NCBI RefSeq assembly: GCF_021484805.1
Contig: NZ_CP090557.1
Location: 4,476,001-4,540,000, forward strand
Direction: 5' to 3'
Origin: Tellurirhabdus bombi
GTDB lineage: Bacteria > Bacteroidota > Bacteroidia > Cytophagales > Spirosomataceae
DNA length: 64,000 nucleotides
This document shows positions 1 through 64,000 of this stretch, one piece after another (position 1 is the first letter of the stretch; every line of letters starts with the position of its first letter). A model generated the notes under the pieces. That model searched no databases, was not told where the DNA came from, and saw only the letters and a program-made list of their open reading frames with translations. The position numbers and the translations under genes were made by a program.

Positions 1-1
1 C

Positions 2-268
2 TGGCCAATAACCGGACATTTATGGAACCCCAATAACCGAAACTGGGGCTACCAGACCTACCAGGACAAAGATGCCGTGTTGAAGGCTTACCGGACTAAA
101 TACGCCAAAATGGTAGAAATGTACCAGAAATTGGGCGTTTCTGCCGCCGTTTACACCCAAACAACGGATGTAGAAGGCGAGGTTAACGGGCTCCTCACCT
201 ACGACCGGGAAGTCATTAAGATTCCGGTAGAAACCTTGCGCGAGATACACGCTCCACTTTTTAAATAA
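2..268 (+). CDS. C-terminal end of a GH2-family glycoside hydrolase (partial)
   Basis: This is the last 88 codons of a gene that enters from the left edge; the frame is open from base 2 to the TAA at 266-268. The visible end contains SAAVYTQTTDVEGEVNGL, a stretch typical of the TIM-barrel C-terminus of Bacteroidota family-2 glycosidases (beta-galactosidase or beta-glucuronidase-like enzymes), where Tyr and Glu line the sugar site. Substrate and signal peptide lie outside the window. The GTG at 77 is an internal codon, not a start, because the reading frame and homology continue upstream. The family call is fairly safe; the specificity is unknown. Confidence 0.7.
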   Translation, partial: WPITGHLWNPNNRNWGYQTYQDKDAVLKAYRTKYAKMVEMYQKLGVSAAVYTQTTDVEGEVNGLLTYDREVIKIPVETLREIHAPLFK

Positions 269-270
269 TT

Positions 271-302
271 AAAAAGCCGCCTGACTGCCAGGCGGCTTTT
301 TT
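271..302 (+). terminator. Rho-independent terminator after the GH2 gene
   Basis: A GC-rich perfect 8-bp stem (276-283 with 289-296), extended by A/T pairs and followed by a T run, starts two bases after the stop codon. Confidence 0.85.
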
Positions 303-432
303 GTTTCCTGTCTGTCATTTTCTTTAGGTGATGGAGTGGGCATTTGGTCAGGTTGGTTGCTGTTGCGTTCTGCTTCACGAAAATCTGTAGCTTTTTGTAA
401 ATTGTAGGGATTTATTGACAACCTAAGTCGTT

Positions 433-2433
433 ATGAAACGTTCCTCTTTACTACTAACCAGCTTGCTCCTTTCGGGCATAACGCTGGCTCAAACACCGGC
501 CAAACGACCCATGCGCCCGTCTGACATTGAGCGCTTGCAAGGCATCAGTGATCCGCAAGTATCCCCTGACGGTAGTTGGGTGGCCTACGTTCTTTCGTCT
601 GTCGATGCAGCCAAAGACAAACGCAACGCTGATGTCTGGATGGTAAGCTGGGATGGCCAGCAGTCGGTTCAGCTGACGAACAGCCCCGATAGTGAATCCC
701 GGCCACGTTGGAGTCCCGACGGAAAATACCTGTCTTTCATGGCCGCTCGAAACGGTTCGGAAAGCCAGCTCTGGCTACTGGATCGCCGGGGTGGCGAAGG
801 CAAAAAATTAACTGACCTAAAGGGCGAAATTGAAGAATACGAATGGTCACCGGATGGCAAAAAAATTGCCCTGATCATTAAAGACAAAAGCGTGGCCGAC
901 TCTGCTAAGGGAAAAGCCAGAACGCCCTATTTGGTTGACCGCTACCAATTTAAGCAGGATATAAAAGGCTATCTGGATCGGCGCCCAGCTCACCTGTACC
1001 TATTTGATGTAGCCACGAAAAAACTAGATACCTTAACAACCGGGATACACGACGAATCGACGCCGGTCTGGTCGCCTGACGGTACTAAAATTGCCTTTGT
1101 TAGCAACCGCACGGCTGATCCCGACAAAAACGAAAACACCGACCTCTGGCTTATCGACACCCGGCGCGGTGCCACGCCCCGGCAATTGACCACCTGGGCT
1201 GGTCGTGATTACAACCCCGTCTGGAGTCCGGATGGGAAACGGTTGGCTTACCTGCGTTCGACCTCGGCGGATAATTTTATCATGTACGATCAGCCAACGC
1301 TGAATGTGTTGGCAGTCGATGGCGGTGAGCCAACGATCCTCTCCAAGGCCCTCGACCGGCCCGTTCGCAATCCGCGCTGGTCAACGGATGGGCAGTCAAT
1401 TGCTGTTTTGGTTGATGACGACCGCCAGGCATACGTAGGTCAATATGCTTTGAATACCGGGAAATTCACCAAAGTTATCGGCGGCGACCGCATCTTCACT
1501 GATCTCAAAAATCAGGGTTCAGGCAGTTGGTTAACGATGATGGCCGAACCCCAGCTCCCCGGTGAATTGTATGCGCTGGAAGGTGGGAACCTGCGCCGGT
1601 TAACCAAAATACAGGACGAATTTGTGGCTTCTCTTCAGCTTGCTTCCGTGGAAGGCTTTACCTCCCGTAGCAAAGATGGCACGCAGGTTTCGGGCTTACT
1701 GTACCGCCCGTCCAATATACCTGCCGACAAAAAGCTCCCGCTCATTCTATACATTCACGGTGGGCCTGTCAGCCAGGATACGTATGGATTTGACCTGACC
1801 CGGCAGCTGTTGGCTGCCGGTGGATATGCCGTTGCCGCCGTTAATTACCGAGGTAGCAGCGGTCGGGGTCTGGCTTACTGCAAAGCCATTTACGCCGATT
1901 GGGGCAATAAAGAAGTGGCGGATATTCTGGGCGCTACGGATTATTTGGTGCAGAAAGGCATTGCCGACCCCGAACGCATGGGCATTGGGGGCTGGAGCTA
2001 TGGGGGCATTCTGACGAATTATACGATTGCGACGGATACCCGTTTCAAGGCGGCAGCCAGCGGAGCGGGCAGCTCGTTACAATTAACCATGTACGGCTCC
2101 GATCAATATGTCAATCAATACGAACATGAGCTTGGAACGCCCTGGAAAAACCTGGATAAATGGCTGAAGCTCTCCTATCCTTTTTTAAAAGCAGATCGCA
2201 TTAAAACGCCCACGCAGTTTATGGCCAGCGAAAAAGATTTCAACGTACCGGTGGCGGGTAGTGAACAAATGTACCAGGCCCTTACCTCATTGGGTGTTCC
2301 AACGCAGCTGATCATCTATCCCGGTCAGTTTCACGGCATTACTACGCCTAGCTACCAGCGCGACCGAATTGAACGCTACCTGCAATGGTTTGATAAGTAT
2401 TTGAAGCCGGGAGCAGTTGCACTGGGAAAATAG
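433..2433 (+). CDS. Secreted S9-family serine peptidase (prolyl oligopeptidase / dipeptidyl-peptidase-like)
   Basis: A 666-residue protein with an N-terminal signal peptide (cleavage near residue 20, after LAQ). Residues about 30-390 carry repeated WSPDG motifs, the PD40/TolB-like blades of the beta-propeller that gates S9 peptidases. Residues about 420-660 form the alpha/beta-hydrolase domain with nucleophile Ser522 in GWSYGG, Asp602 in SEKDF and His634 in GQFHG, so the catalytic triad is complete. Members cut short peptides, often after Pro or Ala, in the periplasm or at the surface. It stands alone between two terminators. Whether it is a dipeptidyl peptidase or an acylaminoacyl peptidase cannot be told from the sequence. 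Confidence 0.92.
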   Translation: MKRSSLLLTSLLLSGITLAQTPAKRPMRPSDIERLQGISDPQVSPDGSWVAYVLSSVDAAKDKRNADVWMVSWDGQQSVQLTNSPDSESRPRWSPDGKYLSFMAARNGSESQLWLLDRRGGEGKKLTDLKGEIEEYEWSPDGKKIALIIKDKSVADSAKGKARTPYLVDRYQFKQDIKGYLDRRPAHLYLFDVATKKLDTLTTGIHDESTPVWSPDGTKIAFVSNRTADPDKNENTDLWLIDTRRGATPRQLTTWAGRDYNPVWSPDGKRLAYLRSTSADNFIMYDQPTLNVLAVDGGEPTILSKALDRPVRNPRWSTDGQSIAVLVDDDRQAYVGQYALNTGKFTKVIGGDRIFTDLKNQGSGSWLTMMAEPQLPGELYALEGGNLRRLTKIQDEFVASLQLASVEGFTSRSKDGTQVSGLLYRPSNIPADKKLPLILYIHGGPVSQDTYGFDLTRQLLAAGGYAVAAVNYRGSSGRGLAYCKAIYADWGNKEVADILGATDYLVQKGIADPERMGIGGWSYGGILTNYTIATDTRFKAAASGAGSSLQLTMYGSDQYVNQYEHELGTPWKNLDKWLKLSYPFLKADRIKTPTQFMASEKDFNVPVAGSEQMYQALTSLGVPTQLIIYPGQFHGITTPSYQRDRIERYLQWFDKYLKPGAVALGK

Positions 2434-2568
2434 AACGCGTTTACGTTTTTAATTATTTATCTATTGTACAGAATTTTCAGCTGGCTCTAAAAAAGTCCGG
2501 TTCCAAAGCCGGTCTGTAAATCTTTTTCAACTCTTCATTCGTAAGTATGGCACTTACGCATAGACATG

Positions 2569-2590
2569 CCCCGGCGCTTGCTGGGGTTTT
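2569..2590 (+). terminator. Probable terminator downstream of the S9 peptidase
   Basis: Stem CCCCGGC / GCTGGGG (one G.T pair) with a 4-base loop, followed by TTTTG. It lies about 135 bp after the stop codon. A smaller 6-bp hairpin occupies 2541-2557. Nothing else is recognisable in 2434-2716. Confidence 0.55.
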
Positions 2591-2716
2591 GTCTTATCAG
2601 GCTTTCGAAAGTCTAATAAATCCCTGGTCTAATTTCCTTATCAACGCGCCTATGTGACCAATTTTCCAAAAAGCTGTCTTAACCCTATCTCCATCCGAAC
2701 ATAAGTTGGTTTGCCT

Positions 2717-2983
2717 ATGAGGCCTGTGGTAATTTATATGTATAGGGGTCAGTATGCCATGCTGGAGTGCGTCTCAGAAGAAGAAGGCTTAGAAATTCTT
2801 TCTGATCTGGCCACTCACGAAAAAGTTGATCCAGTTGGTGTTTACAATCCTACCATACAGCGCATTACCTGGCATCCGGAAAATCCTTTCCGGCAGTGGC
2901 AAGAGTCTGATCCCAAACTGAAAAAGTCGCTGCATTTTGCTAAGCTCTTCCAATTAATTATGGATTCTTCCAGTTATAATTAA
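2717..2983 (+). CDS. Small hypothetical protein, 88 residues
   Basis: No family recognised. The ATG at 2717 is preferred over an in-frame TTG two codons earlier. The protein is soluble, with no signal or membrane helix, slightly acidic in its first half (run EEEG) and ends in a helix-rich basic segment. It lies on the same strand as the following response regulator, about 130 bp away, so co-transcription is possible but not shown. Codon use is unremarkable. Confidence 0.5.
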   Translation: MRPVVIYMYRGQYAMLECVSEEEGLEILSDLATHEKVDPVGVYNPTIQRITWHPENPFRQWQESDPKLKKSLHFAKLFQLIMDSSSYN

Positions 2984-3111
2984 GCTCGAAATACTACATT
3001 TCTTCCTCTATTTTATGGTAGACTACCACAAAAGATTTGGTAGCAATGGTTATATTTGACAAAATATAACCAAGATTTCGTATAAACTCGTTAAGGCGCT
3101 TCACCAACAAA

Positions 3112-3537
3112 ATGGTAAAAAGACCCAGGGTCGCTCTCATCGATGATGACCCTAACTTTATGGATTTATTTGTTCGGGCCATGCAGGTTGAGTGTGACCA
3201 GGTTACCATAAAACGTTACAATACCGGCACGGATTTACTTAGCGATTTATTAGCCTCCACTCATTCGGACTGTCCCCACCTTATTCTTATGGATTTGAGC
3301 TTGCCCGGGCGAAATGGCATTGAGGTTGCCCAGGCCGTTCGCCAGATGCATTCTTTCAGAGCTATTCCAATTTTATTGCTCACCAGTTCCGATCAGCCGA
3401 AAGAGGTTCAACATGCTTACGAACAAGGCCTTAATGCATATATCAGCAAACCCTTTTCCTACCGGGAAATGAAAGTTTTGGTGAAACAGATTTGCGATTA
3501 CTGGCTTACAGCAGGACAACTACCTAATTTGGAATGA
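3112..3537 (+). CDS. Single-domain response regulator (CheY-like receiver)
   Basis: A 141-residue stand-alone receiver domain. The acidic pocket is Asp11-Asp13 (IDDD), the phospho-acceptor is Asp61 in LMDLSLPG, and the switch residues Thr91 and Lys113 (KPF) are present, so it should accept phosphate from a histidine kinase. No output domain follows. No kinase is encoded nearby, so its partner is remote. The next gene is an AraC-type regulator on the same strand, but no functional link is demonstrated. Confidence 0.9.
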   Translation: MVKRPRVALIDDDPNFMDLFVRAMQVECDQVTIKRYNTGTDLLSDLLASTHSDCPHLILMDLSLPGRNGIEVAQAVRQMHSFRAIPILLLTSSDQPKEVQHAYEQGLNAYISKPFSYREMKVLVKQICDYWLTAGQLPNLE

Positions 3538-3567
3538 TCCACCATGCTTTCCTGAATTTTAGTGCCT

Positions 3568-4437
3568 ATGCAGTCTAACGTTCCCGTTTACAAACTTCAT
3601 TCCTTTCCCCGTCATGAGCCCGAAGCGCTTTTTTACATGACCCGGTTGGAGAAGCTGGTACAGGAATTTAAAGGCATCGACAAACCACACTCGCATACCT
3701 TCTATCTGGTTATGTGGATTGGAACCGGAGGAGGCACTCATACCATCGACTTCAAAACGTATAACTTAGCCCCTAACCAACTTTATTTTCTTACGCCCGG
3801 GCAAGTCCATAGCTGGCAGTTATCTCCTGATATTCAAGGGTATAATTTATTTCTGGAAGCTAATTTTTTTCGAAGCCGCTTCGGAAATCGCCTGCAACAG
3901 TATCCTTTTTTTCATTCCCACCAGCACCAGCCGCTTCTGGAAGTTTCCGATCAGAAGGGACTTTTTCAGGACCTATTTTCGTATGCTTTCCAGGAATACG
4001 AAAATAGGCGTCTAAACCGATCTGAGGTTTTTCTTTCTTACATCCACATTATTCTGGAAACAGCAAACCGCCTTTATAGTCAACAGTTAACCGAAACCGA
4101 CACGCATCTATACGACCGCATTCGGCAATATGAAGATTTATTGGAGAAGCATTTCCTGACAACCCGCGAAGTAGGTGCCTACGCGGAGAAAATGAACCTT
4201 ACTCCTAATTACCTCAATCATATTTGTAAAAAAGTACTGAGTAAAACGGCTAGCCAGCTTTTGCACGAGCGCCAGGTTATTGAAGCCCAGCGCCTATTAA
4301 CTCATACGACTCAATCAATCAAGGAAATTGGCTTTCTGTTAGGCTTTGACGACCCTTCCTATTTTGTGCGCTTCTTCAAAAAGCAGACCGGCTCTACACC
4401 CGCTGATTTCCGTCAACAATTACTCAACAATCGTTGA
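3568..4437 (+). CDS. AraC-family transcriptional regulator with cupin-like sensor domain
   Basis: A 289-residue protein. The N-terminal half (about 20-150) has the beta-rich pattern of an AraC-type cupin ligand domain, including the HSHTFY and TPGQVHSW segments seen in many Bacteroidota regulators. Residues about 185-285 form the double helix-turn-helix, ending in the signature region GFDDPSYFVRFFKKQTG. The ATG at 3568 is chosen over a GTG two codons upstream. It begins 30 bp after the receiver gene. Ligand and targets are unknown; no sugar genes adjoin it. Confidence 0.88.
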   Translation: MQSNVPVYKLHSFPRHEPEALFYMTRLEKLVQEFKGIDKPHSHTFYLVMWIGTGGGTHTIDFKTYNLAPNQLYFLTPGQVHSWQLSPDIQGYNLFLEANFFRSRFGNRLQQYPFFHSHQHQPLLEVSDQKGLFQDLFSYAFQEYENRRLNRSEVFLSYIHIILETANRLYSQQLTETDTHLYDRIRQYEDLLEKHFLTTREVGAYAEKMNLTPNYLNHICKKVLSKTASQLLHERQVIEAQRLLTHTTQSIKEIGFLLGFDDPSYFVRFFKKQTGSTPADFRQQLLNNR

Positions 4438-4564
4438 TTTGTACCATACCCTCCTTGTTCTGTCTTCGAAAAAAAGAGCGCTAACTGGTATTTTTGTAGA
4501 GTAATAACTGCTGGTCATCTAGCTAATATTCCACTCAAAATGTCGCTCTGGCGACCCAATAGCC

Positions 4565-4957
4565 ATGTTAAAAGACAGCCCTTTATACAGCATTGCCTTT
4601 AATAAATGCCCACGTTGCCACCAAGGAGACTTTTTTGTTACTAAAAGTGCATTCAGCCGCCGCTTTGACGAAATGCATACTGACTGTCCGCACTGTGGCG
4701 AACCGCTTACCCCGGAACCCGGCTTTTATTGGGGCGCTATGTTTGTAAGCTATGCGTTTTATACCATCTATACGTTGCTTACTTTCTTTGTTTTTGTTCA
4801 GTGGCTAAAGGTTGATCTGGATTATTACCTCATCGGGTTGACGCCTACTTTAGTGCTATTGACGCCTTATTTTTTCCGCCTGGCCCGTCGAAGCTGGTTG
4901 ACTATCTTCACGAGCTACGATCCAAATAAGCAACGCGTTCAGATCAAGAATACTTAA
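4565..4957 (+). CDS. DUF983-family membrane protein with zinc-ribbon-like cysteines
   Basis: A 130-residue protein. Two CxxC pairs, Cys15/Cys18 (CPRC) and Cys41/Cys44 (CPHC), form a probable metal-binding knuckle before two transmembrane helices at about 55-78 and 84-106. This arrangement, with the GFYWGAMFVSY segment at the membrane entry, is diagnostic of DUF983. The molecular role of the family is not established. It is followed by an intergenic stretch and a terminator that serves the convergent sppA. Confidence 0.85.
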   Translation: MLKDSPLYSIAFNKCPRCHQGDFFVTKSAFSRRFDEMHTDCPHCGEPLTPEPGFYWGAMFVSYAFYTIYTLLTFFVFVQWLKVDLDYYLIGLTPTLVLLTPYFFRLARRSWLTIFTSYDPNKQRVQIKNT

Positions 4958-5083
4958 TAAGCCTCCTTTTTGTTAGCTGAAAAAGCCGAATCAGGAATCA
5001 ATAAATCAGCCTACCGATTAGCGAAGCAATACTGACCGTCAAAAACTGCCGAATAGACCAAGGCCAAAAGCCTCTTCACTATA

Positions 5084-5116
5084 GAAAAAAAGCCTCAGAG
5101 CGACTGCTCTGAGGCT
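5084..5116 (-). terminator. Terminator of sppA
   Basis: Perfect 10-bp stem (5091-5100 with 5107-5116), 6-base loop, and a run of seven T on the minus strand. It starts 24 bp after the sppA stop and may also block read-through from the convergent DUF983 gene. Confidence 0.88.
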
Positions 5117-5139
5117 TTCCCATAACTCTCTACAGTAAA

Positions 5140-6906
5140 TTATTTAATATCAATTTCAAAGGGCAAGCGCGCCTGTACCCCCTGCATGTTCTTCAGTTTT
5201 TTCAGGTATTGAATGTACGGAGCCAACTCACCAACGTGGGCGCTCAATTTCGTTTCTTCGTCCCCACCGGTGAACCCTTTCAGCAGTTCTTCAATGGCGT
5301 TTTTCTTCTCGGGAATATAACGAACCCGGTAATCGCCTTCTTTCAGCTTAGCCGACTGAGCCGCCAGTTTGATGGCATCATCCAAGCCGCCTAATTTATC
5401 GACCAGCCCGTTGGCTTTCGCCTGTTCGCCCGTCCAAACCCTTCCTGAAGCTAGCTTGCGCAGGCTATCAACCGGCATTTTGCGTCCCTGGGCCGCTTTA
5501 GAAGTGAAGATGGCGTAACCGCGCTCCACGTTTTTCTGCAACACATCCCGCTCAAACGGCGACATTTCACGCGTTAAGGTCGGGAAGTCAGAATGGGCAT
5601 TGGTCAGCACCCGGTCGTACGTAATTCCGAGTTTTTCCTTGAAGAAGCCTTCGGTGTTAAACAGCATGCCGAAAATCCCGATAGACCCCGTAATGGTATT
5701 AGGATAAGCCACAATCTGATTGCAACCCATCGCCATATAATAGCCTCCAGAGGCAGCATAATCAGACATGGAAGCAATGACGGGCTTGGCTTTTTTGGCC
5801 AGCTCAATTTCACGCCACATCACATCCGACGCCAGCGCGCTACCACCCGGCGAGTTGATACGCATCACAATTGCTTTCACTTTATCGTCTAGCCGAGCTT
5901 TGCGCAGTTGTTCCGTAATGTTGTCCGAAGCAATGTTGTTGTCATCTTTTCCCGAAACGATATCGCCCGAAGCGACGATGACAGCAATGCGGTTTTTGAT
6001 GTTTCCTTCTTCGACGTATTTTTTCGCTTTTCCGTATTTACCCAGCGAAACAAAATCGATCTTTTTCTTTTCGTCGATGCCTAATTTTTTCCGCATGTCG
6101 GTTTCCACTTCATCGTAATAGGCAACACGGGTAACCAATTTTGCTCTCAGGGCATCTTGCGGCGTCTGGATAGACAATTCATCAGCTTCTTTCTTCAAGG
6201 CTGCAACCGATACGTTTCGGCTGGTAGCAATGGCTGAGGCGAAATGATTGTTCATTGAGTTCAGGAAAGAAGCGGTCTGCAATTTGCTGGCCTCACTCAT
6301 TTTTTCGTAGAGGAACGGCTCTACAGCGCTTTTAAACTCTCCTACCCGGAAAATTACCGGCTTGATATTCAACTTGTCAAGTGTTCCTTTGAAGAAGGTA
6401 TACTCGGCATCCAGACCATTCCATTCGACGGCTCCGGCTGGATTCACATAAATATTATCGGCTATTGATGCCAGGTAATATCCTTTTTCGGTCATCACCT
6501 CGCCATAAGCATAGACAAATTTCTTCGATTTTTTAAAATCCAGCAGCGCCATGCGCACTTCTTCAAGCGTTGCCCAACCCGCCTGCGGATACTCAGTTTG
6601 GAGGTAAACTCCTTTGATATTCGGATCGAGCTTCGCGTTCGCCAGGGCCTGTTTCAGGTCAATGATGCCAATGACGTCACCGTCCGAATTGAAAGGTCCA
6701 AAGCTGGAGAACGGGTTTTCGACGCCAATTTCCCGTATCGGATTGTTCAGGTTAAGCTTTAATACTGAATTTTCTTTTACTGTAGTTTCATCGCTGGAAG
6801 CAGAACTGAGGGCCGATCCGATTCCAATGAGCAGCATAAATCCCACAAACGAAAAGACGATGAGTCCGACGAAGGTGGCTAGAACATATTTCAAAAATTG
6901 CCGCAT
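5140..6906 (-). CDS. sppA: Signal peptide peptidase SppA, 67-kDa type
   Basis: A 588-residue membrane-anchored serine protease that degrades cleaved signal peptides. One N-terminal membrane helix (about 5-30) is followed by two ClpP-like domains. The catalytic dyad is visible: Lys141 in the first domain (TEKGYYLAS) and Ser386 in the second (YAASGGYY). This two-domain length matches the E. coli-type long SppA. An upstream in-frame TTG at 6948 would add 14 residues; the ATG at 6906, directly before the membrane helix, is the better start. It lies downstream of ppa but is separated from it by a terminator. Confidence 0.93.
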   Translation of the reverse strand: MRQFLKYVLATFVGLIVFSFVGFMLLIGIGSALSSASSDETTVKENSVLKLNLNNPIREIGVENPFSSFGPFNSDGDVIGIIDLKQALANAKLDPNIKGVYLQTEYPQAGWATLEEVRMALLDFKKSKKFVYAYGEVMTEKGYYLASIADNIYVNPAGAVEWNGLDAEYTFFKGTLDKLNIKPVIFRVGEFKSAVEPFLYEKMSEASKLQTASFLNSMNNHFASAIATSRNVSVAALKKEADELSIQTPQDALRAKLVTRVAYYDEVETDMRKKLGIDEKKKIDFVSLGKYGKAKKYVEEGNIKNRIAVIVASGDIVSGKDDNNIASDNITEQLRKARLDDKVKAIVMRINSPGGSALASDVMWREIELAKKAKPVIASMSDYAASGGYYMAMGCNQIVAYPNTITGSIGIFGMLFNTEGFFKEKLGITYDRVLTNAHSDFPTLTREMSPFERDVLQKNVERGYAIFTSKAAQGRKMPVDSLRKLASGRVWTGEQAKANGLVDKLGGLDDAIKLAAQSAKLKEGDYRVRYIPEKKNAIEELLKGFTGGDEETKLSAHVGELAPYIQYLKKLKNMQGVQARLPFEIDIK

Positions 6907-6951
6907 GAAGGTATATTTAACTAATGTTTTTAGATACTTAGTTAACAAAAA

Positions 6952-6977
6952 TAAAAACGGGACTATTCCCAGTCCCG
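6952..6977 (-). terminator. Terminator between ppa and sppA
   Basis: 7-bp stem CGGGACT / AGTCCCG (6958-6964 and 6971-6977) followed on the minus strand by a T-rich tract. The same tract reads TATTTTTG, which matches the Bacteroidota -7 consensus and might also serve sppA. Confidence 0.75.
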
Positions 6978-7054
6978 CAAAAATGTGTTGGAAGTCATAA
7001 TTAGAGGATAGAAGGAGAAACTAGCTTACTGCTTCTATCCCACTCTTCAGTTTG

Positions 7055-7684
7055 CTATAAGCTCATCGTCGCCTGCGTGCGAATTAGCTGCCAATAGTCT
7101 TCTACTGACCGACGAATCACCTCGTGGGCTTCTTCACGACCGTAGATGTTGACGATCTCGCAAGTCATGGGCTCAGCCGGTAAGTTTTTATACGTTAAGA
7201 AATAGTGCTGCAACCGCATAACAACATCTTTCGGCAGATCTTTCAGGTCTTTGTACAGCGAGTACATGGCATCTCCTTTCAGAACAGCGATGATTTTATC
7301 GTCAGCTTCACCTTTGTCCAGCAAACGGAATCCACCGATGGGAATGGCTTGCAGAATGATGTTTCCGTGCGTGATGGCGTGCTCGCTCAAAACGCAGATA
7401 TCAATGGGGTCGCCATCTCCTTTTTCAATGTCCCGTCCTGACCGTTCGCGCGCGAGAGAAGCTACCTGCTCATCGCAATACGTTTGCGGAAGGAAGCCAT
7501 ACAGGGCCGGAACAATGTTGGAATATTTCTGCGGGCGGTCGATTTTCAGATACCCTGTCTCTTTGTCTACTTCATATTTGACCGTATCCGTAGGAACAAT
7601 CTCGATGAAAGCCGTTACCAGATTCGGAGCATCTTCTCCGATCGAAATCCCATGCCAGGGATGTGCTTTAAATTGTTGATTCAT
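7055..7684 (-). CDS. ppa: Soluble inorganic pyrophosphatase (family I)
   Basis: A 209-residue cytosolic enzyme that hydrolyses pyrophosphate to two phosphates and pulls biosynthetic reactions forward. The metal-binding signature DGDPID gives Asp90, Asp92 and Asp95; the KYE segment near residue 36 and KPR-like IDRPQKYSN region are also family features. The start is uncertain: ATGs at 7714 and 7696 would add 10 or 4 residues, while the ATG at 7684 gives the usual N-terminus. It ends in an intrinsic terminator. Confidence 0.93.
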   Translation of the reverse strand: MNQQFKAHPWHGISIGEDAPNLVTAFIEIVPTDTVKYEVDKETGYLKIDRPQKYSNIVPALYGFLPQTYCDEQVASLARERSGRDIEKGDGDPIDICVLSEHAITHGNIILQAIPIGGFRLLDKGEADDKIIAVLKGDAMYSLYKDLKDLPKDVVMRLQHYFLTYKNLPAEPMTCEIVNIYGREEAHEVIRRSVEDYWQLIRTQATMSL

Positions 7685-7775
7685 AGTTCTTTTCATAACC
7701 TCCGTGCTTTCCATAAGTTCTTTCTATTCTCTGCGGCCAGAAAAAATAAGTTTGTAAAGAGGCACAGAGGGGGCT

Positions 7776-8747
7776 TCAGCCCGCTTTTTCTGCAATTAAT
7801 AAATCACTTGTTTTATTGGTTGTCGATTGCCTAATCAGTAATTCACCTAAAAAACCGGCTAAAAATAACTGAACGCCCAGAATAATAGCTACTAATGCCA
7901 GAAAAAACAAAGGGTTATCGGTTACGTTGCGAAATTTGAGGTGCCGGGCAATGTTATATACTTTTTCGCCAATTAGGTAGAATGTGATTATTGTACCAAC
8001 AAAAAAGGATAATGTACCAAGACTGCCAAAGAAGTGCATGGGACGTTTACCAAATTTGTGGACAAAAGCGATGACGAGCAAATCCAGGAAACCATTTACG
8101 AAGCGTTCCAGCCCGAACTTGGTAGTCCCGTATTTACGCGCCCGGTGCTGCACTATTTTTTCGCCAATCTTCTTGAATCCGTTCCAGTTGGCCACCACCG
8201 GAATATAGCGATGCATTTCGCCGTAAAGCGTGACGTTCTTCACTACTTTTTGCCGGTAAGCTTTCAGACCGCAATTGAAATCGTGCAGATAAACTCCCGA
8301 AATCTGGCGGGTGGCGGCGTTGAACAACTTGGTTGGCAGCGTCTTACTGATCGGGTCGTATCGTTTCTGCTTCCAGCCCGATACCAGATCGTATCCGCCC
8401 TGGGTAATCATCCGATAAAGCTCCGGAATCTCGTCGGGACTGTCCTGCAAATCTGCATCCATCGTGATCACCACCTCGCCCCGGCACGCCTGAAAAGCCG
8501 TTTGAAGCGCCGCCGTCTTGCCGTAGTTCCGATTAAACCGAATGCCCCGGACGTGTGGATTGCGCGCAGCCAGTTGCTGAACTACTTCCCACGAATTATC
8601 CGTACTACCATCGTCTACGAACAAAATCTCGTACGAGAATTTCTGTTCGGTAACCACGCGAACAATCCATTCGTGCAGTTCGGGTAGCGACTCATCTTCG
8701 TTGAAGAGCGGAATGATAACGGAAAGTTGCAATGGTTCGTTAGTCAT
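7776..8747 (-). CDS. Family-2 glycosyltransferase with two C-terminal membrane helices (GtrB/DPM1-like)
   Basis: A 323-residue protein. The GT-A domain (about 5-230) starts with the SVIIPLFNEDESLPEL segment and contains DDGSTDNS and the DADLQDSP metal-binding (DxD) motif. Two membrane helices follow at about 240-262 and 280-305. This is the layout of polyprenyl-phosphate sugar transferases that load glucose or mannose onto undecaprenyl phosphate on the inner leaflet. The ATG at 8747 is preferred; upstream residues to 8819 are not conserved-looking. Donor sugar and pathway are unknown, as no glycan cluster adjoins. Confidence 0.88.
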   Translation of the reverse strand: MTNEPLQLSVIIPLFNEDESLPELHEWIVRVVTEQKFSYEILFVDDGSTDNSWEVVQQLAARNPHVRGIRFNRNYGKTAALQTAFQACRGEVVITMDADLQDSPDEIPELYRMITQGGYDLVSGWKQKRYDPISKTLPTKLFNAATRQISGVYLHDFNCGLKAYRQKVVKNVTLYGEMHRYIPVVANWNGFKKIGEKIVQHRARKYGTTKFGLERFVNGFLDLLVIAFVHKFGKRPMHFFGSLGTLSFFVGTIITFYLIGEKVYNIARHLKFRNVTDNPLFFLALVAIILGVQLFLAGFLGELLIRQSTTNKTSDLLIAEKAG

Positions 8748-8864
8748 ACTTAGTAAACACGGAGAACGCAAAGAATTTAGCAGAGCATTGGGAGAAAATT
8801 CAGTGGTTTGCTCTTTCAATTCGCCAGGCTTGTGTTCTCACTTGATGCAAAGTTCGTAAAGGTT

Positions 8865-9566
8865 TCAGAATATCAGATAAAAAGGCTGCAATAAACGACG
8901 AAAAGGTTCTGAATAGGTTTTCCCGTCAGTCTCGTAAATGTCCAGCGTTTCTTTTTCAAGCGGTAAGTTACGAAACGAAAAGCCGCAAATCTGCCGAAAA
9001 AACGGTTTCTGAGCGTGGTGACGGACATTTAATTGCCGGAATGGTAACAAACTAACCTTCTCCGCTATTTTACGAAACCGTTCCATTTCAAAAGGGGGTA
9101 GCAACACCCAGCACTGTCCGTCCGGCTTCAATAGACGCTGAATCGCCACTGCCAGATGCTCAAAAGGAAGCTCGTCGTTATGCAGCGCCCGATTGACGTT
9201 GGCATCCGGCGAACGCAGGTGATTCGTGTAAAAAGGAGGATTGGTCAGGATGGTATCGTAATTGCCTTCCTGATCAGGTTTAAATGCCTGGATAGATATA
9301 TTCCACACCCGCACCCGCTCCGCAAATGGACTAGCCGCCACATTGGTTGCTGCCTGCCCATAGGCCCCCTCATCGATCTCCACGGCATCAACGCGTAGGC
9401 TTTCAGCTCGCTGGGCCGCCATGAGCGCCAGTAGACCCGTTCCGGTGCCAATATCCAGCAAGTTCGCGCCTTCCACAGGGGCGTAGGCTCCCAGAATGCA
9501 GGCGTCCGTACATACCTTCATGGCCGTCCGATCTTGCTGAATGGTAAACTGTTTAAACCGAAACAA
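8865..9566 (-). CDS. trmN6: tRNA1(Val) (adenine-37-N6)-methyltransferase
   Basis: A 233-residue SAM-dependent methyltransferase of the YfiC/TrmN6 family, which methylates N6 of A37 in tRNA1(Val). The SAM-binding loop LDIGTGTGLLALMAA lies at about 37-51, the acidic VEID at about 62-65, and the N6-adenine catalytic motif NPPF at Asn109-Phe112. The start is TTG at 9566: an in-frame stop lies four codons upstream and there is no ATG before the conserved N-terminus. rnhA follows upstream with a 33-bp gap on the same strand. Confidence 0.85.
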   Translation of the reverse strand: MFRFKQFTIQQDRTAMKVCTDACILGAYAPVEGANLLDIGTGTGLLALMAAQRAESLRVDAVEIDEGAYGQAATNVAASPFAERVRVWNISIQAFKPDQEGNYDTILTNPPFYTNHLRSPDANVNRALHNDELPFEHLAVAIQRLLKPDGQCWVLLPPFEMERFRKIAEKVSLLPFRQLNVRHHAQKPFFRQICGFSFRNLPLEKETLDIYETDGKTYSEPFRRLLQPFYLIF

Positions 9567-9599
9567 AAAACGCCTTCATTTAAAGTGGATAGTAGTTTC

Positions 9600-10235
9600 T
9601 TATTTACGACCAAAGTCAGCCGGATTTTCTCCCCAGTGCTCGGTTTCCCATTTTAAAATTTTATTCGGGTACGTATTGTCCTGGAGCCAGGTTTCCGCCC
9701 GATCGAGGAGTTCGAAAAGGACGGCGTTGTTGGGCGTTTCTTCCAACTTGGTGTTCGCCCGCTTTTTCAGAACCCAGCTAATCGCCGTGCGCGAATCGGA
9801 ATAAATTGGCAAACTGCTTCCACGCTGTTTGAGCCACGCCAGAGCATGTACAATGGCCAGAAACTCACCGATGTTGTTGGTTCCATCTGCATAGGGTCCC
9901 TGGTGAAAAAGCAGTTGCTTGCTCGTTGCGTGAACGCCCTGGTATTCCATCGCGCCCGAGGCCGTGTTCCAGGCCGCGTCAACGGCAATGCTATCGCGGA
10001 TAGGCTGTCCAATAACGGCCAATTTGCTTTGCTTTCCCACGGTCGATTTCGCGCCGCCCTGAAAATGAACGTGTGGCTTTTCACCCAGCGCTTTTTCGGC
10101 TACGGTGCGACTCTCAAATGATTTGTACAAAGCACCCGGAAAATTCTGAATTTGAGCCTGGCAATCATCCCAATTATCATAAACTCCCTTCTGGCGCCCT
10201 TTCCAGACAACGTAATATTTCGGCGATTTCGCCAT
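9600..10235 (-). CDS. rnhA: Ribonuclease H1 with N-terminal viroplasmin-type hybrid-binding domain
   Basis: A 211-residue protein. Residues 1-50 (KYYVVWKGRQKGVYDNWDDC) are the RNase H1 N-terminal double-strand-binding domain also found in caulimovirus viroplasmin. Residues about 72-211 are the RNase H fold, with candidate catalytic acids in VDAAW, NNIGEF, YSDSRTA and the terminal PADFGRK. It removes RNA from RNA/DNA hybrids. It is transcribed towards trmN6 and diverges from bioB. Confidence 0.9.
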   Translation of the reverse strand: MAKSPKYYVVWKGRQKGVYDNWDDCQAQIQNFPGALYKSFESRTVAEKALGEKPHVHFQGGAKSTVGKQSKLAVIGQPIRDSIAVDAAWNTASGAMEYQGVHATSKQLLFHQGPYADGTNNIGEFLAIVHALAWLKQRGSSLPIYSDSRTAISWVLKKRANTKLEETPNNAVLFELLDRAETWLQDNTYPNKILKWETEHWGENPADFGRK

Positions 10236-10363
10236 ATTTAATCATTTATTGAAAAACAAAGATACAGAATCAGGCTTTATGTTCTATTTGCGCTAAAACA
10301 ACGTACCACCTATCTTTGGCTTTTGGAATAGATTCGTGACGCTTGCTCTACGACTGCTGACTT

Positions 10364-11362
10364 ATGACTTATATCCGTACTGATTGGACTCGCGCGGAAA
10401 TCGCCGACATTTATAACTCCCCCGTTCTGGACCTTATTTACCGCGCGGCCACTGTTCACCGCCAGCACCACGACCCGCAGGAAGTGCAGGTTTGTACGCT
10501 TCTTTCGGTCAAAACCGGTGGCTGCCCAGAGGATTGCGCCTATTGCCCGCAAGCCGCTCGTTACCATACGGCGGTAAAAGTGCACAAACTGATGGAAGTG
10601 GACGAGGTGTTGACCGCCGCTCAACGGGCCAAAGACTCCGGAAGTACCCGCTTCTGCATGGGTGCTGCCTGGCGCGAAGTACGCGACAACCGCGACTTTG
10701 ACAAGGTGCTAGACATGGTAAAAGGCGTGAACGGGATGGGCATGGAAGTATGCTGTACCTTGGGTATGCTGACTGAATCGCAAGCCCAAAAGCTGAAGGA
10801 TGCCGGCTTGTATGCCTATAACCACAATCTCGACACCAGCGAAGAATATTACGGTGATATTATTTCAACCCGTACCTATGACGACCGGCTAGACACGCTG
10901 GGCAATGTACGTCACGCCGGAATTTCGGTTTGCTCGGGGGGCATTATCGGTATGGGCGAGTCGCACAATGACCGCATCGGTATGTTATTGACGCTGGCGA
11001 ATCTACCCGAACATCCTGAATCTGTGCCCGTAAACGCGCTGGTTCCCGTTGAAGGAACGCCCCTGGAAGAGCAGCCGCGCGTATCGGTTTGGGAAATGAT
11101 TCGGATGATTGCTACTGCCCGGATTATCATGCCCAAAGCGATGGTTCGCCTGTCGGCGGGTCGCGTTCGGATGAATGTGGAAGAACAGGCTCTCTGCTTC
11201 CTGGCCGGTGCTAATTCCATCTTCGCCGGAGACAAACTGCTGACAACGCCAAATCCCGAAGAAGATGCCGATAAGCAACTGTTCCAGACGTTGAATATTC
11301 GTCCGCGCCCTTCTTTCAAAAATGGCGAGCCAGCCCTGAAGTTTGAGCAAATACCGCTTTAA
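10364..11362 (+). CDS. bioB: Biotin synthase
   Basis: A 332-residue radical-SAM enzyme that inserts sulfur into dethiobiotin. The CxxxCxxC motif for the [4Fe-4S]-SAM cluster is Cys54, Cys58 and Cys61. Further conserved cysteines in [19 protein letters not shown] and ISVCSGG, and the arginine in VRLSAGR, are the expected ligands of the sacrificial [2Fe-2S] cluster. Length is typical. No other bio genes are present here, and no BirA-type operator was recognised. It is divergent from rnhA and shares a long bidirectional terminator with the next gene. Confidence 0.95.
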
Positions 11363-11372
11363 TCTTTGTCGT

Positions 11373-11427
11373 AAGAAGTAAAACAGCCCTTACCGACTAT
11401 AAATCAGTAAGGGCTGTTTTACTTCTT
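11373..11427. terminator. Bidirectional terminator, 21-bp perfect stem
   Basis: Arms 11373-11393 and 11407-11427 are exact reverse complements around a 13-base loop, with T-rich flanks in both directions. The right arm contains the stop codon (11419-11421) and the last two lysine codons of the convergent phosphodiesterase gene. Confidence 0.88.
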
Positions 11428-11916
11428 CCCTAACTCAATCACTTCCATATCCGCTATTTTTCCATCGTCCAGCGAAAACCGAAGACAGGTTCGAACGTGG
11501 TGGAAGCCGTGTTTACCCGCCGCTCCGGGATTGACGTACAGCAGGTTATCAAGTTTTGGGTCACGCGTTACTTTTAAAATATGCGAATGGCCGCAGATAA
11601 AGACATCCGGGGCACTAATTTGCAAATTTGGACGAATAATCGGATTATAGCGCGGTGGCGTTCCACCAATGTGCGTCATCCAGAACGTAAGCCCTTCCAA
11701 ACTAAATCGCTGGTGTTCGGGGCATTCCATTCGTATCTCCTTGTTGTCGATATTGCCAAAAACGCCGCGAAAAGGCTTAAAAGCCCGTAGCTGGTCAATA
11801 ATTTCAAGGTTGCCGATGTCGCCAGCATGCCAAATTTCGTCGCAACGATCAAAATGAGTGAAAATCTGCGGATCTAAGTAACCATGCGTATCAGAAAGTA
11901 ATCCTATTCGGGTCAT
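11419..11916 (-). CDS. YfcE/MJ0936-family metallophosphoesterase
   Basis: A 165-residue protein with all calcineurin-like metal motifs in order: LLSDTHG (about 6-12), HAGDIG (about 30-35), FGNID (about 53-57), CGHSHI (about 108-113) and NPGAAG. These bind a two-metal centre for phosphodiester or phosphomonoester hydrolysis. The physiological substrate of this branch is unknown. It follows the NupC-type transporter by 14 bp and is probably co-transcribed with it, which might suggest a role in nucleotide scavenging (inference). Confidence 0.88.
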   Translation of the reverse strand: MTRIGLLSDTHGYLDPQIFTHFDRCDEIWHAGDIGNLEIIDQLRAFKPFRGVFGNIDNKEIRMECPEHQRFSLEGLTFWMTHIGGTPPRYNPIIRPNLQISAPDVFICGHSHILKVTRDPKLDNLLYVNPGAAGKHGFHHVRTCLRFSLDDGKIADMEVIELGKK

Positions 11917-11930
11917 AAATGATCAGCACG

Positions 11931-13172
11931 TTAGAGAAGCAGCCCCGCGAATGTCGCTGACATATAGGAAGCCAACGTTCCGCAGATCAGCGCTTTAAAA
12001 CCCAAACGCGCCAGATCACTGCGACGGGAAGGGGCCAGCTCACTGATCCCGCCCACCTGAATTGCAATGGACGAAAAGTTCGCAAAACCGCAAAGCGCAA
12101 AACTCGTAATGGCCACCGTTTTAGGATCAAGCGTTCCTTTCACTTTAACCAGATCCAGATAAGCCACAAATTCATTTACCACCATTTTGGTCCCCATCAG
12201 CGCACCAGCGGTTTCAATGTCTTTTGTAGGCACGCCCATCGCCCAGGCAAACAGAGAAAATACTTTTCCTAGCAGGAAATTTAGACTTAAATTGCTGGTT
12301 CCCAGAATGTAAAAACCAATACGAAACAGAATACTGTCGAGCAGTGCAATCAACGCAATAAACCCAATAAGCATGGCAATGACGTTAAAGCCCACTTTCA
12401 AGCCCTCGCTAGCGCCACCGGCGATGGCATCCAGCAAATTGGCGTGCGACTTCTTAATGTCCACTTTAACGCTTCCCTGCGTCTCGGAAACTTCGGTTTC
12501 GGGAAACACGATCTTACTGATTACCAGCGCGCCCGGAGCAGCCATGATGCTAGCAGCCAGCAAGTAAGGAGCCGGTACACCCAACGAAATATAAACCGCC
12601 AGCACCCCACCCGCAATACAGGCAAAACTTCCCGACATGGAGGCTAGCAATTCAGAATTGGTCATGCCTTTCAGGTAAGGCTTTATCATGATTTGCGCTT
12701 CCACCTGCCCCACAAACGTGCTGGACACATTAGATAAGGCTTCGGCACCGCTCACGCCCATCAGCCATTTCATCGCGCGCGCCATAAAAGAAACCACACG
12801 CTGCATGATGCCCAGGTGGTAGAAAATGTTGACCAATACGGCGACAAAAATGATGGTCGGAATAATCTGGAAAAAGAAAATAAAATTGTTGTCGGAGCCA
12901 AAAGCGCGGCTCAAGACTTCGGGCTTCACTAAAGGGGAAAATACAAATTCTGCGCCTTTAGAAGCTTTGCTCAGTAACCGGTCAATATTATGCCCCAACC
13001 ATTGAAATACAACTTGTCCAAGCTCAGTTTTTAAGACAAACAGGGCCAGACCAAACTGCAACAATAATCCAACACCTACAGTACGGTAATTAATGGCTTT
13101 ACGATTGTTTGACATTGCGTAGGCAATACCCAGAATTAATACAATTCCAATCAGCCCGGTAAAACGATTCAC
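11931..13172 (-). CDS. Concentrative nucleoside transporter (NupC/CNT family)
   Basis: A 413-residue inner-membrane protein with about ten hydrophobic segments. The GQVEAQIMIKPYL and the later NEFVAYLDL region match the two CNT substrate-binding hairpins (Q/E..N/E motifs), and CGFANFSSIAIQVGG is the conserved C-terminal gate. It should import nucleosides with H+ or Na+. The start is GTG at 13172; no ATG lies between it and the first helix. The phosphodiesterase follows 14 bp downstream. Confidence 0.92.
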   Translation of the reverse strand: MNRFTGLIGIVLILGIAYAMSNNRKAINYRTVGVGLLLQFGLALFVLKTELGQVVFQWLGHNIDRLLSKASKGAEFVFSPLVKPEVLSRAFGSDNNFIFFFQIIPTIIFVAVLVNIFYHLGIMQRVVSFMARAMKWLMGVSGAEALSNVSSTFVGQVEAQIMIKPYLKGMTNSELLASMSGSFACIAGGVLAVYISLGVPAPYLLAASIMAAPGALVISKIVFPETEVSETQGSVKVDIKKSHANLLDAIAGGASEGLKVGFNVIAMLIGFIALIALLDSILFRIGFYILGTSNLSLNFLLGKVFSLFAWAMGVPTKDIETAGALMGTKMVVNEFVAYLDLVKVKGTLDPKTVAITSFALCGFANFSSIAIQVGGISELAPSRRSDLARLGFKALICGTLASYMSATFAGLLL

Positions 13173-13329
13173 AAACAGTTAAATTTTGAAGTGTACGGTT
13201 AGAAAAGCTTGCGAAGATACAAAGGAAAAAAAGAAACGGCGCGTCCATCCGACGTTTATCCGAACCTGACGCAAAAAATACGAGGCATTTTCGCAAATTT
13301 GTAACTTGCGGAACCGGTTACCCGCTCGT

Positions 13330-14154
13330 ATGAAGATTCGTTACCAGGATCGTTGGATCATTGTTGCAGGAAGTTTGCTACTTGGCTATTTTTTTGTCCA
13401 CCTCGGTCAAACAGATAGTCTTTTTGTCTTGTGGTCGCGGCCACTCTATTTTCGGGATGTGGTGGTTACCGCTCTAATTACAGCTATTGTCTGGACCAGT
13501 GTTCGAACAGCCACCGTCTTTCTCGACGTTCATTACGATTGGTTTACTCATCCCACGCGCCGCAGCATCGGCCAAATTCTTCTGGGTTTTGGCTTGCCCG
13601 TACTCGTTTCTCTGGTATTGACGATGCTGTTTTTTCGGTTTATTATCGAACAAGACATTGCTACGTCCAGCTTTCCAGTCTATGAATTTCCAATCAGTGT
13701 ACTGGTTATTTTTTTTATTAACCTGTATTACGTAGGCGCTTACCTTTACGTTCGGGCCAGTAAGACCGTCGAGAATGTATCTCAGAATGAAGCTGTCACC
13801 AATTCCGTTTCTTTTACTCGACAAACGTTGATTGTTAACAGTGGATTGAGAAACATTCCGTTAGCCACTACCGACGCCGCTTTTTTTTACATTGAGGCTA
13901 GTTCGGTCTTTGTCATGACCTTTTCAGAGGAAAAATACCTGGTCAGTTCTTCGCTGGATGAATTAGCCCAGGATCTAAGCACGCAGCTTTTTTTTCGGGT
14001 CAATCGGCAGTTCCTTGTTCACCGGCGGGCCTGCAAGTCCTACCTCAACGAATCCTACGGCAAGCTAAGGCTTGAGGTTGTTCCGCCCATCGCTACAGAG
14101 ATCATTATTAGTCAGCAAAAAGCCCCCGCCTTTAAAAAATGGCTGGAAGAATAG
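13330..14154 (+). CDS. Membrane-anchored LytTR-domain transcription regulator
   Basis: A 274-residue protein. Four hydrophobic segments lie in the first half (about 8-30, 40-60, 83-105 and 122-140), and the C-terminal part (about 165-274) is a LytTR DNA-binding domain with the FFYIEASSVFVMTF start and the RVNRQFLVHR helix. There is no receiver or kinase domain, so signal input is probably through the membrane part. The ATG at 13330 is preferred over a TTG at 13306. It diverges from the nucleoside transporter. Family reports describe membrane LytTR proteins that control nearby genes or themselves; the target here is unknown. Confidence 0.85.
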   Translation: MKIRYQDRWIIVAGSLLLGYFFVHLGQTDSLFVLWSRPLYFRDVVVTALITAIVWTSVRTATVFLDVHYDWFTHPTRRSIGQILLGFGLPVLVSLVLTMLFFRFIIEQDIATSSFPVYEFPISVLVIFFINLYYVGAYLYVRASKTVENVSQNEAVTNSVSFTRQTLIVNSGLRNIPLATTDAAFFYIEASSVFVMTFSEEKYLVSSSLDELAQDLSTQLFFRVNRQFLVHRRACKSYLNESYGKLRLEVVPPIATEIIISQQKAPAFKKWLEE

Positions 14155-14273
14155 GGTTTAATTCGCCCCTTTTTTCTCCTGATTCACTTCTTTTTCCACC
14201 TGATTCAGCGCCAAAAGCACCTGATACAGGTTTTACGGTGACTTGATAGTCAACTATTTACACGCAAAAAGGA

Positions 14274-14281
14274 TAATTTTG
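14274..14281 (+). promoter_or_regulatory. Candidate Bacteroidota -7 element before the 14304 gene
   Basis: TAATTTTG matches TAnnTTTG exactly and lies 22 bp before the ATG. No TTTG -33 element is at the expected spacing, so this is a weak call. Confidence 0.35.
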
Positions 14282-14303
14282 CGGCCGAATTTCCTTCCTC
14301 ACT

Positions 14304-14867
14304 ATGCAACAAATAGTATGTACCATTGGCTTGGCTGTAATCTGTATGTTTACGGCGCAAGCTCAGGCTATTCGGGTCGCCTATTTTGGCGAAACCGTTA
14401 CTCATTACGGCGTAAAAGTAGCTTATGAAAGCCCCATTTATCGCTACCAGAAGAAAGCTTCCTCCACGCAGAAAAGTTTTCTTTTTACTCCTGGCTTAGC
14501 GGTCTACCGTCATCCAGCCAATCACGTTGGCGTTATCCTTTCGCCCGAATTCGCTTATCGTCGCCTTGGACGTCGCGGAGGCACCTTTGAGCTGGCTATT
14601 TCGCCCAGTTATTTCCGGTATTTTCTGGAAGGCCAAACGTTTGAAGTTGGTGAAAATGGCCAGTTTGAACGGGTACCTTTGGCAGGGCGTCATGCTTTCC
14701 TGCCCACTGTATCTATCGGTTGGGGCAAGGATTTATCCGTTCGGCGACAGATTCCGCTCGCCTGGTATGCCCGGTTAAACGTCATGCAGCAACGCCCGTA
14801 TAATGCCTCTTCGCTCCTGCGTTTTGGCATCGAACTTGGCATCATCAAACCACTTAAGAAATCATGA
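14304..14867 (+). CDS. Secreted hypothetical protein, probable small outer-membrane barrel
   Basis: A 187-residue protein with a signal peptide cleaved near residue 20 (AQAQA). The rest alternates aromatic and polar residues in short strands and ends near a hydrophobic IELGIIKPL strand, which suggests an outer-membrane or periplasmic beta structure. No named family is recognised. Its stop overlaps the start of the next gene by four bases (ATGA), so the two are translationally coupled. Confidence 0.65.
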   Translation: MQQIVCTIGLAVICMFTAQAQAIRVAYFGETVTHYGVKVAYESPIYRYQKKASSTQKSFLFTPGLAVYRHPANHVGVILSPEFAYRRLGRRGGTFELAISPSYFRYFLEGQTFEVGENGQFERVPLAGRHAFLPTVSIGWGKDLSVRRQIPLAWYARLNVMQQRPYNASSLLRFGIELGIIKPLKKS

Positions 14868-15868
14868 GAGCGTTAGTCTTATTTTTCCGTAACCTGCTAT
14901 TTTTTAGCTTGGTGCTTCTTTTTTCCTGCGATAAAAGCAACGACCTGGACATTGAACGGAATCTACATTTGCGGCATAAAGGAGCCGATATGCCTATTTG
15001 GGTACGCGGCAATCTTGCATCCAACAAAATCGTCCTGTATCTGCACGGTGGCCCGGGCGATTGTGCCATGTGTTACCGCTATTATTTTAAAAAGCTGGAA
15101 AGCGAGGTCGCCGTTGCGTACTGGGACCAGCGCATTGCAGGGGCCTCCTCGGGCAAAGTCGATCTGAAGACGCTCAATTACGAACAATTTGGCGAAGATG
15201 CTTATTACGTAATTAAGCTCTTAAAAGAACAATTCCCGAATGCCGAAATTCACCTGCTCGCGCACAGTTTTGGGGTTGATCTGGCTTGGCAGTTCCTAAC
15301 AACGAACGACAATCAAAAGCTAGTTAACAGCCTGATTGTCATCAATGGAACCTTCTCTACCTATCGCTGGCTTTACCAGATGCGGGAATGGATCCTGCGG
15401 GAAGCCGACCGCCAGGGTAATGCCGATGCCAAAGACTACATGCTCGCGCATCCTATTACGGAAGAATCCGTAAAAACGCTTGATCTGGCAGCCTTGTACC
15501 GCTATATGTTTGATCTGGGAGGCAACCCGGTTTCCCTGTATGACGATAAAAAGTTTTTGCTGAATTATGCATTTGCCTCACCCAATACAGCCCTGGCGCA
15601 GTTTACGCACCCCAAAGCCTATGAAGAATACGGTAAAACTGAATTGCGCCGATTTGAGAAAGGGGCCCTCTTGAAGAATATCCGTATTCCTGTCGCGCTT
15701 TTCTGGGGTACCAAAGATGGAGTCGTGCCTGTTGGAGTAGGGTATGAAACTCGTGATCTGCTTAGCAATACACGAACTTCCTTTGTCGCTTTTGAAGAGT
15801 CCTGGCACGAACCTTTCTTAACTGAAACAGATAAGTTTATACAGGCAGTTCTGGAGTTTGTGCGGTAG
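14864..15868 (+). CDS. Lipoprotein alpha/beta hydrolase (proline-iminopeptidase-like)
   Basis: A 334-residue protein with a lipoprotein signal; Cys22 (FSC) is the probable acylated residue. The oxyanion motif HGGPG, the nucleophile elbow AHSFG (Ala in place of the first Gly), the acid in GTKDGVVP and the His in SWHEPF form a full hydrolase triad. HGGPG is typical of proline iminopeptidases and related esterases. The envelope location and the coupling to the preceding secreted protein suggest an extracytoplasmic task, but the substrate is unknown. Confidence 0.82.
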   Translation: MRALVLFFRNLLFFSLVLLFSCDKSNDLDIERNLHLRHKGADMPIWVRGNLASNKIVLYLHGGPGDCAMCYRYYFKKLESEVAVAYWDQRIAGASSGKVDLKTLNYEQFGEDAYYVIKLLKEQFPNAEIHLLAHSFGVDLAWQFLTTNDNQKLVNSLIVINGTFSTYRWLYQMREWILREADRQGNADAKDYMLAHPITEESVKTLDLAALYRYMFDLGGNPVSLYDDKKFLLNYAFASPNTALAQFTHPKAYEEYGKTELRRFEKGALLKNIRIPVALFWGTKDGVVPVGVGYETRDLLSNTRTSFVAFEESWHEPFLTETDKFIQAVLEFVR

Positions 15869-15873
15869 GTTTT

Positions 15874-15899
15874 GCTCGGGCTACCTGGGTAGCCCGAGC
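15874..15899. terminator. Hairpin between convergent hydrolase and ppk1
   Basis: An 11-bp GC-rich stem (15874-15884 with 15889-15899) around a 4-base loop. A short TTTT follows five bases later on the plus strand; no T run follows on the minus strand, so it mainly serves the hydrolase gene. Confidence 0.6.
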
Positions 15900-15905
15900 A
15901 CGCTT

Positions 15906-18260
15906 TTACAAGCTTTCTTTTATAGCCTCATTTTTGTTTTCATTCTCCTGCACATCGGTCGGTTCGTCCTGAGTTTCCTGTTCTTTGGCTTCCTGACCAA
16001 CTCCCAGTTGTATGTTGGCGAACAAATGCGCTTCCATTACCTCTTCATCTGTCACTTCAAAGAACTTTTTGTGAATGTCGAAGGGCTCTTCTACGCCTTC
16101 TACAAGGCAGCATTTTTCATAATAGCCATCTTCCCGAAGAACATACGTATTGATGTTGTCCTGTAAATTATACGACAGGATATGAATGGCTTGTTGTTTA
16201 ACCCGCTCATCAACCAGCAAGAACAGGGACTCAATCCGCCGGTCAAAACTGCGAACCATCACGTCGGCACTTCCCCCGTATACTTTAGGATCACCGTTGT
16301 TATGGAAATAAAACAGACGCGTATGTTCCAGAAAATCACCTACAATGGATCGGACCGCAATGTTTTCACTTAAGCCCTGCCTTCCGGGGCGCAGGCAGCA
16401 AATTCCCCGCACAATAAGCTGGATTGGCACACCTGCCTGGGAAGCTTTATACAACTCGTCGATGATATGTTTGTCTTCCAACGAGTTGAGTTTAATGCAA
16501 ATGCCGCTGGGTAAACCGTTCATGGCATTCTCAGCTTCCCCCTGAATCAGTTTGATCAATTGCTTCCGCATGTCGCGCGGTGCCGTGATCAGGTACTGGT
16601 AACTACTCGGCAAGGAGTGTCCGGTAATGACATTGAAAAACTCCGAAATATCGCGTGTATAGACCTGGTCTGTCGTTAGCAAACCAATATCGGTGTATAG
16701 TTTTGCGGTATCTTCGTTGTAGTTCCCACTCGACAGGTGGGCGTATTGCACAACCCGGCTGCCTTCATTGCGGACCACCAGCAAAAGCTTCGTGTGCGTC
16801 TTGTATTTGCTAATTCCGTAAATCACAAAACATCCTGCCTTTTGCAGACGCTGCGCTTCACGAATGTTATTTTCTTCGTCAAATCGGGCTTTTACTTCAA
16901 AAAGAACAGAAACGTGCTTGCCATTTTCTGCCGCTTTCAACAAAGCTTCCGTCACGCGCGAATTTTTCGCCAGGCGGTAAACAGTTAGCTTAATCGACAG
17001 AACGTTAGGGTCTTCAGCCGCTTCTTCCAGCAGAGACAGTACCGGCTCGAAATTATTGTAGGGATGATGCAGCAGAATGTCCCGCTCTTTCATCACGTCA
17101 AAAATATCCAGATTTTTTTCCCGACTATATCCTAACGCAGGTACGGGCGGCGGGGCCGTTGTCAATTGATCCCGAAACTCCGGATGACGAATAATCTGCC
17201 ACAGACTGGTATAATCAATCAGTTGGTCGTTTTCAAAGAGGTTGTATTCGTCGATTTCCCACCTTTTTTTCAGCAGATTGATCATCCACTCTGAAGCGCC
17301 CGGCTCCATTTCCACCCGAACTACCCGTCCCAGGCGGCGGTTTTTGATCTTCTGCTTAATTTCATCGATAAAATCAGACTCTATATCGTCGCTCTCTTCC
17401 AGGGTAAAGTCTCCATTTCGGGTCATTCGGAACAGATTAACCGACAGGATTTCAATGTTGCGATATAGCTTCCTGATCTCCTGACGCACAACCTCTTCAA
17501 TGGGCAGCAACAACAATTCTTCGTCCCGCTCAAAAGATAAAAAGCGGGGTAAATTTGCCGGCAACTGAACAAAAGATAAACGGTGGCTTTCGTCTTCATC
17601 CCCAGGCTTGGCTGGGCGCGTAGGATCGTGTGTAACTACCCCAAAGATCAAGACCTTTGCCAGCAAAACAGGAAACGTATGGGTGTAATCATACACCATG
17701 GGCGTCAGCATCGGATAAATTGTCCGATCAAAATACGCAATCGCCTGTTCGCGTTCGTCGTCCGTCAGGTCGCCTAGCTTGGCCAGTTGAAAATCGTATT
17801 TGGAGAACTCCTCTTTCAATTCCGCAAAAATCGTCCGCTGGTCCTTGCTGAACTGCTGTACGGATTTTAGCAATGCCTTACGAAACGGAATTTCGCGCAA
17901 ACCGGAATAGTCAATCCGCTCTTTGTTGTAGTCCAGGTAATTATACAAACTCCCAACCCGGATGGTAAAAAACTCGTCCAGGTTTGAAGCCGTAATTGCC
18001 AGAAACTTCAATCGGTCAAACAGGTTCCGGTCCGGATTCTTAGCCTGGTCCAGCACCCGATCATTGAATTTGAGCCAGCTTAAATCCCGACTGATGTAAT
18101 TACTCTGGTCAATTACATTCGCCAGTTTTTCACTTATTTTTACGGCCTTGCTATCTTCGCCATCGGGCGCAACAATGGGTTTTCGGCTCGAGAGAAACGA
18201 AAAAAGATTCCCGAAAGAACCTTTTTTATCTGATTTATCGGAAGAGTATTTCGTGGACAT
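15906..18260 (-). CDS. ppk1: Polyphosphate kinase 1
   Basis: A 784-residue enzyme that makes polyphosphate from ATP. The N-terminal domain begins with RDLSWLKFNDRVLDQA (about 57-72). The phospholipase-D-like catalytic core contains KTHTKLLL with His489 as the autophosphorylated residue, and the C-terminal core has YGGSADVMVRSFDRR. About 55 residues before the conserved core and a charged tail after it (rich in Glu, Asn, Gln) are extra. It lies between terminators next to gyrB on the same strand, but a terminator separates the two. Confidence 0.95.
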   Translation of the reverse strand: MSTKYSSDKSDKKGSFGNLFSFLSSRKPIVAPDGEDSKAVKISEKLANVIDQSNYISRDLSWLKFNDRVLDQAKNPDRNLFDRLKFLAITASNLDEFFTIRVGSLYNYLDYNKERIDYSGLREIPFRKALLKSVQQFSKDQRTIFAELKEEFSKYDFQLAKLGDLTDDEREQAIAYFDRTIYPMLTPMVYDYTHTFPVLLAKVLIFGVVTHDPTRPAKPGDEDESHRLSFVQLPANLPRFLSFERDEELLLLPIEEVVRQEIRKLYRNIEILSVNLFRMTRNGDFTLEESDDIESDFIDEIKQKIKNRRLGRVVRVEMEPGASEWMINLLKKRWEIDEYNLFENDQLIDYTSLWQIIRHPEFRDQLTTAPPPVPALGYSREKNLDIFDVMKERDILLHHPYNNFEPVLSLLEEAAEDPNVLSIKLTVYRLAKNSRVTEALLKAAENGKHVSVLFEVKARFDEENNIREAQRLQKAGCFVIYGISKYKTHTKLLLVVRNEGSRVVQYAHLSSGNYNEDTAKLYTDIGLLTTDQVYTRDISEFFNVITGHSLPSSYQYLITAPRDMRKQLIKLIQGEAENAMNGLPSGICIKLNSLEDKHIIDELYKASQAGVPIQLIVRGICCLRPGRQGLSENIAVRSIVGDFLEHTRLFYFHNNGDPKVYGGSADVMVRSFDRRIESLFLLVDERVKQQAIHILSYNLQDNINTYVLREDGYYEKCCLVEGVEEPFDIHKKFFEVTDEEVMEAHLFANIQLGVGQEAKEQETQDEPTDVQENENKNEAIKESL

Positions 18261-18357
18261 GATGTACTGTATGCTTATCGCTAGTTAAGTAACGTATAAA
18301 TCATAAAGCATGTATGTTAAGTTTTAGTTTCCGGCTTTATCTTTATACTACCTATAA

Positions 18358-18390
18358 CAAAAAAACGGGCCTTTCGGCCCGTTTTTCTCT
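18358..18390. terminator. Terminator of gyrB
   Basis: 11-bp perfect stem (18361-18371 with 18376-18386) with a 4-base loop and T runs on both strands, 12 bp after the gyrB stop. Confidence 0.88.
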
Positions 18391-18397
18391 TCTTTTC

Positions 18398-20395
18398 TTA
18401 CACGTCCACCCGAGCGTATTTGGCGTTTCGCTCGATGAATTCCCGCCTTGGGGCTACTTCATCCCCCATCAGCATGGAGAAAACGTGGTCAGCTTCGGCA
18501 GCCGATTCAATTGTTACTTGTTTGAGGGTCCGTCTTTCTGGATCCATGGTTGTGCTCCACAACTGTTCAGGGTTCATCTCACCCAAACCTTTGTAACGTT
18601 GCACGCCTACGTTTTCCTCCCGGCCAGCACCCGCCAGTTCACGGATGGACGCTTCGCGCTGCTGTTCGGTCCAGGAATACCGCTCTTCTTTGCCTTTTTT
18701 CACCAAATACAGGGGCGGCAGGGCGATATACAGATATCCGTTCTCAATCAGTGGACGCATGTACCGGAAAAACAACGTCAGAATCAGGGTCCGAATGTGG
18801 CTACCATCAACGTCAGCATCGGTCATGATGATGATTTTGTGATACCGGAGTTTTTCCAGATTCATCACTGTCTCATCGCCCTGCCGTTCAAACCGGATTC
18901 CAAGCGCTGTAATGATATTTTTAATCTCCTCGTTCTCGTAAATTTTATGCTCCATGGCTTTCTCCACGTTCAGAATTTTACCGCGTAGTGGTAAAATTGC
19001 CTGGAAAGCCCTGTTCCGTCCTTGCTTGGCTGAACCACCGGCCGAATCCCCTTCTACCAGGTATAGCTCACAGTGTTCCGGGTTTGTATCGGAGCAGTCA
19101 GCCAGTTTACCGGGCAGGCCCATTCCGCTCATGAAGTCCTTGCGGTCGGCCATGATGCGTTTGTAAGCCAGCTCAGCAGCAATCCGTGCCTGCGCCGAAA
19201 TCAACACTTTACGGATAATTCCCTGCGCTTCTTTCGGGTGTTCTTCCAGCCAGGTTTCGAGCATTTCGGAAACGGTTTGACTAACAGCGCTTACCACATC
19301 CTGGTTACCCAGTTTGGTTTTCGTCTGTCCTTCAAACTGAGGCTCAGCTACTTTCACGGAGATAACGGCGGTCAATCCTTTGCGGAAGTCTTCCCCGCTG
19401 AAGGTAACCTTACCGGCATTCTTGCCCAGCACCTGCGCGTTGCGTTCCGCGTAATTCTTCAACACCCGCGTTAAAGCCGAACGGAATCCCTGAACGTGGG
19501 TCCCGCCTTCAATTGTGTTGATGTTGTTCACATACGACGAAATGTTCTCCCCTGCTTCCAGGTTATAAACTAGGGCCACCTGAACGGGTGTAGAGCCTTT
19601 TTCGCTCTCCATATAAATTGGAGACATGCCTTCGAGCGACTGCCGATTTTCGTCCATGTATTTTACGAACTCAATCAACCCGCCCTCCGATAGGAACTCT
19701 GTATAAAGCGGTTCGCCCTGCTCATTCCGGTCGCGTAGATCCGTCAGCGTGATACGAATGCCCTTGTTGAGGAAGGCTAACTCGCGCAAACGTCCGGCTA
19801 CGGTGTCATATTTGTAAACGACCTCCGTAAAGATGGAATCATCAGGCTTGAATTGAACCTGCGTTCCCGTATCTTCGGCCGTTCCGATTTCCCGAACAGA
19901 ATACAGGGGATGTCCCGTGCTGTATTCCTGCTCAAATATTTTTCCTTCCCGGTGCACTTCTACCCGCAAATGGGTCGACAAGGCGTTAACGCAGGAAACC
20001 CCCACGCCGTGAAGACCACCCGAGACCTTGTAAGTATCTTTATCGAATTTTCCTCCTGCGTGGAGCACGGTCATTACAACTTCCAGGGCCGATCGGCCTG
20101 TCTTGTGCATTCCAGTCGGAATCCCTCGTCCGTTATCACTAACCTTTATTGAGTTGTCTTCGTTGATCGTGACGTGGATGGTGTCACAGTAACCAGCTAG
20201 GGCTTCGTCAATTGAGTTATCAACTACCTCCCAAATGAGGTGGTGTAATCCTTTGATTCCAACATCACCGATGTACATGGCCGGGCGCTTCCGGACAGCC
20301 TCCAGTCCTTCTAATACCTGAATATTACCGGCTCCATATTCCTTGGGTGTACTGTCTTCAGGCTTGATGTCAGTTTCAATTAATTCGTTCGTCAT
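18398..20395 (-). CDS. gyrB: DNA gyrase subunit B
   Basis: A 665-residue ATPase subunit of DNA gyrase. The GHKL ATP-binding motifs EVVDNSIDEA, DNGRGIP and GGLHGVGVS are in the first 150 residues; the TOPRIM domain has EGDSAGG and DADVDGSHI; the C-terminal RYKGLGEMN is standard. It lacks the about 170-residue insert of enterobacterial GyrB, as is usual outside gamma-proteobacteria. It is divergent from the lipoprotein at 20706. A ParE identity is less likely because of the QRYKGLGEMNPEQLW ending and overall length. Confidence 0.95.
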   Translation of the reverse strand: MTNELIETDIKPEDSTPKEYGAGNIQVLEGLEAVRKRPAMYIGDVGIKGLHHLIWEVVDNSIDEALAGYCDTIHVTINEDNSIKVSDNGRGIPTGMHKTGRSALEVVMTVLHAGGKFDKDTYKVSGGLHGVGVSCVNALSTHLRVEVHREGKIFEQEYSTGHPLYSVREIGTAEDTGTQVQFKPDDSIFTEVVYKYDTVAGRLRELAFLNKGIRITLTDLRDRNEQGEPLYTEFLSEGGLIEFVKYMDENRQSLEGMSPIYMESEKGSTPVQVALVYNLEAGENISSYVNNINTIEGGTHVQGFRSALTRVLKNYAERNAQVLGKNAGKVTFSGEDFRKGLTAVISVKVAEPQFEGQTKTKLGNQDVVSAVSQTVSEMLETWLEEHPKEAQGIIRKVLISAQARIAAELAYKRIMADRKDFMSGMGLPGKLADCSDTNPEHCELYLVEGDSAGGSAKQGRNRAFQAILPLRGKILNVEKAMEHKIYENEEIKNIITALGIRFERQGDETVMNLEKLRYHKIIIMTDADVDGSHIRTLILTLFFRYMRPLIENGYLYIALPPLYLVKKGKEERYSWTEQQREASIRELAGAGREENVGVQRYKGLGEMNPEQLWSTTMDPERRTLKQVTIESAAEADHVFSMLMGDEVAPRREFIERNAKYARVDV

Positions 20396-20705
20396 AAATC
20401 AGTAATTTGTCTATTACCGTTTTGCGGAAATGTTATAAAAATCTATAGGAAAAGGCAGGTATTGGAGTAGTAAAAATACAAAATTTTTCCCTGATTTCCT
20501 AGCTTAAAATCCACGCGCCAGATAATTATAAAGCAAAAACAAAAGAATTAGAGGACAAATTCTCGAAAGCCGTAAAATAGTAGATCACATTTTAAACCCA
20601 AGGCTTACTTTTAGGTCTAAATTCATAAAAATAGGCCTTATTTACGTCGCCTATCAGACTTTTTTGGCCTATTTCTGTTTATAAATCGAACTGATTTTTC
20701 CAATC
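20396..20705. other. 310-bp AT-rich divergent intergenic region
   Basis: Lies between the start of gyrB and the start of the LEA14-like lipoprotein and must hold both promoters. I see no exact TAnnTTTG element, no convincing inverted repeat and no small gene. Confidence 0.6.
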
Positions 20706-21326
20706 ATGAAACAAAGTATTTCTCTCCTGGTGGTGCTGGTTGCCATGCTTACCTTCAGCCAATGCAGCGTTAACCGACAACTCGCCGAAGCGAAGGTTCT
20801 GGGCGACTGTAAATACAGCGTTGCATCAGCCGATAGCATCTTTTTATCGGGCATCGATGTGCGCCAATTTAAAAAGCTGGACGATATTAATCCGCTAAAG
20901 TATCCGCAGTTAGCAGCGGGAGTTTTTGCCAAGAGCGTGCCCCTGAGTGCCCGCCTGAACCTCGATATCTACAATCCGACAAATCGGAAGGCGGGGATTA
21001 ACCAGTTGGAGTATAAAATTCTGCTGGCTGACCAGGAGTTGTTTAACGGCTTTCTAAATCAACGAATTGAGGTTCCGGCGGGTGGCGGAACAACGCGGGT
21101 ACCGGTTCGGCTTCGCGCTAACGCGTTCCAACTATTAACCGATGAGAAAACGCGGGATGCCTTTGCTAATTTTATTCAGAGTCTGTCGGGAGGGAACAAT
21201 GCCCAGCCTTCTAAACTGACAATCAAAATCAAACCAACCCTGGCGCTGGGTGGCAAAAAAGTCAATTACCCAGGATTCATTACCATTGATCAGGAAATGA
21301 CGAGTAAGCTTTTACTGGGGAAATAG
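20706..21326 (+). CDS. LEA14-like (LEA type 2) lipoprotein
   Basis: A 206-residue protein with a lipoprotein signal; Cys20 in FSQC is the probable lipidated residue. The LNLDIYNPTNRKAGINQLEYKI segment (about 85-107) and the repeated beta-strand pattern match the LEA type 2/WHy fold, a small immunoglobulin-like domain found in envelope lipoproteins. The function in bacteria is unknown. It stands alone, ending at a strong terminator. Confidence 0.75.
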   Translation: MKQSISLLVVLVAMLTFSQCSVNRQLAEAKVLGDCKYSVASADSIFLSGIDVRQFKKLDDINPLKYPQLAAGVFAKSVPLSARLNLDIYNPTNRKAGINQLEYKILLADQELFNGFLNQRIEVPAGGGTTRVPVRLRANAFQLLTDEKTRDAFANFIQSLSGGNNAQPSKLTIKIKPTLALGGKKVNYPGFITIDQEMTSKLLLGK

Positions 21327-21341
21327 AGGAAGTGATTGATG

Positions 21342-21386
21342 AAAAAGCGCTGTGAGGAAATAAAAGCCCTTCACAGCGCTTTTTTA
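21342..21386. terminator. Bidirectional terminator
   Basis: 14-bp perfect stem (21342-21355 with 21371-21384) flanked by A and T runs, between the convergent LEA14-like and M23 genes. The arm overlaps the M23 stop region. Confidence 0.85.
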
Positions 21387-22178
21387 TTGTGTTTTAGCGC
21401 CTAACAACCAGCGGTATGTATTTCGTGGTTCGGGAAGGCCGTCCGGCATCAATTGAAGGTACATGAGGTGCAAATGCGTCGGTGAACGGGTTTGGTACGC
21501 ATTGTACCCCGTCCGGCCAACTTCGGCTAGCTTATCACCCGCCTGAACCCATTGGCCCGGTCTAACCAATACCGCATTGTTATGAGCGTAGTAGAAAAGT
21601 CCGTCGAGGATAGGATCGTATACCCAAACCCAGTTCCCCCCCCGGTATTCCTGCCCTGGATTCCAATCGGTTTCAATGCCAATAACCACCCCATTCGACA
21701 TCGAAAGCACATCAGTAGGCAAATCACTGTTATCATCAACACTGTCTTGATTCCGGTCGGCAATAAAAATATCGTGGGCGGGATGGCTGCCCCGAACTTG
21801 GTAGTCAAATAAATCGAATCCTTTGCCCCGGTAACCGCTTCCCCGACTTCCACCGATGGCGTTGGGCTCGTAGCCACGAACCGGGAATGCAAAATAACCA
21901 AATTGCCGGGTCAGGCTATCACGAAGTACGCTATCGATCCGGAAAGACCGACCCGACTGAAAACGCCCCCGCAGTCCCAGCATAATGTCCTGAAACGTTT
22001 GGCGCGCAGAATCGGGATCAATGCTTTCCTCCCGAATCTGAATGTACAATTGCTGAAAGCGAAGGCAAAGAGAGTCAACCGATGGGGCCGAAGTACCTGT
22101 CCAGACGACAGTTTGTGAAGAAGCTGTATTAACCAGCACAAGCCATGCAGCAATAAGAAGGCTTCCCCATCGCATCAT
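21384..22178 (-). CDS. Secreted M23-family metallopeptidase domain protein
   Basis: A 264-residue protein with a signal peptide (cleaved after about residue 22). The C-terminal half is a LytM/M23 domain: HPAHDIF supplies the first metal His and Asp, YYAHNN the catalytic His and THLHL the HxH pair, so the zinc site is complete. Such enzymes cut peptidoglycan cross-bridges in the periplasm. The N-terminal 100 residues are not recognised. ATG at 22178 is preferred over a GTG at 22199, which would add seven residues ahead of the signal. Confidence 0.82.
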   Translation of the reverse strand: MMRWGSLLIAAWLVLVNTASSQTVVWTGTSAPSVDSLCLRFQQLYIQIREESIDPDSARQTFQDIMLGLRGRFQSGRSFRIDSVLRDSLTRQFGYFAFPVRGYEPNAIGGSRGSGYRGKGFDLFDYQVRGSHPAHDIFIADRNQDSVDDNSDLPTDVLSMSNGVVIGIETDWNPGQEYRGGNWVWVYDPILDGLFYYAHNNAVLVRPGQWVQAGDKLAEVGRTGYNAYQTRSPTHLHLMYLQLMPDGLPEPRNTYRWLLGAKTQ

Positions 22179-22248
22179 TTTGTAAACACCTGATTTCACT
22201 AATTCTTTGGTATTATGAATAGATTGTTAGGCAATCTGTTCAAAAAAA

Positions 22249-22953
22249 CTATTGCGGACAATCAATTTTGTAGAAGCGGTAGCTCAATAGTAGCCCAACA
22301 TAGGTATAACTGTCTTTGCTATTGGGATTTCCGTTGCGGAGCTTATCAGTCCCCCCAAAAGTATTGGGACCAAAATTATCCAGATAATCGGATCGGGTAA
22401 ACCGCGTTCCCATTTCCAGACCAATTATCCAGGGGCGTTTGAATTCATATTTTATTCCTATCCCCAGCGGGAAATTCATCAGCATTTTGGTTTTATAGCC
22501 CCCACTATTGGGGTTCGGCTTCATCGAAAAAACGCCAAGCCCACCCATTACATAAGGTGTCCAGTTCAGCACTCGCCGGCGGTTGGCAAAGTCCAGGAAG
22601 TTGTATTCAAACAGTAAATTAGCTTCGCTGATGTTGGTTTTGAACGACAAATTTCGGGCTTGCTGAAACGGATCGTTGGTCGAGGCATCATCCGCCGCGA
22701 TGCGCCCCAATCCGAAATTGGCGCGCACCGTAAAAGGCTGGCTCACATTATAGCGAACCAGCAAATTAGCAGCCGGACGGAGATTCCGGGGCGCAATACC
22801 CGGTGCCAAATCACCTTTGTACACCATTGCGCCCAGCCCGCCCCCAACTTCCCAGCTAGGCATTTGCGCCTGAGCGAAAGCCGTGTTAGCCAGTGGTAGT
22901 ATTCCGCCTACCAGCAAAAGACACTTTCGGATAATTTTGCCTATATTTTCCAA
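22249..22953 (-). CDS. DUF6089-type outer-membrane beta-barrel protein
   Basis: A 234-residue protein with a signal peptide cleaved near residue 29 (AFAQAQ). The mature part begins with WEVGGGLGAMVYKGDL and shows eight to ten amphipathic strands ending in GLLLSYRFYKIDCPQ, as in DUF6089 barrels. The start codon is TTG (22953): an in-frame stop lies nine codons upstream and no ATG is available. It follows a longer homologous gene by 33 bp on the same strand. Function unknown; the family is usually encoded beside envelope-assembly genes. Confidence 0.75.
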   Translation of the reverse strand: MENIGKIIRKCLLLVGGILPLANTAFAQAQMPSWEVGGGLGAMVYKGDLAPGIAPRNLRPAANLLVRYNVSQPFTVRANFGLGRIAADDASTNDPFQQARNLSFKTNISEANLLFEYNFLDFANRRRVLNWTPYVMGGLGVFSMKPNPNSGGYKTKMLMNFPLGIGIKYEFKRPWIIGLEMGTRFTRSDYLDNFGPNTFGGTDKLRNGNPNSKDSYTYVGLLLSYRFYKIDCPQ

Positions 22954-22986
22954 CTCAGATTCAGAAACAGTGCATCAAATACCTAC

Positions 22987-23985
22987 TTATTTTACCGGAG
23001 GACACTTTATTTTAGGCAGCAAAACGTAATGCAGTTGAATACTCGTGGTCATGTAACCGTCATTCAACACGCCTTTTGCGCCCCGTGTACGCTCTGGAAC
23101 ACCTGGCAAAAGGGCTCCATTATTGGCAAATGGATCTTGTCCGGTCAAGAAATCCCGCAGTTGCTGCTCCCGATCGCCTCCTTTACGCGCTGCCGTTGGC
23201 TCCAGGGAGCGGTTCGACATAGCGCGCGCCAAATCATCTTTTAGCACACTTGGGTCAGCCGGTCCTGGCGCACCTACATCGTCCAGGTAATCGGTTCCGG
23301 TAAATCGGTAACTAATTTCCGCTGCTACGTTAAAACGTTCATTGAGCATATACCGAAAGCCAAAGCCAACCGGAATAGCCACCGCTACAAGCGAGTATGG
23401 CTTCGCGTAACCAGGTTGCCCCTGCCCCTCGGTTCCGAGTGGCTGAAGTTTCACCCAACGCTGCTCCTGATCCGGCTCAAAATTAACGGGCGTTTTCGCT
23501 TCCGGGCTGTGAGCCGCCAAAGCAATACCCGCAAAGATGTACGGCGTAAATTTTGCGCGATAATTTGTATTTCGTCCATCGCCCACGAACTTATAGATCC
23601 CTGTCAGGGCGAATTCTTTCAGATCATTCCGGAAGTGCAGGTTTCGGACATAAAGAGCAATGTCCTCAGCAGCATTTTTACGGTTATACGTATAATCGTC
23701 CCCTACGATACGTGCATACGTAAACCCTGCCCGCGCGGCGAAGTGTGGCGTAAAATGGCGTGTGTACATCAACCCCGCATTCCAGCGTATTAGCTGAAAT
23801 GTGGAACGAATGGGTTTTCGATACCCAGACAGTTCTCCGTAATAACTGGAGGTGCCAACGCCTATGCCCACTTCCGAGTAAGGTATAAAATCTGTTCGAC
23901 GGCTCTGCGCAGCGCTTTCGGTCGTTCCTGTCGCCACCATAGCGGCCGTCATTAGGGCGCTTGCAATCAGTAGGTTATTCTTCAT
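22987..23985 (-). CDS. DUF6089-type outer-membrane beta-barrel protein (longer paralogue)
   Basis: A 332-residue protein with a signal peptide (AAQS near residue 27). It shares with the next gene the opening EVGIGVGTSSYYGEL pattern, the RFTGTDYLDD motif and a final strand ending in LPKIKCP. A loop of about 60 residues, rich in charged residues (about 235-290), is extra compared with the paralogue. It lies about 200 bp downstream of nadK on the same strand. Confidence 0.78.
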   Translation of the reverse strand: MKNNLLIASALMTAAMVATGTTESAAQSRRTDFIPYSEVGIGVGTSSYYGELSGYRKPIRSTFQLIRWNAGLMYTRHFTPHFAARAGFTYARIVGDDYTYNRKNAAEDIALYVRNLHFRNDLKEFALTGIYKFVGDGRNTNYRAKFTPYIFAGIALAAHSPEAKTPVNFEPDQEQRWVKLQPLGTEGQGQPGYAKPYSLVAVAIPVGFGFRYMLNERFNVAAEISYRFTGTDYLDDVGAPGPADPSVLKDDLARAMSNRSLEPTAARKGGDREQQLRDFLTGQDPFANNGALLPGVPERTRGAKGVLNDGYMTTSIQLHYVLLPKIKCPPVK

Positions 23986-24186
23986 GACTTGCTTAATACG
24001 TACTACTGTTTCCTGTGCATGTTACCTTTTCCCAAAAGGAAAGGCTCTTTTTGACAAACGGCTACAGGAAACTTTTATTGGATCAGGAAATAAATGAATG
24101 AGCAACGGGACCTGAATTTGAAGGCTCTAAACGGCTAAATTTTTGCTTTAGACCCTTTTTATTTCCTTATCTACCGCCTAATTTTA

Positions 24187-25062
24187 TTAATTCCTGATAT
24201 CCCAGCCCCAGTTTAGTTTACTCCGCAGCGTATTTAGGAAATTATCATCACTCATCTTAACTAAACGGGCATTAAACTGTTCTTTCCGAACGCTCAAACG
24301 CGTTGAAACATCGACTGTACGGAACCGGGAATCGACCGACACCAGAAACGTATTGCTTCGACTTTGCACTTCAAAAGATAAATGACTGCTATCGGGCACG
24401 ACCATGGGCCGCACGTTCAGGTTATGCGGACTAATGGGAGTTATGATGAAGTTTTCGTTATGAGGTAGCAAGACTGGACCACCGCAACTAAGCGAATAAC
24501 CTGTTGATCCAGAAGGAGTTGACACAATCAAACCGTCGGACCAGTACGAGTTTAAAAACTCTCCATCGATATAGGTATGCACCGTGATCATCGATGAAAT
24601 TTCGGTTTTCGTAATTGTCACATCGTTCAGCCCAAAGGGAACACTTCCAAACAAGTCATCATCTGAGACGAGGGAAATCAACGAGCGTTCATCGAGGGTA
24701 TAGTTACCCGACGTTAAAGCATCCAGCATGGCCGAAATCGCTTTCGGCGAAACGGTTGCTAAAAAACCTAATCGCCCGGTATTGATGCCAATGATAGGAA
24801 TGTTGCGCGGTCCAACGTGCGTGACCACTTCCAGTAGCGTTCCGTCGCCGCCTAAGCTAATGGCAAAATCGGCGTTGAAAACGTCAAAATGAGACGTATA
24901 GATTTGGGTAGTATGATGCTGGACACCTGATTTGTCCAGGAAAGTACGGTATATGTCTGATAGTTGGACCTCCACTTGCCGCTCGGCCAGTTCCTCAAAC
25001 ATGGATTCGATGAAAGGCTTCGTCTGATCGGTAAAATTGCGTCCGTGGATGGCGATTTTCAT
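24187..25062 (-). CDS. nadK: NAD kinase
   Basis: A 291-residue cytosolic enzyme that phosphorylates NAD to NADP. The signature GGDGT is at Gly71-Thr75 with Asp73 as the catalytic acid, followed by NTGRLGFLA and the TPSGSTGYSLSCGGP loop that binds the ribose. It is preceded by a CBS-domain gene on the same strand. The CBS-nadK-DUF6089 order is common in Bacteroidota. Confidence 0.95.
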   Translation of the reverse strand: MKIAIHGRNFTDQTKPFIESMFEELAERQVEVQLSDIYRTFLDKSGVQHHTTQIYTSHFDVFNADFAISLGGDGTLLEVVTHVGPRNIPIIGINTGRLGFLATVSPKAISAMLDALTSGNYTLDERSLISLVSDDDLFGSVPFGLNDVTITKTEISSMITVHTYIDGEFLNSYWSDGLIVSTPSGSTGYSLSCGGPVLLPHNENFIITPISPHNLNVRPMVVPDSSHLSFEVQSRSNTFLVSVDSRFRTVDVSTRLSVRKEQFNARLVKMSDDNFLNTLRSKLNWGWDIRN

Positions 25063-25163
25063 GCAGCAAGTTTAAAGCTTATCCGTTAAAGTTTAAAGCC
25101 AATTATCTAAAACTAGGCGACAATTTATCCGGCTTTACGCATAAACCCTTAAACCTTAATTAA

Positions 25164-25832
25164 TTAGGTATCTAAATACCGAAGCAACAAGTCAAGACGT
25201 TCCTGGTCGATGCTTTCAATGGGCGTGTTGGCAAAGGCCGCTTCTACGGTGTAGCCAAAGCGTTCCAGGGTGGCTACGACAGCTGTGATGTCTTTTCGAT
25301 TCAATTTCAGCGTCAGGTGAGAACGGTCGGGCGTGCCATACGTAGCGCCTGAGAAATGACTACCAATGATGCGGATGTTGTTCGATTCAATCAGCCGGCT
25401 AATTTCGGCCATTGAATAATCTCTTTCATTAATACTCAGAACCAGAATAGCCCCGGCTTCCTGCACGCCCAGCAACTGCGCAAATTGTTTCAGCAGTTCG
25501 CTGGTCGACACGGTTCCCAGAAATTCGTGGCCTTCACTAACCACCGCCAGAACTTGCATCCGGTGTTCCAGAATCAGGGTAAGCAGTTCGTATAGATGCT
25601 GTTTGTCGTGCACAAAAATGTGCTCAAACATACGCATTACCTCGCTTAGCGGGCGCTCATCGTCGGGCACGTCCATCAACATGTCTTCGTTGACCAGGCC
25701 CTTGTATTCGCCCTGATCAACCACGGCTAGTTGTCCGACCCGATGTTCCTGCATCCAGTCAAGCGCCTGACCCACCGTATCGACCGGTTTCAGGGCGGGT
25801 ATCATAGGATCAATCAGTTCAGATGCCAGCAT
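25164..25832 (-). CDS. CBS-domain protein
   Basis: A 222-residue cytosolic protein with two CBS motifs (about 1-55 and 68-125), which together form a Bateman module that usually senses adenine nucleotides, followed by an ACT-like C-terminal segment (about 130-210, with EISRLIESNNIRIIGS). No catalytic domain is present. It is encoded upstream of nadK, so a role in tuning NADP supply is an inference only. Confidence 0.85.
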   Translation of the reverse strand: MLASELIDPMIPALKPVDTVGQALDWMQEHRVGQLAVVDQGEYKGLVNEDMLMDVPDDERPLSEVMRMFEHIFVHDKQHLYELLTLILEHRMQVLAVVSEGHEFLGTVSTSELLKQFAQLLGVQEAGAILVLSINERDYSMAEISRLIESNNIRIIGSHFSGATYGTPDRSHLTLKLNRKDITAVVATLERFGYTVEAAFANTPIESIDQERLDLLLRYLDT

Positions 25833-25971
25833 GTTCGTCAGGAGTATTCTATTGTAGTAACACGAAATATAACCAACCTTATTGTGGAAGGCTTGTATGT
25901 CAGAAAACTAACAATTTTATCCTGAAGTTTCCAAATCTTTCGGAAAAATTCAGAAACGGCCCTGGCGCTGC

Positions 25972-26769
25972 TTATGCAATCGCCAGATTCCCTGTAGCTA
26001 CCTGCTCGTGGTTGATTTGCCGGTCTAGCCAGTCAATCAACAATTCATTGAATCGTTCTGAATGCTCCATCATGGGGGCATGGCAGCACTTGTCGATAAA
26101 ATGCAACTCCGAATCCGCAATCAAGCGATTAAATTCGTAGGCTACTTCCGGCGGCGTGATGGTATCATTCAACCCCCAGATAAGCAACGTTGGCACTTTT
26201 ATTTTATAAAGATCTTTGGCGACGTTGTTACGCTGCGCCGACTTGGCGATGGCTACAATGCGCATGCACTTTGGAATGCTGTTTGTAATCTCGAATACCT
26301 CGTCGATCAGCTCTTTGGTTGCCACTTTAGGATCGTAGAAGGTATACGCTACGCGTTCTGCAATGTAGTTGTAGCTGCCGCGTTTCGGGTAAGAGCCACC
26401 CATTGAGTTTTCAAACAAACCAGAGCTGCCGGTCAGCACCAACCGCTTCACCATATCCTGGTGTTTTAGCGTATAAAGCAATCCAACATGACCTCCCAGC
26501 GAATTGCCCAGTAAAGTCAGATTGGATAATTTTTTGAAAGCAATAAAACGTTCAATAAACTGAACCAGCCCTTCCAGACCAGCTTCTCTGATAGGCATTT
26601 CGTAGATGGGCATTACAGGAATTACAACCCGATATTGGCTGGCAAATCCGTTGATAACCCCATCCCAGTTACTAAGCGCGCCAAAAAGTCCGTGCAACAA
26701 AAGCAGGGTTTCTCCCTGGCCTTCATCAATAAACCGAAACTCTCCTTCTTCCCGAACACGATAGTTCAT
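25972..26769 (-). CDS. Cytosolic alpha/beta hydrolase
   Basis: A 265-residue alpha/beta-hydrolase without a signal peptide. HGLFGALSNW holds the oxyanion site, GNSLGGH the nucleophile Ser, WGLNDTITP the acid and CCHAPMMEH the His. The fold resembles esterases and meta-cleavage hydrolases. It lies in the conserved hydrolase-CBS-nadK order and has no obvious pathway partner; the substrate is unknown. Confidence 0.85.
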   Translation of the reverse strand: MNYRVREEGEFRFIDEGQGETLLLLHGLFGALSNWDGVINGFASQYRVVIPVMPIYEMPIREAGLEGLVQFIERFIAFKKLSNLTLLGNSLGGHVGLLYTLKHQDMVKRLVLTGSSGLFENSMGGSYPKRGSYNYIAERVAYTFYDPKVATKELIDEVFEITNSIPKCMRIVAIAKSAQRNNVAKDLYKIKVPTLLIWGLNDTITPPEVAYEFNRLIADSELHFIDKCCHAPMMEHSERFNELLIDWLDRQINHEQVATGNLAIA

Positions 26770-26821
26770 ATCTGTCTTGGTTTTGTCGTAGAAAAAACGG
26801 AAAAGTGCAATACTTTAGTCC

Positions 26822-27436
26822 TTATATTGCTCTTTTTACAAAGGTAATCCAATTTTTCAATATTTCTAGTCCAAATTGTGTTAATGCCGCTTCCGGATGA
26901 AACTGCACGCCCCAGATAGGCAGCTGAGCATGCCGAAAAGCCATATTTTCCGTCTGACTATTGCGCGGAAGTCCCCTCTCTACAGTCGGCTCAGGCTGCG
27001 TTTCCAGAGTAGGCACCAACACCTCCGGCAATTCGTCCAGCACCAGCGAATGGTAACGCGTTACGGTAAAGGAATCCGGCAAATTTTCCAGCAGTGGGTC
27101 AGTGCTTATTTTCCGTACGATTGAGCACTTTCCGTGCATCGGCCGCCCCGCTTTCGTCAGACGGGCACCAAAAAATTCACCCAGCGCTTGGTGTCCCAGG
27201 CAAACACCCAGCATCGGCAATTGTTGATAATACTGGGTAATCACATTCATCAGCACACCCGCCTGCCGGGGCGTTCCGGGGCCAGGAGATAAGACAACTG
27301 CGTCATAGTGTTCAGCAGCAATCTCTTCCATCGACGCCGTATTCCGAATCACCCGGCACGTAGCCCCCGCTTGTTTGAGGTAATCAACGAGCATATAGGT
27401 GAATGAATCGATATTATCTAAAACTAAAATTTTCAC
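26822..27436 (-). CDS. Class-I glutamine amidotransferase subunit (anthranilate or aminodeoxychorismate synthase component II)
   Basis: A 204-residue protein that releases ammonia from glutamine for a chorismate-converting partner. The triad is Cys79 (GVCLGHQ), His180 and Glu182 (FHPEA); the DNIDSFTYMLVDYL opening and LSPGPGTP are typical of TrpG/PabA. A stretch of about 15 residues (about 142-160) before the last strand is longer than usual. It starts at GTG (27436). No trpE or pabB lies beside it, so tryptophan versus folate use cannot be decided. Confidence 0.85.
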   Translation of the reverse strand: MKILVLDNIDSFTYMLVDYLKQAGATCRVIRNTASMEEIAAEHYDAVVLSPGPGTPRQAGVLMNVITQYYQQLPMLGVCLGHQALGEFFGARLTKAGRPMHGKCSIVRKISTDPLLENLPDSFTVTRYHSLVLDELPEVLVPTLETQPEPTVERGLPRNSQTENMAFRHAQLPIWGVQFHPEAALTQFGLEILKNWITFVKRAI

Positions 27437-27482
27437 CTGTTGTCACTAATCCTATTTTTGCAAAAATCTACACCAAAATCGT

Positions 27483-28742
27483 ATGTCGTCTCAACCGTCT
27501 GTAATCATAGTGGGTGCCGGAATGGCCGGATTAACCTGCGCCGCATACCTGAAACAACGAGGCATTAATGCGCTGCTCCTGGAGGCTTCCGATGGCGTTG
27601 GCGGACGAGTTCGCACCGATGTGGTCAATGGGTTTCGGCTCGACCGGGGCTTTCAGATTCTTCTGACGGCTTATCCGGAAGCGCGCCGCTTACTGGATTA
27701 CGCTGCTCTTGACCTAAAACCATTCCGTTCCGGCGCGCTGATCCACCACGATGATCACCAGGGCCCAGCGCAATGGATGTCGTTTATCAATCCCTTGCGC
27801 GAACCAACGGCCATTGCGCAGACACTGGCTTCCCCCGTGGGAACACTAAGTGACAAACTGCGTATTGTTGAATTGATGCGCCGTGTTTCCGGTGTTTCGA
27901 CCACTGACTTCTTCCTTCAACAAGCAACCGATACGGAATCGTTCCTAGAGTCTTTTGGCTACTCGGCCCAGTTTATTGACCGCTTTTTCCGGCCTTTCTT
28001 CGGAGGTATTTTTCTCGAAGATGAACTCCGTACGTCGAGTAATTTCTTTGAGTTTTGCTTTCAGAACTTCTACAGCGGCGATGCTGCCGTTCCTGCGCTG
28101 GGTATCGAAGCCATTCCGCAGCAGTTGGCCGCCCAGCTTTCGCCCACGCAAATACGCCTGAACACACCGGTTGAACGCATCAGCGACAACACCGTTTTTC
28201 TAAAAAGCGGCGAAAGCCTGCGGGCCGATTCGCTTGTGCTGGCCGTTGATGCCCAGGCCGCTGCCCGCCTTTTGAATCAGTCTGGCCCCGCGCCCGCCTT
28301 CAACCAAACTACCTGCACTTATTTTTCTGCTCCGCAATCGCCTCGGCCCGAAAAGCTGCTGATGCTCAATACAAATCGTCAATCGGCGGTGCATAATATG
28401 TGTGTTATCAGCGACGTGGCTCCGGCTTATGCGCCCGCCGGACAGGCACTCATCTCGGTAAGTACGCAAGGACTGGAAGCCGTGAATGAAGTGGCACTGG
28501 CCGAACGCATTCGCAAAGAACTAATCGACTGGTTTGGCGAAGAAGTGAAAACCTGGAAATGGCTCAGAACGTATCACTTACCCGAAGCCCTTCCCCAGTT
28601 TAATCCGGGTCAGTCAGGCGTGTCAATGGCGCAACTCAAGTTATCCGAACGACTTTATCAATGTGGCGATCAAACGGCTTATCCATCGCTCAACGCCGCT
28701 ATGCAAACAGGTCGTTTAGTGGCGGAACATTTGGCGGAATAG
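27483..28742 (+). CDS. FAD-dependent amine-oxidase-fold oxidoreductase (protoporphyrinogen-oxidase-like)
   Basis: A 419-residue flavoprotein. The Rossmann motif VGAGMAGL is at about 10-17, then the ribose-binding Glu (LLLEASDGVGGR) and the second FAD segment near the C-terminus (YQCGDQTAYPSLNAAMQTGR). It resembles the amine-oxidase/desaturase group that includes protoporphyrinogen and carotenoid-type oxidases. No signal peptide. It is divergent from the amidotransferase gene, 46 bp away. The substrate is not inferable. Confidence 0.85.
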   Translation: MSSQPSVIIVGAGMAGLTCAAYLKQRGINALLLEASDGVGGRVRTDVVNGFRLDRGFQILLTAYPEARRLLDYAALDLKPFRSGALIHHDDHQGPAQWMSFINPLREPTAIAQTLASPVGTLSDKLRIVELMRRVSGVSTTDFFLQQATDTESFLESFGYSAQFIDRFFRPFFGGIFLEDELRTSSNFFEFCFQNFYSGDAAVPALGIEAIPQQLAAQLSPTQIRLNTPVERISDNTVFLKSGESLRADSLVLAVDAQAAARLLNQSGPAPAFNQTTCTYFSAPQSPRPEKLLMLNTNRQSAVHNMCVISDVAPAYAPAGQALISVSTQGLEAVNEVALAERIRKELIDWFGEEVKTWKWLRTYHLPEALPQFNPGQSGVSMAQLKLSERLYQCGDQTAYPSLNAAMQTGRLVAEHLAE

Positions 28743-28815
28743 CTAATAATGAAAAGTATAACTTCTATTTTCATTGTTAATTATTCATGACGGTTCGCCG
28801 CGCTTTTGTAACTCT

Positions 28816-29625
28816 ATGAAACGACTGGTTCGTTTTTTGGCTTTTTTGCTCATTATACCGCTTGTCTGTCTTCTGGTTTTTTCTGAAATTATTCGCTGTT
28901 TTTTCATCGAGTCGTCCACGGATTTTCAACCCATAGCACCCGCGGTTTTCGTTAGTCGGGATACGCCTGTCCGGCAGCGACTATTCTTGTTAGACGAAAT
29001 CAAGCAGGCCAGAAAACGCGTAAACAACCTTTGGATGAGTCCTCAGCAAGGGCGGGCTACCGTTATTTTTTGCCGTACTCTACGCGAATACGAGCAGTAT
29101 TGCCGCAGTGGCGAAGGCGCGGGTTGCAGCCTCGGAACACCCTGGGGCGACTCCTGGATCATTATCAATCCGTATGGCCGCAACCCGGATGTACTAGCGC
29201 ACGAAATGTGCCACAACGAACTGTATAAGCGCCTTGGCTGGCTGACGACGCAGCGCCAGATTCCGCAGTGGTTCAACGAAGGGCTGGCGTTAATGCTCGA
29301 CGGACGCTTCCTTAGTAGCCGCCCGGATAATCAGCCTGATAGTTTGCAGCGTTTTCAGGACTACAACAACCAATGGCGTCGGGCTGTGCGGGGACAGCAA
29401 CCTTTGGCCCTGAAAAATCTGGAGTCTACCCAGGATTTTTTTGATGGTGGCGAAAGGCGGGTTATGCTGGCCTACATGACGGCGGGCCGGGAGGTTTCAC
29501 GCTGGCTAATTCTGGTCGGGCGAAGTGGACTTCTGGCCCTGACGCAGGCGGTCGCTGATGGAGAAGACTTTTCTGCCGCCTACCAACGCCTGGAGCGGCA
29601 AGCCAGGTCGCAGAAAAAAACTTAG
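28816..29625 (+). CDS. Membrane-anchored gluzincin-type metallopeptidase-like protein
   Basis: A 269-residue protein with an N-terminal membrane helix (about 5-25). The zinc motif HEMCH gives His129, Glu130 and His133, and the downstream NEG gives Glu155 as third ligand, the HExxH...NEG arrangement of the peptidase MA clan. The rest of the fold is not assigned to a named family. The ATG at 28816, just before the membrane helix, is chosen over one at 28774. It follows the FAD oxidoreductase on the same strand. Peptidase activity is likely but unproven. Confidence 0.7.
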   Translation: MKRLVRFLAFLLIIPLVCLLVFSEIIRCFFIESSTDFQPIAPAVFVSRDTPVRQRLFLLDEIKQARKRVNNLWMSPQQGRATVIFCRTLREYEQYCRSGEGAGCSLGTPWGDSWIIINPYGRNPDVLAHEMCHNELYKRLGWLTTQRQIPQWFNEGLALMLDGRFLSSRPDNQPDSLQRFQDYNNQWRRAVRGQQPLALKNLESTQDFFDGGERRVMLAYMTAGREVSRWLILVGRSGLLALTQAVADGEDFSAAYQRLERQARSQKKT

Positions 29626-29635
29626 TTGCTGCCGA

Positions 29636-30523
29636 TTATTCAATGGTTGGCTCCTGATAAATTGCCTGAATAGCTACCCGGTCGGTGCTTCCTTCTACCG
29701 TTCGTTGCACACTCTCCGACACATTCGACAAAAGGTTCAGCCCCGTTCGGCGCTCAATCTCATCCACACTTGTGCGGTAAGTAGCCCACGATTGCTCGCC
29801 CACGGCGTTGGTATTCGGCATCCAAACCGCGATAATCCGTGTTTGCGCATTGATTCGCTCGGCTGGCGTGCCTGCTCCAAGCGGCAAAACGACTATCACT
29901 TTCCACAAGGCGGCTGGAACCGTGACTTTGTTGCCCGCAATACTCACCGCCTTGCCGTTGTCGCCCTCGCCACCTTGTCCATAGGTCCCGGCAATGATAT
30001 AGAGTTCGCTGCCCTCCCGAATGAACGAGCGGCTATATTCCTCGAGCAAACGCCAGGATTGTCGGTTTTGCTGCGGTGCCTGCGGGACAATGTTTGTCAT
30101 TAAAAACGTGTTGCGGTTTTCTTTGGCGGTGCTATCGCGGTCATCCGAAGGGCAAAGATGCCCCCGATCAAATCCCGTGTTTGTGTAGTCGCTGTGTTTG
30201 ACTTTGTACCAGTCGGCAGGCAGTGTTTGGTCGGTGATAAAGTTGCCAGCGTATCGACTTGCTGAACCTTTCCAGGCCGCACTGAGATGCCAGGAGCACC
30301 AGTTGGCAATGCCAGTCTGGCGATTGTAGCTAAGTGTATATTCCGGTCGTTGAATCAGGTAGTTTGTTTCCTGCGCGGGGTTGGCAGTTGCTCCGCTGGG
30401 GTTTCCCAGCGCCAGGTGGTCCCGGCGGCCCGCTTCCGTGTTAGGGCCAGACTTATCGACTGTCGATTTACAACCACTCAGCCAATACGTAATAAAAAGA
30501 CAAGCAAGCAGAACGTTTCTCAT
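29636..30523 (-). CDS. DNA/RNA non-specific endonuclease, lipoprotein
   Basis: A 295-residue protein with a lipoprotein signal (Cys18 in LSGC). The NUC domain (about 55-275) contains the beta-beta-alpha-metal motif DRGH with His122 as general base, and Asn152 (QQNRQSW) as the likely Mg ligand. Such enzymes cut single- and double-stranded DNA and RNA outside the cytoplasm for nutrient recovery or defence. A 9-bp inverted repeat directly abuts the start codon. It converges on the metallopeptidase gene, with 10 bp between the stops. Confidence 0.9.
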
Positions 30524-30552
30524 ACTGTTGTAACCAAAATAACTACAACAGT
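30524..30552 (-). promoter_or_regulatory. Inverted repeat abutting the nuclease start codon
   Basis: ACTGTTGTA (30524-30532) and TACAACAGT (30544-30552) are exact reverse complements around 11 bases. On the minus strand the hairpin ends at the base before the ATG, so it could hide the ribosome site or act as an operator. Confidence 0.45.
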
Positions 30553-30660
30553 AACTAAAACGAATGAGCTTTTAGTTGAATGTTTATTTTTTCTTTCCTC
30601 TGGTAACTAAAGAGCCTAAGCGTTTCCGCTAATCAAACTAGTCTACAATTTTTATAGGAA

Positions 30661-30694
30661 TTTGTTTTATATCCACTTTTATCTTATTTCTTTG
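30661..30694 (+). promoter_or_regulatory. Weak candidate promoter of the aminotransferase gene
   Basis: TTTG (30661-30664), 22 bp, then TTTCTTTG (30687-30694), one mismatch from TAnnTTTG. It lies 62 bp before the ATG at 30757. Confidence 0.3.
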
Positions 30695-30756
30695 CGAACA
30701 ACAAAGCGCGACGGTCCGACCTGTTTGGCAGACCGGAGGCGGATTCTCGATCTGGA

Positions 30757-31917
30757 ATGAATGCGGCAACCACCAATCCATTAGTGTCAAAATTACCCTG
30801 GGTAGGCACCACCATTTTTACGGTTATGTCTAAACTAGCCACCGAAACCAACGCCATCAACCTTTCTCAGGGTTTCCCCGGCTTTGACTGTTCGCCTGAT
30901 TTGACTGCTTTGGTCGAAAAATACCTGCGCAAAGGTTTCAACCAATACGCGCCGATGACGGGTGTGGCGGCGTTGCGCGAAGCCTTGGCCCAAAAGACCG
31001 AAGAACTATACGGACTTATTTACCATCCTGAAACAGAAGTAACCGTCACATCGGGTGCGACGGAAGCCTTGTTTGCCGCCATTTCTACCGTAGTCCGACC
31101 CGGAGACGAGGTTATCGTTTTTGAACCAGCTTATGATAGTTATGTACCCGCCATTGCCTTGAATGGAGGCGTGCCGGTTTACGTTACCCTAACGCCTCCC
31201 ACCTATGCCATTGACTGGTTGGCGGTTCAGCAGAAAATAACGGACAAAACCCGGCTGATCATTATCAATACGCCGCACAATCCAACCGGCTACGTCTGGA
31301 CAGCCCACGATATTGCTCAACTGGCCGCGCTGGTGAAAGATCGGGATATCTGGGTGGTCAGCGATGAGGTTTACGAACACATTCTGTTTGATGGGCGAGC
31401 GCACCAATCGCTGCCCATGCATCCGGTTTTGCGGGAGCGCACGTTTGTTTGCGGCTCATTCGGAAAAACGTTTCATGTTACGGGCTGGAAGGTTGGGTAT
31501 TGCCTGGCGCCAAAAGACTTATCCGCCGAGTTTCGAAAAATCCACCAGTATCTGACGTTCAGTACCGTAACACCGATTCAACATGCGCTGGCCGATTATC
31601 TGCGTTCTCCAGAGCATTATCTGAGCTTACCTAACTTTTACGAACGCAAACGCGACCTGTTCCTTGAGAGCATCCGTAGCTCCCGGTTTCAATTCCAGCC
31701 AACCGAGGGAAGCTTTTTTCAGACAGTAGATTACCAGACAATCACCGATGAACCAGATCATGAATTGGCTATTCGTCTGACCCGCGAAATTGGCGTGGCA
31801 TCCATTCCCGTATCGGTATTTTACCAGCAGAAAAACGACTACAAAAGGCTGCGATTCTGCTTTGCCAAAGACGATGAAACCCTCCTGAGGGCGGGCGAAC
31901 GGCTTTGCCAGTTATAA
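30757..31917 (+). CDS. PLP-dependent methionine/kynurenine-type aminotransferase (class I)
   Basis: A 386-residue fold-type I aminotransferase. The Schiff-base lysine is Lys237 in SFGKTFHVTGWK; NTPHNPTG (about 171-178), the SDEVYEH segment and the final RLRFCFAKDD arginine that binds the substrate carboxylate are all present. The sequence pattern, including FNQYAPMTG, is that of YbdL-type methionine aminotransferases and glutamine transaminase K, which act in methionine salvage or aromatic amino-acid exchange. It is monocistronic. Confidence 0.88.
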   Translation: MNAATTNPLVSKLPWVGTTIFTVMSKLATETNAINLSQGFPGFDCSPDLTALVEKYLRKGFNQYAPMTGVAALREALAQKTEELYGLIYHPETEVTVTSGATEALFAAISTVVRPGDEVIVFEPAYDSYVPAIALNGGVPVYVTLTPPTYAIDWLAVQQKITDKTRLIIINTPHNPTGYVWTAHDIAQLAALVKDRDIWVVSDEVYEHILFDGRAHQSLPMHPVLRERTFVCGSFGKTFHVTGWKVGYCLAPKDLSAEFRKIHQYLTFSTVTPIQHALADYLRSPEHYLSLPNFYERKRDLFLESIRSSRFQFQPTEGSFFQTVDYQTITDEPDHELAIRLTREIGVASIPVSVFYQQKNDYKRLRFCFAKDDETLLRAGERLCQL

Positions 31918-32074
31918 CTTTAAAAAGTCGGGGCAGCGCTAAAATCCTAACCTGGTTTCAGCCTTTATTGGTAGAAGCGAGATCGTCGGTTTGCTGACTT
32001 ATTTCCCGCGCTTTAGCAGACTCAATAAAAACACAGTCAATGGCTGTATAGGTCAATTCAACAAAAAATAAGCT

Positions 32075-33373
32075 CTAATTCCTCTCTATTGATTTTATAA
32101 TCCACTGCCCGACTTTCAGGCCTTGCTGCTGGCCATTCGTGATAGCGTCCATGAAGTGAATACCGCCGTAAAAGCGCGAAATACCGGCCTCGTCCGACGC
32201 CTGGTGAAACGACTTGAACGAGCGTGCGGGCAAGCCAAACCGCTCTTCAACGGTGTCGGTATACTGAAAATTCTCCCCAAAATAATGAGTTAAAATCACG
32301 GCTGATGTCGCCGAAATAGTAGAGTGTCCGCTCAAATATTCCGGGAAGGGGGGCGTTTGCAAAAAAGGCTTCCAGCTTGCATCCACGTACTTGCGAATGG
32401 CCGTTTCCGGGCGGATGCGGTTGCTGCGGTATTTTTCGTCCCAGCAGCAGATGAACCCATCCATGAGTCCGATAGCTACCACGGTATGAATTTTCAGCGC
32501 TTTGGCAAAATTCAGGTTTGCTTTTTCGCACGCAATACTGGTAATACCCAGCCAATGCGCACCCGGCGAAATCTTTTTCATACCTACCATCAAATGCCCG
32601 TTATCTTCCAGCGCAAACGGGTTACAGTCCCAGAAAGCGGCAACCTGCTTGTTTTCAGTAGATAATTCGGCCTTATAGTTTTGCTGTAGTAATTGATAGA
32701 AAGCCGATTTTTTATCGGTTGAAAAAGCAACGGGTGGTGCTGGTTTAAATTGGGCACACGAATCCAGGGTGAACGACCGAATAGTGTTGAAATACGGTTC
32801 AACTGGCGCAAAGAAGCCCGGCGGCGTTGGGTACCAGCTACCCTCCTGCTCCGACGGCGTATAACGCGGATAATTGCTAATCTGGTTGTATTTATCCGCT
32901 TTGGCATACCCTAAAATCTGCTTACTTACCTGATTGGCATAGTGTTGCGAACTTTCAATGGCTTCCTCCGCAAATCCCAACTGACGGCATTTTTCCAGCA
33001 ACTGCTTTTCGTGTGTTTCCAGGCGTTTGCCAGAAGGCTGCATTTTTTTAGCAACGGCCAGCATGGCCAGCAGCGAACTCAGCTGGTAAGAATAGCCCGA
33101 ATAATGCGCTTTGTCAATTACTGGAAAATCGTTTAGCGCCCCTTTCATGCTCCGGCAGGTGCTATCGTGTTGTGCCGTAATTTCGTAACCAGCTAACAAA
33201 GCATAGGAAAAAAAACGCGCTGCCAGCGGCGGATTGGTTACATCATGCACCATAACATCCGTCATCTGATCCAGGATCTTGGTCATTTCCTGCCGGTCCA
33301 TTTCGGGCTGCTTTTCCCCTGATTTACCACAGCCTCCGATTAGCAATAAAAGTAGGATTGCGACTCGTTTCAT
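32075..33373 (-). CDS. Vanadium-dependent haloperoxidase-like lipoprotein (PAP2 superfamily)
   Basis: A 432-residue lipoprotein (Cys15 in GGC). The vanadate or phosphate pocket of the haloperoxidase/PAP2 fold is complete: Lys314 and Arg321 seven residues apart (EKYRSNRIRPETAI), Ser348 and His350 in SGHS, and Arg400 and His406 in SRFYGGIHF. Bacteroidota members may be halide peroxidases or acid phosphatases; the sequence does not decide. Its start overlaps the stop of the upstream VCBS gene by one base (TAATG), so translation is coupled. It is the last gene of the susC transcript. Confidence 0.85.
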   Translation of the reverse strand: MKRVAILLLLLIGGCGKSGEKQPEMDRQEMTKILDQMTDVMVHDVTNPPLAARFFSYALLAGYEITAQHDSTCRSMKGALNDFPVIDKAHYSGYSYQLSSLLAMLAVAKKMQPSGKRLETHEKQLLEKCRQLGFAEEAIESSQHYANQVSKQILGYAKADKYNQISNYPRYTPSEQEGSWYPTPPGFFAPVEPYFNTIRSFTLDSCAQFKPAPPVAFSTDKKSAFYQLLQQNYKAELSTENKQVAAFWDCNPFALEDNGHLMVGMKKISPGAHWLGITSIACEKANLNFAKALKIHTVVAIGLMDGFICCWDEKYRSNRIRPETAIRKYVDASWKPFLQTPPFPEYLSGHSTISATSAVILTHYFGENFQYTDTVEERFGLPARSFKSFHQASDEAGISRFYGGIHFMDAITNGQQQGLKVGQWIIKSIERN

Positions 33374-36300
33374 TATTTTTTCACTTGGTAAGCCCGCACG
33401 GCTCCCTGATTAATACCGAAAAGCAACGTATTTCCAACGGGCAAAATACTTCGCACATCGCCCGTTAGTTGAAAGCCCGATTGTTGCTGCGGAACTGGAA
33501 CAAAACCGCCCTTACCATTACCCTTAAGAAGCACCCCAAAGTTGGCGTCGTACTTTCCGAACCGCAAACGGCCCCGATTGACATTCCCGCAAACCAGCAG
33601 GTCTTTTTTTCCATCCTGATCATAGTCCAGGCTCGACAGCGCGTAGACAGGAGCTACCTGAACCTCGGTCGGCAAGGTTTTTTCGTCAAAGCGCCCGTTG
33701 TTGTTCTGTTCAAAATAAGCCGTTTTCAGGTAATTGGCCTCTAAACGAGCCGCTCCCTCCAACTCTTCGGCGGAAAAAATCTCCTTTAGCGTCGCATCGG
33801 CGTAGCTTTTGTAATCGGGGAAACGAGTCCGCATGATACTCATCTGGTCCAATAATTCATCCCGCGTGACATACGGATACGATTTGCCCTGCATGTAAAA
33901 ACAGAAAATAGGATCAACCGAACCGTTATCGTCGAAGTCTTTGTAATACATTTCGGCGGGTTCTTTATCGCTGGCTTTGCACTGCGTATTCAGGCCCAAA
34001 TTCCCAATCACCAAGTCCGGTTTGCCATCTCCATTGAAATCATCAACCAGCAACTTATTCCACCAACCCCGGTATTCTTTGGCAAAATAATCAGTGGTTT
34101 TGTTGGCCCATTTACCGTTTGTATTTGCCCATACGGTTACGGGCATCCACTCGCCTACTACCACCAACTCAGGTTTTTTATCCCCGTTCAGATCCACCCA
34201 AGCGGCATCGCTCACCATACCCATCCGCTGTAGTTCCGGCGCCAGATTCGCAATCTGGTCTTTAAAAACTCCTTTTCCGTCGTTAACAAGTAGAAAACTT
34301 GGTGGCGTTTCGGGGTATCTTCCGGGCACAACGCGACCCCCAACGAATAAGTCAGGCCGGCCATCGCCATTCACATCCGCCACCCGCACGCAACTTTTAC
34401 TCACCCGCATTGGTGGCAACGCATCAACTTTTTTGGTGAACGACCCCTTGCCGTCATTGATGTATAAGCGATCCTGCAAGCGCACATCGTCGGGTAAAAA
34501 ATTTCCGTAACCGCCGCTGCAAACATACAGATCAGCCGCGCCATCGCCATTGGCATCAAAGAATACAGCGTCGGTATCTTCACTTTCTTTATCGCGTTCG
34601 AAATCAGGCTGAGTTCGAGCCATGAAGTTTCCTTCTTTTTGCTGCACGTAAATCATCCCCGCTTTGCCGCTGCCTCCGCCCACATACACGTCTTCCAGCC
34701 CATCCCCGTTCACATCAGCCTTGACCAGACAAGGGCCTGAAAACGAAAGCGGATTGATCATCAACGGCTGCCGTTTAAAGTCGTTGGTCGTTGTTTTAAG
34801 ACTTTGAAAGATAATCGGCGAGGCCACCTCCCGGAAAAGGGGAGCAACTTCTTTAGGATTTCGGTAAGCGTCGGTAGCCAGTTTTTCCTGCACAATAAGC
34901 AATTGATTGGCTTTTACGCCCCGCAAAACCTGCTGTTTTCCGCTTGGCCAGACAACCCGTAGCGAGTCGATGGTGACCTTTTTCCCCAAGCCAAAATGCA
35001 AAATGGGCGAAACGCTGGACTGGTAACCCCGGGTAGGCATCTGCTCCAGATACTGCGGTTTCCCTTTGCTGTAGAGCGTCACTTTGGCACCTACACCCTG
35101 CGTATTTTGTCCAAGCCCTTCAAGTTTTACCTTCAAATAGTCGTTTTTCAGGGCTTTATCGGCTTCGTTTTGGTAAATAAAAGCGGGTTTATTGATGTTG
35201 TTGACTATCAAATCCAAATCACCGTCGTTGTCCAGATCGGCGTAGGCCGCGCCGTTGCTGTTCGCCGCCTGCGCCACGCCCCAACTCTTACTGACGTTAC
35301 TAAATACCGCATTTCCACCGGACTGCCCGCCGTTGTTTTTAAACACGTAATTGCTGACATCGGACGACGGAATTTTGTAAACCATTTCCAGCAAATCCTG
35401 CCGCATCACCTGCCGATTTTGCAGAAAATCGCCCATGTATTTGATAAAATCCATGTTGGTATAATCCCGCAAAAAGCCATTGGTCACAAATAGGTCTTTC
35501 CAGCCATCGTTGTCATAATCGGCAAAAAGAGGCGCCCAGCTCCAGTCCGTGTTGGAAATGCCCGCCAGTTGGCCTACCTCGCTAAAGTTTGGCTCGCCCT
35601 GAGCATTGTTGCCCGCATTTAATTGCAGCATGTTCCGCATGTACTGGTGGTGAAATCCGGACTTGATGTTCAAATCAAACTTTTCGTAGTTATCCGGCGC
35701 AAAAAGAAGCTTTTGCCGCCGGTTGTCTTCCGGCAGCATGTCTAGCGTGAAAATATCCGGCAACGCATCGTTGTTGACATCGGCCACTTCGGTTCCCATC
35801 GAAAAGTGCGAGGTATGGCCCAAACTGGTTTTCAACCGATCCGAAAAAGTGCCGTTCTTCCGGTTGATGTATAGGTAATCGGGAACAGCATAGTCGTTTG
35901 CCACGTAGATATCCGGCCAGCCATCGCCATTGATGTCGGCAATGCCAGCGCCCAGCCCGTAGGTCAACGCGGAACTGCTCAGGCCCGCTTTCTGGGTAAC
36001 ATCCCGAAAAAACATCGCCCCGTTTGGCTCTTTGTCATTCCGAAACAGCCGCACGCCACTCTCGGCATCTTCTTTTTTTAACAAATCGGCGGTGCTGGCC
36101 TCATCCAGAATTGGTAAGGATTTCGGATTATGGTTCAGTAGAAACATATCCAGATCACCGTCCTTATCGTAATCAAAAAAGGTGGCCTGGGTGCTATTGG
36201 CCGGACTTGCCAGACCGTATTTTTTCGCTTGCTCACTGAAATGGGGAATGCCTTTGGCGTCCGCTCCTTCGTTGATGAAGAGCTGGTTTTCCCGCTTTTC

Positions 36301-36774
36301 CGGGGTTAATTTACCTGAATAACAGATATATATATCAAGCCTTCCGTCGCCGTTTACATCTGCCATCGTGACGCCGGTTTTCCAGGGGCCTTCCCGTCCC
36401 GCTACGCCAGCCGCGTCGGTAATATCGGCAAACTGCATGCGCGTGGCGGCGTTGGCCCCTTTGTTGAGGTACAGTTTATTCGCGGTCATGTTGCCGGTGA
36501 AATAGAGGTCGTCGAAGCCATCGCCATTGACATCACCAACGGCTACACCGCCGCCATTGTAAAAGTACTGGTAGATTAAAACGTTGGTATTCAGCCCTTC
36601 TGTTAATGTATTCTGGAAATCTACCCCTGTTTTCTCTGCGGGCAATGCCGTAAATAAAGGGGCTTCCTGTTCAGGAATAGACTCTTCTGTTGATGATGAA
36701 TTTTGGCAACCCGTTTCGGTTAAAATCAGTAGTGAGAGTACTAAGGGAAGAATAGTGGGCAATGGCCATTTCAT
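33373..36774 (-). CDS. Large surface lipoprotein with FG-GAP/VCBS repeats and UnbV/ASPIC domain (CRTAC1-like)
   Basis: A 1133-residue lipoprotein (Cys23 in TGC). It carries at least fourteen calcium-loop repeats of the DxNGDGxxD type, for example DVNGDGFDDLYF, DYDKDGDLDMFL and DLDNDGDLDLIV in the first half, and DVNGDGLEDVYV to DYDQDGKKDLLV in the second. They should form two integrin-like beta-propellers. Between them (about 545-635) lies an ASPIC/UnbV segment (VGAKVTLYSKGKPQYLEQ, then HFGLGK and LRVVWPSGK). The ATG at 36774 precedes the lipoprotein signal directly; 14 extra upstream residues are rejected. Role unknown, probably binding or display at the cell surface. Confidence 0.88.
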   Translation of the reverse strand: MKWPLPTILPLVLSLLILTETGCQNSSSTEESIPEQEAPLFTALPAEKTGVDFQNTLTEGLNTNVLIYQYFYNGGGVAVGDVNGDGFDDLYFTGNMTANKLYLNKGANAATRMQFADITDAAGVAGREGPWKTGVTMADVNGDGRLDIYICYSGKLTPEKRENQLFINEGADAKGIPHFSEQAKKYGLASPANSTQATFFDYDKDGDLDMFLLNHNPKSLPILDEASTADLLKKEDAESGVRLFRNDKEPNGAMFFRDVTQKAGLSSSALTYGLGAGIADINGDGWPDIYVANDYAVPDYLYINRKNGTFSDRLKTSLGHTSHFSMGTEVADVNNDALPDIFTLDMLPEDNRRQKLLFAPDNYEKFDLNIKSGFHHQYMRNMLQLNAGNNAQGEPNFSEVGQLAGISNTDWSWAPLFADYDNDGWKDLFVTNGFLRDYTNMDFIKYMGDFLQNRQVMRQDLLEMVYKIPSSDVSNYVFKNNGGQSGGNAVFSNVSKSWGVAQAANSNGAAYADLDNDGDLDLIVNNINKPAFIYQNEADKALKNDYLKVKLEGLGQNTQGVGAKVTLYSKGKPQYLEQMPTRGYQSSVSPILHFGLGKKVTIDSLRVVWPSGKQQVLRGVKANQLLIVQEKLATDAYRNPKEVAPLFREVASPIIFQSLKTTTNDFKRQPLMINPLSFSGPCLVKADVNGDGLEDVYVGGGSGKAGMIYVQQKEGNFMARTQPDFERDKESEDTDAVFFDANGDGAADLYVCSGGYGNFLPDDVRLQDRLYINDGKGSFTKKVDALPPMRVSKSCVRVADVNGDGRPDLFVGGRVVPGRYPETPPSFLLVNDGKGVFKDQIANLAPELQRMGMVSDAAWVDLNGDKKPELVVVGEWMPVTVWANTNGKWANKTTDYFAKEYRGWWNKLLVDDFNGDGKPDLVIGNLGLNTQCKASDKEPAEMYYKDFDDNGSVDPIFCFYMQGKSYPYVTRDELLDQMSIMRTRFPDYKSYADATLKEIFSAEELEGAARLEANYLKTAYFEQNNNGRFDEKTLPTEVQVAPVYALSSLDYDQDGKKDLLVCGNVNRGRLRFGKYDANFGVLLKGNGKGGFVPVPQQQSGFQLTGDVRSILPVGNTLLFGINQGAVRAYQVKK

Positions 36775-36812
36775 AGAACGGAAACTAACAAGTTTATGGA
36801 GGTACAAGTTAC

Positions 36813-37514
36813 TCAAGTTAAATCAGCACAAAAAAGAAGCAATTTTTTCAAATCTTCTTCTTTTTTGAAATCAGGATTCTGCGCTTTTAAATAGGCTTCC
36901 AACTCTGATTTATACTTGGCATAGATCTTTAAAAGACTGGCCTTGGTGAATTTATAGAAGCGATTGTTTTGATCAATCAGTAGGTAGATAACGTCTTTCT
37001 CCAGAAGCAAATCGCCGGGCTGTTCCAGTCGGGCAAGCTGTCCGTTGCTCCCTGCAAATGATTTATATTGAGTAATGGATGAGGTGCCCGATGATTGTCC
37101 ATAGCCCCCATTCTTTTCGCCGCGTACGGTTTTAAAAACAGGTTTTACCCCCATTTTTACGGTCTTATGCGCCGCAATAATCTCTACATAGCCATTTTTG
37201 GAATCGTAGGCAAAGGCATTTTCTCCTACCTGGATTTCCTTGATGGCCTGCTCATTGGCCAGGGATAGGGTATCTCCCCTGGCGTCAATAAATTGCATTT
37301 CACCCAATAGAATATTGAAGTTGAGGCGCCCGGTTGCTGGTTCTCCTTTTAGGTACGTTATTTTTCCCGGTAGAAATTGGCGATAGCGATACCGTTCTTC
37401 CAGGGGAATTGATTTTTGCCAGTTTTGTCCGCCTTTAACCCGAATGATCTGCTGCGCCCACAAATTAGCCGCACTCATTAATCCAATGCCGATGGTCAAC
37501 AAAATCGCTTTCAT
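36813..37514 (-). CDS. Secreted protein of unknown function in the susC operon
   Basis: A 233-residue protein with a signal peptide (cleaved near residue 20, LWAQ). No family recognised. It is rich in beta strands in the first half (RQFLPGKITYLKGEPATG) and ends in a helical, lysine-rich tail with KYKSELEAYLKAQNPDFKKE. The ATG at 37514 is chosen over a GTG at 37541 because it begins the signal peptide. It lies 38 bp before the VCBS gene and directly after the hairpin that follows susD. Confidence 0.65.
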   Translation of the reverse strand: MKAILLTIGIGLMSAANLWAQQIIRVKGGQNWQKSIPLEERYRYRQFLPGKITYLKGEPATGRLNFNILLGEMQFIDARGDTLSLANEQAIKEIQVGENAFAYDSKNGYVEIIAAHKTVKMGVKPVFKTVRGEKNGGYGQSSGTSSITQYKSFAGSNGQLARLEQPGDLLLEKDVIYLLIDQNNRFYKFTKASLLKIYAKYKSELEAYLKAQNPDFKKEEDLKKLLLFCADLT

Positions 37515-37523
37515 CGCTATTAA

Positions 37524-37559
37524 AAACCTATGCCAGCTCACAGTGAACTGGCATAGGTT
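37524..37559 (-). terminator. Hairpin with T run directly after susD (attenuating terminator)
   Basis: Arms 37525-37536 and 37548-37559 are perfect 12-bp complements; on the minus strand the stem is followed by TTTTT. It sits between susD and the next operon gene, so it may let only part of the transcripts continue. Confidence 0.7.
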
Positions 37560-37586
37560 ATTTAGTCTATTTACTTATGACAAATT

Positions 37587-39449
37587 CTAATAACCTGGGT
37601 TTTGTATCAGCTTATTATTTCGGTTCATCTCATCGCGGTGAATCGGCAGGTAATATAACTTATCTGCCCAAGAGCGGTTTTCTTTACCCGGATCGATCTC
37701 GACAACTTTGTACGTATAATCATAGCTGGTCGGATCATATTTGTAGAGTGATACCGTTTTACCCGCCTTTAGCATCCCTGTAATGCTGATGGTATTGGCT
37801 TTGCGACCCAGCGTAGTAGGAGCAATCATCCAGCGACGGGCATCGTGATAGCGATGCTCTTCAAAGACCAGCTCAATCCGGCGCTCATTCCGGTACCGAT
37901 CCCGCAATGCAGTACCAGTTTCAGTAATGGCCGGCATACCGGCCCGGAAGCGGATACGGTTTAGCCACAGTTTTGCTTCAGCATCCTGACCCAGTTCGAT
38001 ACAAGCTTCTACGTAGTTCAGCGCGGCTTCCGTGTAGCGGAAGAACGGCCAAGGAATTTGCTGGTAGGTGTTCTGATCAACAATAGCTGGGTTCGGATCG
38101 GTGAACTTGCGTTGGTAATATCCTGTGTAGCTACCGTTCCAGTCTTCCACTGAACTCTTACGAGTATCCAGACCGGCAATCATCGTTTTGGCACCGGATG
38201 CGTTCACCACTTCGTACGTTCCCGTCTGAATCTGGTTAACTGGATCTTTAGCCGCAACGTCTGCCGTCCGGGGTTTCCAGGTAGCACCATCGTATAGAAT
38301 CGTAGCGTATAGACGAGGGTCGCGGTTAGCATACGGCGTGGCGGCTTTGGCCGGGTCACTCCAGCTGAACTTGCTACCGTCCATCATTTCGAAGTCATCC
38401 ACCAGCAGCGAAACCGGCGTATTACCCGCCCAGTTGTGGTAGCCGTTGGGGCCGTTGTGCAAGCCTACCTGACCGCCCGCTTCCTGCTTTTCATTGATGA
38501 ACGAACGAGACAAAAGCACATCCCGATCACCACCGTTGCGCGACAGAGCGATATTCATGTAGTTGGCGGTTCCATCTTCTTTCGAAGCCGGGGCCGTCAT
38601 GTTCAACATAAATCCGTAGCTGGTTTGATCGAGAACAGCTTTAGCAGCGGCTTGTGCTTTGGTCCAGCGTTCAGTCCGGGTGCCTGTTGTGTAACCAAGC
38701 AGCGCCGAGTTGGTATACGCAGCATGAACGGTCGACTTTGATTTTGCCGTAGCCACGTCATAAAGATCACTGGCCGCATACGTTAAAATACGGGCTTTCA
38801 GTGCTAGCGCCGATACTTCGTTAGCCCGGCCTTTCGCCATTGACATGCCTTTCAGCAGAGTTGCAGCTTCCTCGCAGTCTTTCACAATGAAGTTGATACA
38901 TTCTTCCATCGTGTTCCGAGTGACCAAGTAATCTGCTTCACCCAGTTCGTAGGGCCGGTCGATGAGGGGAACCCCACCGTAATACCGTACCAACTGATGG
39001 TAATAGTAGGCGCGTAGGAACCTGGCTTCGCCCCGCAACCGCTCAACAATTTTGTTGGTATTGGCAAACTTTGGCTCCGCCAAGTTGGCAAGAGCTAGGT
39101 TGGCCGCCCGGATACGCAGGTACATATTGTTCCATTCGCGCGTTTCGTTGATCGAACCTGGATCAGCTGGGTTTGATCGACCCTCGGTGATGGTAGTAAT
39201 ATTCCGACCAGGGTGCGTAAAAATCGCTTCGTCGGTGAATGACGAAAGTTGCTCTTCGTAAAGTCCGCCCTGCCCTAGGCCGGCGTAAATTCCGGTGACA
39301 AAGGCTTCGGCCAAAGCCGCATCTGACCAGACAGCCGAACCGGCAACTTGATCAAGTGGCTGGGTATTCACAAAATCGTCGTTACAACCTGTTACGGAAA
39401 AGGCGGCAATACCAACGGCTAATGTTATGGTTTTAAATTTTCGTAGCAT
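37587..39449 (-). CDS. SusD/RagB-family nutrient-binding outer-membrane lipoprotein
   Basis: A 620-residue lipoprotein (Cys22 in TGC) that forms the lid of the SusC transporter. The opening DDFVNTQPLDQV, the early helical TPR-like repeats with LRGEARFLRAYYYHQLVRYYGGVPL, and the C-terminal NERRIELVFEEHRYHDARRW segment are hallmarks of the SusD-like family. The ATG at 39449 is 13 bp after the susC stop; an upstream start inside susC is rejected because the lipoprotein signal begins here. The ligand cannot be read from the sequence. Confidence 0.93.
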   Translation of the reverse strand: MLRKFKTITLAVGIAAFSVTGCNDDFVNTQPLDQVAGSAVWSDAALAEAFVTGIYAGLGQGGLYEEQLSSFTDEAIFTHPGRNITTITEGRSNPADPGSINETREWNNMYLRIRAANLALANLAEPKFANTNKIVERLRGEARFLRAYYYHQLVRYYGGVPLIDRPYELGEADYLVTRNTMEECINFIVKDCEEAATLLKGMSMAKGRANEVSALALKARILTYAASDLYDVATAKSKSTVHAAYTNSALLGYTTGTRTERWTKAQAAAKAVLDQTSYGFMLNMTAPASKEDGTANYMNIALSRNGGDRDVLLSRSFINEKQEAGGQVGLHNGPNGYHNWAGNTPVSLLVDDFEMMDGSKFSWSDPAKAATPYANRDPRLYATILYDGATWKPRTADVAAKDPVNQIQTGTYEVVNASGAKTMIAGLDTRKSSVEDWNGSYTGYYQRKFTDPNPAIVDQNTYQQIPWPFFRYTEAALNYVEACIELGQDAEAKLWLNRIRFRAGMPAITETGTALRDRYRNERRIELVFEEHRYHDARRWMIAPTTLGRKANTISITGMLKAGKTVSLYKYDPTSYDYTYKVVEIDPGKENRSWADKLYYLPIHRDEMNRNNKLIQNPGY

Positions 39450-39462
39450 ATCGAATAAAAAA

Positions 39463-42400
39463 TTAAAAACGAATCGACGCACCAAAGTTGATTACTCGTG
39501 CCTGTGGATAGTATTGGCCTGTTGCATTGTCCGCTTCCGGGTCAAATGAGCCCAACTTGTTAAAGAGGGTTGCCAAGTTTAATCCATTAGCATATAGACG
39601 GAAACTGCTCATACCCACTTTTTTTCCAAACTTCTCTGGAATGGTATAGCCAATTTCGAGGTTTTTCAGACGGATGTAATCTGCTGAACGCAGCCAGTAG
39701 GTATTGTTGTTGGAATAATACTGGTCGCTCCGGTTGGCAATCCGTGGGTGAACGCTGCTCGGGTTTTCAACAGTCCAGCGGTCTGTGTAGATTTCCTTCA
39801 GGAAGTTACCGATGTTTCCAGACTCACCCAAGCTGATGTACTGCTGCGCACCTGCCGACCCTTGGAACAGGATGGTCAAGTCAAAGTTTTTGTAAGCAGC
39901 CGTGATGTTCATCCCACCTTGGAAAAGTGGCAAGTTTGTCCGTTTGTTACGAATCCGGTCATCCGGCGTAATTTTACCGTCAGGCTGGTTGACGAAGTTT
40001 CCGTTGGCATCACGACCCCCAATATCCTTGTACTTCATGTCGCCAGGGCGCAGGGTTTTAACGATGGCCGAATAATCAAGCCCGTTAGCGTCGATATCAG
40101 CCTGATCTTTAAAAACACCATCATACTGATAAGCCAGGTACGAGTTGATTGGCATACCCGTCGTCCGTTGCCAGTCAGGAGCGCCCGGCGCCTCGTCCCA
40201 GAAAAGGATTTTGTTTTGTGCATAACCACCGTTTATGCTAACCGTAAATTTCAGATCTCTTGCCTGACCGTTGTAGCCAATCTGACCATCGAAACCGCTG
40301 TTCCGTACCTTTCCGATATTTTCTGGAGGCAGGACCAGACCCGTGGTGCGGGGAATGGATGCGTTACGCGGGTAAAGGATTGACGTCCGCAGGTTGTTGA
40401 AGTAGTCAAATTCAAAATTGATCTTACCGTTGAACAACTGACCTTCCAAACCGATATCAGCATTGTTGGCTACTTCCCAAGTAATCGATGGGTTTGGAAT
40501 CCGGGCCTCCGTCAGCGTCTTCTGCTGCTGGTTGTTGATGATGTAGGTGTTGAAGCCGTAAGTTGCCAGGTACTGGTAGGTAGCTAGGTTAGTTGTGTTA
40601 GGCAAGTAAATCTGGTCATTACCTAACTGGCCCCACGAACCGCGCAATTTCAGGTAGTTGATGGCCGGAATAGAGTTTTTCAGGAAGCTTTCTTCCGAAA
40701 TAACCCAGCCTGCCAGGAAGCCTGGGAAGAAACCGTAGCGAGTAGCTTGCGGGAAGATGTCAGAGCCATCGTAACGCCAGAGGAATTCCGCCAAGTATTT
40801 CTCCTTGTAGTTGTAGGCTACCCGACCAAAATAGTTGATCCGGGCGCGTTCGTAAGCGCTACCATTGTTGTTTTTCTCCAGGTCACCACCGGCAAAAAGC
40901 TGGTCAATGGCCGGAGAAATGAAGAACCGGCGGTAAGCATCAAATCCTTCACCAGTGATGGTTTCACGGTTAACCCCGGCCAGCACAGTCAAACCATGAT
41001 CTGCACCGAATTTCCGTTCGTAGTTGACAATACCGCCTAACAGGATGTTCAACTGGTTTTCGCTGTAGAGGTTCAACCGGGGTTCAGCCGGTCCGCGCTT
41101 GCTAGCAATCAGGTTTGGATTACCATTCGCATCAACGCCCGTACCACGTTCGTACAACGTCCAGGGCGTCTGCCACAACCGACGGCTGCGTAACCGCTTG
41201 TCAATAGCCGCGGTACCCGAAAATTTCAGTCCTTCAATGCCGGGGATTTTGATGTCCAACTGGCCGTTCGTCTGGAAATAATCCTGCTTGTCTTTGTCGT
41301 AGCCCGTATCATTGGTAGTAATTACGACGGGGTTTTCACCATTTTCGATGTCAGGACCCGGACGACCATCGGGCCAGAAAGCCGGTTGGTTTGGCTTACC
41401 ACGCATCTGCATCCGGAAGATGGCACCAGCACCGCGCGTTGGATAGAACCGGAATTCTTCACGGCCCAGCAAACCAACGGCTAAGTGGATGTATTTGTTG
41501 ATGTTAGCGTCCAGGTTCACGCGCAGGTCATACTGTTTGTAACCCGTTGCTGATCTTTTGTAGTAGGCATCCTGGTCTTGGTAACCCAGCGAAGCCAAGT
41601 ATTTGACATCTTCCGTACCACCCGTAATTTGCAGGTTGTGCTGCTGCTGCGGAGACCAAGTTTTCAGCGTAGATTTATACCAGTCGGTATTTGGGTGACC
41701 CCAAGGATCTGAACCATCGTTGTACTTAGTAATATCGTCTGGTGAGTAAGGTGCCTTCCGAACCGTTCCGTCCGGGCGAGTGTAAGAACCTGTGGCTGTG
41801 TAAGCTTGCGTAGCCGCGCCCCATTCTGCCACTGGTAGTTCATAAACGTTCAGGTCATTCAGCATTTTAGCGTACTCAGCCGCGTTAGCCAGTTTTGGCA
41901 CAATCGTCGGCTGCGAAAAACCCTGGTTGAATGAGTACGACAATTGCGGTTTACCAGTCTTACCCCGCTTGGTAGTGATTAGAATAACCCCGTTGGCAGC
42001 CCGTGAACCATAGATAGCGGCTGAGGCATCTTTCAAGACCGAAATGTTTTCAATATCATTTGGGTTGATCCGCTCCAGACCTCCTGAACGAGCCGGAACA
42101 CCGTCGACAACGATTAAGGCACTGTTGTTACCTAGCGTGTTTGTTCCACGAATCCGAATAGTCGAACCGTCATAACCCGGCTCCCCACTGCGGTTTACAG
42201 CCACAACGCCCGGTAGCCGACCCGCAATGGAATTTGACAGGTTAGTCGTTGGCGACTTCACCAGATCGCTTCCTTTTACCGAAACAACCGATCCTGTTAC
42301 CGTTTCTTTCTTCTGCGTACCGTAACCAACAACAACAACTTCACTCAGGGTCTTATTGTCAACCCCCATTTTTATGTTGATTGTAGTTCGGCTCCCAACC

Positions 42401-42717
42401 GTAACTTCTTGGTTAACATACCCAATAAAAGAGAAAATAAGTACACTGTTTTGATTGGGAACATTAACTGAATACACACCATCTGCATTGGAGGTAGTAC
42501 CCTGTGTGGTGCCTTTTACCACAATACTTACCCCCGGTAACGTCTCTCCCTGCTCGCTAGTAATAGTACCGCTAACCCTTACCTGAGCAAAAATACTTAA
42601 CGACATAAATTGCAGCAGCAAAAATAAACTGCCTATTTTTTTCCACTGGGATACGTCCTTTGTGGGCAATTTGCCCCCGGGAGATCCGCCTACCTGTCTG
42701 GTAAACTTTGTCATCAT
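39463..42717 (-). CDS. SusC/RagA-family TonB-linked outer-membrane transporter
   Basis: A 1084-residue protein. A long, basic N-region (about 30 residues) precedes the signal-peptide core and cleavage near residue 45 (IFAQV). A carboxypeptidase-regulatory-like domain follows (about 47-120), then the LSEVVVVGYGTQKK start of the plug, the SVLKDASAAIYGSRAANGVI signature of SusC plugs, and a 22-strand barrel ending in an aromatic residue (INFGASIRF). It imports an unknown ligand powered by TonB. There is no N-terminal STN domain, so it is not itself a sigma-signalling transducer. Confidence 0.94.
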   Translation of the reverse strand: MMTKFTRQVGGSPGGKLPTKDVSQWKKIGSLFLLLQFMSLSIFAQVRVSGTITSEQGETLPGVSIVVKGTTQGTTSNADGVYSVNVPNQNSVLIFSFIGYVNQEVTVGSRTTINIKMGVDNKTLSEVVVVGYGTQKKETVTGSVVSVKGSDLVKSPTTNLSNSIAGRLPGVVAVNRSGEPGYDGSTIRIRGTNTLGNNSALIVVDGVPARSGGLERINPNDIENISVLKDASAAIYGSRAANGVILITTKRGKTGKPQLSYSFNQGFSQPTIVPKLANAAEYAKMLNDLNVYELPVAEWGAATQAYTATGSYTRPDGTVRKAPYSPDDITKYNDGSDPWGHPNTDWYKSTLKTWSPQQQHNLQITGGTEDVKYLASLGYQDQDAYYKRSATGYKQYDLRVNLDANINKYIHLAVGLLGREEFRFYPTRGAGAIFRMQMRGKPNQPAFWPDGRPGPDIENGENPVVITTNDTGYDKDKQDYFQTNGQLDIKIPGIEGLKFSGTAAIDKRLRSRRLWQTPWTLYERGTGVDANGNPNLIASKRGPAEPRLNLYSENQLNILLGGIVNYERKFGADHGLTVLAGVNRETITGEGFDAYRRFFISPAIDQLFAGGDLEKNNNGSAYERARINYFGRVAYNYKEKYLAEFLWRYDGSDIFPQATRYGFFPGFLAGWVISEESFLKNSIPAINYLKLRGSWGQLGNDQIYLPNTTNLATYQYLATYGFNTYIINNQQQKTLTEARIPNPSITWEVANNADIGLEGQLFNGKINFEFDYFNNLRTSILYPRNASIPRTTGLVLPPENIGKVRNSGFDGQIGYNGQARDLKFTVSINGGYAQNKILFWDEAPGAPDWQRTTGMPINSYLAYQYDGVFKDQADIDANGLDYSAIVKTLRPGDMKYKDIGGRDANGNFVNQPDGKITPDDRIRNKRTNLPLFQGGMNITAAYKNFDLTILFQGSAGAQQYISLGESGNIGNFLKEIYTDRWTVENPSSVHPRIANRSDQYYSNNNTYWLRSADYIRLKNLEIGYTIPEKFGKKVGMSSFRLYANGLNLATLFNKLGSFDPEADNATGQYYPQARVINFGASIRF

Positions 42718-42755
42718 GAGTTAGGGAATGTTAGGTTTTCTTTAATTGACAATGA

Positions 42756-42784
42756 CAAATATAGTAATTGTACAGCACCGCAAG
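42756..42784 (-). promoter_or_regulatory. Candidate susC promoter
   Basis: On the minus strand TATATTTG (42756-42763) matches the -7 consensus exactly; CTTG (42781-42784) lies 17 bp upstream, shorter than the usual 19-21 bp. The region upstream (42785-42910) is extremely AT-rich. Confidence 0.45.
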
Positions 42785-42910
42785 CCTTTAATGACAAAAA
42801 TATATAAACAAATAGATGATATATATAACTATAGTAACTAGATAGAAAATGGACTATTTTTAAATTTTATTAATAACCATCCAGTATACACTATAAAAAA
42901 AATACAATAA

Positions 42911-42944
42911 CAAAAACCCCGCTCGAGCTAATTCGAGCGGGGTT
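42911..42944 (-). terminator. Terminator of the sigma/anti-sigma-barrel operon
   Basis: 12-bp perfect stem (42915-42926 with 42933-42944) followed on the minus strand by TTTTTG. It separates this operon from susC. Confidence 0.85.
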
Positions 42945-42996
42945 CGTATTATTACCTATAAAATTTTGTATTGGCCTTGCTTTAATCAATCGTTAC

Positions 42997-44487
42997 TTAG
43001 AATTGGTACAATACGCGCATGCGCGCACCAATCGAATTGCTTTTCATCCCATTTGGGTCTGTCTGCCACGCTCTTGAAATATATGGGCTTCCCTGCACGG
43101 CCCAATGATCCCACTGCTTTTCAACGGCTAAGGCCAAAAACCAACCGCTGTGCAATTCAGGCGGACAAACGCGCTTGAGGTCAACCGGCAGAAAACCACG
43201 CGGGTCGCGGGGATCACGCCGATACATAAAATCAACCTGCTCTTTCACCTGTAGGCCAATATTAGCCCCAACAGTGGGCACAATCGCCAGTTGATCTGTA
43301 ACCGCAATCCGATAGCCTAGACTAACTGGCAGTTGCCATATCTTGTTGCTGCGCTCAATATTTAGAATTTCGTGCTGTGGTCCGAGGCCGTTGGCATATT
43401 TTTTACGGAAATTGAGGCGGGTCTTTTCATCAAACTGATTATCAGTCATAAATTGCTCTTCTGACTTGGTTTGCCGGTTCAAGCCAACGCCTAAGGTCAG
43501 ATGATTGCCAATAATGGCTTCGCCGTATAGCCCCAAGCCCCATTGCTGTAAACCCAACTCTCCCCCAGCTCCTAAACGAAAACGGATGAGCGGCTGCGGC
43601 TCCTCGATTGCCGGAGCCAACCCGGACAGAGCAACCGCCGTTTTAGGCATTAGCGATGCTACCCGGATGCGTCGCACACGACGTTCAAACTGCTCGGTAA
43701 AGTAAGCCGAATCCAGTCGCATTGCGGCACGGGGCGCGAGGGTGTTCAACTGAAAATTTTTCTGGGTGGCTGCCCAACGATCATTAGATCCTCCATTGCC
43801 AGAGGTACTTTCTATCTTGGTCGGCAATTCTGTACGTCCTGCCTGGCCTCCAGCCAACTGATCCGGTCCCTTCAGATTTATTTTTGCCTGATGATCAGCC
43901 GATTCTGAGACTTTCTGATCTTTACTAAAAGCAGTTTCCCGCATCTTGGATCGATCTGCCCATTGACCTGCTGGCTTTATTTCTAACTCGTTTTTAGTAG
44001 TCGTAGCGTTTATTTCATAGCCGTTTTCGGTCGTAGGCTTCTTAATTGGGCTTCTATTTTCTTTATTTTCAGATGCAGCAAGCCGCTCTTGCGGTTGAGC
44101 AGAAGAGCCATTGGCAGCCGATATAGCTTCTTTTTGAGTACTTTTCTCGGCTATGTATTGAGTAATATAAACTGTATCGACGCGGCTGGCAACCTGGTCG
44201 GTCGTTTGTTGCAATTGAGTTACCTTCTGACTAAGCGTCTGCACTTTTTGCTGCAACTCCTGGTTGGAACCATGCTGCCAGAAAACGGTTGCTACCAGCG
44301 CCATCATGGTCATCACCCCGGCGGTAGGCACTAGCCAACGGCTAATGGACGTTCCGCTGGGCATTCCTCCCCCGCCCGCATGTTGCTGCATGTATTTTTC
44401 CATCCGAGCCCAATCCTGATCGCGGTAGGTCGGCTGTAGACTTTCCAGCTTCCGGCGAATCGAGTCAGAAAATTTATCAGTTTTCAT
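42997..44487 (-). CDS. Anti-sigma-like membrane protein fused to an outer-membrane barrel domain
   Basis: A 496-residue protein with four parts. Residues 1-48 are a short cytosolic segment (RKLESLQPTYRDQDWARMEKY) common at the start of Bacteroidota sigma partners. A single membrane helix lies at about 51-70. A coiled coil follows (about 75-101, QELQQKVQTLSQKVTQLQQ), then about 170 polar, low-complexity residues. The last 200 residues (from about 295) show amphipathic strands of a PorT-like barrel ending in RVLYQF. Its start overlaps the sigma gene by 11 bp. It may bind the sigma factor and span the envelope; this is inferred from order and layout. Confidence 0.72.
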   Translation of the reverse strand: MKTDKFSDSIRRKLESLQPTYRDQDWARMEKYMQQHAGGGGMPSGTSISRWLVPTAGVMTMMALVATVFWQHGSNQELQQKVQTLSQKVTQLQQTTDQVASRVDTVYITQYIAEKSTQKEAISAANGSSAQPQERLAASENKENRSPIKKPTTENGYEINATTTKNELEIKPAGQWADRSKMRETAFSKDQKVSESADHQAKINLKGPDQLAGGQAGRTELPTKIESTSGNGGSNDRWAATQKNFQLNTLAPRAAMRLDSAYFTEQFERRVRRIRVASLMPKTAVALSGLAPAIEEPQPLIRFRLGAGGELGLQQWGLGLYGEAIIGNHLTLGVGLNRQTKSEEQFMTDNQFDEKTRLNFRKKYANGLGPQHEILNIERSNKIWQLPVSLGYRIAVTDQLAIVPTVGANIGLQVKEQVDFMYRRDPRDPRGFLPVDLKRVCPPELHSGWFLALAVEKQWDHWAVQGSPYISRAWQTDPNGMKSNSIGARMRVLYQF

Positions 44488-45085
44488 AATATCGTATCGG
44501 AATCGAAGGATCAGTTGAAAAAAAATGAGGGTAAGCTACGCGAATGGCCTGCTGCAAACGCAACCGCGACCGGTAAAAATGAGAACGTACGGTTACTTCA
44601 TTCATTTCCATCATTTCTGCTACTTCGTGTAACGTATAGCCATCTACAACGTGCAGTGAGAAAACCGCACGTTGAACAGGAGGTAATTTTTGTACCAAAT
44701 CCAGAATTTCTTCGGCAGTTAGTCGCTCTATAACGTCATCATTAAATGGAATAGTCATATTTGGATCCAGCCCCGCCTCTGTATCCAGCTTATGATATTT
44801 CCGATAATAACTTAGGGCGGTATTGATGAGAATACTACGCAGCCAGGCACGGAACGGATGCACACCATCGTATTGATCCAGGCGCTGAAACACTTTCAGG
44901 AAGCTTTCACTGAGCACATCTTCGGCTTCCTCGGTTGAAGATGTATACCGCAGGCAAATACTCTTGGCATACCCAAAAAACTGCTTAAACAGCACCTGCT
45001 GAGCACGGGTATTGCCAAGACGGCAGGCAGCTATGACACTTCCCAGGTCACGCTCGTCAAACGAGGATTGTTTTCGGAATAACAA
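44477..45085 (-). CDS. ECF-type RNA polymerase sigma factor
   Basis: A 202-residue sigma-70 family protein with region 2 (about 28-95: FGYAKSICLRYTSSTEEAEDVLSESFLKVF) and region 4 (about 128-182: LPPVQRAVFSLHVVDGYTLHEVAEMM, then VRSHFYRSRLRLQ) and no region 1 or 3, as in ECF factors. The start is TTG at 45085: the upstream in-frame stop is only five codons away and no ATG exists before region 2. It is translationally coupled to the anti-sigma/barrel gene and diverges from the Rieske gene. Confidence 0.92.
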   Translation of the reverse strand: MLFRKQSSFDERDLGSVIAACRLGNTRAQQVLFKQFFGYAKSICLRYTSSTEEAEDVLSESFLKVFQRLDQYDGVHPFRAWLRSILINTALSYYRKYHKLDTEAGLDPNMTIPFNDDVIERLTAEEILDLVQKLPPVQRAVFSLHVVDGYTLHEVAEMMEMNEVTVRSHFYRSRLRLQQAIRVAYPHFFSTDPSIPIRYYEN

Positions 45086-45269
45086 AGCCCACGGCGGTTA
45101 GGTCTATTAATTAACTCTATAACGCAATACGCTTGCTAACCGTAAACCGTTGCAGCACCTCAAAAAGTTTTTCATCTTTTTCTCCAAATTATTTTTTTGA
45201 TCACCGCAACGAATATCCACCCTCTTCGCGTCAAGACGATTGAATTAGGGAAGCCTTCACAAAATACGA

Positions 45270-45677
45270 ATGAATCGTCTTGAGTTTTTAAAATCCATGG
45301 GTCTGACTGGTGCTGCCCTGTTAGCTGCCCTGACTTCCTGCCAACCGGATAGCGAGGCCGTTCTGCCCCTCGGCCCAGTAGACTTTGATCTTGATTTGAC
45401 CGACCCGGCCTACTTTGCCTTGCACCAAGCGGGCGGCTATGTTATCCAGTACGGCGTTGTGGTGGCTCGCACCGTGCAGGAAACCTTTGTAGCTGTCACC
45501 CAGACTTGTAGCCACAAGGGCCAACAGCAGGTCGTTTTTAAAAATGATGAATTCTATTGTACCGCCCACGGTGCCCGCTATGACACCACCGGAAAGGGTC
45601 TGAACACGAATGGCAAGCGAGGACTCACCACCTACCGAACCGAGCAGTCGGGGTCTATTTTACGCGTATACGCTTAA
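45270..45677 (+). CDS. Rieske [2Fe-2S] lipoprotein
   Basis: A 135-residue protein with a lipoprotein signal (Cys24 in TSC). The cluster ligands are Cys80 and His82 (CSHKG) and Cys97 and His100 (CTAHG). The extra disulfide cysteines of cytochrome-bc1 Rieske proteins are absent (Gln and Ala at those places), which points to a ferredoxin-type or soluble redox carrier rather than a bc1 subunit. No oxygenase partner is encoded nearby. It is followed 27 bp later by the PepSY-like lipoprotein, probably co-transcribed. Confidence 0.88.
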   Translation: MNRLEFLKSMGLTGAALLAALTSCQPDSEAVLPLGPVDFDLDLTDPAYFALHQAGGYVIQYGVVVARTVQETFVAVTQTCSHKGQQQVVFKNDEFYCTAHGARYDTTGKGLNTNGKRGLTTYRTEQSGSILRVYA

Positions 45678-45704
45678 TTTCTTTATACTAATCGCAATAC
45701 CTCT

Positions 45705-46181
45705 ATGAAAAAGATGATTGTAATGGGCCTGCTTTGCCTGACCGGTCTGGGTATTTACAGCTGTGACAACAATTCGTCGGTCACACCACCCGAATCTGAA
45801 TCCATTTTTAGCGCTGCCCGGCTCGGTACCTCCGCTTCCGACACAACGACCTGTCGCGTCCCTTTGACCAAAGTCGACATCGCAACCTTACCCGCTTCGA
45901 TTACCACGTACATCGCTGCGAACTACGCGGGAGCCACCATTCTCGAAGCCGGTAGGGATAGCCAGGGTATTTTTGTAGTTCGGATTTCGGCAAACAATCA
46001 ATCGAACGTTCTGGCCTTCAACGCAGACGGTACTTTCAAAGCCGATTTGAAATTCCGGGGCAAAGGACCCGGACGGGGCGAAGGCAAACGCGATAGCTTG
46101 CGTCGGGACAGCTTGCACCACCCAAAACCGCATCCGGATAGCCTGGGCCACCCTAAACCCGGTAAAAAGCCCCGGAAATAA
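45705..46181 (+). CDS. Small lipoprotein with PepSY-like domain and basic repetitive tail
   Basis: A 158-residue protein with a lipoprotein signal (Cys20 in YSC). Residues about 60-115 (LPASITTYIAANYAGATILEA) match the beginning of a PepSY-like/putative beta-lactamase-inhibitor-like fold. The last 40 residues are a lysine-, proline- and histidine-rich tail with imperfect DSL and HPKP repeats, possibly metal-binding. Role unknown. It ends before a perfectly palindromic terminator. Confidence 0.65.
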   Translation: MKKMIVMGLLCLTGLGIYSCDNNSSVTPPESESIFSAARLGTSASDTTTCRVPLTKVDIATLPASITTYIAANYAGATILEAGRDSQGIFVVRISANNQSNVLAFNADGTFKADLKFRGKGPGRGEGKRDSLRRDSLHHPKPHPDSLGHPKPGKKPRK

Positions 46182-46210
46182 GTGCATCGAGATTGCTTAA
46201 ATCTAAAAGC

Positions 46211-46240
46211 AAAAACCGGACAGCTAGCTGTCCGGTTTTT
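46211..46240. terminator. Bidirectional terminator, 30-bp perfect palindrome
   Basis: AAAAACCGGACAG and its exact complement meet at CTAG, with five A and five T at the ends, between two convergent genes. Confidence 0.88.
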
Positions 46241-46245
46241 GCTGA

Positions 46246-46719
46246 TTACTGATCAGGCTTTTGCCCGGGACCGTGCCCGCGCCGGGCCCATCGTGTCCGC
46301 CGCTCTTTCAGAACCTGCTGCAATTTTTTTCGCTGCTCCGGCGTACAAAGGGCGCTGATTTTCTCGAAGTGTCGATATGTCCGCACATCGACCTGCGCAA
46401 TCTGCTCTTCGATCTTCCGGGCCTGCTTCAACAGTGCCGAATCACTCACGGTAGTTTTTCCGACCTGCCCGAAGAACGCCTGTTTATCGCGCTGCATCTT
46501 ATCCATCATTGGACGAATCTGCTTAAAATGCGCTTCTTTTAACCTTTTATATTCTTTCTGCTGCTCCTGCGTAAAATCAAGTTTTTCGGTCAGGAACGAA
46601 TGGGGCTGATGCGAGCGGTTGAAGCGCGGCCACATAATCCAGAATAATAACCCTGCATTCAACAGAACAAGGGCAATAATTATACCTATTAAGATTCGAT
46701 ACCTGAGCGGATTATTCAT
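46246..46719 (-). CDS. Spy/CpxP-like periplasmic protein, membrane-anchored
   Basis: A 157-residue protein with one N-terminal membrane helix (about 8-30) and a helical periplasmic domain. LDFTQEQQKEYKRLKEAHF and LCTPEQRKKLQQVL are the two LTxxQ-like repeats of the Spy/CpxP/CnrX group. The tail is basic (RRTRWARRGHGPGQK). The ATG at 46719 is chosen over a TTG at 46728. It overlaps the preceding small membrane gene by 8 bp and is the third gene of the sigma operon, the place that CnrX-type sensors hold. Confidence 0.8.
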   Translation of the reverse strand: MNNPLRYRILIGIIIALVLLNAGLLFWIMWPRFNRSHQPHSFLTEKLDFTQEQQKEYKRLKEAHFKQIRPMMDKMQRDKQAFFGQVGKTTVSDSALLKQARKIEEQIAQVDVRTYRHFEKISALCTPEQRKKLQQVLKERRTRWARRGHGPGQKPDQ

Positions 46720-47044
46720 CAAGGTCAATCGGAGAACGGTCTAACTGGTAATCAACAACAAATTCTTCCTGCGTCGTAGCCAGAGCAGTTGGCTTTGGCA
46801 CACTGGCATATTCGTAGTACAGCCCGCCAATCACAACATTGAGCAGAACCAGCAAACTTAGTCCAGCCAGGGCATAACTTGGCCGACGAATCCAGAAAGG
46901 CAGTTTTTTCAAGTCATCGATCTGGCGAGCCTCCAATTTGGCTCTTAAACGCTGGTAAAAGAATGGCCGCGTTTGCTCCGATTCATTCGCTCGGAGTTCG
47001 CTAAACCAGGCTTCCCATTCTTCGTCAGAGTGGTTCGGTAGCAT
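46712..47044 (-). CDS. Small one-helix membrane protein, probable anti-sigma factor
   Basis: A 110-residue protein. The N-terminal 55 residues are cytosolic and charged (SDEEWEAWFSELRANESEQ, then RLRAKLEARQ); a single helix lies at about 56-77; a short acidic periplasmic tail follows. No zinc motif (HxxxCxxC) is present. Its position, 3 bp after an ECF sigma gene, and its topology suggest a membrane anti-sigma factor like CnrY. This is inferred from context, not from a recognised domain. Confidence 0.65.
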   Translation of the reverse strand: MLPNHSDEEWEAWFSELRANESEQTRPFFYQRLRAKLEARQIDDLKKLPFWIRRPSYALAGLSLLVLLNVVIGGLYYEYASVPKPTALATTQEEFVVDYQLDRSPIDLDE

Positions 47045-47047
47045 AGC

Positions 47048-47626
47048 TTATTGATGTTTGGTATCGTTATAATACGTTCCTAAATACTTACGCAAATTTT
47101 GCTTTGCCCGATGCAGCAGCGATTCGACCGCCGAAACAGACGTTTGCATAACGCTGGCAATGTTCTGGTAGTCAATACCTTCCAGATAATGCAGGGTAAA
47201 GGCTACTTTTTGCTGATCAGCCAATCGGCCAATGGCATTTATTAATAATTGCCTGCGTTCTTCATTTTCCAGTATCCGTCCGGGATGATCAACCGTGACG
47301 GGCTGGTGCACCAACTCGTCATCTTCCCCAAACAGGCTGGTCAGAAAGGCGAACCGTTTTTTTGCTTTTCGGTGCCGGTGGTGCGCCAAAGCTCGCGAAG
47401 TGGCCAATCGGTACAGCCACGTAAAAAGACTCGCCTCCCCGCGAAACTGGTGGATGGTTTCATAAACTTCAATAAAAACCTCCTGCGTCACGTCTTCAGC
47501 CTCATCGGGCTGCGGAACCAGCACCAGCACCAACCGATAAATGCGGTCCTGATACGTCTCCACCAACCAACGGAAAGCCGATTCGTTGCCGGATTTTAGG
47601 GCGGTTATGAATTCTATATCCTGCAA
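47048..47626 (-). CDS. ECF-type RNA polymerase sigma factor
   Basis: A 192-residue ECF sigma factor with region 2 (about 22-90: YQDRIYRLVLVLVPQPDEAEDVTQEVFIEVYETI) split here by its typical acidic core, and region 4 (about 128-180: LADQQKVAFTLHYLEGIDYQ, then SAVESLLHRAKQNLR). The start is TTG at 47626; the frame is open upstream to a stop at 47699-47701 but contains no ATG. It heads the three-gene operon with a small membrane protein and a Spy-like protein. Confidence 0.92.
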   Translation of the reverse strand: MQDIEFITALKSGNESAFRWLVETYQDRIYRLVLVLVPQPDEAEDVTQEVFIEVYETIHQFRGEASLFTWLYRLATSRALAHHRHRKAKKRFAFLTSLFGEDDELVHQPVTVDHPGRILENEERRQLLINAIGRLADQQKVAFTLHYLEGIDYQNIASVMQTSVSAVESLLHRAKQNLRKYLGTYYNDTKHQ

Positions 47627-47857
47627 ACAGCTCCGGTCGATGGACGTGGTTAATAGCTTAGGTACTAATTCTTTTGAAAACCTGCGGAGTTCTGTTAACT
47701 ATTTTTCATTTTCGGCTCTCACACTCAGGGATTCCCACAAATATACCTGGCTCGTTCATAAAAGTTAGCGAGTACAGGAGAGTACATGAAAGGAAGCCTT
47801 GGTTAGTCATCCATTTTTACATTGAAAACGTTATATCTCCCTTTTCCTGAAAACCAT

Positions 47858-49246
47858 ATGCCAGTTATTTCTCCAAAGTATCGGTTCGGTCAAGCCGCCC
47901 CCATCCTGTTGTTAGGTGCTTTTTTGCTAAGCCAATCGGCGAATGCCCAGCAGCCAGCGCCCAAAGCCAACGACTCGACCACGCCGCTTCATCTCCTGAA
48001 GCCCGACTATAAAATTCCGTACGGGCAACCCTCTGTAAAAGACGTCACCGCCGTTCTGGACCGCGTGCATCGCTACCTAGACGCAGCTACTCCCGCCCAA
48101 CTGGTTGACCGTCAAACGTCTCAACCCATTACTGATTTATCGAAATTTAATTCCAATGCCGTTTTTAAACAAGGGGATTTTCGGTTAATTAGCTATGAAT
48201 GGGGGGTTACTTACGCAGGTATGCTGCTGGCTTCCGAAGCTACCGGCGATCCGCGTTACGCCGCCTATACCAATCAGCGCCTGGCTTTTATTTCCAGCCT
48301 GGTGCCTTATTTCCAGAAGCAGGTTGAGGCCAATCCGCAAGCCAACACCCCGCTTCGGTCAGTGCTGGCTCCCCATGCGCTGGATGATGCGGGTGCCATG
48401 TGTGCGGCCATGATTAAAGCTTCCCGCGCGGGCGGCATCAAAGCCAATCTGCGCCCTTCCATCGACAATTACATTAATTATATTCTGAACAAAGAGTATC
48501 GGCTGTCCGACGGTACGCTGGCCCGCAACCGACCGCAACCCAACACGCTTTGGCTGGACGATTTGTTTATGAGCATTCCGGCGCTGGCGCAGATGGGCAA
48601 ACTAACCGGCGAAGCACGCTATTACGACGAAGCGGTGCGCCAGATTCAGCAGTTTTCGGCCCGCATGTTCAACAAGGAAAAAGGGCTCTACATGCACGGT
48701 TGGGTGGAAGGTATGCAGGTGCATCCGGAATTTCGCTGGGCACGCGCCAATGGCTGGGCCTTGCTCACCAAGGTTGAATTGCTGGATGTATTGCCCGAAA
48801 ATCACCCCGGTCGTCCGGCCATTCTTCAACTCCTGCGCGACCACGTACGCGGCTTAACGGCCTACCAGTCGGGAGAGGGTTTCTGGCACCAGCTCATCGA
48901 CCGCTCCGATTCTTACCTGGAAACCTCAGCCACCGCCATTTATGCTTATGCGATGGCCCGGGCCATCAACAAAGGCTGGATTGACGGACTGGCCTACGCC
49001 CCGGCCACGCTGCTGGCCTGGAACGCCGTTTCGACCAAAGTGACGGCTGGCGGTCAAGTGGAAGGCGTTTGCGTGGGTACCGGCATGGGCTTTGATCCGG
49101 CGTTCTATTACTACCGCCCCATCAATGTGTACGCGGCGCATGGGTACGGTCCGGTGTTATTAGCGGGCGCAGAAGTCATTAACTTGCTGAAAAATAAGGC
49201 ATTCGAAATCAACGACAGCTCGCTTCAACTGACGCAGAAGAAATAA
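47858..49246 (+). CDS. Secreted GH105 unsaturated rhamnogalacturonyl hydrolase
   Basis: A 462-residue (alpha/alpha)6-barrel enzyme with a signal peptide (cleaved near residue 32, NAQQ). It should remove the unsaturated galacturonyl residue left at the end of rhamnogalacturonan-I fragments by lyases. The motif LWLDDLFMSIP supplies Asp234, matching the catalytic Asp of YteR-type enzymes; the ISYEWGVTYAGML and EGFWHQLIDRSDSYLETSATA segments are also family-typical. The ATG at 47858 is preferred to a TTG at 47822. Its neighbours are two acetylesterases for the same polymer. Confidence 0.9.
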   Translation: MPVISPKYRFGQAAPILLLGAFLLSQSANAQQPAPKANDSTTPLHLLKPDYKIPYGQPSVKDVTAVLDRVHRYLDAATPAQLVDRQTSQPITDLSKFNSNAVFKQGDFRLISYEWGVTYAGMLLASEATGDPRYAAYTNQRLAFISSLVPYFQKQVEANPQANTPLRSVLAPHALDDAGAMCAAMIKASRAGGIKANLRPSIDNYINYILNKEYRLSDGTLARNRPQPNTLWLDDLFMSIPALAQMGKLTGEARYYDEAVRQIQQFSARMFNKEKGLYMHGWVEGMQVHPEFRWARANGWALLTKVELLDVLPENHPGRPAILQLLRDHVRGLTAYQSGEGFWHQLIDRSDSYLETSATAIYAYAMARAINKGWIDGLAYAPATLLAWNAVSTKVTAGGQVEGVCVGTGMGFDPAFYYYRPINVYAAHGYGPVLLAGAEVINLLKNKAFEINDSSLQLTQKK

Positions 49247-49251
49247 CGAAA

Positions 49252-49413
49252 GAGTGAATGAGCGATTGAGCGAATAACTAGTCGACCTGTAATGTACTGA
49301 TCTAAGCTCATTCTGTCTGATCACTTAAGTAACGGTGCAAAATTCAGTTCCTAGGATCAACACGTTGAGAATTGGCCAGCTATTCGCTCATTCACTCATT
49401 CTATCATTCGCTC
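49252..49413. repeat. Inverted pair of degenerate octamer repeats
   Basis: Left: three 8-mers of type GAGYGAWT (49252-49259, 49260-49267, 49268-49275). Right: four tandem 8-mers of type ATTCRCTC (49382-49413; the third is ATTCTATC). The two sets are reverse complements, separated by about 106 bp between the GH105 and acetylesterase genes. Confidence 0.8.
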
Positions 49414-49428
49414 ATTAACCTAAACAGC

Positions 49429-50763
49429 ATGCATCGAAACATTCTCCCGGCCGTTACCGCCGCTTTTGTCAGCTTGTTATCGCTGCCAATATCCGCGCAG
49501 ACCCAGTCTTACAAATTTGATTTTGGCCCCGGAAAAGTAGAAAAAGGCTATACACAGGTGCTGCCAGAAACGCGGTATACCAAAGAGCTCGGCTATGGTT
49601 TTTACGGCAACGCCAAGATTTCCGCTGTTGATCGAGCTGGTAAACAGGCACTCAAACGGGATTTTTGCACCAGCGACCAGCCCTTTTATTTCACGGTTGA
49701 TGTGCCCGAAGGGAATTATGAGGTAACCGTTACGTTTGGCGACCCGGCGGGCACGTCCAACCAGACGGTACGGGCCGAGTCGCGCCGGTTGATGCTTCCA
49801 TCCGTGGTTACCCAAAAAGGGGAAATGGTGCAGAAAACGTTTACAGTCAATGTCCGTTATCCCGAAATCAGCGCCACGGAGAAGGTTCGGTTAAAGCCGC
49901 GCGAGTTGGGTTACCTGAACTGGGACCACCAACTGACGCTGGAATTTAACGGCACGGAACCGAAAATTTCGGCCCTAGAAATCGCGAAGAATGACAAAGC
50001 GGCAACTGTTTTTCTAGCCGGAAATTCAACCGTGGTCGATCAGGACCGGGAGCCCTGGGCAGCCTGGGGGCAAATGATCCCGGCGTTTTTTCAGTCGGGC
50101 AAAGTGGCCGTTGCCAACCACGCGGAATCGGGCGAGGCGCTCAAAAGTTTTTTGTCGGAGAAACGGCTGGACAAAATTTTGAGTCTGATGAAAAAAGGCG
50201 ATTACCTGTTCATCGAATTTGCGCACAACGATCAGAAGCCCGGTTCCGCCCACGTCGAACCATTCACGACCTACAAAGAAGCATTAAAAACGTACATCAA
50301 TGGCGCACGTCAGAAAGGCGGCATTCCGGTCCTGGTAACGTCCATGCACCGTCGGAATTTTGACAGTACGGGTCACATTGTCAACACGCTCGGCGACTAC
50401 CCCGAAGCCATGCGCCAGACGGCCAAAGAAGAAGGCGTTGCGCTCATTGACCTCAATGCCATGAGCAAGGTGTTGTACGAAGCCTGGGGCGTCGAGCCGT
50501 CGCTTAAGGCTTTTGTGCATTATCCCGCCAACACATTTCCCGGTCAGGATAAAGAAATCAAGGACAACACCCATTTTAGTACCTACGGCGCTTACGAGAT
50601 CGCGCGTTGCATTGCCGAAGGCATCCGAAAAAGTGATCTGGACCTGGCGAAGTACCTGAAGGCCGATATTCCGGCCTTCGACCCGGCCAAACCCGACCCT
50701 ATCGAAAACTGGAATTGGCCCCTGAGTCCGATGATGTCAGCCATCAAGCCGGATGGAAACTGA
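49429..50763 (+). CDS. Secreted rhamnogalacturonan acetylesterase with N-terminal beta-sandwich domain
   Basis: A 444-residue protein with a signal peptide (cleaved near residue 23, SAQT). Residues about 25-180 form a galactose-binding-like domain starting YKFDFGPGK, often joined to pectin esterases and lyases. Residues about 190-425 are an SGNH hydrolase of the CE12 type: Ser200 in GNST, the EFAHND block and the DNTHF block with the catalytic Asp and His. It removes acetyl groups from rhamnogalacturonan. The ATG at 49429 begins the signal peptide; upstream residues would be read from the repeat region. Confidence 0.88.
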   Translation: MHRNILPAVTAAFVSLLSLPISAQTQSYKFDFGPGKVEKGYTQVLPETRYTKELGYGFYGNAKISAVDRAGKQALKRDFCTSDQPFYFTVDVPEGNYEVTVTFGDPAGTSNQTVRAESRRLMLPSVVTQKGEMVQKTFTVNVRYPEISATEKVRLKPRELGYLNWDHQLTLEFNGTEPKISALEIAKNDKAATVFLAGNSTVVDQDREPWAAWGQMIPAFFQSGKVAVANHAESGEALKSFLSEKRLDKILSLMKKGDYLFIEFAHNDQKPGSAHVEPFTTYKEALKTYINGARQKGGIPVLVTSMHRRNFDSTGHIVNTLGDYPEAMRQTAKEEGVALIDLNAMSKVLYEAWGVEPSLKAFVHYPANTFPGQDKEIKDNTHFSTYGAYEIARCIAEGIRKSDLDLAKYLKADIPAFDPAKPDPIENWNWPLSPMMSAIKPDGN

Positions 50764-50799
50764 GCCTTATTTTTACTGTAATCAAGATTTGTATTTGCC

Positions 50800-51588
50800 A
50801 TGAAAAATAAACTACTCTTCAGCTTTCTTGTCCTCTTCAGCTTTTGTGTTTTCGCCGCCATTCAGCAGCAACGTCCGACGCTTTACATCATCGGTGACTC
50901 AACCGTTCGGAATGGCTCCGGTAAAGGTTCCGACGGCTTGTGGGGCTGGGGCAGCCTCGTGGGTGCGCATTTTGACACGACCCGTATTCATCTGGAAAAC
51001 CACGCCATCGGTGGTCGAAGCAGCCGAACCTTCCTGACCGAAGGGCGCTGGGACAAGATTATGGCCAGCCTGAAACCGGGTGATTTTGTGATGATGCAAT
51101 TTGGACATAACGACGGAGGTGCCATCAACGACACCTCACGCGCCCGAGGCTCCATCAAAGGAATTGGTGACGAAACCGATGAAATTGACAATTTACTGAC
51201 GAAGAAACATGAGATCGTTCATTCGTACGGCTGGTACATGAAAAAGTACATCAATGATACGAAGAGCAAGGGCGCTACGGCCATCGTTTGTTCGCTCGTT
51301 CCGCGCAATGTCTGGAAAGAGGGTAAAGTTCAGCGGGCATCCAGCGATTATGGCAAATGGGCGTCGGAAGTGGCCCGTTCGGAGAAGGCGTTCTTTATTG
51401 ACCTGAACGAAATTATTGCCAAAAAATACGAGGCCGACTACTCGGAAGCAAAGCTAAAAAGTGAGTTTTTCCCCGGTGATCACACGCACACTAACTACGC
51501 TGGTGCCAAATTCAACGCCCAGGCCGTGGTCGAGGGGCTAAAAGATCTAAAAAAATGCCCGCTGACGAAGTACCTCAAGAAAAAGTAG
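50800..51588 (+). CDS. Secreted single-domain rhamnogalacturonan acetylesterase (CE12-like SGNH hydrolase)
   Basis: A 262-residue protein with a signal peptide (about 1-20). It has only the SGNH domain: Ser34 in GDSTV, Gly in IGGRSSRTF, Asn in FGHNDGG and the final GDHTH with catalytic Asp and His. It is shorter than, and clearly different from, the preceding esterase, so the two probably remove acetyls from different positions or fragment sizes (inference). It begins 36 bp after the first esterase and is probably co-transcribed. Confidence 0.9.
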   Translation: MKNKLLFSFLVLFSFCVFAAIQQQRPTLYIIGDSTVRNGSGKGSDGLWGWGSLVGAHFDTTRIHLENHAIGGRSSRTFLTEGRWDKIMASLKPGDFVMMQFGHNDGGAINDTSRARGSIKGIGDETDEIDNLLTKKHEIVHSYGWYMKKYINDTKSKGATAIVCSLVPRNVWKEGKVQRASSDYGKWASEVARSEKAFFIDLNEIIAKKYEADYSEAKLKSEFFPGDHTHTNYAGAKFNAQAVVEGLKDLKKCPLTKYLKKK

Positions 51589-51603
51589 CGCTCAAAATTG
51601 TCC

Positions 51604-52695
51604 ATGAAATTGCTTTTTACCCTGTTGATGGCTTGCCTGCTCGGAACAGCTAGCCTTGCCCAGACGCCTCCGACACCGCCACCAGACAAGCGTTCTTTTA
51701 AAATCTTTCAGTTTCCGGCTGATAGGATTCCCCGCATCGATGGGAAGGCTGACGACTGGGCGATGGTTCCAGCCAATTACGCCGTTGGAACCGATCAGTT
51801 GATTGAAGACAGCGGCAAACACGCGAAGGCTGACCCTAAAAACCTGGACGTGAGCGTTAAAGTGGGCTGGGTAAAAGGCCTAAACCGGTTGTATTTTCTG
51901 TACGAAGCCTACGACGATTACTGGGATTTTGCCCGCCCCGACCTTCACAACGATACGTTCGAGGTGGTTGTAGATGGCGACCAATCGGGTGGGCCGCTCA
52001 TTAACCGCTTCCACCCGAACAAAGAACTGAGCAGCATGGACGCTTATTTCTCCTTCCACGGCGTTCACGCGCAGAATTACCACATCTTCACGCCCGCCGA
52101 GGGTAAGGACTGGACGCTGGCCTGGGGCAGCCAACCCTGGATTAAGGATTTGCCGTACGCCAATTCAGCGACAACTTACCATTTCAAACCCGGTGAGGCC
52201 GGAAAACTAACGCTGGAATTCTGGATTACGCCCTTTGATTACGCCGGTTCGGAAGGGCCGCAGCGCGCCGTTGAATCTGTGCTGACGGAAAACAAGAACG
52301 TTGGTCTGGCCTGGGCGATCATTGACTACGATGATGTTAGCTCCAATAGCAATAATGGCTTCTGGAATCTTTCCCGCGAACATACGATGTACGGCAACGC
52401 GTCTTACCTGCTGCCGTTCAAGCTAATGCCGCTAGAACCAGCCTTCAGAAAAGCGCTAGACGCTCAATGGTCGTTTAAGATATTGGATATGGCTCGGCGA
52501 CTGGTGGCTTTTCAGGATTTATCCGCCGGAAAAATTACGTCCTGGAAATGGGATTTTGGCGATGGCACCACCTCCACCGAACAGCACCCGATTCATCAAT
52601 ACCAGAAAGAAGGGCAATATGTTGTGGTGCTTTATGTCGAAGGACCAGACGGCAAAGCCCGACGCGCCAAAGTCTGGGATGTAACGGTAAAATAG
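51604..52695 (+). CDS. Secreted CBM9-like sugar-binding protein with C-terminal PKD domain
   Basis: A 363-residue protein with a signal peptide (cleaved near residue 20, SLAQT). Residues about 35-260 resemble the carbohydrate-binding CBM9-like domain (IPRIDGKADDWAMVPANY, YFLYEAYDDYWDF, DTFEVVVDGDQSGG). The C-terminal 85 residues form a PKD domain (ITSWKWDFGDGTTSTEQHP, then HQYQKEGQYVVVLYV). No catalytic domain is seen. It begins 15 bp after the esterase; the ATG at 51604 is preferred to a TTG at 51598. Probable role is binding pectin oligomers at the surface. Confidence 0.75.
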   Translation: MKLLFTLLMACLLGTASLAQTPPTPPPDKRSFKIFQFPADRIPRIDGKADDWAMVPANYAVGTDQLIEDSGKHAKADPKNLDVSVKVGWVKGLNRLYFLYEAYDDYWDFARPDLHNDTFEVVVDGDQSGGPLINRFHPNKELSSMDAYFSFHGVHAQNYHIFTPAEGKDWTLAWGSQPWIKDLPYANSATTYHFKPGEAGKLTLEFWITPFDYAGSEGPQRAVESVLTENKNVGLAWAIIDYDDVSSNSNNGFWNLSREHTMYGNASYLLPFKLMPLEPAFRKALDAQWSFKILDMARRLVAFQDLSAGKITSWKWDFGDGTTSTEQHPIHQYQKEGQYVVVLYVEGPDGKARRAKVWDVTVK

Positions 52696-52697
52696 AA

Positions 52698-52736
52698 ACT
52701 CGTAGCCGTAATTCGCTTAAGAACACAGCTACGAGT
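52698..52736. terminator. Hairpin between the two convergent arms of the pectin island
   Basis: 9-bp stem ACTCGTAGC (52698-52706) / GCTACGAGT (52728-52736) with a 21-base loop and no strong T run. Confidence 0.5.
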
Positions 52737-52742
52737 CTTGAG

Positions 52743-54437
52743 TTAACGAGTCGATGAAACGGCTCCGGTTGCCACCGTGACGACCCCGGTTGCGGTCATC
52801 TTGCTGGCTTCGCTTTCGGGCAAGTGCCAGTTTGTATCGAATTTCCCTTCGGCAATGACGTCTTTTGGCGTTCCTTTGAACAGAAAGTAATCCTGTGCTG
52901 CTGCCGGATTGGAAAGCGGCTTTGGCATCGGGCGGCCAACAACCTGCCCACCGTTCTCCGTCCACCAGGGCAAACCCGAACTGACCGCCACATAATGATT
53001 ATTGACGGGCATGATGTAAAACAGCCCATAATCCGTTGCCGTACTGGCTAGGTGGATGGGCAAACGGTCACTGTATTGATTGATTAAGCTGTTGGTTTCT
53101 TTGGTCCCAAATAAAACCAGGTTGGCGTTTTCCAGATCGCTGGGCCGCACATCTTTATCGGCCATCACGCGCGGGAATACCATAACCCGGCCCAGAAAAG
53201 CACCCCGGTCAACAGACCAGTTGGCGGCCTGGGTAGCCAGTTCAGCCCGTGTTTTCAGTTCTTCCGGCGTTGGATTTCCGCCCGTCCCGTATACATACAC
53301 GTGGCGGCTGGCAAAGGCTTCGCTCAACGGACCTTCTGCGCCTTTGCGTTTCCCCTTGGCCATCGCAGCATTGGTCTCACTCCAAACCCCCGCCTGCCGA
53401 ACGAGCGATAACGCATCTTTGCCAGTCAGTTGAATCGATTTTCCATCCACCACCACATCCAGCGGCTTACCGGCTTTGTACTGCGAATGCCCAGCCAGAT
53501 TCAGCGTCAAGCCATCCAGATTGTTGGACGTGATTTCGAGGCGATTTTTGCCGGTAAATTTAGCGTCGATGCTCGCCAGTGTACCGGGCGTTAGCTGGTC
53601 AAATTGAACCCAGTACGCCTGATTATATTTGTAATTAGCGGACGAATAACGCACCCGATCCGGGAAGCGATTCCGCTTAAATTGCTTAAACCACGAAAAA
53701 ATAAATTCATCTTTATAGGCGTTCTCCCAACTGTTATGCTCCACGCCCGGATATTCGATGTATTCCACCGTTGATCCAAGCTCTTTGAGTCGTTTGGTCC
53801 AGTCTCGCGACACAGCTACAGGCACCGAGGGGTCTTTGTCTCCGTGAAAGAAGTGAGCAGGCACATTGAGCAGATTTGGAGCCAGCGCATCCGTGCCTTT
53901 AGGCGGAGCCGGACAAACCGGTGCAATGGCCGCCCAGATGTCGGGCCGACTCGTACCAATCCAGAGCGTTCCACCACCGCCCATCGACAGGCCAGTCAGG
54001 TAGGTACGATCTTCATCGACATTGAACCGCCGCTTCACATCGGCCAGTACATCGTACACATCTTTTTCAGGAACACCCTGATAGCCCGCCGTTCCCCGTG
54101 CGAAAGGCGACGCAACGATGTAGTTCACATCCGCCCATTCCGGGAAATACCGCGTTGATTCCACGTCATTTTCCCCATTGGCATTGCTTTTCCCAAAGAC
54201 CCGCCGCAACGATAACCGGTGGTTAGAACCGGCGCCGTGCAGCATAATCACCAGCGGGTACTTCTTTTTAGGATTGTAATTTTTGGGCAGATACAAGCCA
54301 TAGGGCTGCTCGGTATCATCGACGTCCGAAAAAAACGTCAGTACCTGCGGCCCCGGCTGTAACTTTTGGGCGTACGAAAAATGGCTCATTGCCAGCAGAA
54401 AGAGGACTGGCAACAACGTCCGTAAATAGTTGATCAT
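52743..54437 (-). CDS. Secreted alpha/beta-hydrolase esterase with an unusual C-terminal extension
   Basis: A 564-residue protein with a signal peptide (cleaved near residue 23, SYAQ). Residues about 35-265 are a feruloyl/acetyl-xylan-esterase or depolymerase-type hydrolase: HGAGSNH, nucleophile Ser151 in GLSMGGGG, acid in HGDKDPSVP and His in GVEHNSW. Residues about 270-535 are an extension with NLDGLTLNLAG and VYGTGGNPTPEE, as found in some Bacteroidota carbohydrate esterases. It lies 65 bp after the six-hairpin gene on the same strand and is probably the end of the rhamnose transcript. Confidence 0.8.
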   Translation of the reverse strand: MINYLRTLLPVLFLLAMSHFSYAQKLQPGPQVLTFFSDVDDTEQPYGLYLPKNYNPKKKYPLVIMLHGAGSNHRLSLRRVFGKSNANGENDVESTRYFPEWADVNYIVASPFARGTAGYQGVPEKDVYDVLADVKRRFNVDEDRTYLTGLSMGGGGTLWIGTSRPDIWAAIAPVCPAPPKGTDALAPNLLNVPAHFFHGDKDPSVPVAVSRDWTKRLKELGSTVEYIEYPGVEHNSWENAYKDEFIFSWFKQFKRNRFPDRVRYSSANYKYNQAYWVQFDQLTPGTLASIDAKFTGKNRLEITSNNLDGLTLNLAGHSQYKAGKPLDVVVDGKSIQLTGKDALSLVRQAGVWSETNAAMAKGKRKGAEGPLSEAFASRHVYVYGTGGNPTPEELKTRAELATQAANWSVDRGAFLGRVMVFPRVMADKDVRPSDLENANLVLFGTKETNSLINQYSDRLPIHLASTATDYGLFYIMPVNNHYVAVSSGLPWWTENGGQVVGRPMPKPLSNPAAAQDYFLFKGTPKDVIAEGKFDTNWHLPESEASKMTATGVVTVATGAVSSTR

Positions 54438-54502
54438 TGGGGCTAAGCGTTAAAGGAATTTAGATACAGAGATAACACAAATTCCTTTATCCCGCTAGCA
54501 AA

Positions 54503-56656
54503 TCAAGGCATCTTGTCCAAATTTTCCCAGCGCACGGTCCAGGTGCCATCTTTCGGAAAGCCGGGCGTCGGAGCCCCCTGATAACCATCCCAACCCGCGC
54601 ACATCATAGCCACGGCCATCAGCAAACCGCCATTACCGGGCAGGTAAATTCGGAGGTTATCCCGCTGGTAATTGTGTCCGTTAGGCAGGTAGGTGTTTTT
54701 GGTAACTTTCATCATCAGGGCGTCAACGGCTTTATCGGGTTTTCCCAGCCGGGCCGCCGACATGGCCACCATCGGATAATCCCAGCCCCAGGTTTGTTCC
54801 CAGCTCCATACTTTCATGACGTGGTCAAACGTGCGGTTCATGGTGGCCACATCAACCTGGCCATCGCCGGGCAAATAGCCATACGCCCCCAGCACTACGG
54901 GGTGATCGGTCATGTAAGCCGGATTTGTGTAGGAATCCGGGAAGCTTTCAGCAGCCAGGTACAAGCCATCTTTGACGGCCAGCGGCGAAAGCTCCTTGAT
55001 CACTTTATCCCATTCCGGGTTACGCGCCTGCCCGGTCCGCTCGCGCCATTTCTGGGCGACACTCAAGCCCCAGTGCCAGTACGCCAGCTCAAACGGCGGG
55101 TTAAACGTCAATTCCGGTTTGAAGCGTTCCTGCGCCGGAATCAGGCCTTTCCCCAGAATATATTTGCCTTTTTCTTTGTCAAAATAAGCGTAGGAAGCCA
55201 TGAACTTAGCCGTTTCTTCCACCAGATTTTTGTATTTATCCAGTACGGCTTTACTCTGGTTATCACGATACGCCAGTTCAGCCATGTAGATAAAATGCGG
55301 CTGCTGCCAGATCAGAAACGAAGCGATGGGCGAAGGGCTGTCATTCCCCGCCTGATCGACCATTTTAGGCCAGCGCACGCCTTCAAAGCCCTGCCGTTTA
55401 GCCAAGTCCTCAGCCACCGGACGGATTTTTTCGTACCAGCCCAAGCTGCGTTCCATCAACGGCGTCCGGTTCCACAGGGCAAAGTGCGCCGCGTGCCACC
55501 AGTGCATTTCCAGGTGCGGTTTGCCATACCAACTGTTATAGGTCAGACCTGTTTCCTGCGGCGGCGCGGAGCCGGAGCATTGAATTTTAGTCAGGTATTG
55601 CGATAAAACAATCCGCCGTTCGAGTTCCTTGGCGCGTGGATCGGTGCTGCCCGACAAATCCACGGCCCCGCCGGTAGTCCAGAAGGTATTCCAGGCCGTC
55701 TGGTTCGTTTTCTGTGCTTCATCAAAAGTGAGTACAGCGTAGTCGGCTTTCGGACCGTTTGTAAACCGGCAGGTAAAAGACAGCGACGCATTTTTACCCG
55801 TTGGTGTCAGGTCAAACGTATGGGCCTCTTTTTCCTGTACCGTCGCGGTTCCGTTCCACCGCAGGGCCGCTACGTAGCGCGTAGTGTCGAGTTGACGCTT
55901 GAATACGGCTTCGTTCTTACCGCGCTGCTCCAGTTTGGTCGTGTGTTTTTCGGGATGGGTCCAATCGTAGGTGGCTTCCCAGTCCGTCGACCCATTCGGA
56001 AACCGGAACCGAACCTGCAAGCGGCCCTGATCGAGCAGCGGCGATTTCACCTGCACAGCAAGGGCGTCCTGCTGCTGGTGCGCCAGCGTTACCACATCGA
56101 CCGGCACTTTATCTACCTCGAAATGGCTCTTAATTTCACCCGTCCAGAGATTTAATTCCTGACGAATATTTTTGATATCGGTCTGCTTCGCCAGTGAACC
56201 GTCGGCTTTCTTAATCTGAAAGCCAATCATGCCCAAATGCAACCGATGCGGGTTTTCCCGGAGCCATTTCGTGGCCTGTCCTTTGCGGTCGTTTCCCGAA
56301 AAATTATAGGTATACGGCACTTTTCGCCCGTGCGATTCGTAGTCTTTGGAAACTTCTTCCAGCTTAAAATTCTGGTCATTGGGCAAGCTATGCCAACCCC
56401 ATTGTGTCTGGGTCCCGAGCGGGACGCCGTGATGGTAGAACTCCGGGAAAGTCTGCAAGCCCGTTGGGTCAACCGTAAACGCAAATTCGCCATTACCCAC
56501 CGACAGCGAACTTAGTGAATCAAATGATGTATTGAGCACATTATGCCGTTTTACCAATGCAACACGGTCAATTTTAGGCGGGGTCTGAGGGGCAACAAAG
56601 GCACTGATGGCAATAACCAACACGGCCAGCATGAGTGGCAGGCTCCGTTTTTTCAT
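54503..56656 (-). CDS. Secreted six-hairpin glycosidase-like protein, family not assigned
   Basis: A 717-residue protein with a signal peptide (about 1-23). The N-terminal 270 residues look like the beta-sandwich of GH65/GH95-type enzymes (SLSVGNGEFAFTVDPTG), and residues about 330-690 fit an (alpha/alpha)6 barrel with NSWYGKPHLEMHWWH, whose Glu is a possible catalytic residue, and SWEQTWGWDYPMVAM. I cannot match it to one CAZy family. The location, 37 bp after lutC on the same strand, suggests action on a rhamnose-containing glycan, perhaps as an alpha-L-rhamnosidase or glucuronidase; this is inference. Confidence 0.7.
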   Translation of the reverse strand: MKKRSLPLMLAVLVIAISAFVAPQTPPKIDRVALVKRHNVLNTSFDSLSSLSVGNGEFAFTVDPTGLQTFPEFYHHGVPLGTQTQWGWHSLPNDQNFKLEEVSKDYESHGRKVPYTYNFSGNDRKGQATKWLRENPHRLHLGMIGFQIKKADGSLAKQTDIKNIRQELNLWTGEIKSHFEVDKVPVDVVTLAHQQQDALAVQVKSPLLDQGRLQVRFRFPNGSTDWEATYDWTHPEKHTTKLEQRGKNEAVFKRQLDTTRYVAALRWNGTATVQEKEAHTFDLTPTGKNASLSFTCRFTNGPKADYAVLTFDEAQKTNQTAWNTFWTTGGAVDLSGSTDPRAKELERRIVLSQYLTKIQCSGSAPPQETGLTYNSWYGKPHLEMHWWHAAHFALWNRTPLMERSLGWYEKIRPVAEDLAKRQGFEGVRWPKMVDQAGNDSPSPIASFLIWQQPHFIYMAELAYRDNQSKAVLDKYKNLVEETAKFMASYAYFDKEKGKYILGKGLIPAQERFKPELTFNPPFELAYWHWGLSVAQKWRERTGQARNPEWDKVIKELSPLAVKDGLYLAAESFPDSYTNPAYMTDHPVVLGAYGYLPGDGQVDVATMNRTFDHVMKVWSWEQTWGWDYPMVAMSAARLGKPDKAVDALMMKVTKNTYLPNGHNYQRDNLRIYLPGNGGLLMAVAMMCAGWDGYQGAPTPGFPKDGTWTVRWENLDKMP

Positions 56657-56693
56657 AAAAAGAAGATTGAGGAATAGGTCTATTATCTGTCTA

Positions 56694-57257
56694 TCAGATA
56701 AGTAACAACGTCATACTACGCGCTCCATGGGCACCGATTACCAGCGATTGTTCAATATCCGCCGTTTTGGAAGGGCCGGCAATAAATACGCCGTAACCGC
56801 CGGTTCCACCCATGCGCGCATAGGCGTCGTGCATGGTAGCCACAATGGCCGTTTCGGGTATAACAAGCACTAAATGTTGCGTAATAAACGGCAGCGATCG
56901 ATGCAGCATGTTTTTCTCCGGCATCCAGACCGCACCATTTTCAGCCACGCCAAACTCGCCGTTCAGAACGGCCAGATCAATCGCTTCGAGCGCTGCTTTG
57001 GGCGAGGTTGCCTCAATCGTTTCCGTTGGTTTTATCAGGTTGGAAGCTATTTTCTGCGCAGCCGGAAAAAGCCGCCGAATGGCCTCCTCCAGAGTCTCGT
57101 TATTTTCTAAGCGGACAACGCGTCCACCGATGCTTTCCAGAATGGTCTGAAACTTCTCCAGCGTCGATTCACCTCCAAAATCAGGAATTTCCGGCTCAGG
57201 TGCAAGATCGGGGCGGTTGGCCCGGGCAGCGGCCAGAATTTGTTCGCGACTACTCAT
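56694..57257 (-). CDS. lutC: Lactate utilisation protein C
   Basis: A 187-residue LutC/YkgG-family protein, third component of the LutABC complex that oxidises L-lactate to pyruvate. The family stretches NGEFGVAENGAVWM and GPSKTADIEQSLVIGAHGARS are present. It overlaps lutB by 8 bp. The ATG at 57257 (MSSREQIL) is chosen over one at 57293, which lies inside lutB and adds 12 unconserved residues. Confidence 0.9.
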   Translation of the reverse strand: MSSREQILAAARANRPDLAPEPEIPDFGGESTLEKFQTILESIGGRVVRLENNETLEEAIRRLFPAAQKIASNLIKPTETIEATSPKAALEAIDLAVLNGEFGVAENGAVWMPEKNMLHRSLPFITQHLVLVIPETAIVATMHDAYARMGGTGGYGVFIAGPSKTADIEQSLVIGAHGARSMTLLLI

Positions 57258-58686
57258 GCTTGGCAATTTGCTTGATTGATGGGCCGGTAACACTCTCCGT
57301 TTTCCCGTTCACTTGCTCTTCATTGTTGTTTTCGGCGTACCATTCCCGGAAGCTTTTGGCGGGCGGAGCCGGTAATTCGCGCGTTTTAGCCCAGGGATTA
57401 ATGGATTTGGCGTGCGTAAGGCTATGCGGCAGTATTTTCAACATCATCCGACCAAACTTACCACCCAGCGCAAAAAGCGTTGGACTGGCCAGCAAGGTAG
57501 TCATGGCTTTCATGCTCCACTTTTTCGACTTTGACATGGCTCCTTCTTCCGAAATCACCTGTCGCCATTTATACAACTGGTTATGAATATCGATTTTGAC
57601 GGGGCAAACATCCGAGCAGGAGCCGCAAAGCGTAGAAGCAAACGGCAAGGAACTGTATTTTTTTAGATCAATATTAGGCGAGAGAATGGCCCCAATTGGC
57701 CCTGGAACGGTTGCATCATAGCTATGTCCCCCGCTGCGCCGGTAGATCGGACACGTGTTCATGCAGGCTCCGCACCGAATGCACTTCAGCGAGTTCCGGA
57801 AATCCGGACGACCCAACTGTTGCGTACGTCCATTATCGACAATAACAATGTGCATCTCCCTTCCTTCAGCCGGACGGGTGAAATGGGACGTATAGGTTGT
57901 CACCGGCTGACCGGTTGCGCTGCGGGCCAGCAGACGCGTAAAAATTCCCAGGTGTTTTAGTTTGGGAAGTAGTTTCTCGATGCCCATGCAGGCAATATGC
58001 ACCGGTGCCATGTTGACACCCAGATCGGCGTTGCCTTCGTTGGTACAGACGACAAAGCCACCCGTTTCGGCAATGGCAAAGTTAACCCCCGTCAATGCTA
58101 CATCCGCCGCGATAAACTGCTCACGCAGGTGCTGGCGCGCTGCTTCGGTCAGGGCCTGCGGGTCTTTTTCGCCTTTTGGTGTTCCCAGATGCTGGTGAAA
58201 CGTTTCGCCGACATCTTCTTTTTTCAGGTGAATAGCGGGCAAAACAATGTGGCTGGGCGGTTCATTACGAAGCTGCACAATCCGTTCTCCCAAATCGGTA
58301 TCCACGACCTGAATGCCGTTGGCCTGCAAGAAAGGATTCAGGTGACATTCCTCGGTTAACATGGACTTACTTTTCACCATCCGCTTCGCGCCGTGCTTCT
58401 GCAAAATGCTCAGCACAATGCGATTATGTTCTTCCGCATCAGCCGCCCAATGAACATGCACCCCATTTTTTTTGGCATTTTCCTCAAACTGAATCAGGTA
58501 TTCATCTATCCGACTCAGCATGTGATTCTTTACCTGGGAAGCCAGGTCACGAAGCTGCTGAAACTCAGGAATGGTATACGCAATTCGGTCGCGCTTCTGC
58601 CGGACAAACCAAAGCGTTTCGTCGTGCCAGGTTGTGCGGGCCACATCGCGGGTGAACTTTTCGGCTAATTCGGGATGGCTACTCAT
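57250..58686 (-). CDS. lutB: Lactate utilisation protein B, iron-sulfur subunit
   Basis: A 478-residue subunit with a large LUD domain (about 70-300) and two [4Fe-4S] ferredoxin motifs: Cys302, Cys305, Cys308, Cys312 (CIRCGACMNTC) and Cys354, Cys357, Cys361 (CGSCSDVC). It transfers electrons during L-lactate oxidation. It overlaps lutA by four bases (ATGA) and lutC by eight, so the three are translated as a coupled set. Confidence 0.94.
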   Translation of the reverse strand: MSSHPELAEKFTRDVARTTWHDETLWFVRQKRDRIAYTIPEFQQLRDLASQVKNHMLSRIDEYLIQFEENAKKNGVHVHWAADAEEHNRIVLSILQKHGAKRMVKSKSMLTEECHLNPFLQANGIQVVDTDLGERIVQLRNEPPSHIVLPAIHLKKEDVGETFHQHLGTPKGEKDPQALTEAARQHLREQFIAADVALTGVNFAIAETGGFVVCTNEGNADLGVNMAPVHIACMGIEKLLPKLKHLGIFTRLLARSATGQPVTTYTSHFTRPAEGREMHIVIVDNGRTQQLGRPDFRNSLKCIRCGACMNTCPIYRRSGGHSYDATVPGPIGAILSPNIDLKKYSSLPFASTLCGSCSDVCPVKIDIHNQLYKWRQVISEEGAMSKSKKWSMKAMTTLLASPTLFALGGKFGRMMLKILPHSLTHAKSINPWAKTRELPAPPAKSFREWYAENNNEEQVNGKTESVTGPSIKQIAKHE

Positions 58687-59423
58687 GGTTCGTTTCCGTT
58701 GAGAATTTCGGCGACATGCATCACCCGCATCGCCAGTTGCTGGCGGCGAACAATGCCTTCGAGGTGCATTAGGCAGGACATGTCACCACCGGTTAATACT
58801 TGGGTTCCGTTCTTCTGGTGATCGGCGATGCGATCCTGCCCCATTCGACCAGATACTGCTTCTTCAACCACACAGAACGTCCCACCAAATCCACAACACT
58901 CGTCTTTCCGGTCGAGTTCGGTTAGTTCTAATCCTTCCTTGGAAAGCAGTAATTGCCGGGTTGCGCTCTCTTGCTTGGGCGTAAATTCCGAGGCTGTAGC
59001 CAGTCGCAATCCACGTTGTCCGTGGCAGCTCTGGTGCAGCCCTACCTTATACGGAAATTTACCTGGCAAGGTATCAACGCCCAGTACTGTCGAAATGAAA
59101 TCAACCAGTTCAACCGTCTTGGCACGCACGTGTTGAACGCTCGAAGTCTGCTCAATAACGTTATAATGTTTTTGAACGTGGTAGACACAACTACCTGAGG
59201 GACATACGATATAATCGTAATTCTCAAATGTATCGACAAAATGATGATAGACGGGGAGAGCTTCCTGTTCGCAGCCGCTGTTGGCCATTGGCTGACCACA
59301 GCAGGTCTGTTTCGTCGGAAATTCTACTTGTACGCCCAGTTTCCGAAGCAATTGCAGCGACGCAATAGCCACCTGCGGATAAAACTGGTCAACATAGCAG
59401 GGAACAAATAATCCAACTTTCAT
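58683..59423 (-). CDS. lutA: Lactate utilisation protein A, CCG-domain subunit
   Basis: A 246-residue subunit with two CCG domains: KQTCCGQPMANSGC (about 39-52) and DECCGFGGTFCV (about 165-176), the cysteine-rich motif that binds an iron-sulfur or heterodisulfide-reductase-type cluster. Part of the LutABC L-lactate oxidase complex. It starts 21 bp after rhaB, which places lactate oxidation in the rhamnose operon. Confidence 0.93.
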   Translation of the reverse strand: MKVGLFVPCYVDQFYPQVAIASLQLLRKLGVQVEFPTKQTCCGQPMANSGCEQEALPVYHHFVDTFENYDYIVCPSGSCVYHVQKHYNVIEQTSSVQHVRAKTVELVDFISTVLGVDTLPGKFPYKVGLHQSCHGQRGLRLATASEFTPKQESATRQLLLSKEGLELTELDRKDECCGFGGTFCVVEEAVSGRMGQDRIADHQKNGTQVLTGGDMSCLMHLEGIVRRQQLAMRVMHVAEILNGNEP

Positions 59424-59444
59424 TCAGGCGAATTTCGTACCGAT

Positions 59445-60785
59445 TCAGGTAAATAACAAATGAGTTTGTTTGCGCGCTTCCCCTTGTTCCAGGTGCATCA
59501 GGGCACCCAGGGCTGTTGCCTGCGGAACCTCCAGCGTCCGAATTTTCCGCCCGGGGAAACGCTGGGCCAGCATCTGCATAAACAGTGGATTTCTGGCAAA
59601 GCCACCATCAACGTAAAACGTGCGCTCGCCTTTCTGAACCAGCTCAATGGACGCTTGCAGCACATCCATCAGCCCATGCATGAGGTGGTGATACGCCTCA
59701 CGGGCTGATCCATACCCGGATAAATCCCAGGTACCGGCTGGTTCTTCGGGAAAAGGTCCGGTGCCCGCCATGTGGGCCGCCCGGAAGCTGCCATTCTGCG
59801 AGTTAGACACTGTGAAGACCAGTGATTTATAAAAATCCGGGCTAACGTTAAAATGCGCCGCAATCCGCTCAACCTGGTAGTCGTGCTCCCGCCCAAAAAA
59901 TACCCGCGATGCTTTGGTCATCTGGCCTTTGGGCGACAGGTAGCTTAGGCAGTCACGGCGCAATAATTCAGGAGTAAGTGGCTCATTGTTAAACGGATTC
60001 AGGTTTATACACCATGTTCCGGTGGAGACAAGCAGAAACGGTTCGTTGCTTTGCAGCAGATACGGCACCACCGCCGAGGAGCTATCGTGCAGCCCGACCC
60101 CAACCAGAATGCCATCAACCACCGAAGCCACCGAATCTTTGGTTAGCGGAGCCAGTTTCTCGTCGATTCCTTCCCGAAAAACCCAGTCGTGGTAGGTCTG
60201 GCGATTGAAATTCCAAAGCGCCGTGTGGCAGCCAACGGATGTAAAATCGCTAAATTTCTCGCCGGTAATCAAATACGAAAGATACTGCGGTAAATGAAGC
60301 GACGTATGAATGCGTTTGTATTGCTCTGGTTTCGCGTATTTTAGCCAATAGAGCTGCAAGCCGGAGTTCAACAAACCAAGCCGGGGCGAGCAGGTGCAGG
60401 CGGCAAAGGCTTCCGGGTCTTCTTCAAGCGATGCGTAAAAACGATCACTCAGCTCTTCCGGAATTGGTTTCAAATAATTGTATAACGGCAAAACGGGGCG
60501 ACCCTCTGCATCGAGGTGCACAAAACTAGCCCCGTAGGCCGTAAAATTAACGCCTTTAACGATGTATTGGCTATCTCGGCGCAGATCCATCCAGGTGCTT
60601 CGAACCCAGCGGGTCAGGCGGTCGATGTCGTCGCAGGGAAAGCCATCTTCATCCTCGATTTCGGGGAAGAAGTCCTGCCGTTCTTCGACAACCTGCCGAT
60701 TCTCGTCAAAAAGAATAAGCTTTTTGTTGGTTTTGCCAACATCAAAGACGGCGTAAACAACCGCCCGGCGGCCCGGTGTTTTCAT
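59445..60785 (-). CDS. rhaB: L-rhamnulokinase-like FGGY carbohydrate kinase
   Basis: A 446-residue FGGY-family kinase. The N-terminal phosphate loop VFDVGKTNKKLILFD, the LVSTGTWCINLNP loop and the VDGGFARNPLFMQML ADP-binding segment are present. It is about 40 residues shorter than the E. coli enzyme, as is common for this Bacteroidota branch. The assignment to L-rhamnulose rests on its 4-bp overlap with rhaI; fuculose or xylulose kinases share the fold. Confidence 0.87.
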   Translation of the reverse strand: MKTPGRRAVVYAVFDVGKTNKKLILFDENRQVVEERQDFFPEIEDEDGFPCDDIDRLTRWVRSTWMDLRRDSQYIVKGVNFTAYGASFVHLDAEGRPVLPLYNYLKPIPEELSDRFYASLEEDPEAFAACTCSPRLGLLNSGLQLYWLKYAKPEQYKRIHTSLHLPQYLSYLITGEKFSDFTSVGCHTALWNFNRQTYHDWVFREGIDEKLAPLTKDSVASVVDGILVGVGLHDSSSAVVPYLLQSNEPFLLVSTGTWCINLNPFNNEPLTPELLRRDCLSYLSPKGQMTKASRVFFGREHDYQVERIAAHFNVSPDFYKSLVFTVSNSQNGSFRAAHMAGTGPFPEEPAGTWDLSGYGSAREAYHHLMHGLMDVLQASIELVQKGERTFYVDGGFARNPLFMQMLAQRFPGRKIRTLEVPQATALGALMHLEQGEARKQTHLLFT

Positions 60786-62062
60786 AATCCCGTTGCAATG
60801 CTCTTTTTTCCACGTTGTTGAATCAACTGTTCCCGAATGCCCCCTTTTCGAAAGGCAGCAATTGGGTCCAGGGCTCCACCCGTGCGAAGACTGGCTTCGG
60901 CGACGAGCGGACGTACATCAATCTGAAACGAATCCCGTAGGGTTTCTTCCGCCCCAACGACATCATTGGCCTCTTGCGCTTCTTCCAGCGTTGGGCGGTC
61001 AATAATCAGTGCTTTGGTGTACGTAACCAGAATATTCTGTACAGACTGTAACAGATCTTCCAGCGGATCTTTGGTATTGTGACTGGCATCAATCATCCAG
61101 GCGAGCGGCGGATTTTTCACCGTTTCATCCTGAATTCCATCTACTAATTCATTGAATATCAAGAACAGTTGATAAGGCTTGATGCTCCCGGTCGTCAGGT
61201 CATCGTCGCCGTACATCGAGCCATTGAAGTGGAAACCACCCAATCGGCCAAAATGCATCAGTCGACCTACAATCTGTTCAATGTTGGTATTGGGCAAATG
61301 GTGACCGAGATCGACCAGCACCTGCGCATTTTTTCCGACATACTGACACAGGGAATACGAAGTTCCCCAGTCAGGGATCGCCATAGAATAAAAGAAAGGC
61401 TCGTACGGTTTATACTCTATCAACATCGTCCAATCGCTCGGCATGCCTTCATAAATCGTCGCCAGTGAGTCCGCCGTGCGTTGGTAAGCGCGCCGAAAAT
61501 GCTGCTGACCGGGGAAATTGGCGCCGTCGGCCAACCAGACCGTCAGGGTTTTCGCGTCCAGTTCCCGCCCGTAGCGAACGCATTCGAGGTTATGCTGGAT
61601 AGCCTGGTCGCGGACAGCGTTTTCGGTATGCGACAACGAACCAAATTTATAAGAGTGAAGCTGATCAGCCTGATCCTGAAAGGTATTGGAATTAACCGAA
61701 TCAATAGTAAGGTTTTGCTCGACCAGCCGTTGTTTCACGGCCGCCACATCGCCGGGAACATCCCAGGGAATATGCAGTGAGATGGAGTTCGACGAGCGAT
61801 TCAGGCGGTTTAATAAACCAATATCGGCAATTTTTTCTTCCAGTGTGCGCGGTTCACCCCCCAGCGGAAAACGACCAAAACGCGTTCCTCCCGTTCCCAA
61901 CGCCCAGCTTGGTATGGCAATCTGAAAATCAGCGATTTGTTTCAGGAGCTTTTCTACATCTACGCCCCGGCGCGACAAAAGTTCAGCGACGTAGGCAAAC
62001 CGGCTCTGGTGTTCGTTCAGAAGCGGTTGGTTCAAATCATGAATTTGTTGGTCAGTAGTCAT
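60782..62062 (-). CDS. rhaI: L-rhamnose isomerase (RhaI type)
   Basis: A 426-residue TIM-barrel isomerase that converts L-rhamnose to L-rhamnulose. It belongs to the Pseudomonas-type RhaI group, not the E. coli RhaA group, shown by FQIAIPSWALGTGGTRFG near the start, LHIPWD, the metal-site stretch IEYKPYEPFFYS, VDLGHHLPNTNIEQ and GGFHFNGSMYGDDDL with metal-binding Glu, Asp and His. The ATG at 62062 is chosen over a TTG at 62095. A 12-bp inverted repeat lies 36 bp upstream. Confidence 0.93.
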   Translation of the reverse strand: MTTDQQIHDLNQPLLNEHQSRFAYVAELLSRRGVDVEKLLKQIADFQIAIPSWALGTGGTRFGRFPLGGEPRTLEEKIADIGLLNRLNRSSNSISLHIPWDVPGDVAAVKQRLVEQNLTIDSVNSNTFQDQADQLHSYKFGSLSHTENAVRDQAIQHNLECVRYGRELDAKTLTVWLADGANFPGQQHFRRAYQRTADSLATIYEGMPSDWTMLIEYKPYEPFFYSMAIPDWGTSYSLCQYVGKNAQVLVDLGHHLPNTNIEQIVGRLMHFGRLGGFHFNGSMYGDDDLTTGSIKPYQLFLIFNELVDGIQDETVKNPPLAWMIDASHNTKDPLEDLLQSVQNILVTYTKALIIDRPTLEEAQEANDVVGAEETLRDSFQIDVRPLVAEASLRTGGALDPIAAFRKGGIREQLIQQRGKKSIATGL

Positions 62063-62097
62063 TTTGTTGGGTTCAGCCAGGCAATTAAGGTACAAAT

Positions 62098-62123
62098 AAG
62101 CCCATTAGGAACCTAATGGGCTT
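62098..62123 (-). promoter_or_regulatory. 12-bp inverted repeat upstream of rhaI
   Basis: Arms 62098-62109 and 62112-62123 are exact reverse complements separated by AA. A weak T tract (ATTTG) follows on the minus strand. It may be an operator for the GntR regulator, a weak terminator of its gene, or both. Confidence 0.5.
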
Positions 62124-62164
62124 AACCCCTTACCTATGATGTAAACAATGCTTCTAACCACAAA

Positions 62165-62187
62165 TTAAGCCTTTTTTCACGGCTTAA
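62165..62187. promoter_or_regulatory. TTAAGCC-N9-GGCTTAA inverted repeat
   Basis: Half-sites at 62165-62171 and 62181-62187; a third GGCTTAA copy is at 62119-62125. All lie between the regulator gene and rhaI. The minus-strand text at 62161-62168 is TTAATTTG, one base from the -7 consensus. Confidence 0.45.
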
Positions 62188-62261
62188 CTCTTCTGAACTC
62201 TCCTGCTTTGGGACCAGCTTATCAGGTCTTTCTAACAGGCAAGTATTTTAAGAAAAAACGG

Positions 62262-63350
62262 CTACAGCGAGGCCCGCCGAATCATATAAAATGGATTTTT
62301 GACCTTGATCTGTTTCTTGTCGAGCAGCAAAGCAGCCGTGGTCCGACCCATGGTTTCAAAATCAGTCGTGACAACCGTAATGCCCAGCAATTCTTTGAGG
62401 GTTGTTTCATTAAAGGAAATGATTCCTATTTCGCGCCCCAGCAGAAAACTCGATTGACGAACTTTTTTAACAATTTCGGCCAAATTAGTCTCTTCAACAA
62501 CTACGTAGGCCGTGCCTGATTCCAGGCGTTCATCCACCGCGTTTTCTTTCACGGCAAACTCTTTGTCATACACGGCGCAGAACGAACGAAATCCCCGGGC
62601 GATTTCTACCGGATAGTTGCCTTCGCTCGGGAAAATAAGCACCAACCGGTTATACTTGGCTAAGAGGTCATTAGCCTCCTCTAAAGCGCCAAAAATGTCT
62701 TTATCAAAATTCTGGTAAACGCTGAGCTGGTTCACCATTTCCGGAATGTCTTTATCCAGCAGAACCAGTTCATCTGACGGAATCCGATCCAGCACCTTGC
62801 GGTAATCCGCTTTGTCCAGATCCGTAGCAAAGTGGGGCATTACTACGTAATAATTGTATTTGCCCAGATTTTTATCGATAATTTCTTCAAAATTACGGGC
62901 GCTATAATGATGAATCTGCAAATCGACCGTTGCCCGGTCGCCCAGCGCCTGTAAAAAAGAGTAATAGATGATTTTTTTATAAGAACTCAACTTATTGAAA
63001 ATGAGCAGTATTTTCAGCTTCGTTGTGTTGTTTGACTGCACATAATATCCTTTCCCCTGCACGGATGTGATGTAACCGCGCTCCCGCAGTTCACGATAGG
63101 CTTTTTCGACGGTATCCCGCGCCAGGTAGTACTCGACACTCAATTCACTGATGGATGGCAGCTGGTCATTCTTCTTCAGCACTCCGCGCTCAATGTCTGT
63201 GATGATCGACTGCACAATCTGCTTGTACTTAGGTGTTTTGTCGTTTGCATTGAACTGAAGCTGGTAAGGACAAACCGACGGAGTACGGTAAATATCGACA
63301 AAGCTGGAAGCAGAGCGGCTACGGTGAACGGGAGTTTGTCTAGCTATCAT
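62262..63350 (-). CDS. GntR-family regulator with periplasmic-binding-protein-like domain, probable rhamnose regulator
   Basis: A 362-residue protein. Residues about 38-108 are a GntR winged helix (YKQIVQSIITDIERGVLKKNDQLPS, then RDTVEKAYRELRERGYI). The remainder is a LacI/sugar-binding-like effector domain (KILLIFNKLSSYKKIIYYSF to the final GRTTAALLLDKKQ). The first 35 residues are unconserved, but there is no later ATG before the DNA-binding domain. It heads the rhaI-rhaB-lut transcript and diverges from rhaT, which makes it the likely rhamnose-responsive regulator of both. Confidence 0.87.
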   Translation of the reverse strand: MIARQTPVHRSRSASSFVDIYRTPSVCPYQLQFNANDKTPKYKQIVQSIITDIERGVLKKNDQLPSISELSVEYYLARDTVEKAYRELRERGYITSVQGKGYYVQSNNTTKLKILLIFNKLSSYKKIIYYSFLQALGDRATVDLQIHHYSARNFEEIIDKNLGKYNYYVVMPHFATDLDKADYRKVLDRIPSDELVLLDKDIPEMVNQLSVYQNFDKDIFGALEEANDLLAKYNRLVLIFPSEGNYPVEIARGFRSFCAVYDKEFAVKENAVDERLESGTAYVVVEETNLAEIVKKVRQSSFLLGREIGIISFNETTLKELLGITVVTTDFETMGRTTAALLLDKKQIKVKNPFYMIRRASL

Positions 63351-63903
63351 AGGTCAGCAAAAATAGTACTATTTAAAGAAGAAACACTCCTTAAGGGCTT
63401 ATCGATAGATTGCCCCTTGATCTTAAGTTTACTACTGATTTAGGTCAACTAAAAAGGATGTGAGCAGAATATTAATGCAATCGTTGCCGGGAACGTTCCC
63501 GAAAAGTATTCTTTCAAGATGGAGTTCTCCAAAACGAAGTCAGCCTATTTTCACTATCTGGTTGCTGAAACAAACCTGCTAATCCGGGATAAGCACAAAA
63601 ATTGTACTTTACAAAATAGCTTTTTCAACGCTTTACTCTCTGCTTGGGGTCACTTGGTCCGGTACGTTTCGTAAAAAGAATTTCGTATGGCCTGTCGGAG
63701 CCTCATGCACTGATTAAGTAATAAATTAGGCAACTTAGGCCCAGAACGGCCCCTCTATGCCCAGGCCAAATAGGCTGTATGTTGGCTTTCAGACAAAATT
63801 TTTCGTCTAAAGACAATTAAAACTTGGTTATGTCTCACTTTTCAGGAGAGAGCAGGAGAGTTAGTGGTCTGCCTAAAATCAGATTTGTATAAAAAAAGAA
63901 GAA
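63351..63903. other. 553-bp divergent control region between the GntR regulator and rhaT
   Basis: No small gene is recognisable. It contains a perfect 14-bp palindrome (63488-63501), a direct CAGGAGAG repeat (63843-63850 and 63853-63860) and CAGATTTG (63880-63887), one mismatch from a -7 element, before rhaT. Confidence 0.6.
63488..63501. promoter_or_regulatory. Perfect 14-bp palindrome, probable operator
   Basis: CGGGAACGTTCCCG has a central CG and full twofold symmetry, the form of LacI- or GntR-type operators. It lies 138 bp upstream of the regulator start and about 400 bp before rhaT. Confidence 0.55.
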
Positions 63904-64000
63904 ATGGCTGTTATCTGGGGAGTTGTCTTGCATGCGCTGGGAGGATTTGCTTCCGGCAGTTTTTATCTACCGTACAAAAAAGTTAAAGAATGGTCGTGGG
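63904..64000 (+). CDS. rhaT: L-rhamnose-proton symporter, N-terminal fragment
   Basis: The first 32 codons run to the right edge of the window. The start GVVLHALGGFASGSFYLPYK followed by KVKEWSW closely matches the first membrane helix and loop of RhaT (FYxPxKKVKxWSW in E. coli). The ATG at 63904 follows an A-rich leader. It should bring L-rhamnose into the cytoplasm for RhaI. The rest of the gene lies outside the window. Confidence 0.85.
   Translation, partial: MAVIWGVVLHALGGFASGSFYLPYKKVKEWSW

Follow-up and report, generated by a model that had tools for sequence, protein, structure and literature searches.

The unit conserved around the peroxidase gene of a SusCD locus in Tellurirhabdus bombi is a pair of genes, one for a VCBS/UnbV protein and the other for the peroxidase, and not the five-gene order in which the pair is found in the window (the whole analysed stretch of 64,000 nucleotides). 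The last gene of the locus encodes a member of the ZgVIPO1 vanadium-iodoperoxidase family, and we lean slightly towards the view that the locus specifies a halide-oxidising outer-membrane unit joined to SusCD uptake. Searches of an open-access library brought up no description of the VCBS-peroxidase pairing among the papers listed.

Organization of the locus

The five genes are real; they lie on the minus strand, within the interval that the first-pass annotation had given. The susC gene (39463-42717) encodes a TonB-linked outer-membrane transporter (TIGR04056, 908.9 bits; Plug and CarbopepD_reg_2 domains) and is followed by a gene for a SusD lipoprotein (37587-39485; PF07980, E 3.6e-54), which probably starts at ATG 39449 and reads CNDDF past the signal; by these family matches the adjacent genes form a SusCD uptake system. 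Then come the genes for a secreted protein (36813-37541; 233 residues from ATG 37514), a VCBS/FG-GAP-UnbV lipoprotein (33373-36816; PF13517 and PF07593; 1133 residues from ATG 36774) and the peroxidase lipoprotein (32075-33373; PF01569; 432 residues). Both protein sizes given earlier, 233 and 1133 residues, hold with these starts, as does the TAATG in which the VCBS stop and the peroxidase start overlap. The 233-residue protein, whose gene has a single copy in the genome, matched no family in Pfam, NCBIfam or PHROGs, and PHROGs likewise gave no phage family for the peroxidase.

An intrinsic-terminator-like hairpin (42914-42945, minus strand; 13 pairs, 8 of them G-C, with a T-run) lies between susC and the gene upstream and probably marks the start of the five-gene unit; it has the most pairs among the 18 sites of the terminator scan (14.9 in shuffles). 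The Bacteroidota promoter consensus is TTTG-N17-21-TANNTTTG. This pattern occurs once in the window, where 1.51 occurrences were expected, and not at all before susC, so a promoter of this type was rejected there. Nothing in 31900-43100 reached the Rfam gathering thresholds.

The peroxidase and its probable propeller partner

The best solved relative of the peroxidase is 4CIT/4USZ, titled vanadium-dependent iodoperoxidase. The relationship with the ZgVIPO1 chain 4CIT is full-length (residues 11-429, 43% identical, E 1.2e-114, 386.8 bits), and the six vanadate-pocket residues named by the first-pass annotation (Lys314, Arg321, Ser348, His350, Arg400 and His406) are all present when the two are aligned. 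All six are retained in 168 of 169 sequences in an alignment of homologues, and Trp311 is likewise found in 168 of 169. The AF2 model (pLDDT 80.5) has the haloperoxidase helical-bundle fold and superposes on 4cit with Z 49.2 (2.2 A over 381 residues), followed by fungal and Streptomyces-type chloroperoxidases and their homologues (Z 26-28). Algal bromoperoxidases (Z 14-16) score no better than acid phosphatases (Z 13.6-15.6), and the fold alone therefore does not fix the chemistry of the enzyme. The motif SRX5HX3D with its Asp, which we take to be the third motif of PAP2 phosphatases, is not matched: the window enzyme reads SRFYGGIHFMDA, with Ala at the place of Asp, and at this position, four residues after His406, Ala occurs in 154 of 163 close homologues and Asp in two. 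Vanadate binding and H2O2-dependent oxidation of halide would be expected of such an enzyme.

In the VCBS protein, FG-GAP repeats precede a UnbV_ASPIC domain, the arrangement of ASPIC/UnbV (CRTAC1-like) proteins, and 12 DxDxDG-type motifs were counted (mean 0.23 and maximum 5 in 1000 shuffles). Its AF2 model (pLDDT 78.2) predicts a CRTAC1-like half followed by a second beta-propeller half (model residues 643-1133, with inserted helices). Residues 36-632 match murine CRTAC1 (9etn) with Z 35.0 (2.8 A over 474 residues), a likeness also detected by sequence in the N-terminal half (E 1e-21). The second propeller resembles aldos-2-ulose dehydratase (Z 27.9, 9% identity), a score to be read against the many propellers that reach 24-30 there.

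Acidic residues just past the lipid-bearing Cys are a sign of surface export, and the SusD protein of the window has them. When acidic minus basic residues past this Cys were averaged over relatives with a crude regular expression (covering 47 of 63 SusD, 98 of 161 VCBS and 83 of 165 peroxidase proteins), SusD gave 1.83, VCBS -0.13 and the peroxidase -0.52. The peroxidase might sit on either the outer or the periplasmic face, and the surface machine proposed in the first-pass annotation is a supposition.

Conservation of the pair across genomes

VCBS, SusC, SusD and peroxidase genes of relatives were labelled with profiles built from the loci of the nearest set and from the T. bombi genome, the nearest set being the best 80 of 228 relatives and near kin by choice. 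A VCBS gene lies directly upstream of the peroxidase in all 79 testable loci of these 80, with a gap of at most 50 nt in 68 of the 79. SusD accompanies the pair in 55 of the 75 readable loci; it is missing beside the pair in the other 20, and the importer is therefore not obligatory for it. VCBS proteins are also found beside SusCD with no peroxidase at all. In the T. bombi genome, all three close copies and four of the five UnbV proteins sit in VCBS-peroxidase loci. The pairing recurs in most branches of an enzyme tree for which every third of the 80 nearest loci was taken (L011 was scored as having none, though its contig ends).

Outside the nearest clade the idea that the pair is strictly obligate was rejected, on the Flavobacteriaceae and phylum-sample homologues that have no VCBS gene beside them. 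Among the best 30 Flavobacteriaceae matches, 12 have no VCBS gene directly upstream; the Flavobacteriaceae rows, which were hand-picked, place it directly upstream in 26, directly downstream in three and show none in 10 (39 rows but 38 distinct loci, L165 and L183 being one). In a sample of 99 genomes of the phylum, 6 of 18 close homologues had no VCBS gene nearby, nor had any of six remoter matches.

Occurrence in this strain only had been named beforehand as the outcome that would count against the proposed locus; it was looked for in relatives, where the arrangement proved to be widespread. The full five-gene order, which had been suggested as something to seek across Bacteroidota, did not fare as well. 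Among the loci searched it is confined to Larkinella, because orthologues of the 233-residue gene occur in only four loci, all from this genus (L008, L009, L010 and L019), and the order was for this reason rejected as a conserved unit. The central claim, that a SusCD unit is combined with a vanadium-haloperoxidase-type enzyme, is supported.

Two probable modules and the hairpin between them

Partial correlations of distances separate SusC-SusD from VCBS-peroxidase. Across 54 loci they were 0.899 for SusC-SusD and 0.815 for VCBS-peroxidase, with cross pairs from -0.13 to 0.20, the control being SusC/SusD distances and not the species tree. In 16 non-redundant loci the values were 0.869 for SusC-SusD and 0.473 for VCBS-peroxidase (subsamples 0.28-0.61), and peroxidase-SusC retained 0.28 (subsamples 0.07-0.46).

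The operon is divided at the same point by a hairpin with a short T-run (37525-37559, minus strand) between susD and the 233-residue gene, 10 nt before ATG 37514. The surrounding region (37515-37586) folds in RNAfold with a 16-pair stem at -27 kcal/mol (z -7.15); the hairpin is absent from the list of the consensus terminator scan. Neither this hairpin nor the one before susC figures in the first-pass annotation. With a loosened tail rule applied to 220 nt past each stop, 57 of 59 loci showed a hairpin following SusD, compared with 2 of 53 for SusC, 2 of 79 for VCBS and 3 of 295 shuffles (of 20-nt blocks, not dinucleotide-preserving). The stricter detector used first, which missed the hairpin of the window itself, gave 48 of 59 for SusD, 0 of 54 for SusC and 8 of 82 for VCBS-peroxidase. 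A dispersed repeat was rejected as the source of the window's hairpin, the stem pattern occurring at one place in the genome. The hairpin is only partly special to this locus: such a structure follows the stop of 10 of 20 SusD genes in the same genome, that of the window included (20 of 31 match rows, the stop codon being guessed in several). The hairpin hints at possible attenuation of the operon at this point.

Comparison with known systems

ZgVIPO1 of Zobellia galactanivorans is the closest characterized system and shares with the window enzyme the sequence family, the predicted fold and the complete pocket. In the locus 99% identical to ZgVIPO1, three VCBS genes immediately precede the peroxidase, against a single copy in the window; SusCD adjoins the pair upstream in the window, whereas in the Zobellia-like locus it is found farther off, ~10 kb past the third VCBS gene. 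With the SusC/SusD polysaccharide utilization loci the window shares the RagA/SusC and SusD/RagB pair, and in 11 related loci SusC is preceded by a gene cluster that has FecR as one member; unlike such utilization loci, the operon of the window lacks a glycosidase and ends in a peroxidase. Compared with CRTAC1 and the FG-GAP/ASPIC-UnbV proteins, whose fold is shared by the N-terminal half, the VCBS protein adds a second propeller-like half and is a bacterial lipoprotein beside a peroxidase.

Possible function of the locus

In the reading towards which we lean, the SusC-SusD importer would be one module of the outer-membrane unit, and the other would consist of the peroxidase and the double-propeller lipoprotein, which would be produced as a pair and probably be in contact at the outer membrane. 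The enzyme would most likely bind vanadate and use H2O2 to oxidise iodide or bromide, giving hypohalous acid. The propeller protein might hold the enzyme by the SusCD machine or bring a ligand to that machine; the ligand or its surroundings would be oxidised during uptake, and the hairpin after susD would hold expression of the second module below that of SusCD.

A Pfam search found no carbohydrate-active enzyme among the five genes, in agreement with the first-pass annotation, which had further supposed that the ligand might not be a glycan. This second part is weak: glycosidases (GH9, GH5, GH26, GH65, GH116/MGH1-like, GH37, GH51/43, GH2 and GH18 type) occur within the same run of genes in at least 18 of the 138 related loci, a count from scans of cluster representatives and without a background rate, and a pectin-type gene set starts ~5 kb from the locus, within the window. 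Since glycosidases join related loci, a glycan is a possible ligand. They also fit an alternative which we consider unlikely, though deserving of some weight, in which the pair is a protective shield that consumes H2O2, with iodide or bromide cycling as catalyst, against the oxidative burst of plant or algal material, and the SusCD ligand is an ordinary unoxidised glycan. In four Emticicia loci the gene after the peroxidase encodes a GMC oxidoreductase, which might supply peroxide (its likeness to pyranose oxidase is weak, far below the curated cut-off). One Zobellia iodoperoxidase, vIPO3, was higher on a brown alga than on alginate, and the authors of that study discuss it in connection with coping with algal defence (PMC9296495). 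Against a shield, the gene run in most loci of the nearest set (e.g. in Dyadobacter and Larkinella) stops at the peroxidase and is free of glycosidases, and a general shield leaves the co-variation with one propeller protein unexplained.

It is very improbable that the system serves iodine uptake, with hypoiodous acid from the peroxidase captured with the calcium-binding propeller and imported; iodide is scarce in soil and freshwater, and many bacteria of the nearest set appear from their names to come from such places. That possibility is modelled on the calcium- and peroxide-dependent iodine accumulation of Arenibacter C-21, which carries at least five ZgVIPO homologues. Iodine uptake in C-21 depends on glucose, oxygen and calcium, and is proposed to involve a haloperoxidase together with a glucose oxidase (PMC5064120); the 12 DxDxDG-type motifs of the VCBS protein would suit it. 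Least probable of all is a PAP2-type phosphatase that strips phosphate from a captured phosphorylated ligand. PAP2 is the only superfamily matched by the enzyme in Pfam, acid phosphatases (PhoN/PhoC) share its core fold, and the title of PDB 3bb0 tells of a phosphate intermediate trapped in vanadate-free fungal chloroperoxidase; however, iodoperoxidase chains are by far the closest relatives in both sequence and fold (Z 49), and the Asp of the third motif is replaced by Ala.

Beyond this locus, we propose tentatively, and at less than even confidence, that ZgVIPO-family peroxidases are half of a dedicated two-protein oxidation machine, with a CRTAC1-like double-propeller lipoprotein as their usual and ancestral partner, and that Bacteroidota have repeatedly plugged the pair into SusCD importers. 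Hypohalous-acid chemistry would in this way be added to TonB-dependent nutrient uptake, on land as well as in the sea. We know of no settled biological role for the bacterial iodoperoxidase family, although its structure is known, and the pairing offers this little-understood family a likely partner gene and a frequent importer. If the unit oxidises the cargo of SusCD, oxidative chemistry would join hydrolysis in the uptake loci of Bacteroidota; if it shields against peroxide, nutrient capture would be linked to surviving host defence. Either answer would bear on which organisms produce reactive iodine and bromine, in soils as in the seas. The question is not marginal, since 114 of the 249 genomes in the family to which the Zobellia-like genome belongs encode a homologue.

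Gene layout and conservation of the locus

All five genes assigned to this locus by the first-pass annotation were found in the window on the minus strand. Domain scans agreed for susC (39463-42717), susD (37587-39485), the 1133-residue VCBS/UnbV lipoprotein (33373-36816) and the 432-residue peroxidase-like lipoprotein (32075-33373); the fifth gene codes for a 233-residue secreted protein (36813-37541). The TAATG common to the VCBS stop and the peroxidase start was confirmed. A terminator-like hairpin (42945-42914) lies between susC and the preceding gene, and the gene beyond the peroxidase is convergent. Farther out, a gene for a small Rieske [2Fe-2S] protein (45270-45677) lies upstream of, and divergent from, an ECF sigma gene (44477-45085).

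Conservation was analysed in the best 80 of 228 relatives from named genomes, a set that includes Larkinella, Dyadobacter, Siphonobacter, Emticicia, Pontibacter, Rufibacter, Adhaeribacter, Echinicola, Pedobacter, Mucilaginibacter, Segetibacter and Saprospiraceae. In 79 out of 79 testable loci (L011, at a contig end, was left out), the peroxidase gene has a same-strand VCBS gene directly upstream; the gap between them is at most 50 nt in 68. Farther upstream, SusD is one of the first two genes beyond VCBS in 55 loci and missing from the first three in 20; in 4 the VCBS gene was at the edge. Orthologues of the 233-residue protein were found in 4 loci, all from Larkinella, and the locus of Larkinella sp. 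C7 has none. The genes and the SusCD link of the earlier reading stand, but its five-gene surface machine does not hold as a conserved unit. The interpretation should move to an old and widespread two-protein peroxidase unit, which the VCBS protein and the peroxidase would form together and which is often, but not always, attached to SusCD.

The same genome (4.94 Mb) encodes four homologues of the enzyme: the window copy, two close paralogues (43% and 41% identical to it) and a remote homologue (29%). Both close paralogues follow VCBS genes, with SusD upstream, and 4 of the 5 UnbV proteins of this genome are in these three peroxidase loci; the fifth adjoins a divergent SusCD pair, with no peroxidase within the 19 kb examined. 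The remote homologue (516 aa; L007 8140-9690, at about 2.67 Mb of G000:C1) is flanked by genes for a 306-residue secreted protein and a TonB-receptor-like protein.

Pairing across Bacteroidota

Across 99 genomes sampled from the whole phylum, including the present one, the enzyme was detected at E 1e-30 or better in 15; UnbV proteins occurred in all 15 and in 41 of the 99 overall. Eighteen of the 24 enzyme matches were scored as close homologues: VCBS was directly upstream in 8, two or three genes upstream in 3, a convergent neighbour in 1 and absent in 6. Without the three from the present genome, VCBS was nearby in 9 of 15. The 6 remoter matches had no VCBS in the DNA examined. Since UnbV density in those 15 genomes is about one gene per Mb (66 matches in roughly 61 Mb), we estimate that fewer than one chance neighbour of this kind is expected.

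The family of genome G053 was taken as Flavobacteriaceae, since a protein from one of its genomes matches the 4CIT chain (Zobellia galactanivorans vanadium iodoperoxidase) at 99% identity. Of 249 genomes of this family, 114 carry a homologue with an E value of 1e-60 or lower, and VCBS was directly upstream in 18 of the best 30 loci and not in 12. Three VCBS genes are directly upstream of the 99% identical enzyme (L162), with susD and susC about 10 kb past the third. The identity suggests that the genome concerned (G179) is a Zobellia, in which case the crystal-structure enzyme of the family adjoins the same VCBS partner. Three Flavobacteriaceae-type loci (L170, L171 and L189) have the reversed order, peroxidase gene before VCBS gene on the same strand.

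When VCBS neighbours were mapped on a tree of 83 enzymes (67 with and 16 without one), they occurred in most branches, with 12 changes versus 14.9 for shuffled labels. Although support is low at many nodes, this is compatible with an old pairing lost in scattered lineages. A second tree, of 122 VCBS proteins, shows clustering of enzyme-adjacent copies (12 changes versus 41 with shuffled labels, none of 500 shuffles being as low) and of second copies of tandem arrays (6 versus 20.6). Unpaired VCBS proteins are interspersed among paired ones, and the VCBS family is therefore larger than the pair. No description of the VCBS-peroxidase pairing was found among the matches listed in the open-access literature, nor any paper there joining haloperoxidase with UnbV, VCBS, SusD or FG-GAP, or UnbV with SusD; the 2014 paper that described the Zobellia enzyme may remark on its gene neighbours.

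The enzyme and its partner

Among solved structures, the best sequence relative of the peroxidase is 4CIT (386.8 bits, E 1.2e-114; 43% identity); other vanadium haloperoxidases came next, at E 0.027. The AlphaFold2 model (pLDDT 80.5) matched 4cit with Z 49.2 (2.2 A over 381 residues), followed by chloroperoxidases and their homologues (Z 26-28), while algal bromoperoxidases (Z 14-16) and acid phosphatases (Z 13.6-15.6) ranked alike. The six residues previously assigned to the vanadate pocket, His406 among them, were all present in 168 of 169 homologue sequences. Of 163 close homologues, 154 carry Ala four residues after His406, a position held by Asp in the SRX5HX3D motif of PAP2 phosphatases. 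The vanadium-haloperoxidase class is well supported, and the predicted peroxidase chemistry is likely. Halide preference is not readable from sequence, because the residues setting halide choice are largely unknown according to PMC13198595, which places the Zobellia enzyme in its own group, and because a Rhodopirellula enzyme near iodoperoxidase-like sequences in fact chlorinates and brominates (PMC12871659). The sole sequence without one of the six residues (L119 6774-8111) lies two genes from a second homologue of 517 residues, which adjoins a relative of the 306-residue protein of L007.

The VCBS protein contains 12 DxDxDG-type motifs versus 0.23 in shuffles. Its closest sequence relative in the PDB is CRTAC1 (E 1e-21), and the structural likeness to this protein lies in the N-terminal part of the model (pLDDT 78.2): residues 36-632 matched murine CRTAC1 with Z 35.0 (2.8 A over 474 residues), whereas residues 643-1133 matched many propellers (Z 24-30).

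Two modules and a hairpin after susD

Partial correlations of distances in 54 loci with all four proteins were 0.899 for SusC-SusD and 0.815 for VCBS-peroxidase, versus −0.13 to 0.20 for cross pairs. When the nearest clade was reduced to 16 non-redundant loci, the values were 0.869 and 0.473 (5-95% of subsamples 0.28-0.61), respectively, with 0.28 (0.07-0.46) for peroxidase-SusC. This split coincides with one in the DNA, a hairpin after susD (37559-37525; 16 pairs and a short T-run; RNAfold −27 kcal/mol, z −7.15), which lies 10 nt upstream of the next gene's ATG and was not among the sites of a consensus terminator scan of the window. With a second detector and block shuffles as the null, 57 of 59 loci have such a hairpin after SusD (3 of 295 shuffles); the counts are 2 of 53 after SusC, 2 of 79 after VCBS and 17 of 82 after the peroxidase. 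Stems vary in sequence between many genera with pairing preserved, and some have a common CTATGCC core. Because 10 of the 20 SusD genes taken from the present genome, the window's included, have one, the hairpin is a habit of SusD genes and not a private feature. In the window the hairpin stands too close to the ATG for a promoter to fit in between, and it would act as an attenuator.

Ligand, location and possible role

The absence of a glycosidase from the window's operon, from which a non-glycan ligand had been proposed, was borne out; the proposal itself is weakened, as at least 18 of 138 related loci carry glycosidases in the same gene run (cluster representatives were scanned and the count extended by cluster membership). 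The types found were GH9, GH5, GH26, GH65, GH116/MGH1-like, GH37 trehalase, GH51 with two GH43, GH2 and GH18, and the SusCD ligand may thus be a glycan. GH65-type and trehalase genes also join SusD-VCBS arrays with and without peroxidase (L112, L125 and L206, the L206 protein judged by eye), hinting at a role of some VCBS-SusCD modules in the use of alpha-glucosides, for example trehalose.

By a crude rule, mean post-Cys acidic minus basic residues were 1.83 for SusD, −0.13 for VCBS and −0.52 for peroxidase (lipobox matched in 47 of 63, 98 of 161 and 83 of 165, respectively); SusD lipoproteins, unlike the other two kinds, are thus acidic in that stretch. In 11 loci a gene cluster stands before SusC, and the one member scanned is a FecR protein. 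In four Emticicia loci the peroxidase gene is followed by one for a GMC oxidoreductase, a possible H2O2 source, but with an oxidase likeness far below curated cut-offs. Arenibacter C-21, which has at least five homologues of the enzyme, accumulates iodine, and uptake requires glucose, oxygen and calcium (PMC5064120); a calcium-binding partner would, speculatively, suit this process.

Beside the locus lies a gene set of putative pectin/rhamnose type (47822-62095), with a GH88-family hydrolase (47822-49246, plus strand), two GDSL esterases and, farther along, an FGGY kinase and a xylose-isomerase-like protein adjoining LUD-domain and cysteine-rich-domain proteins.
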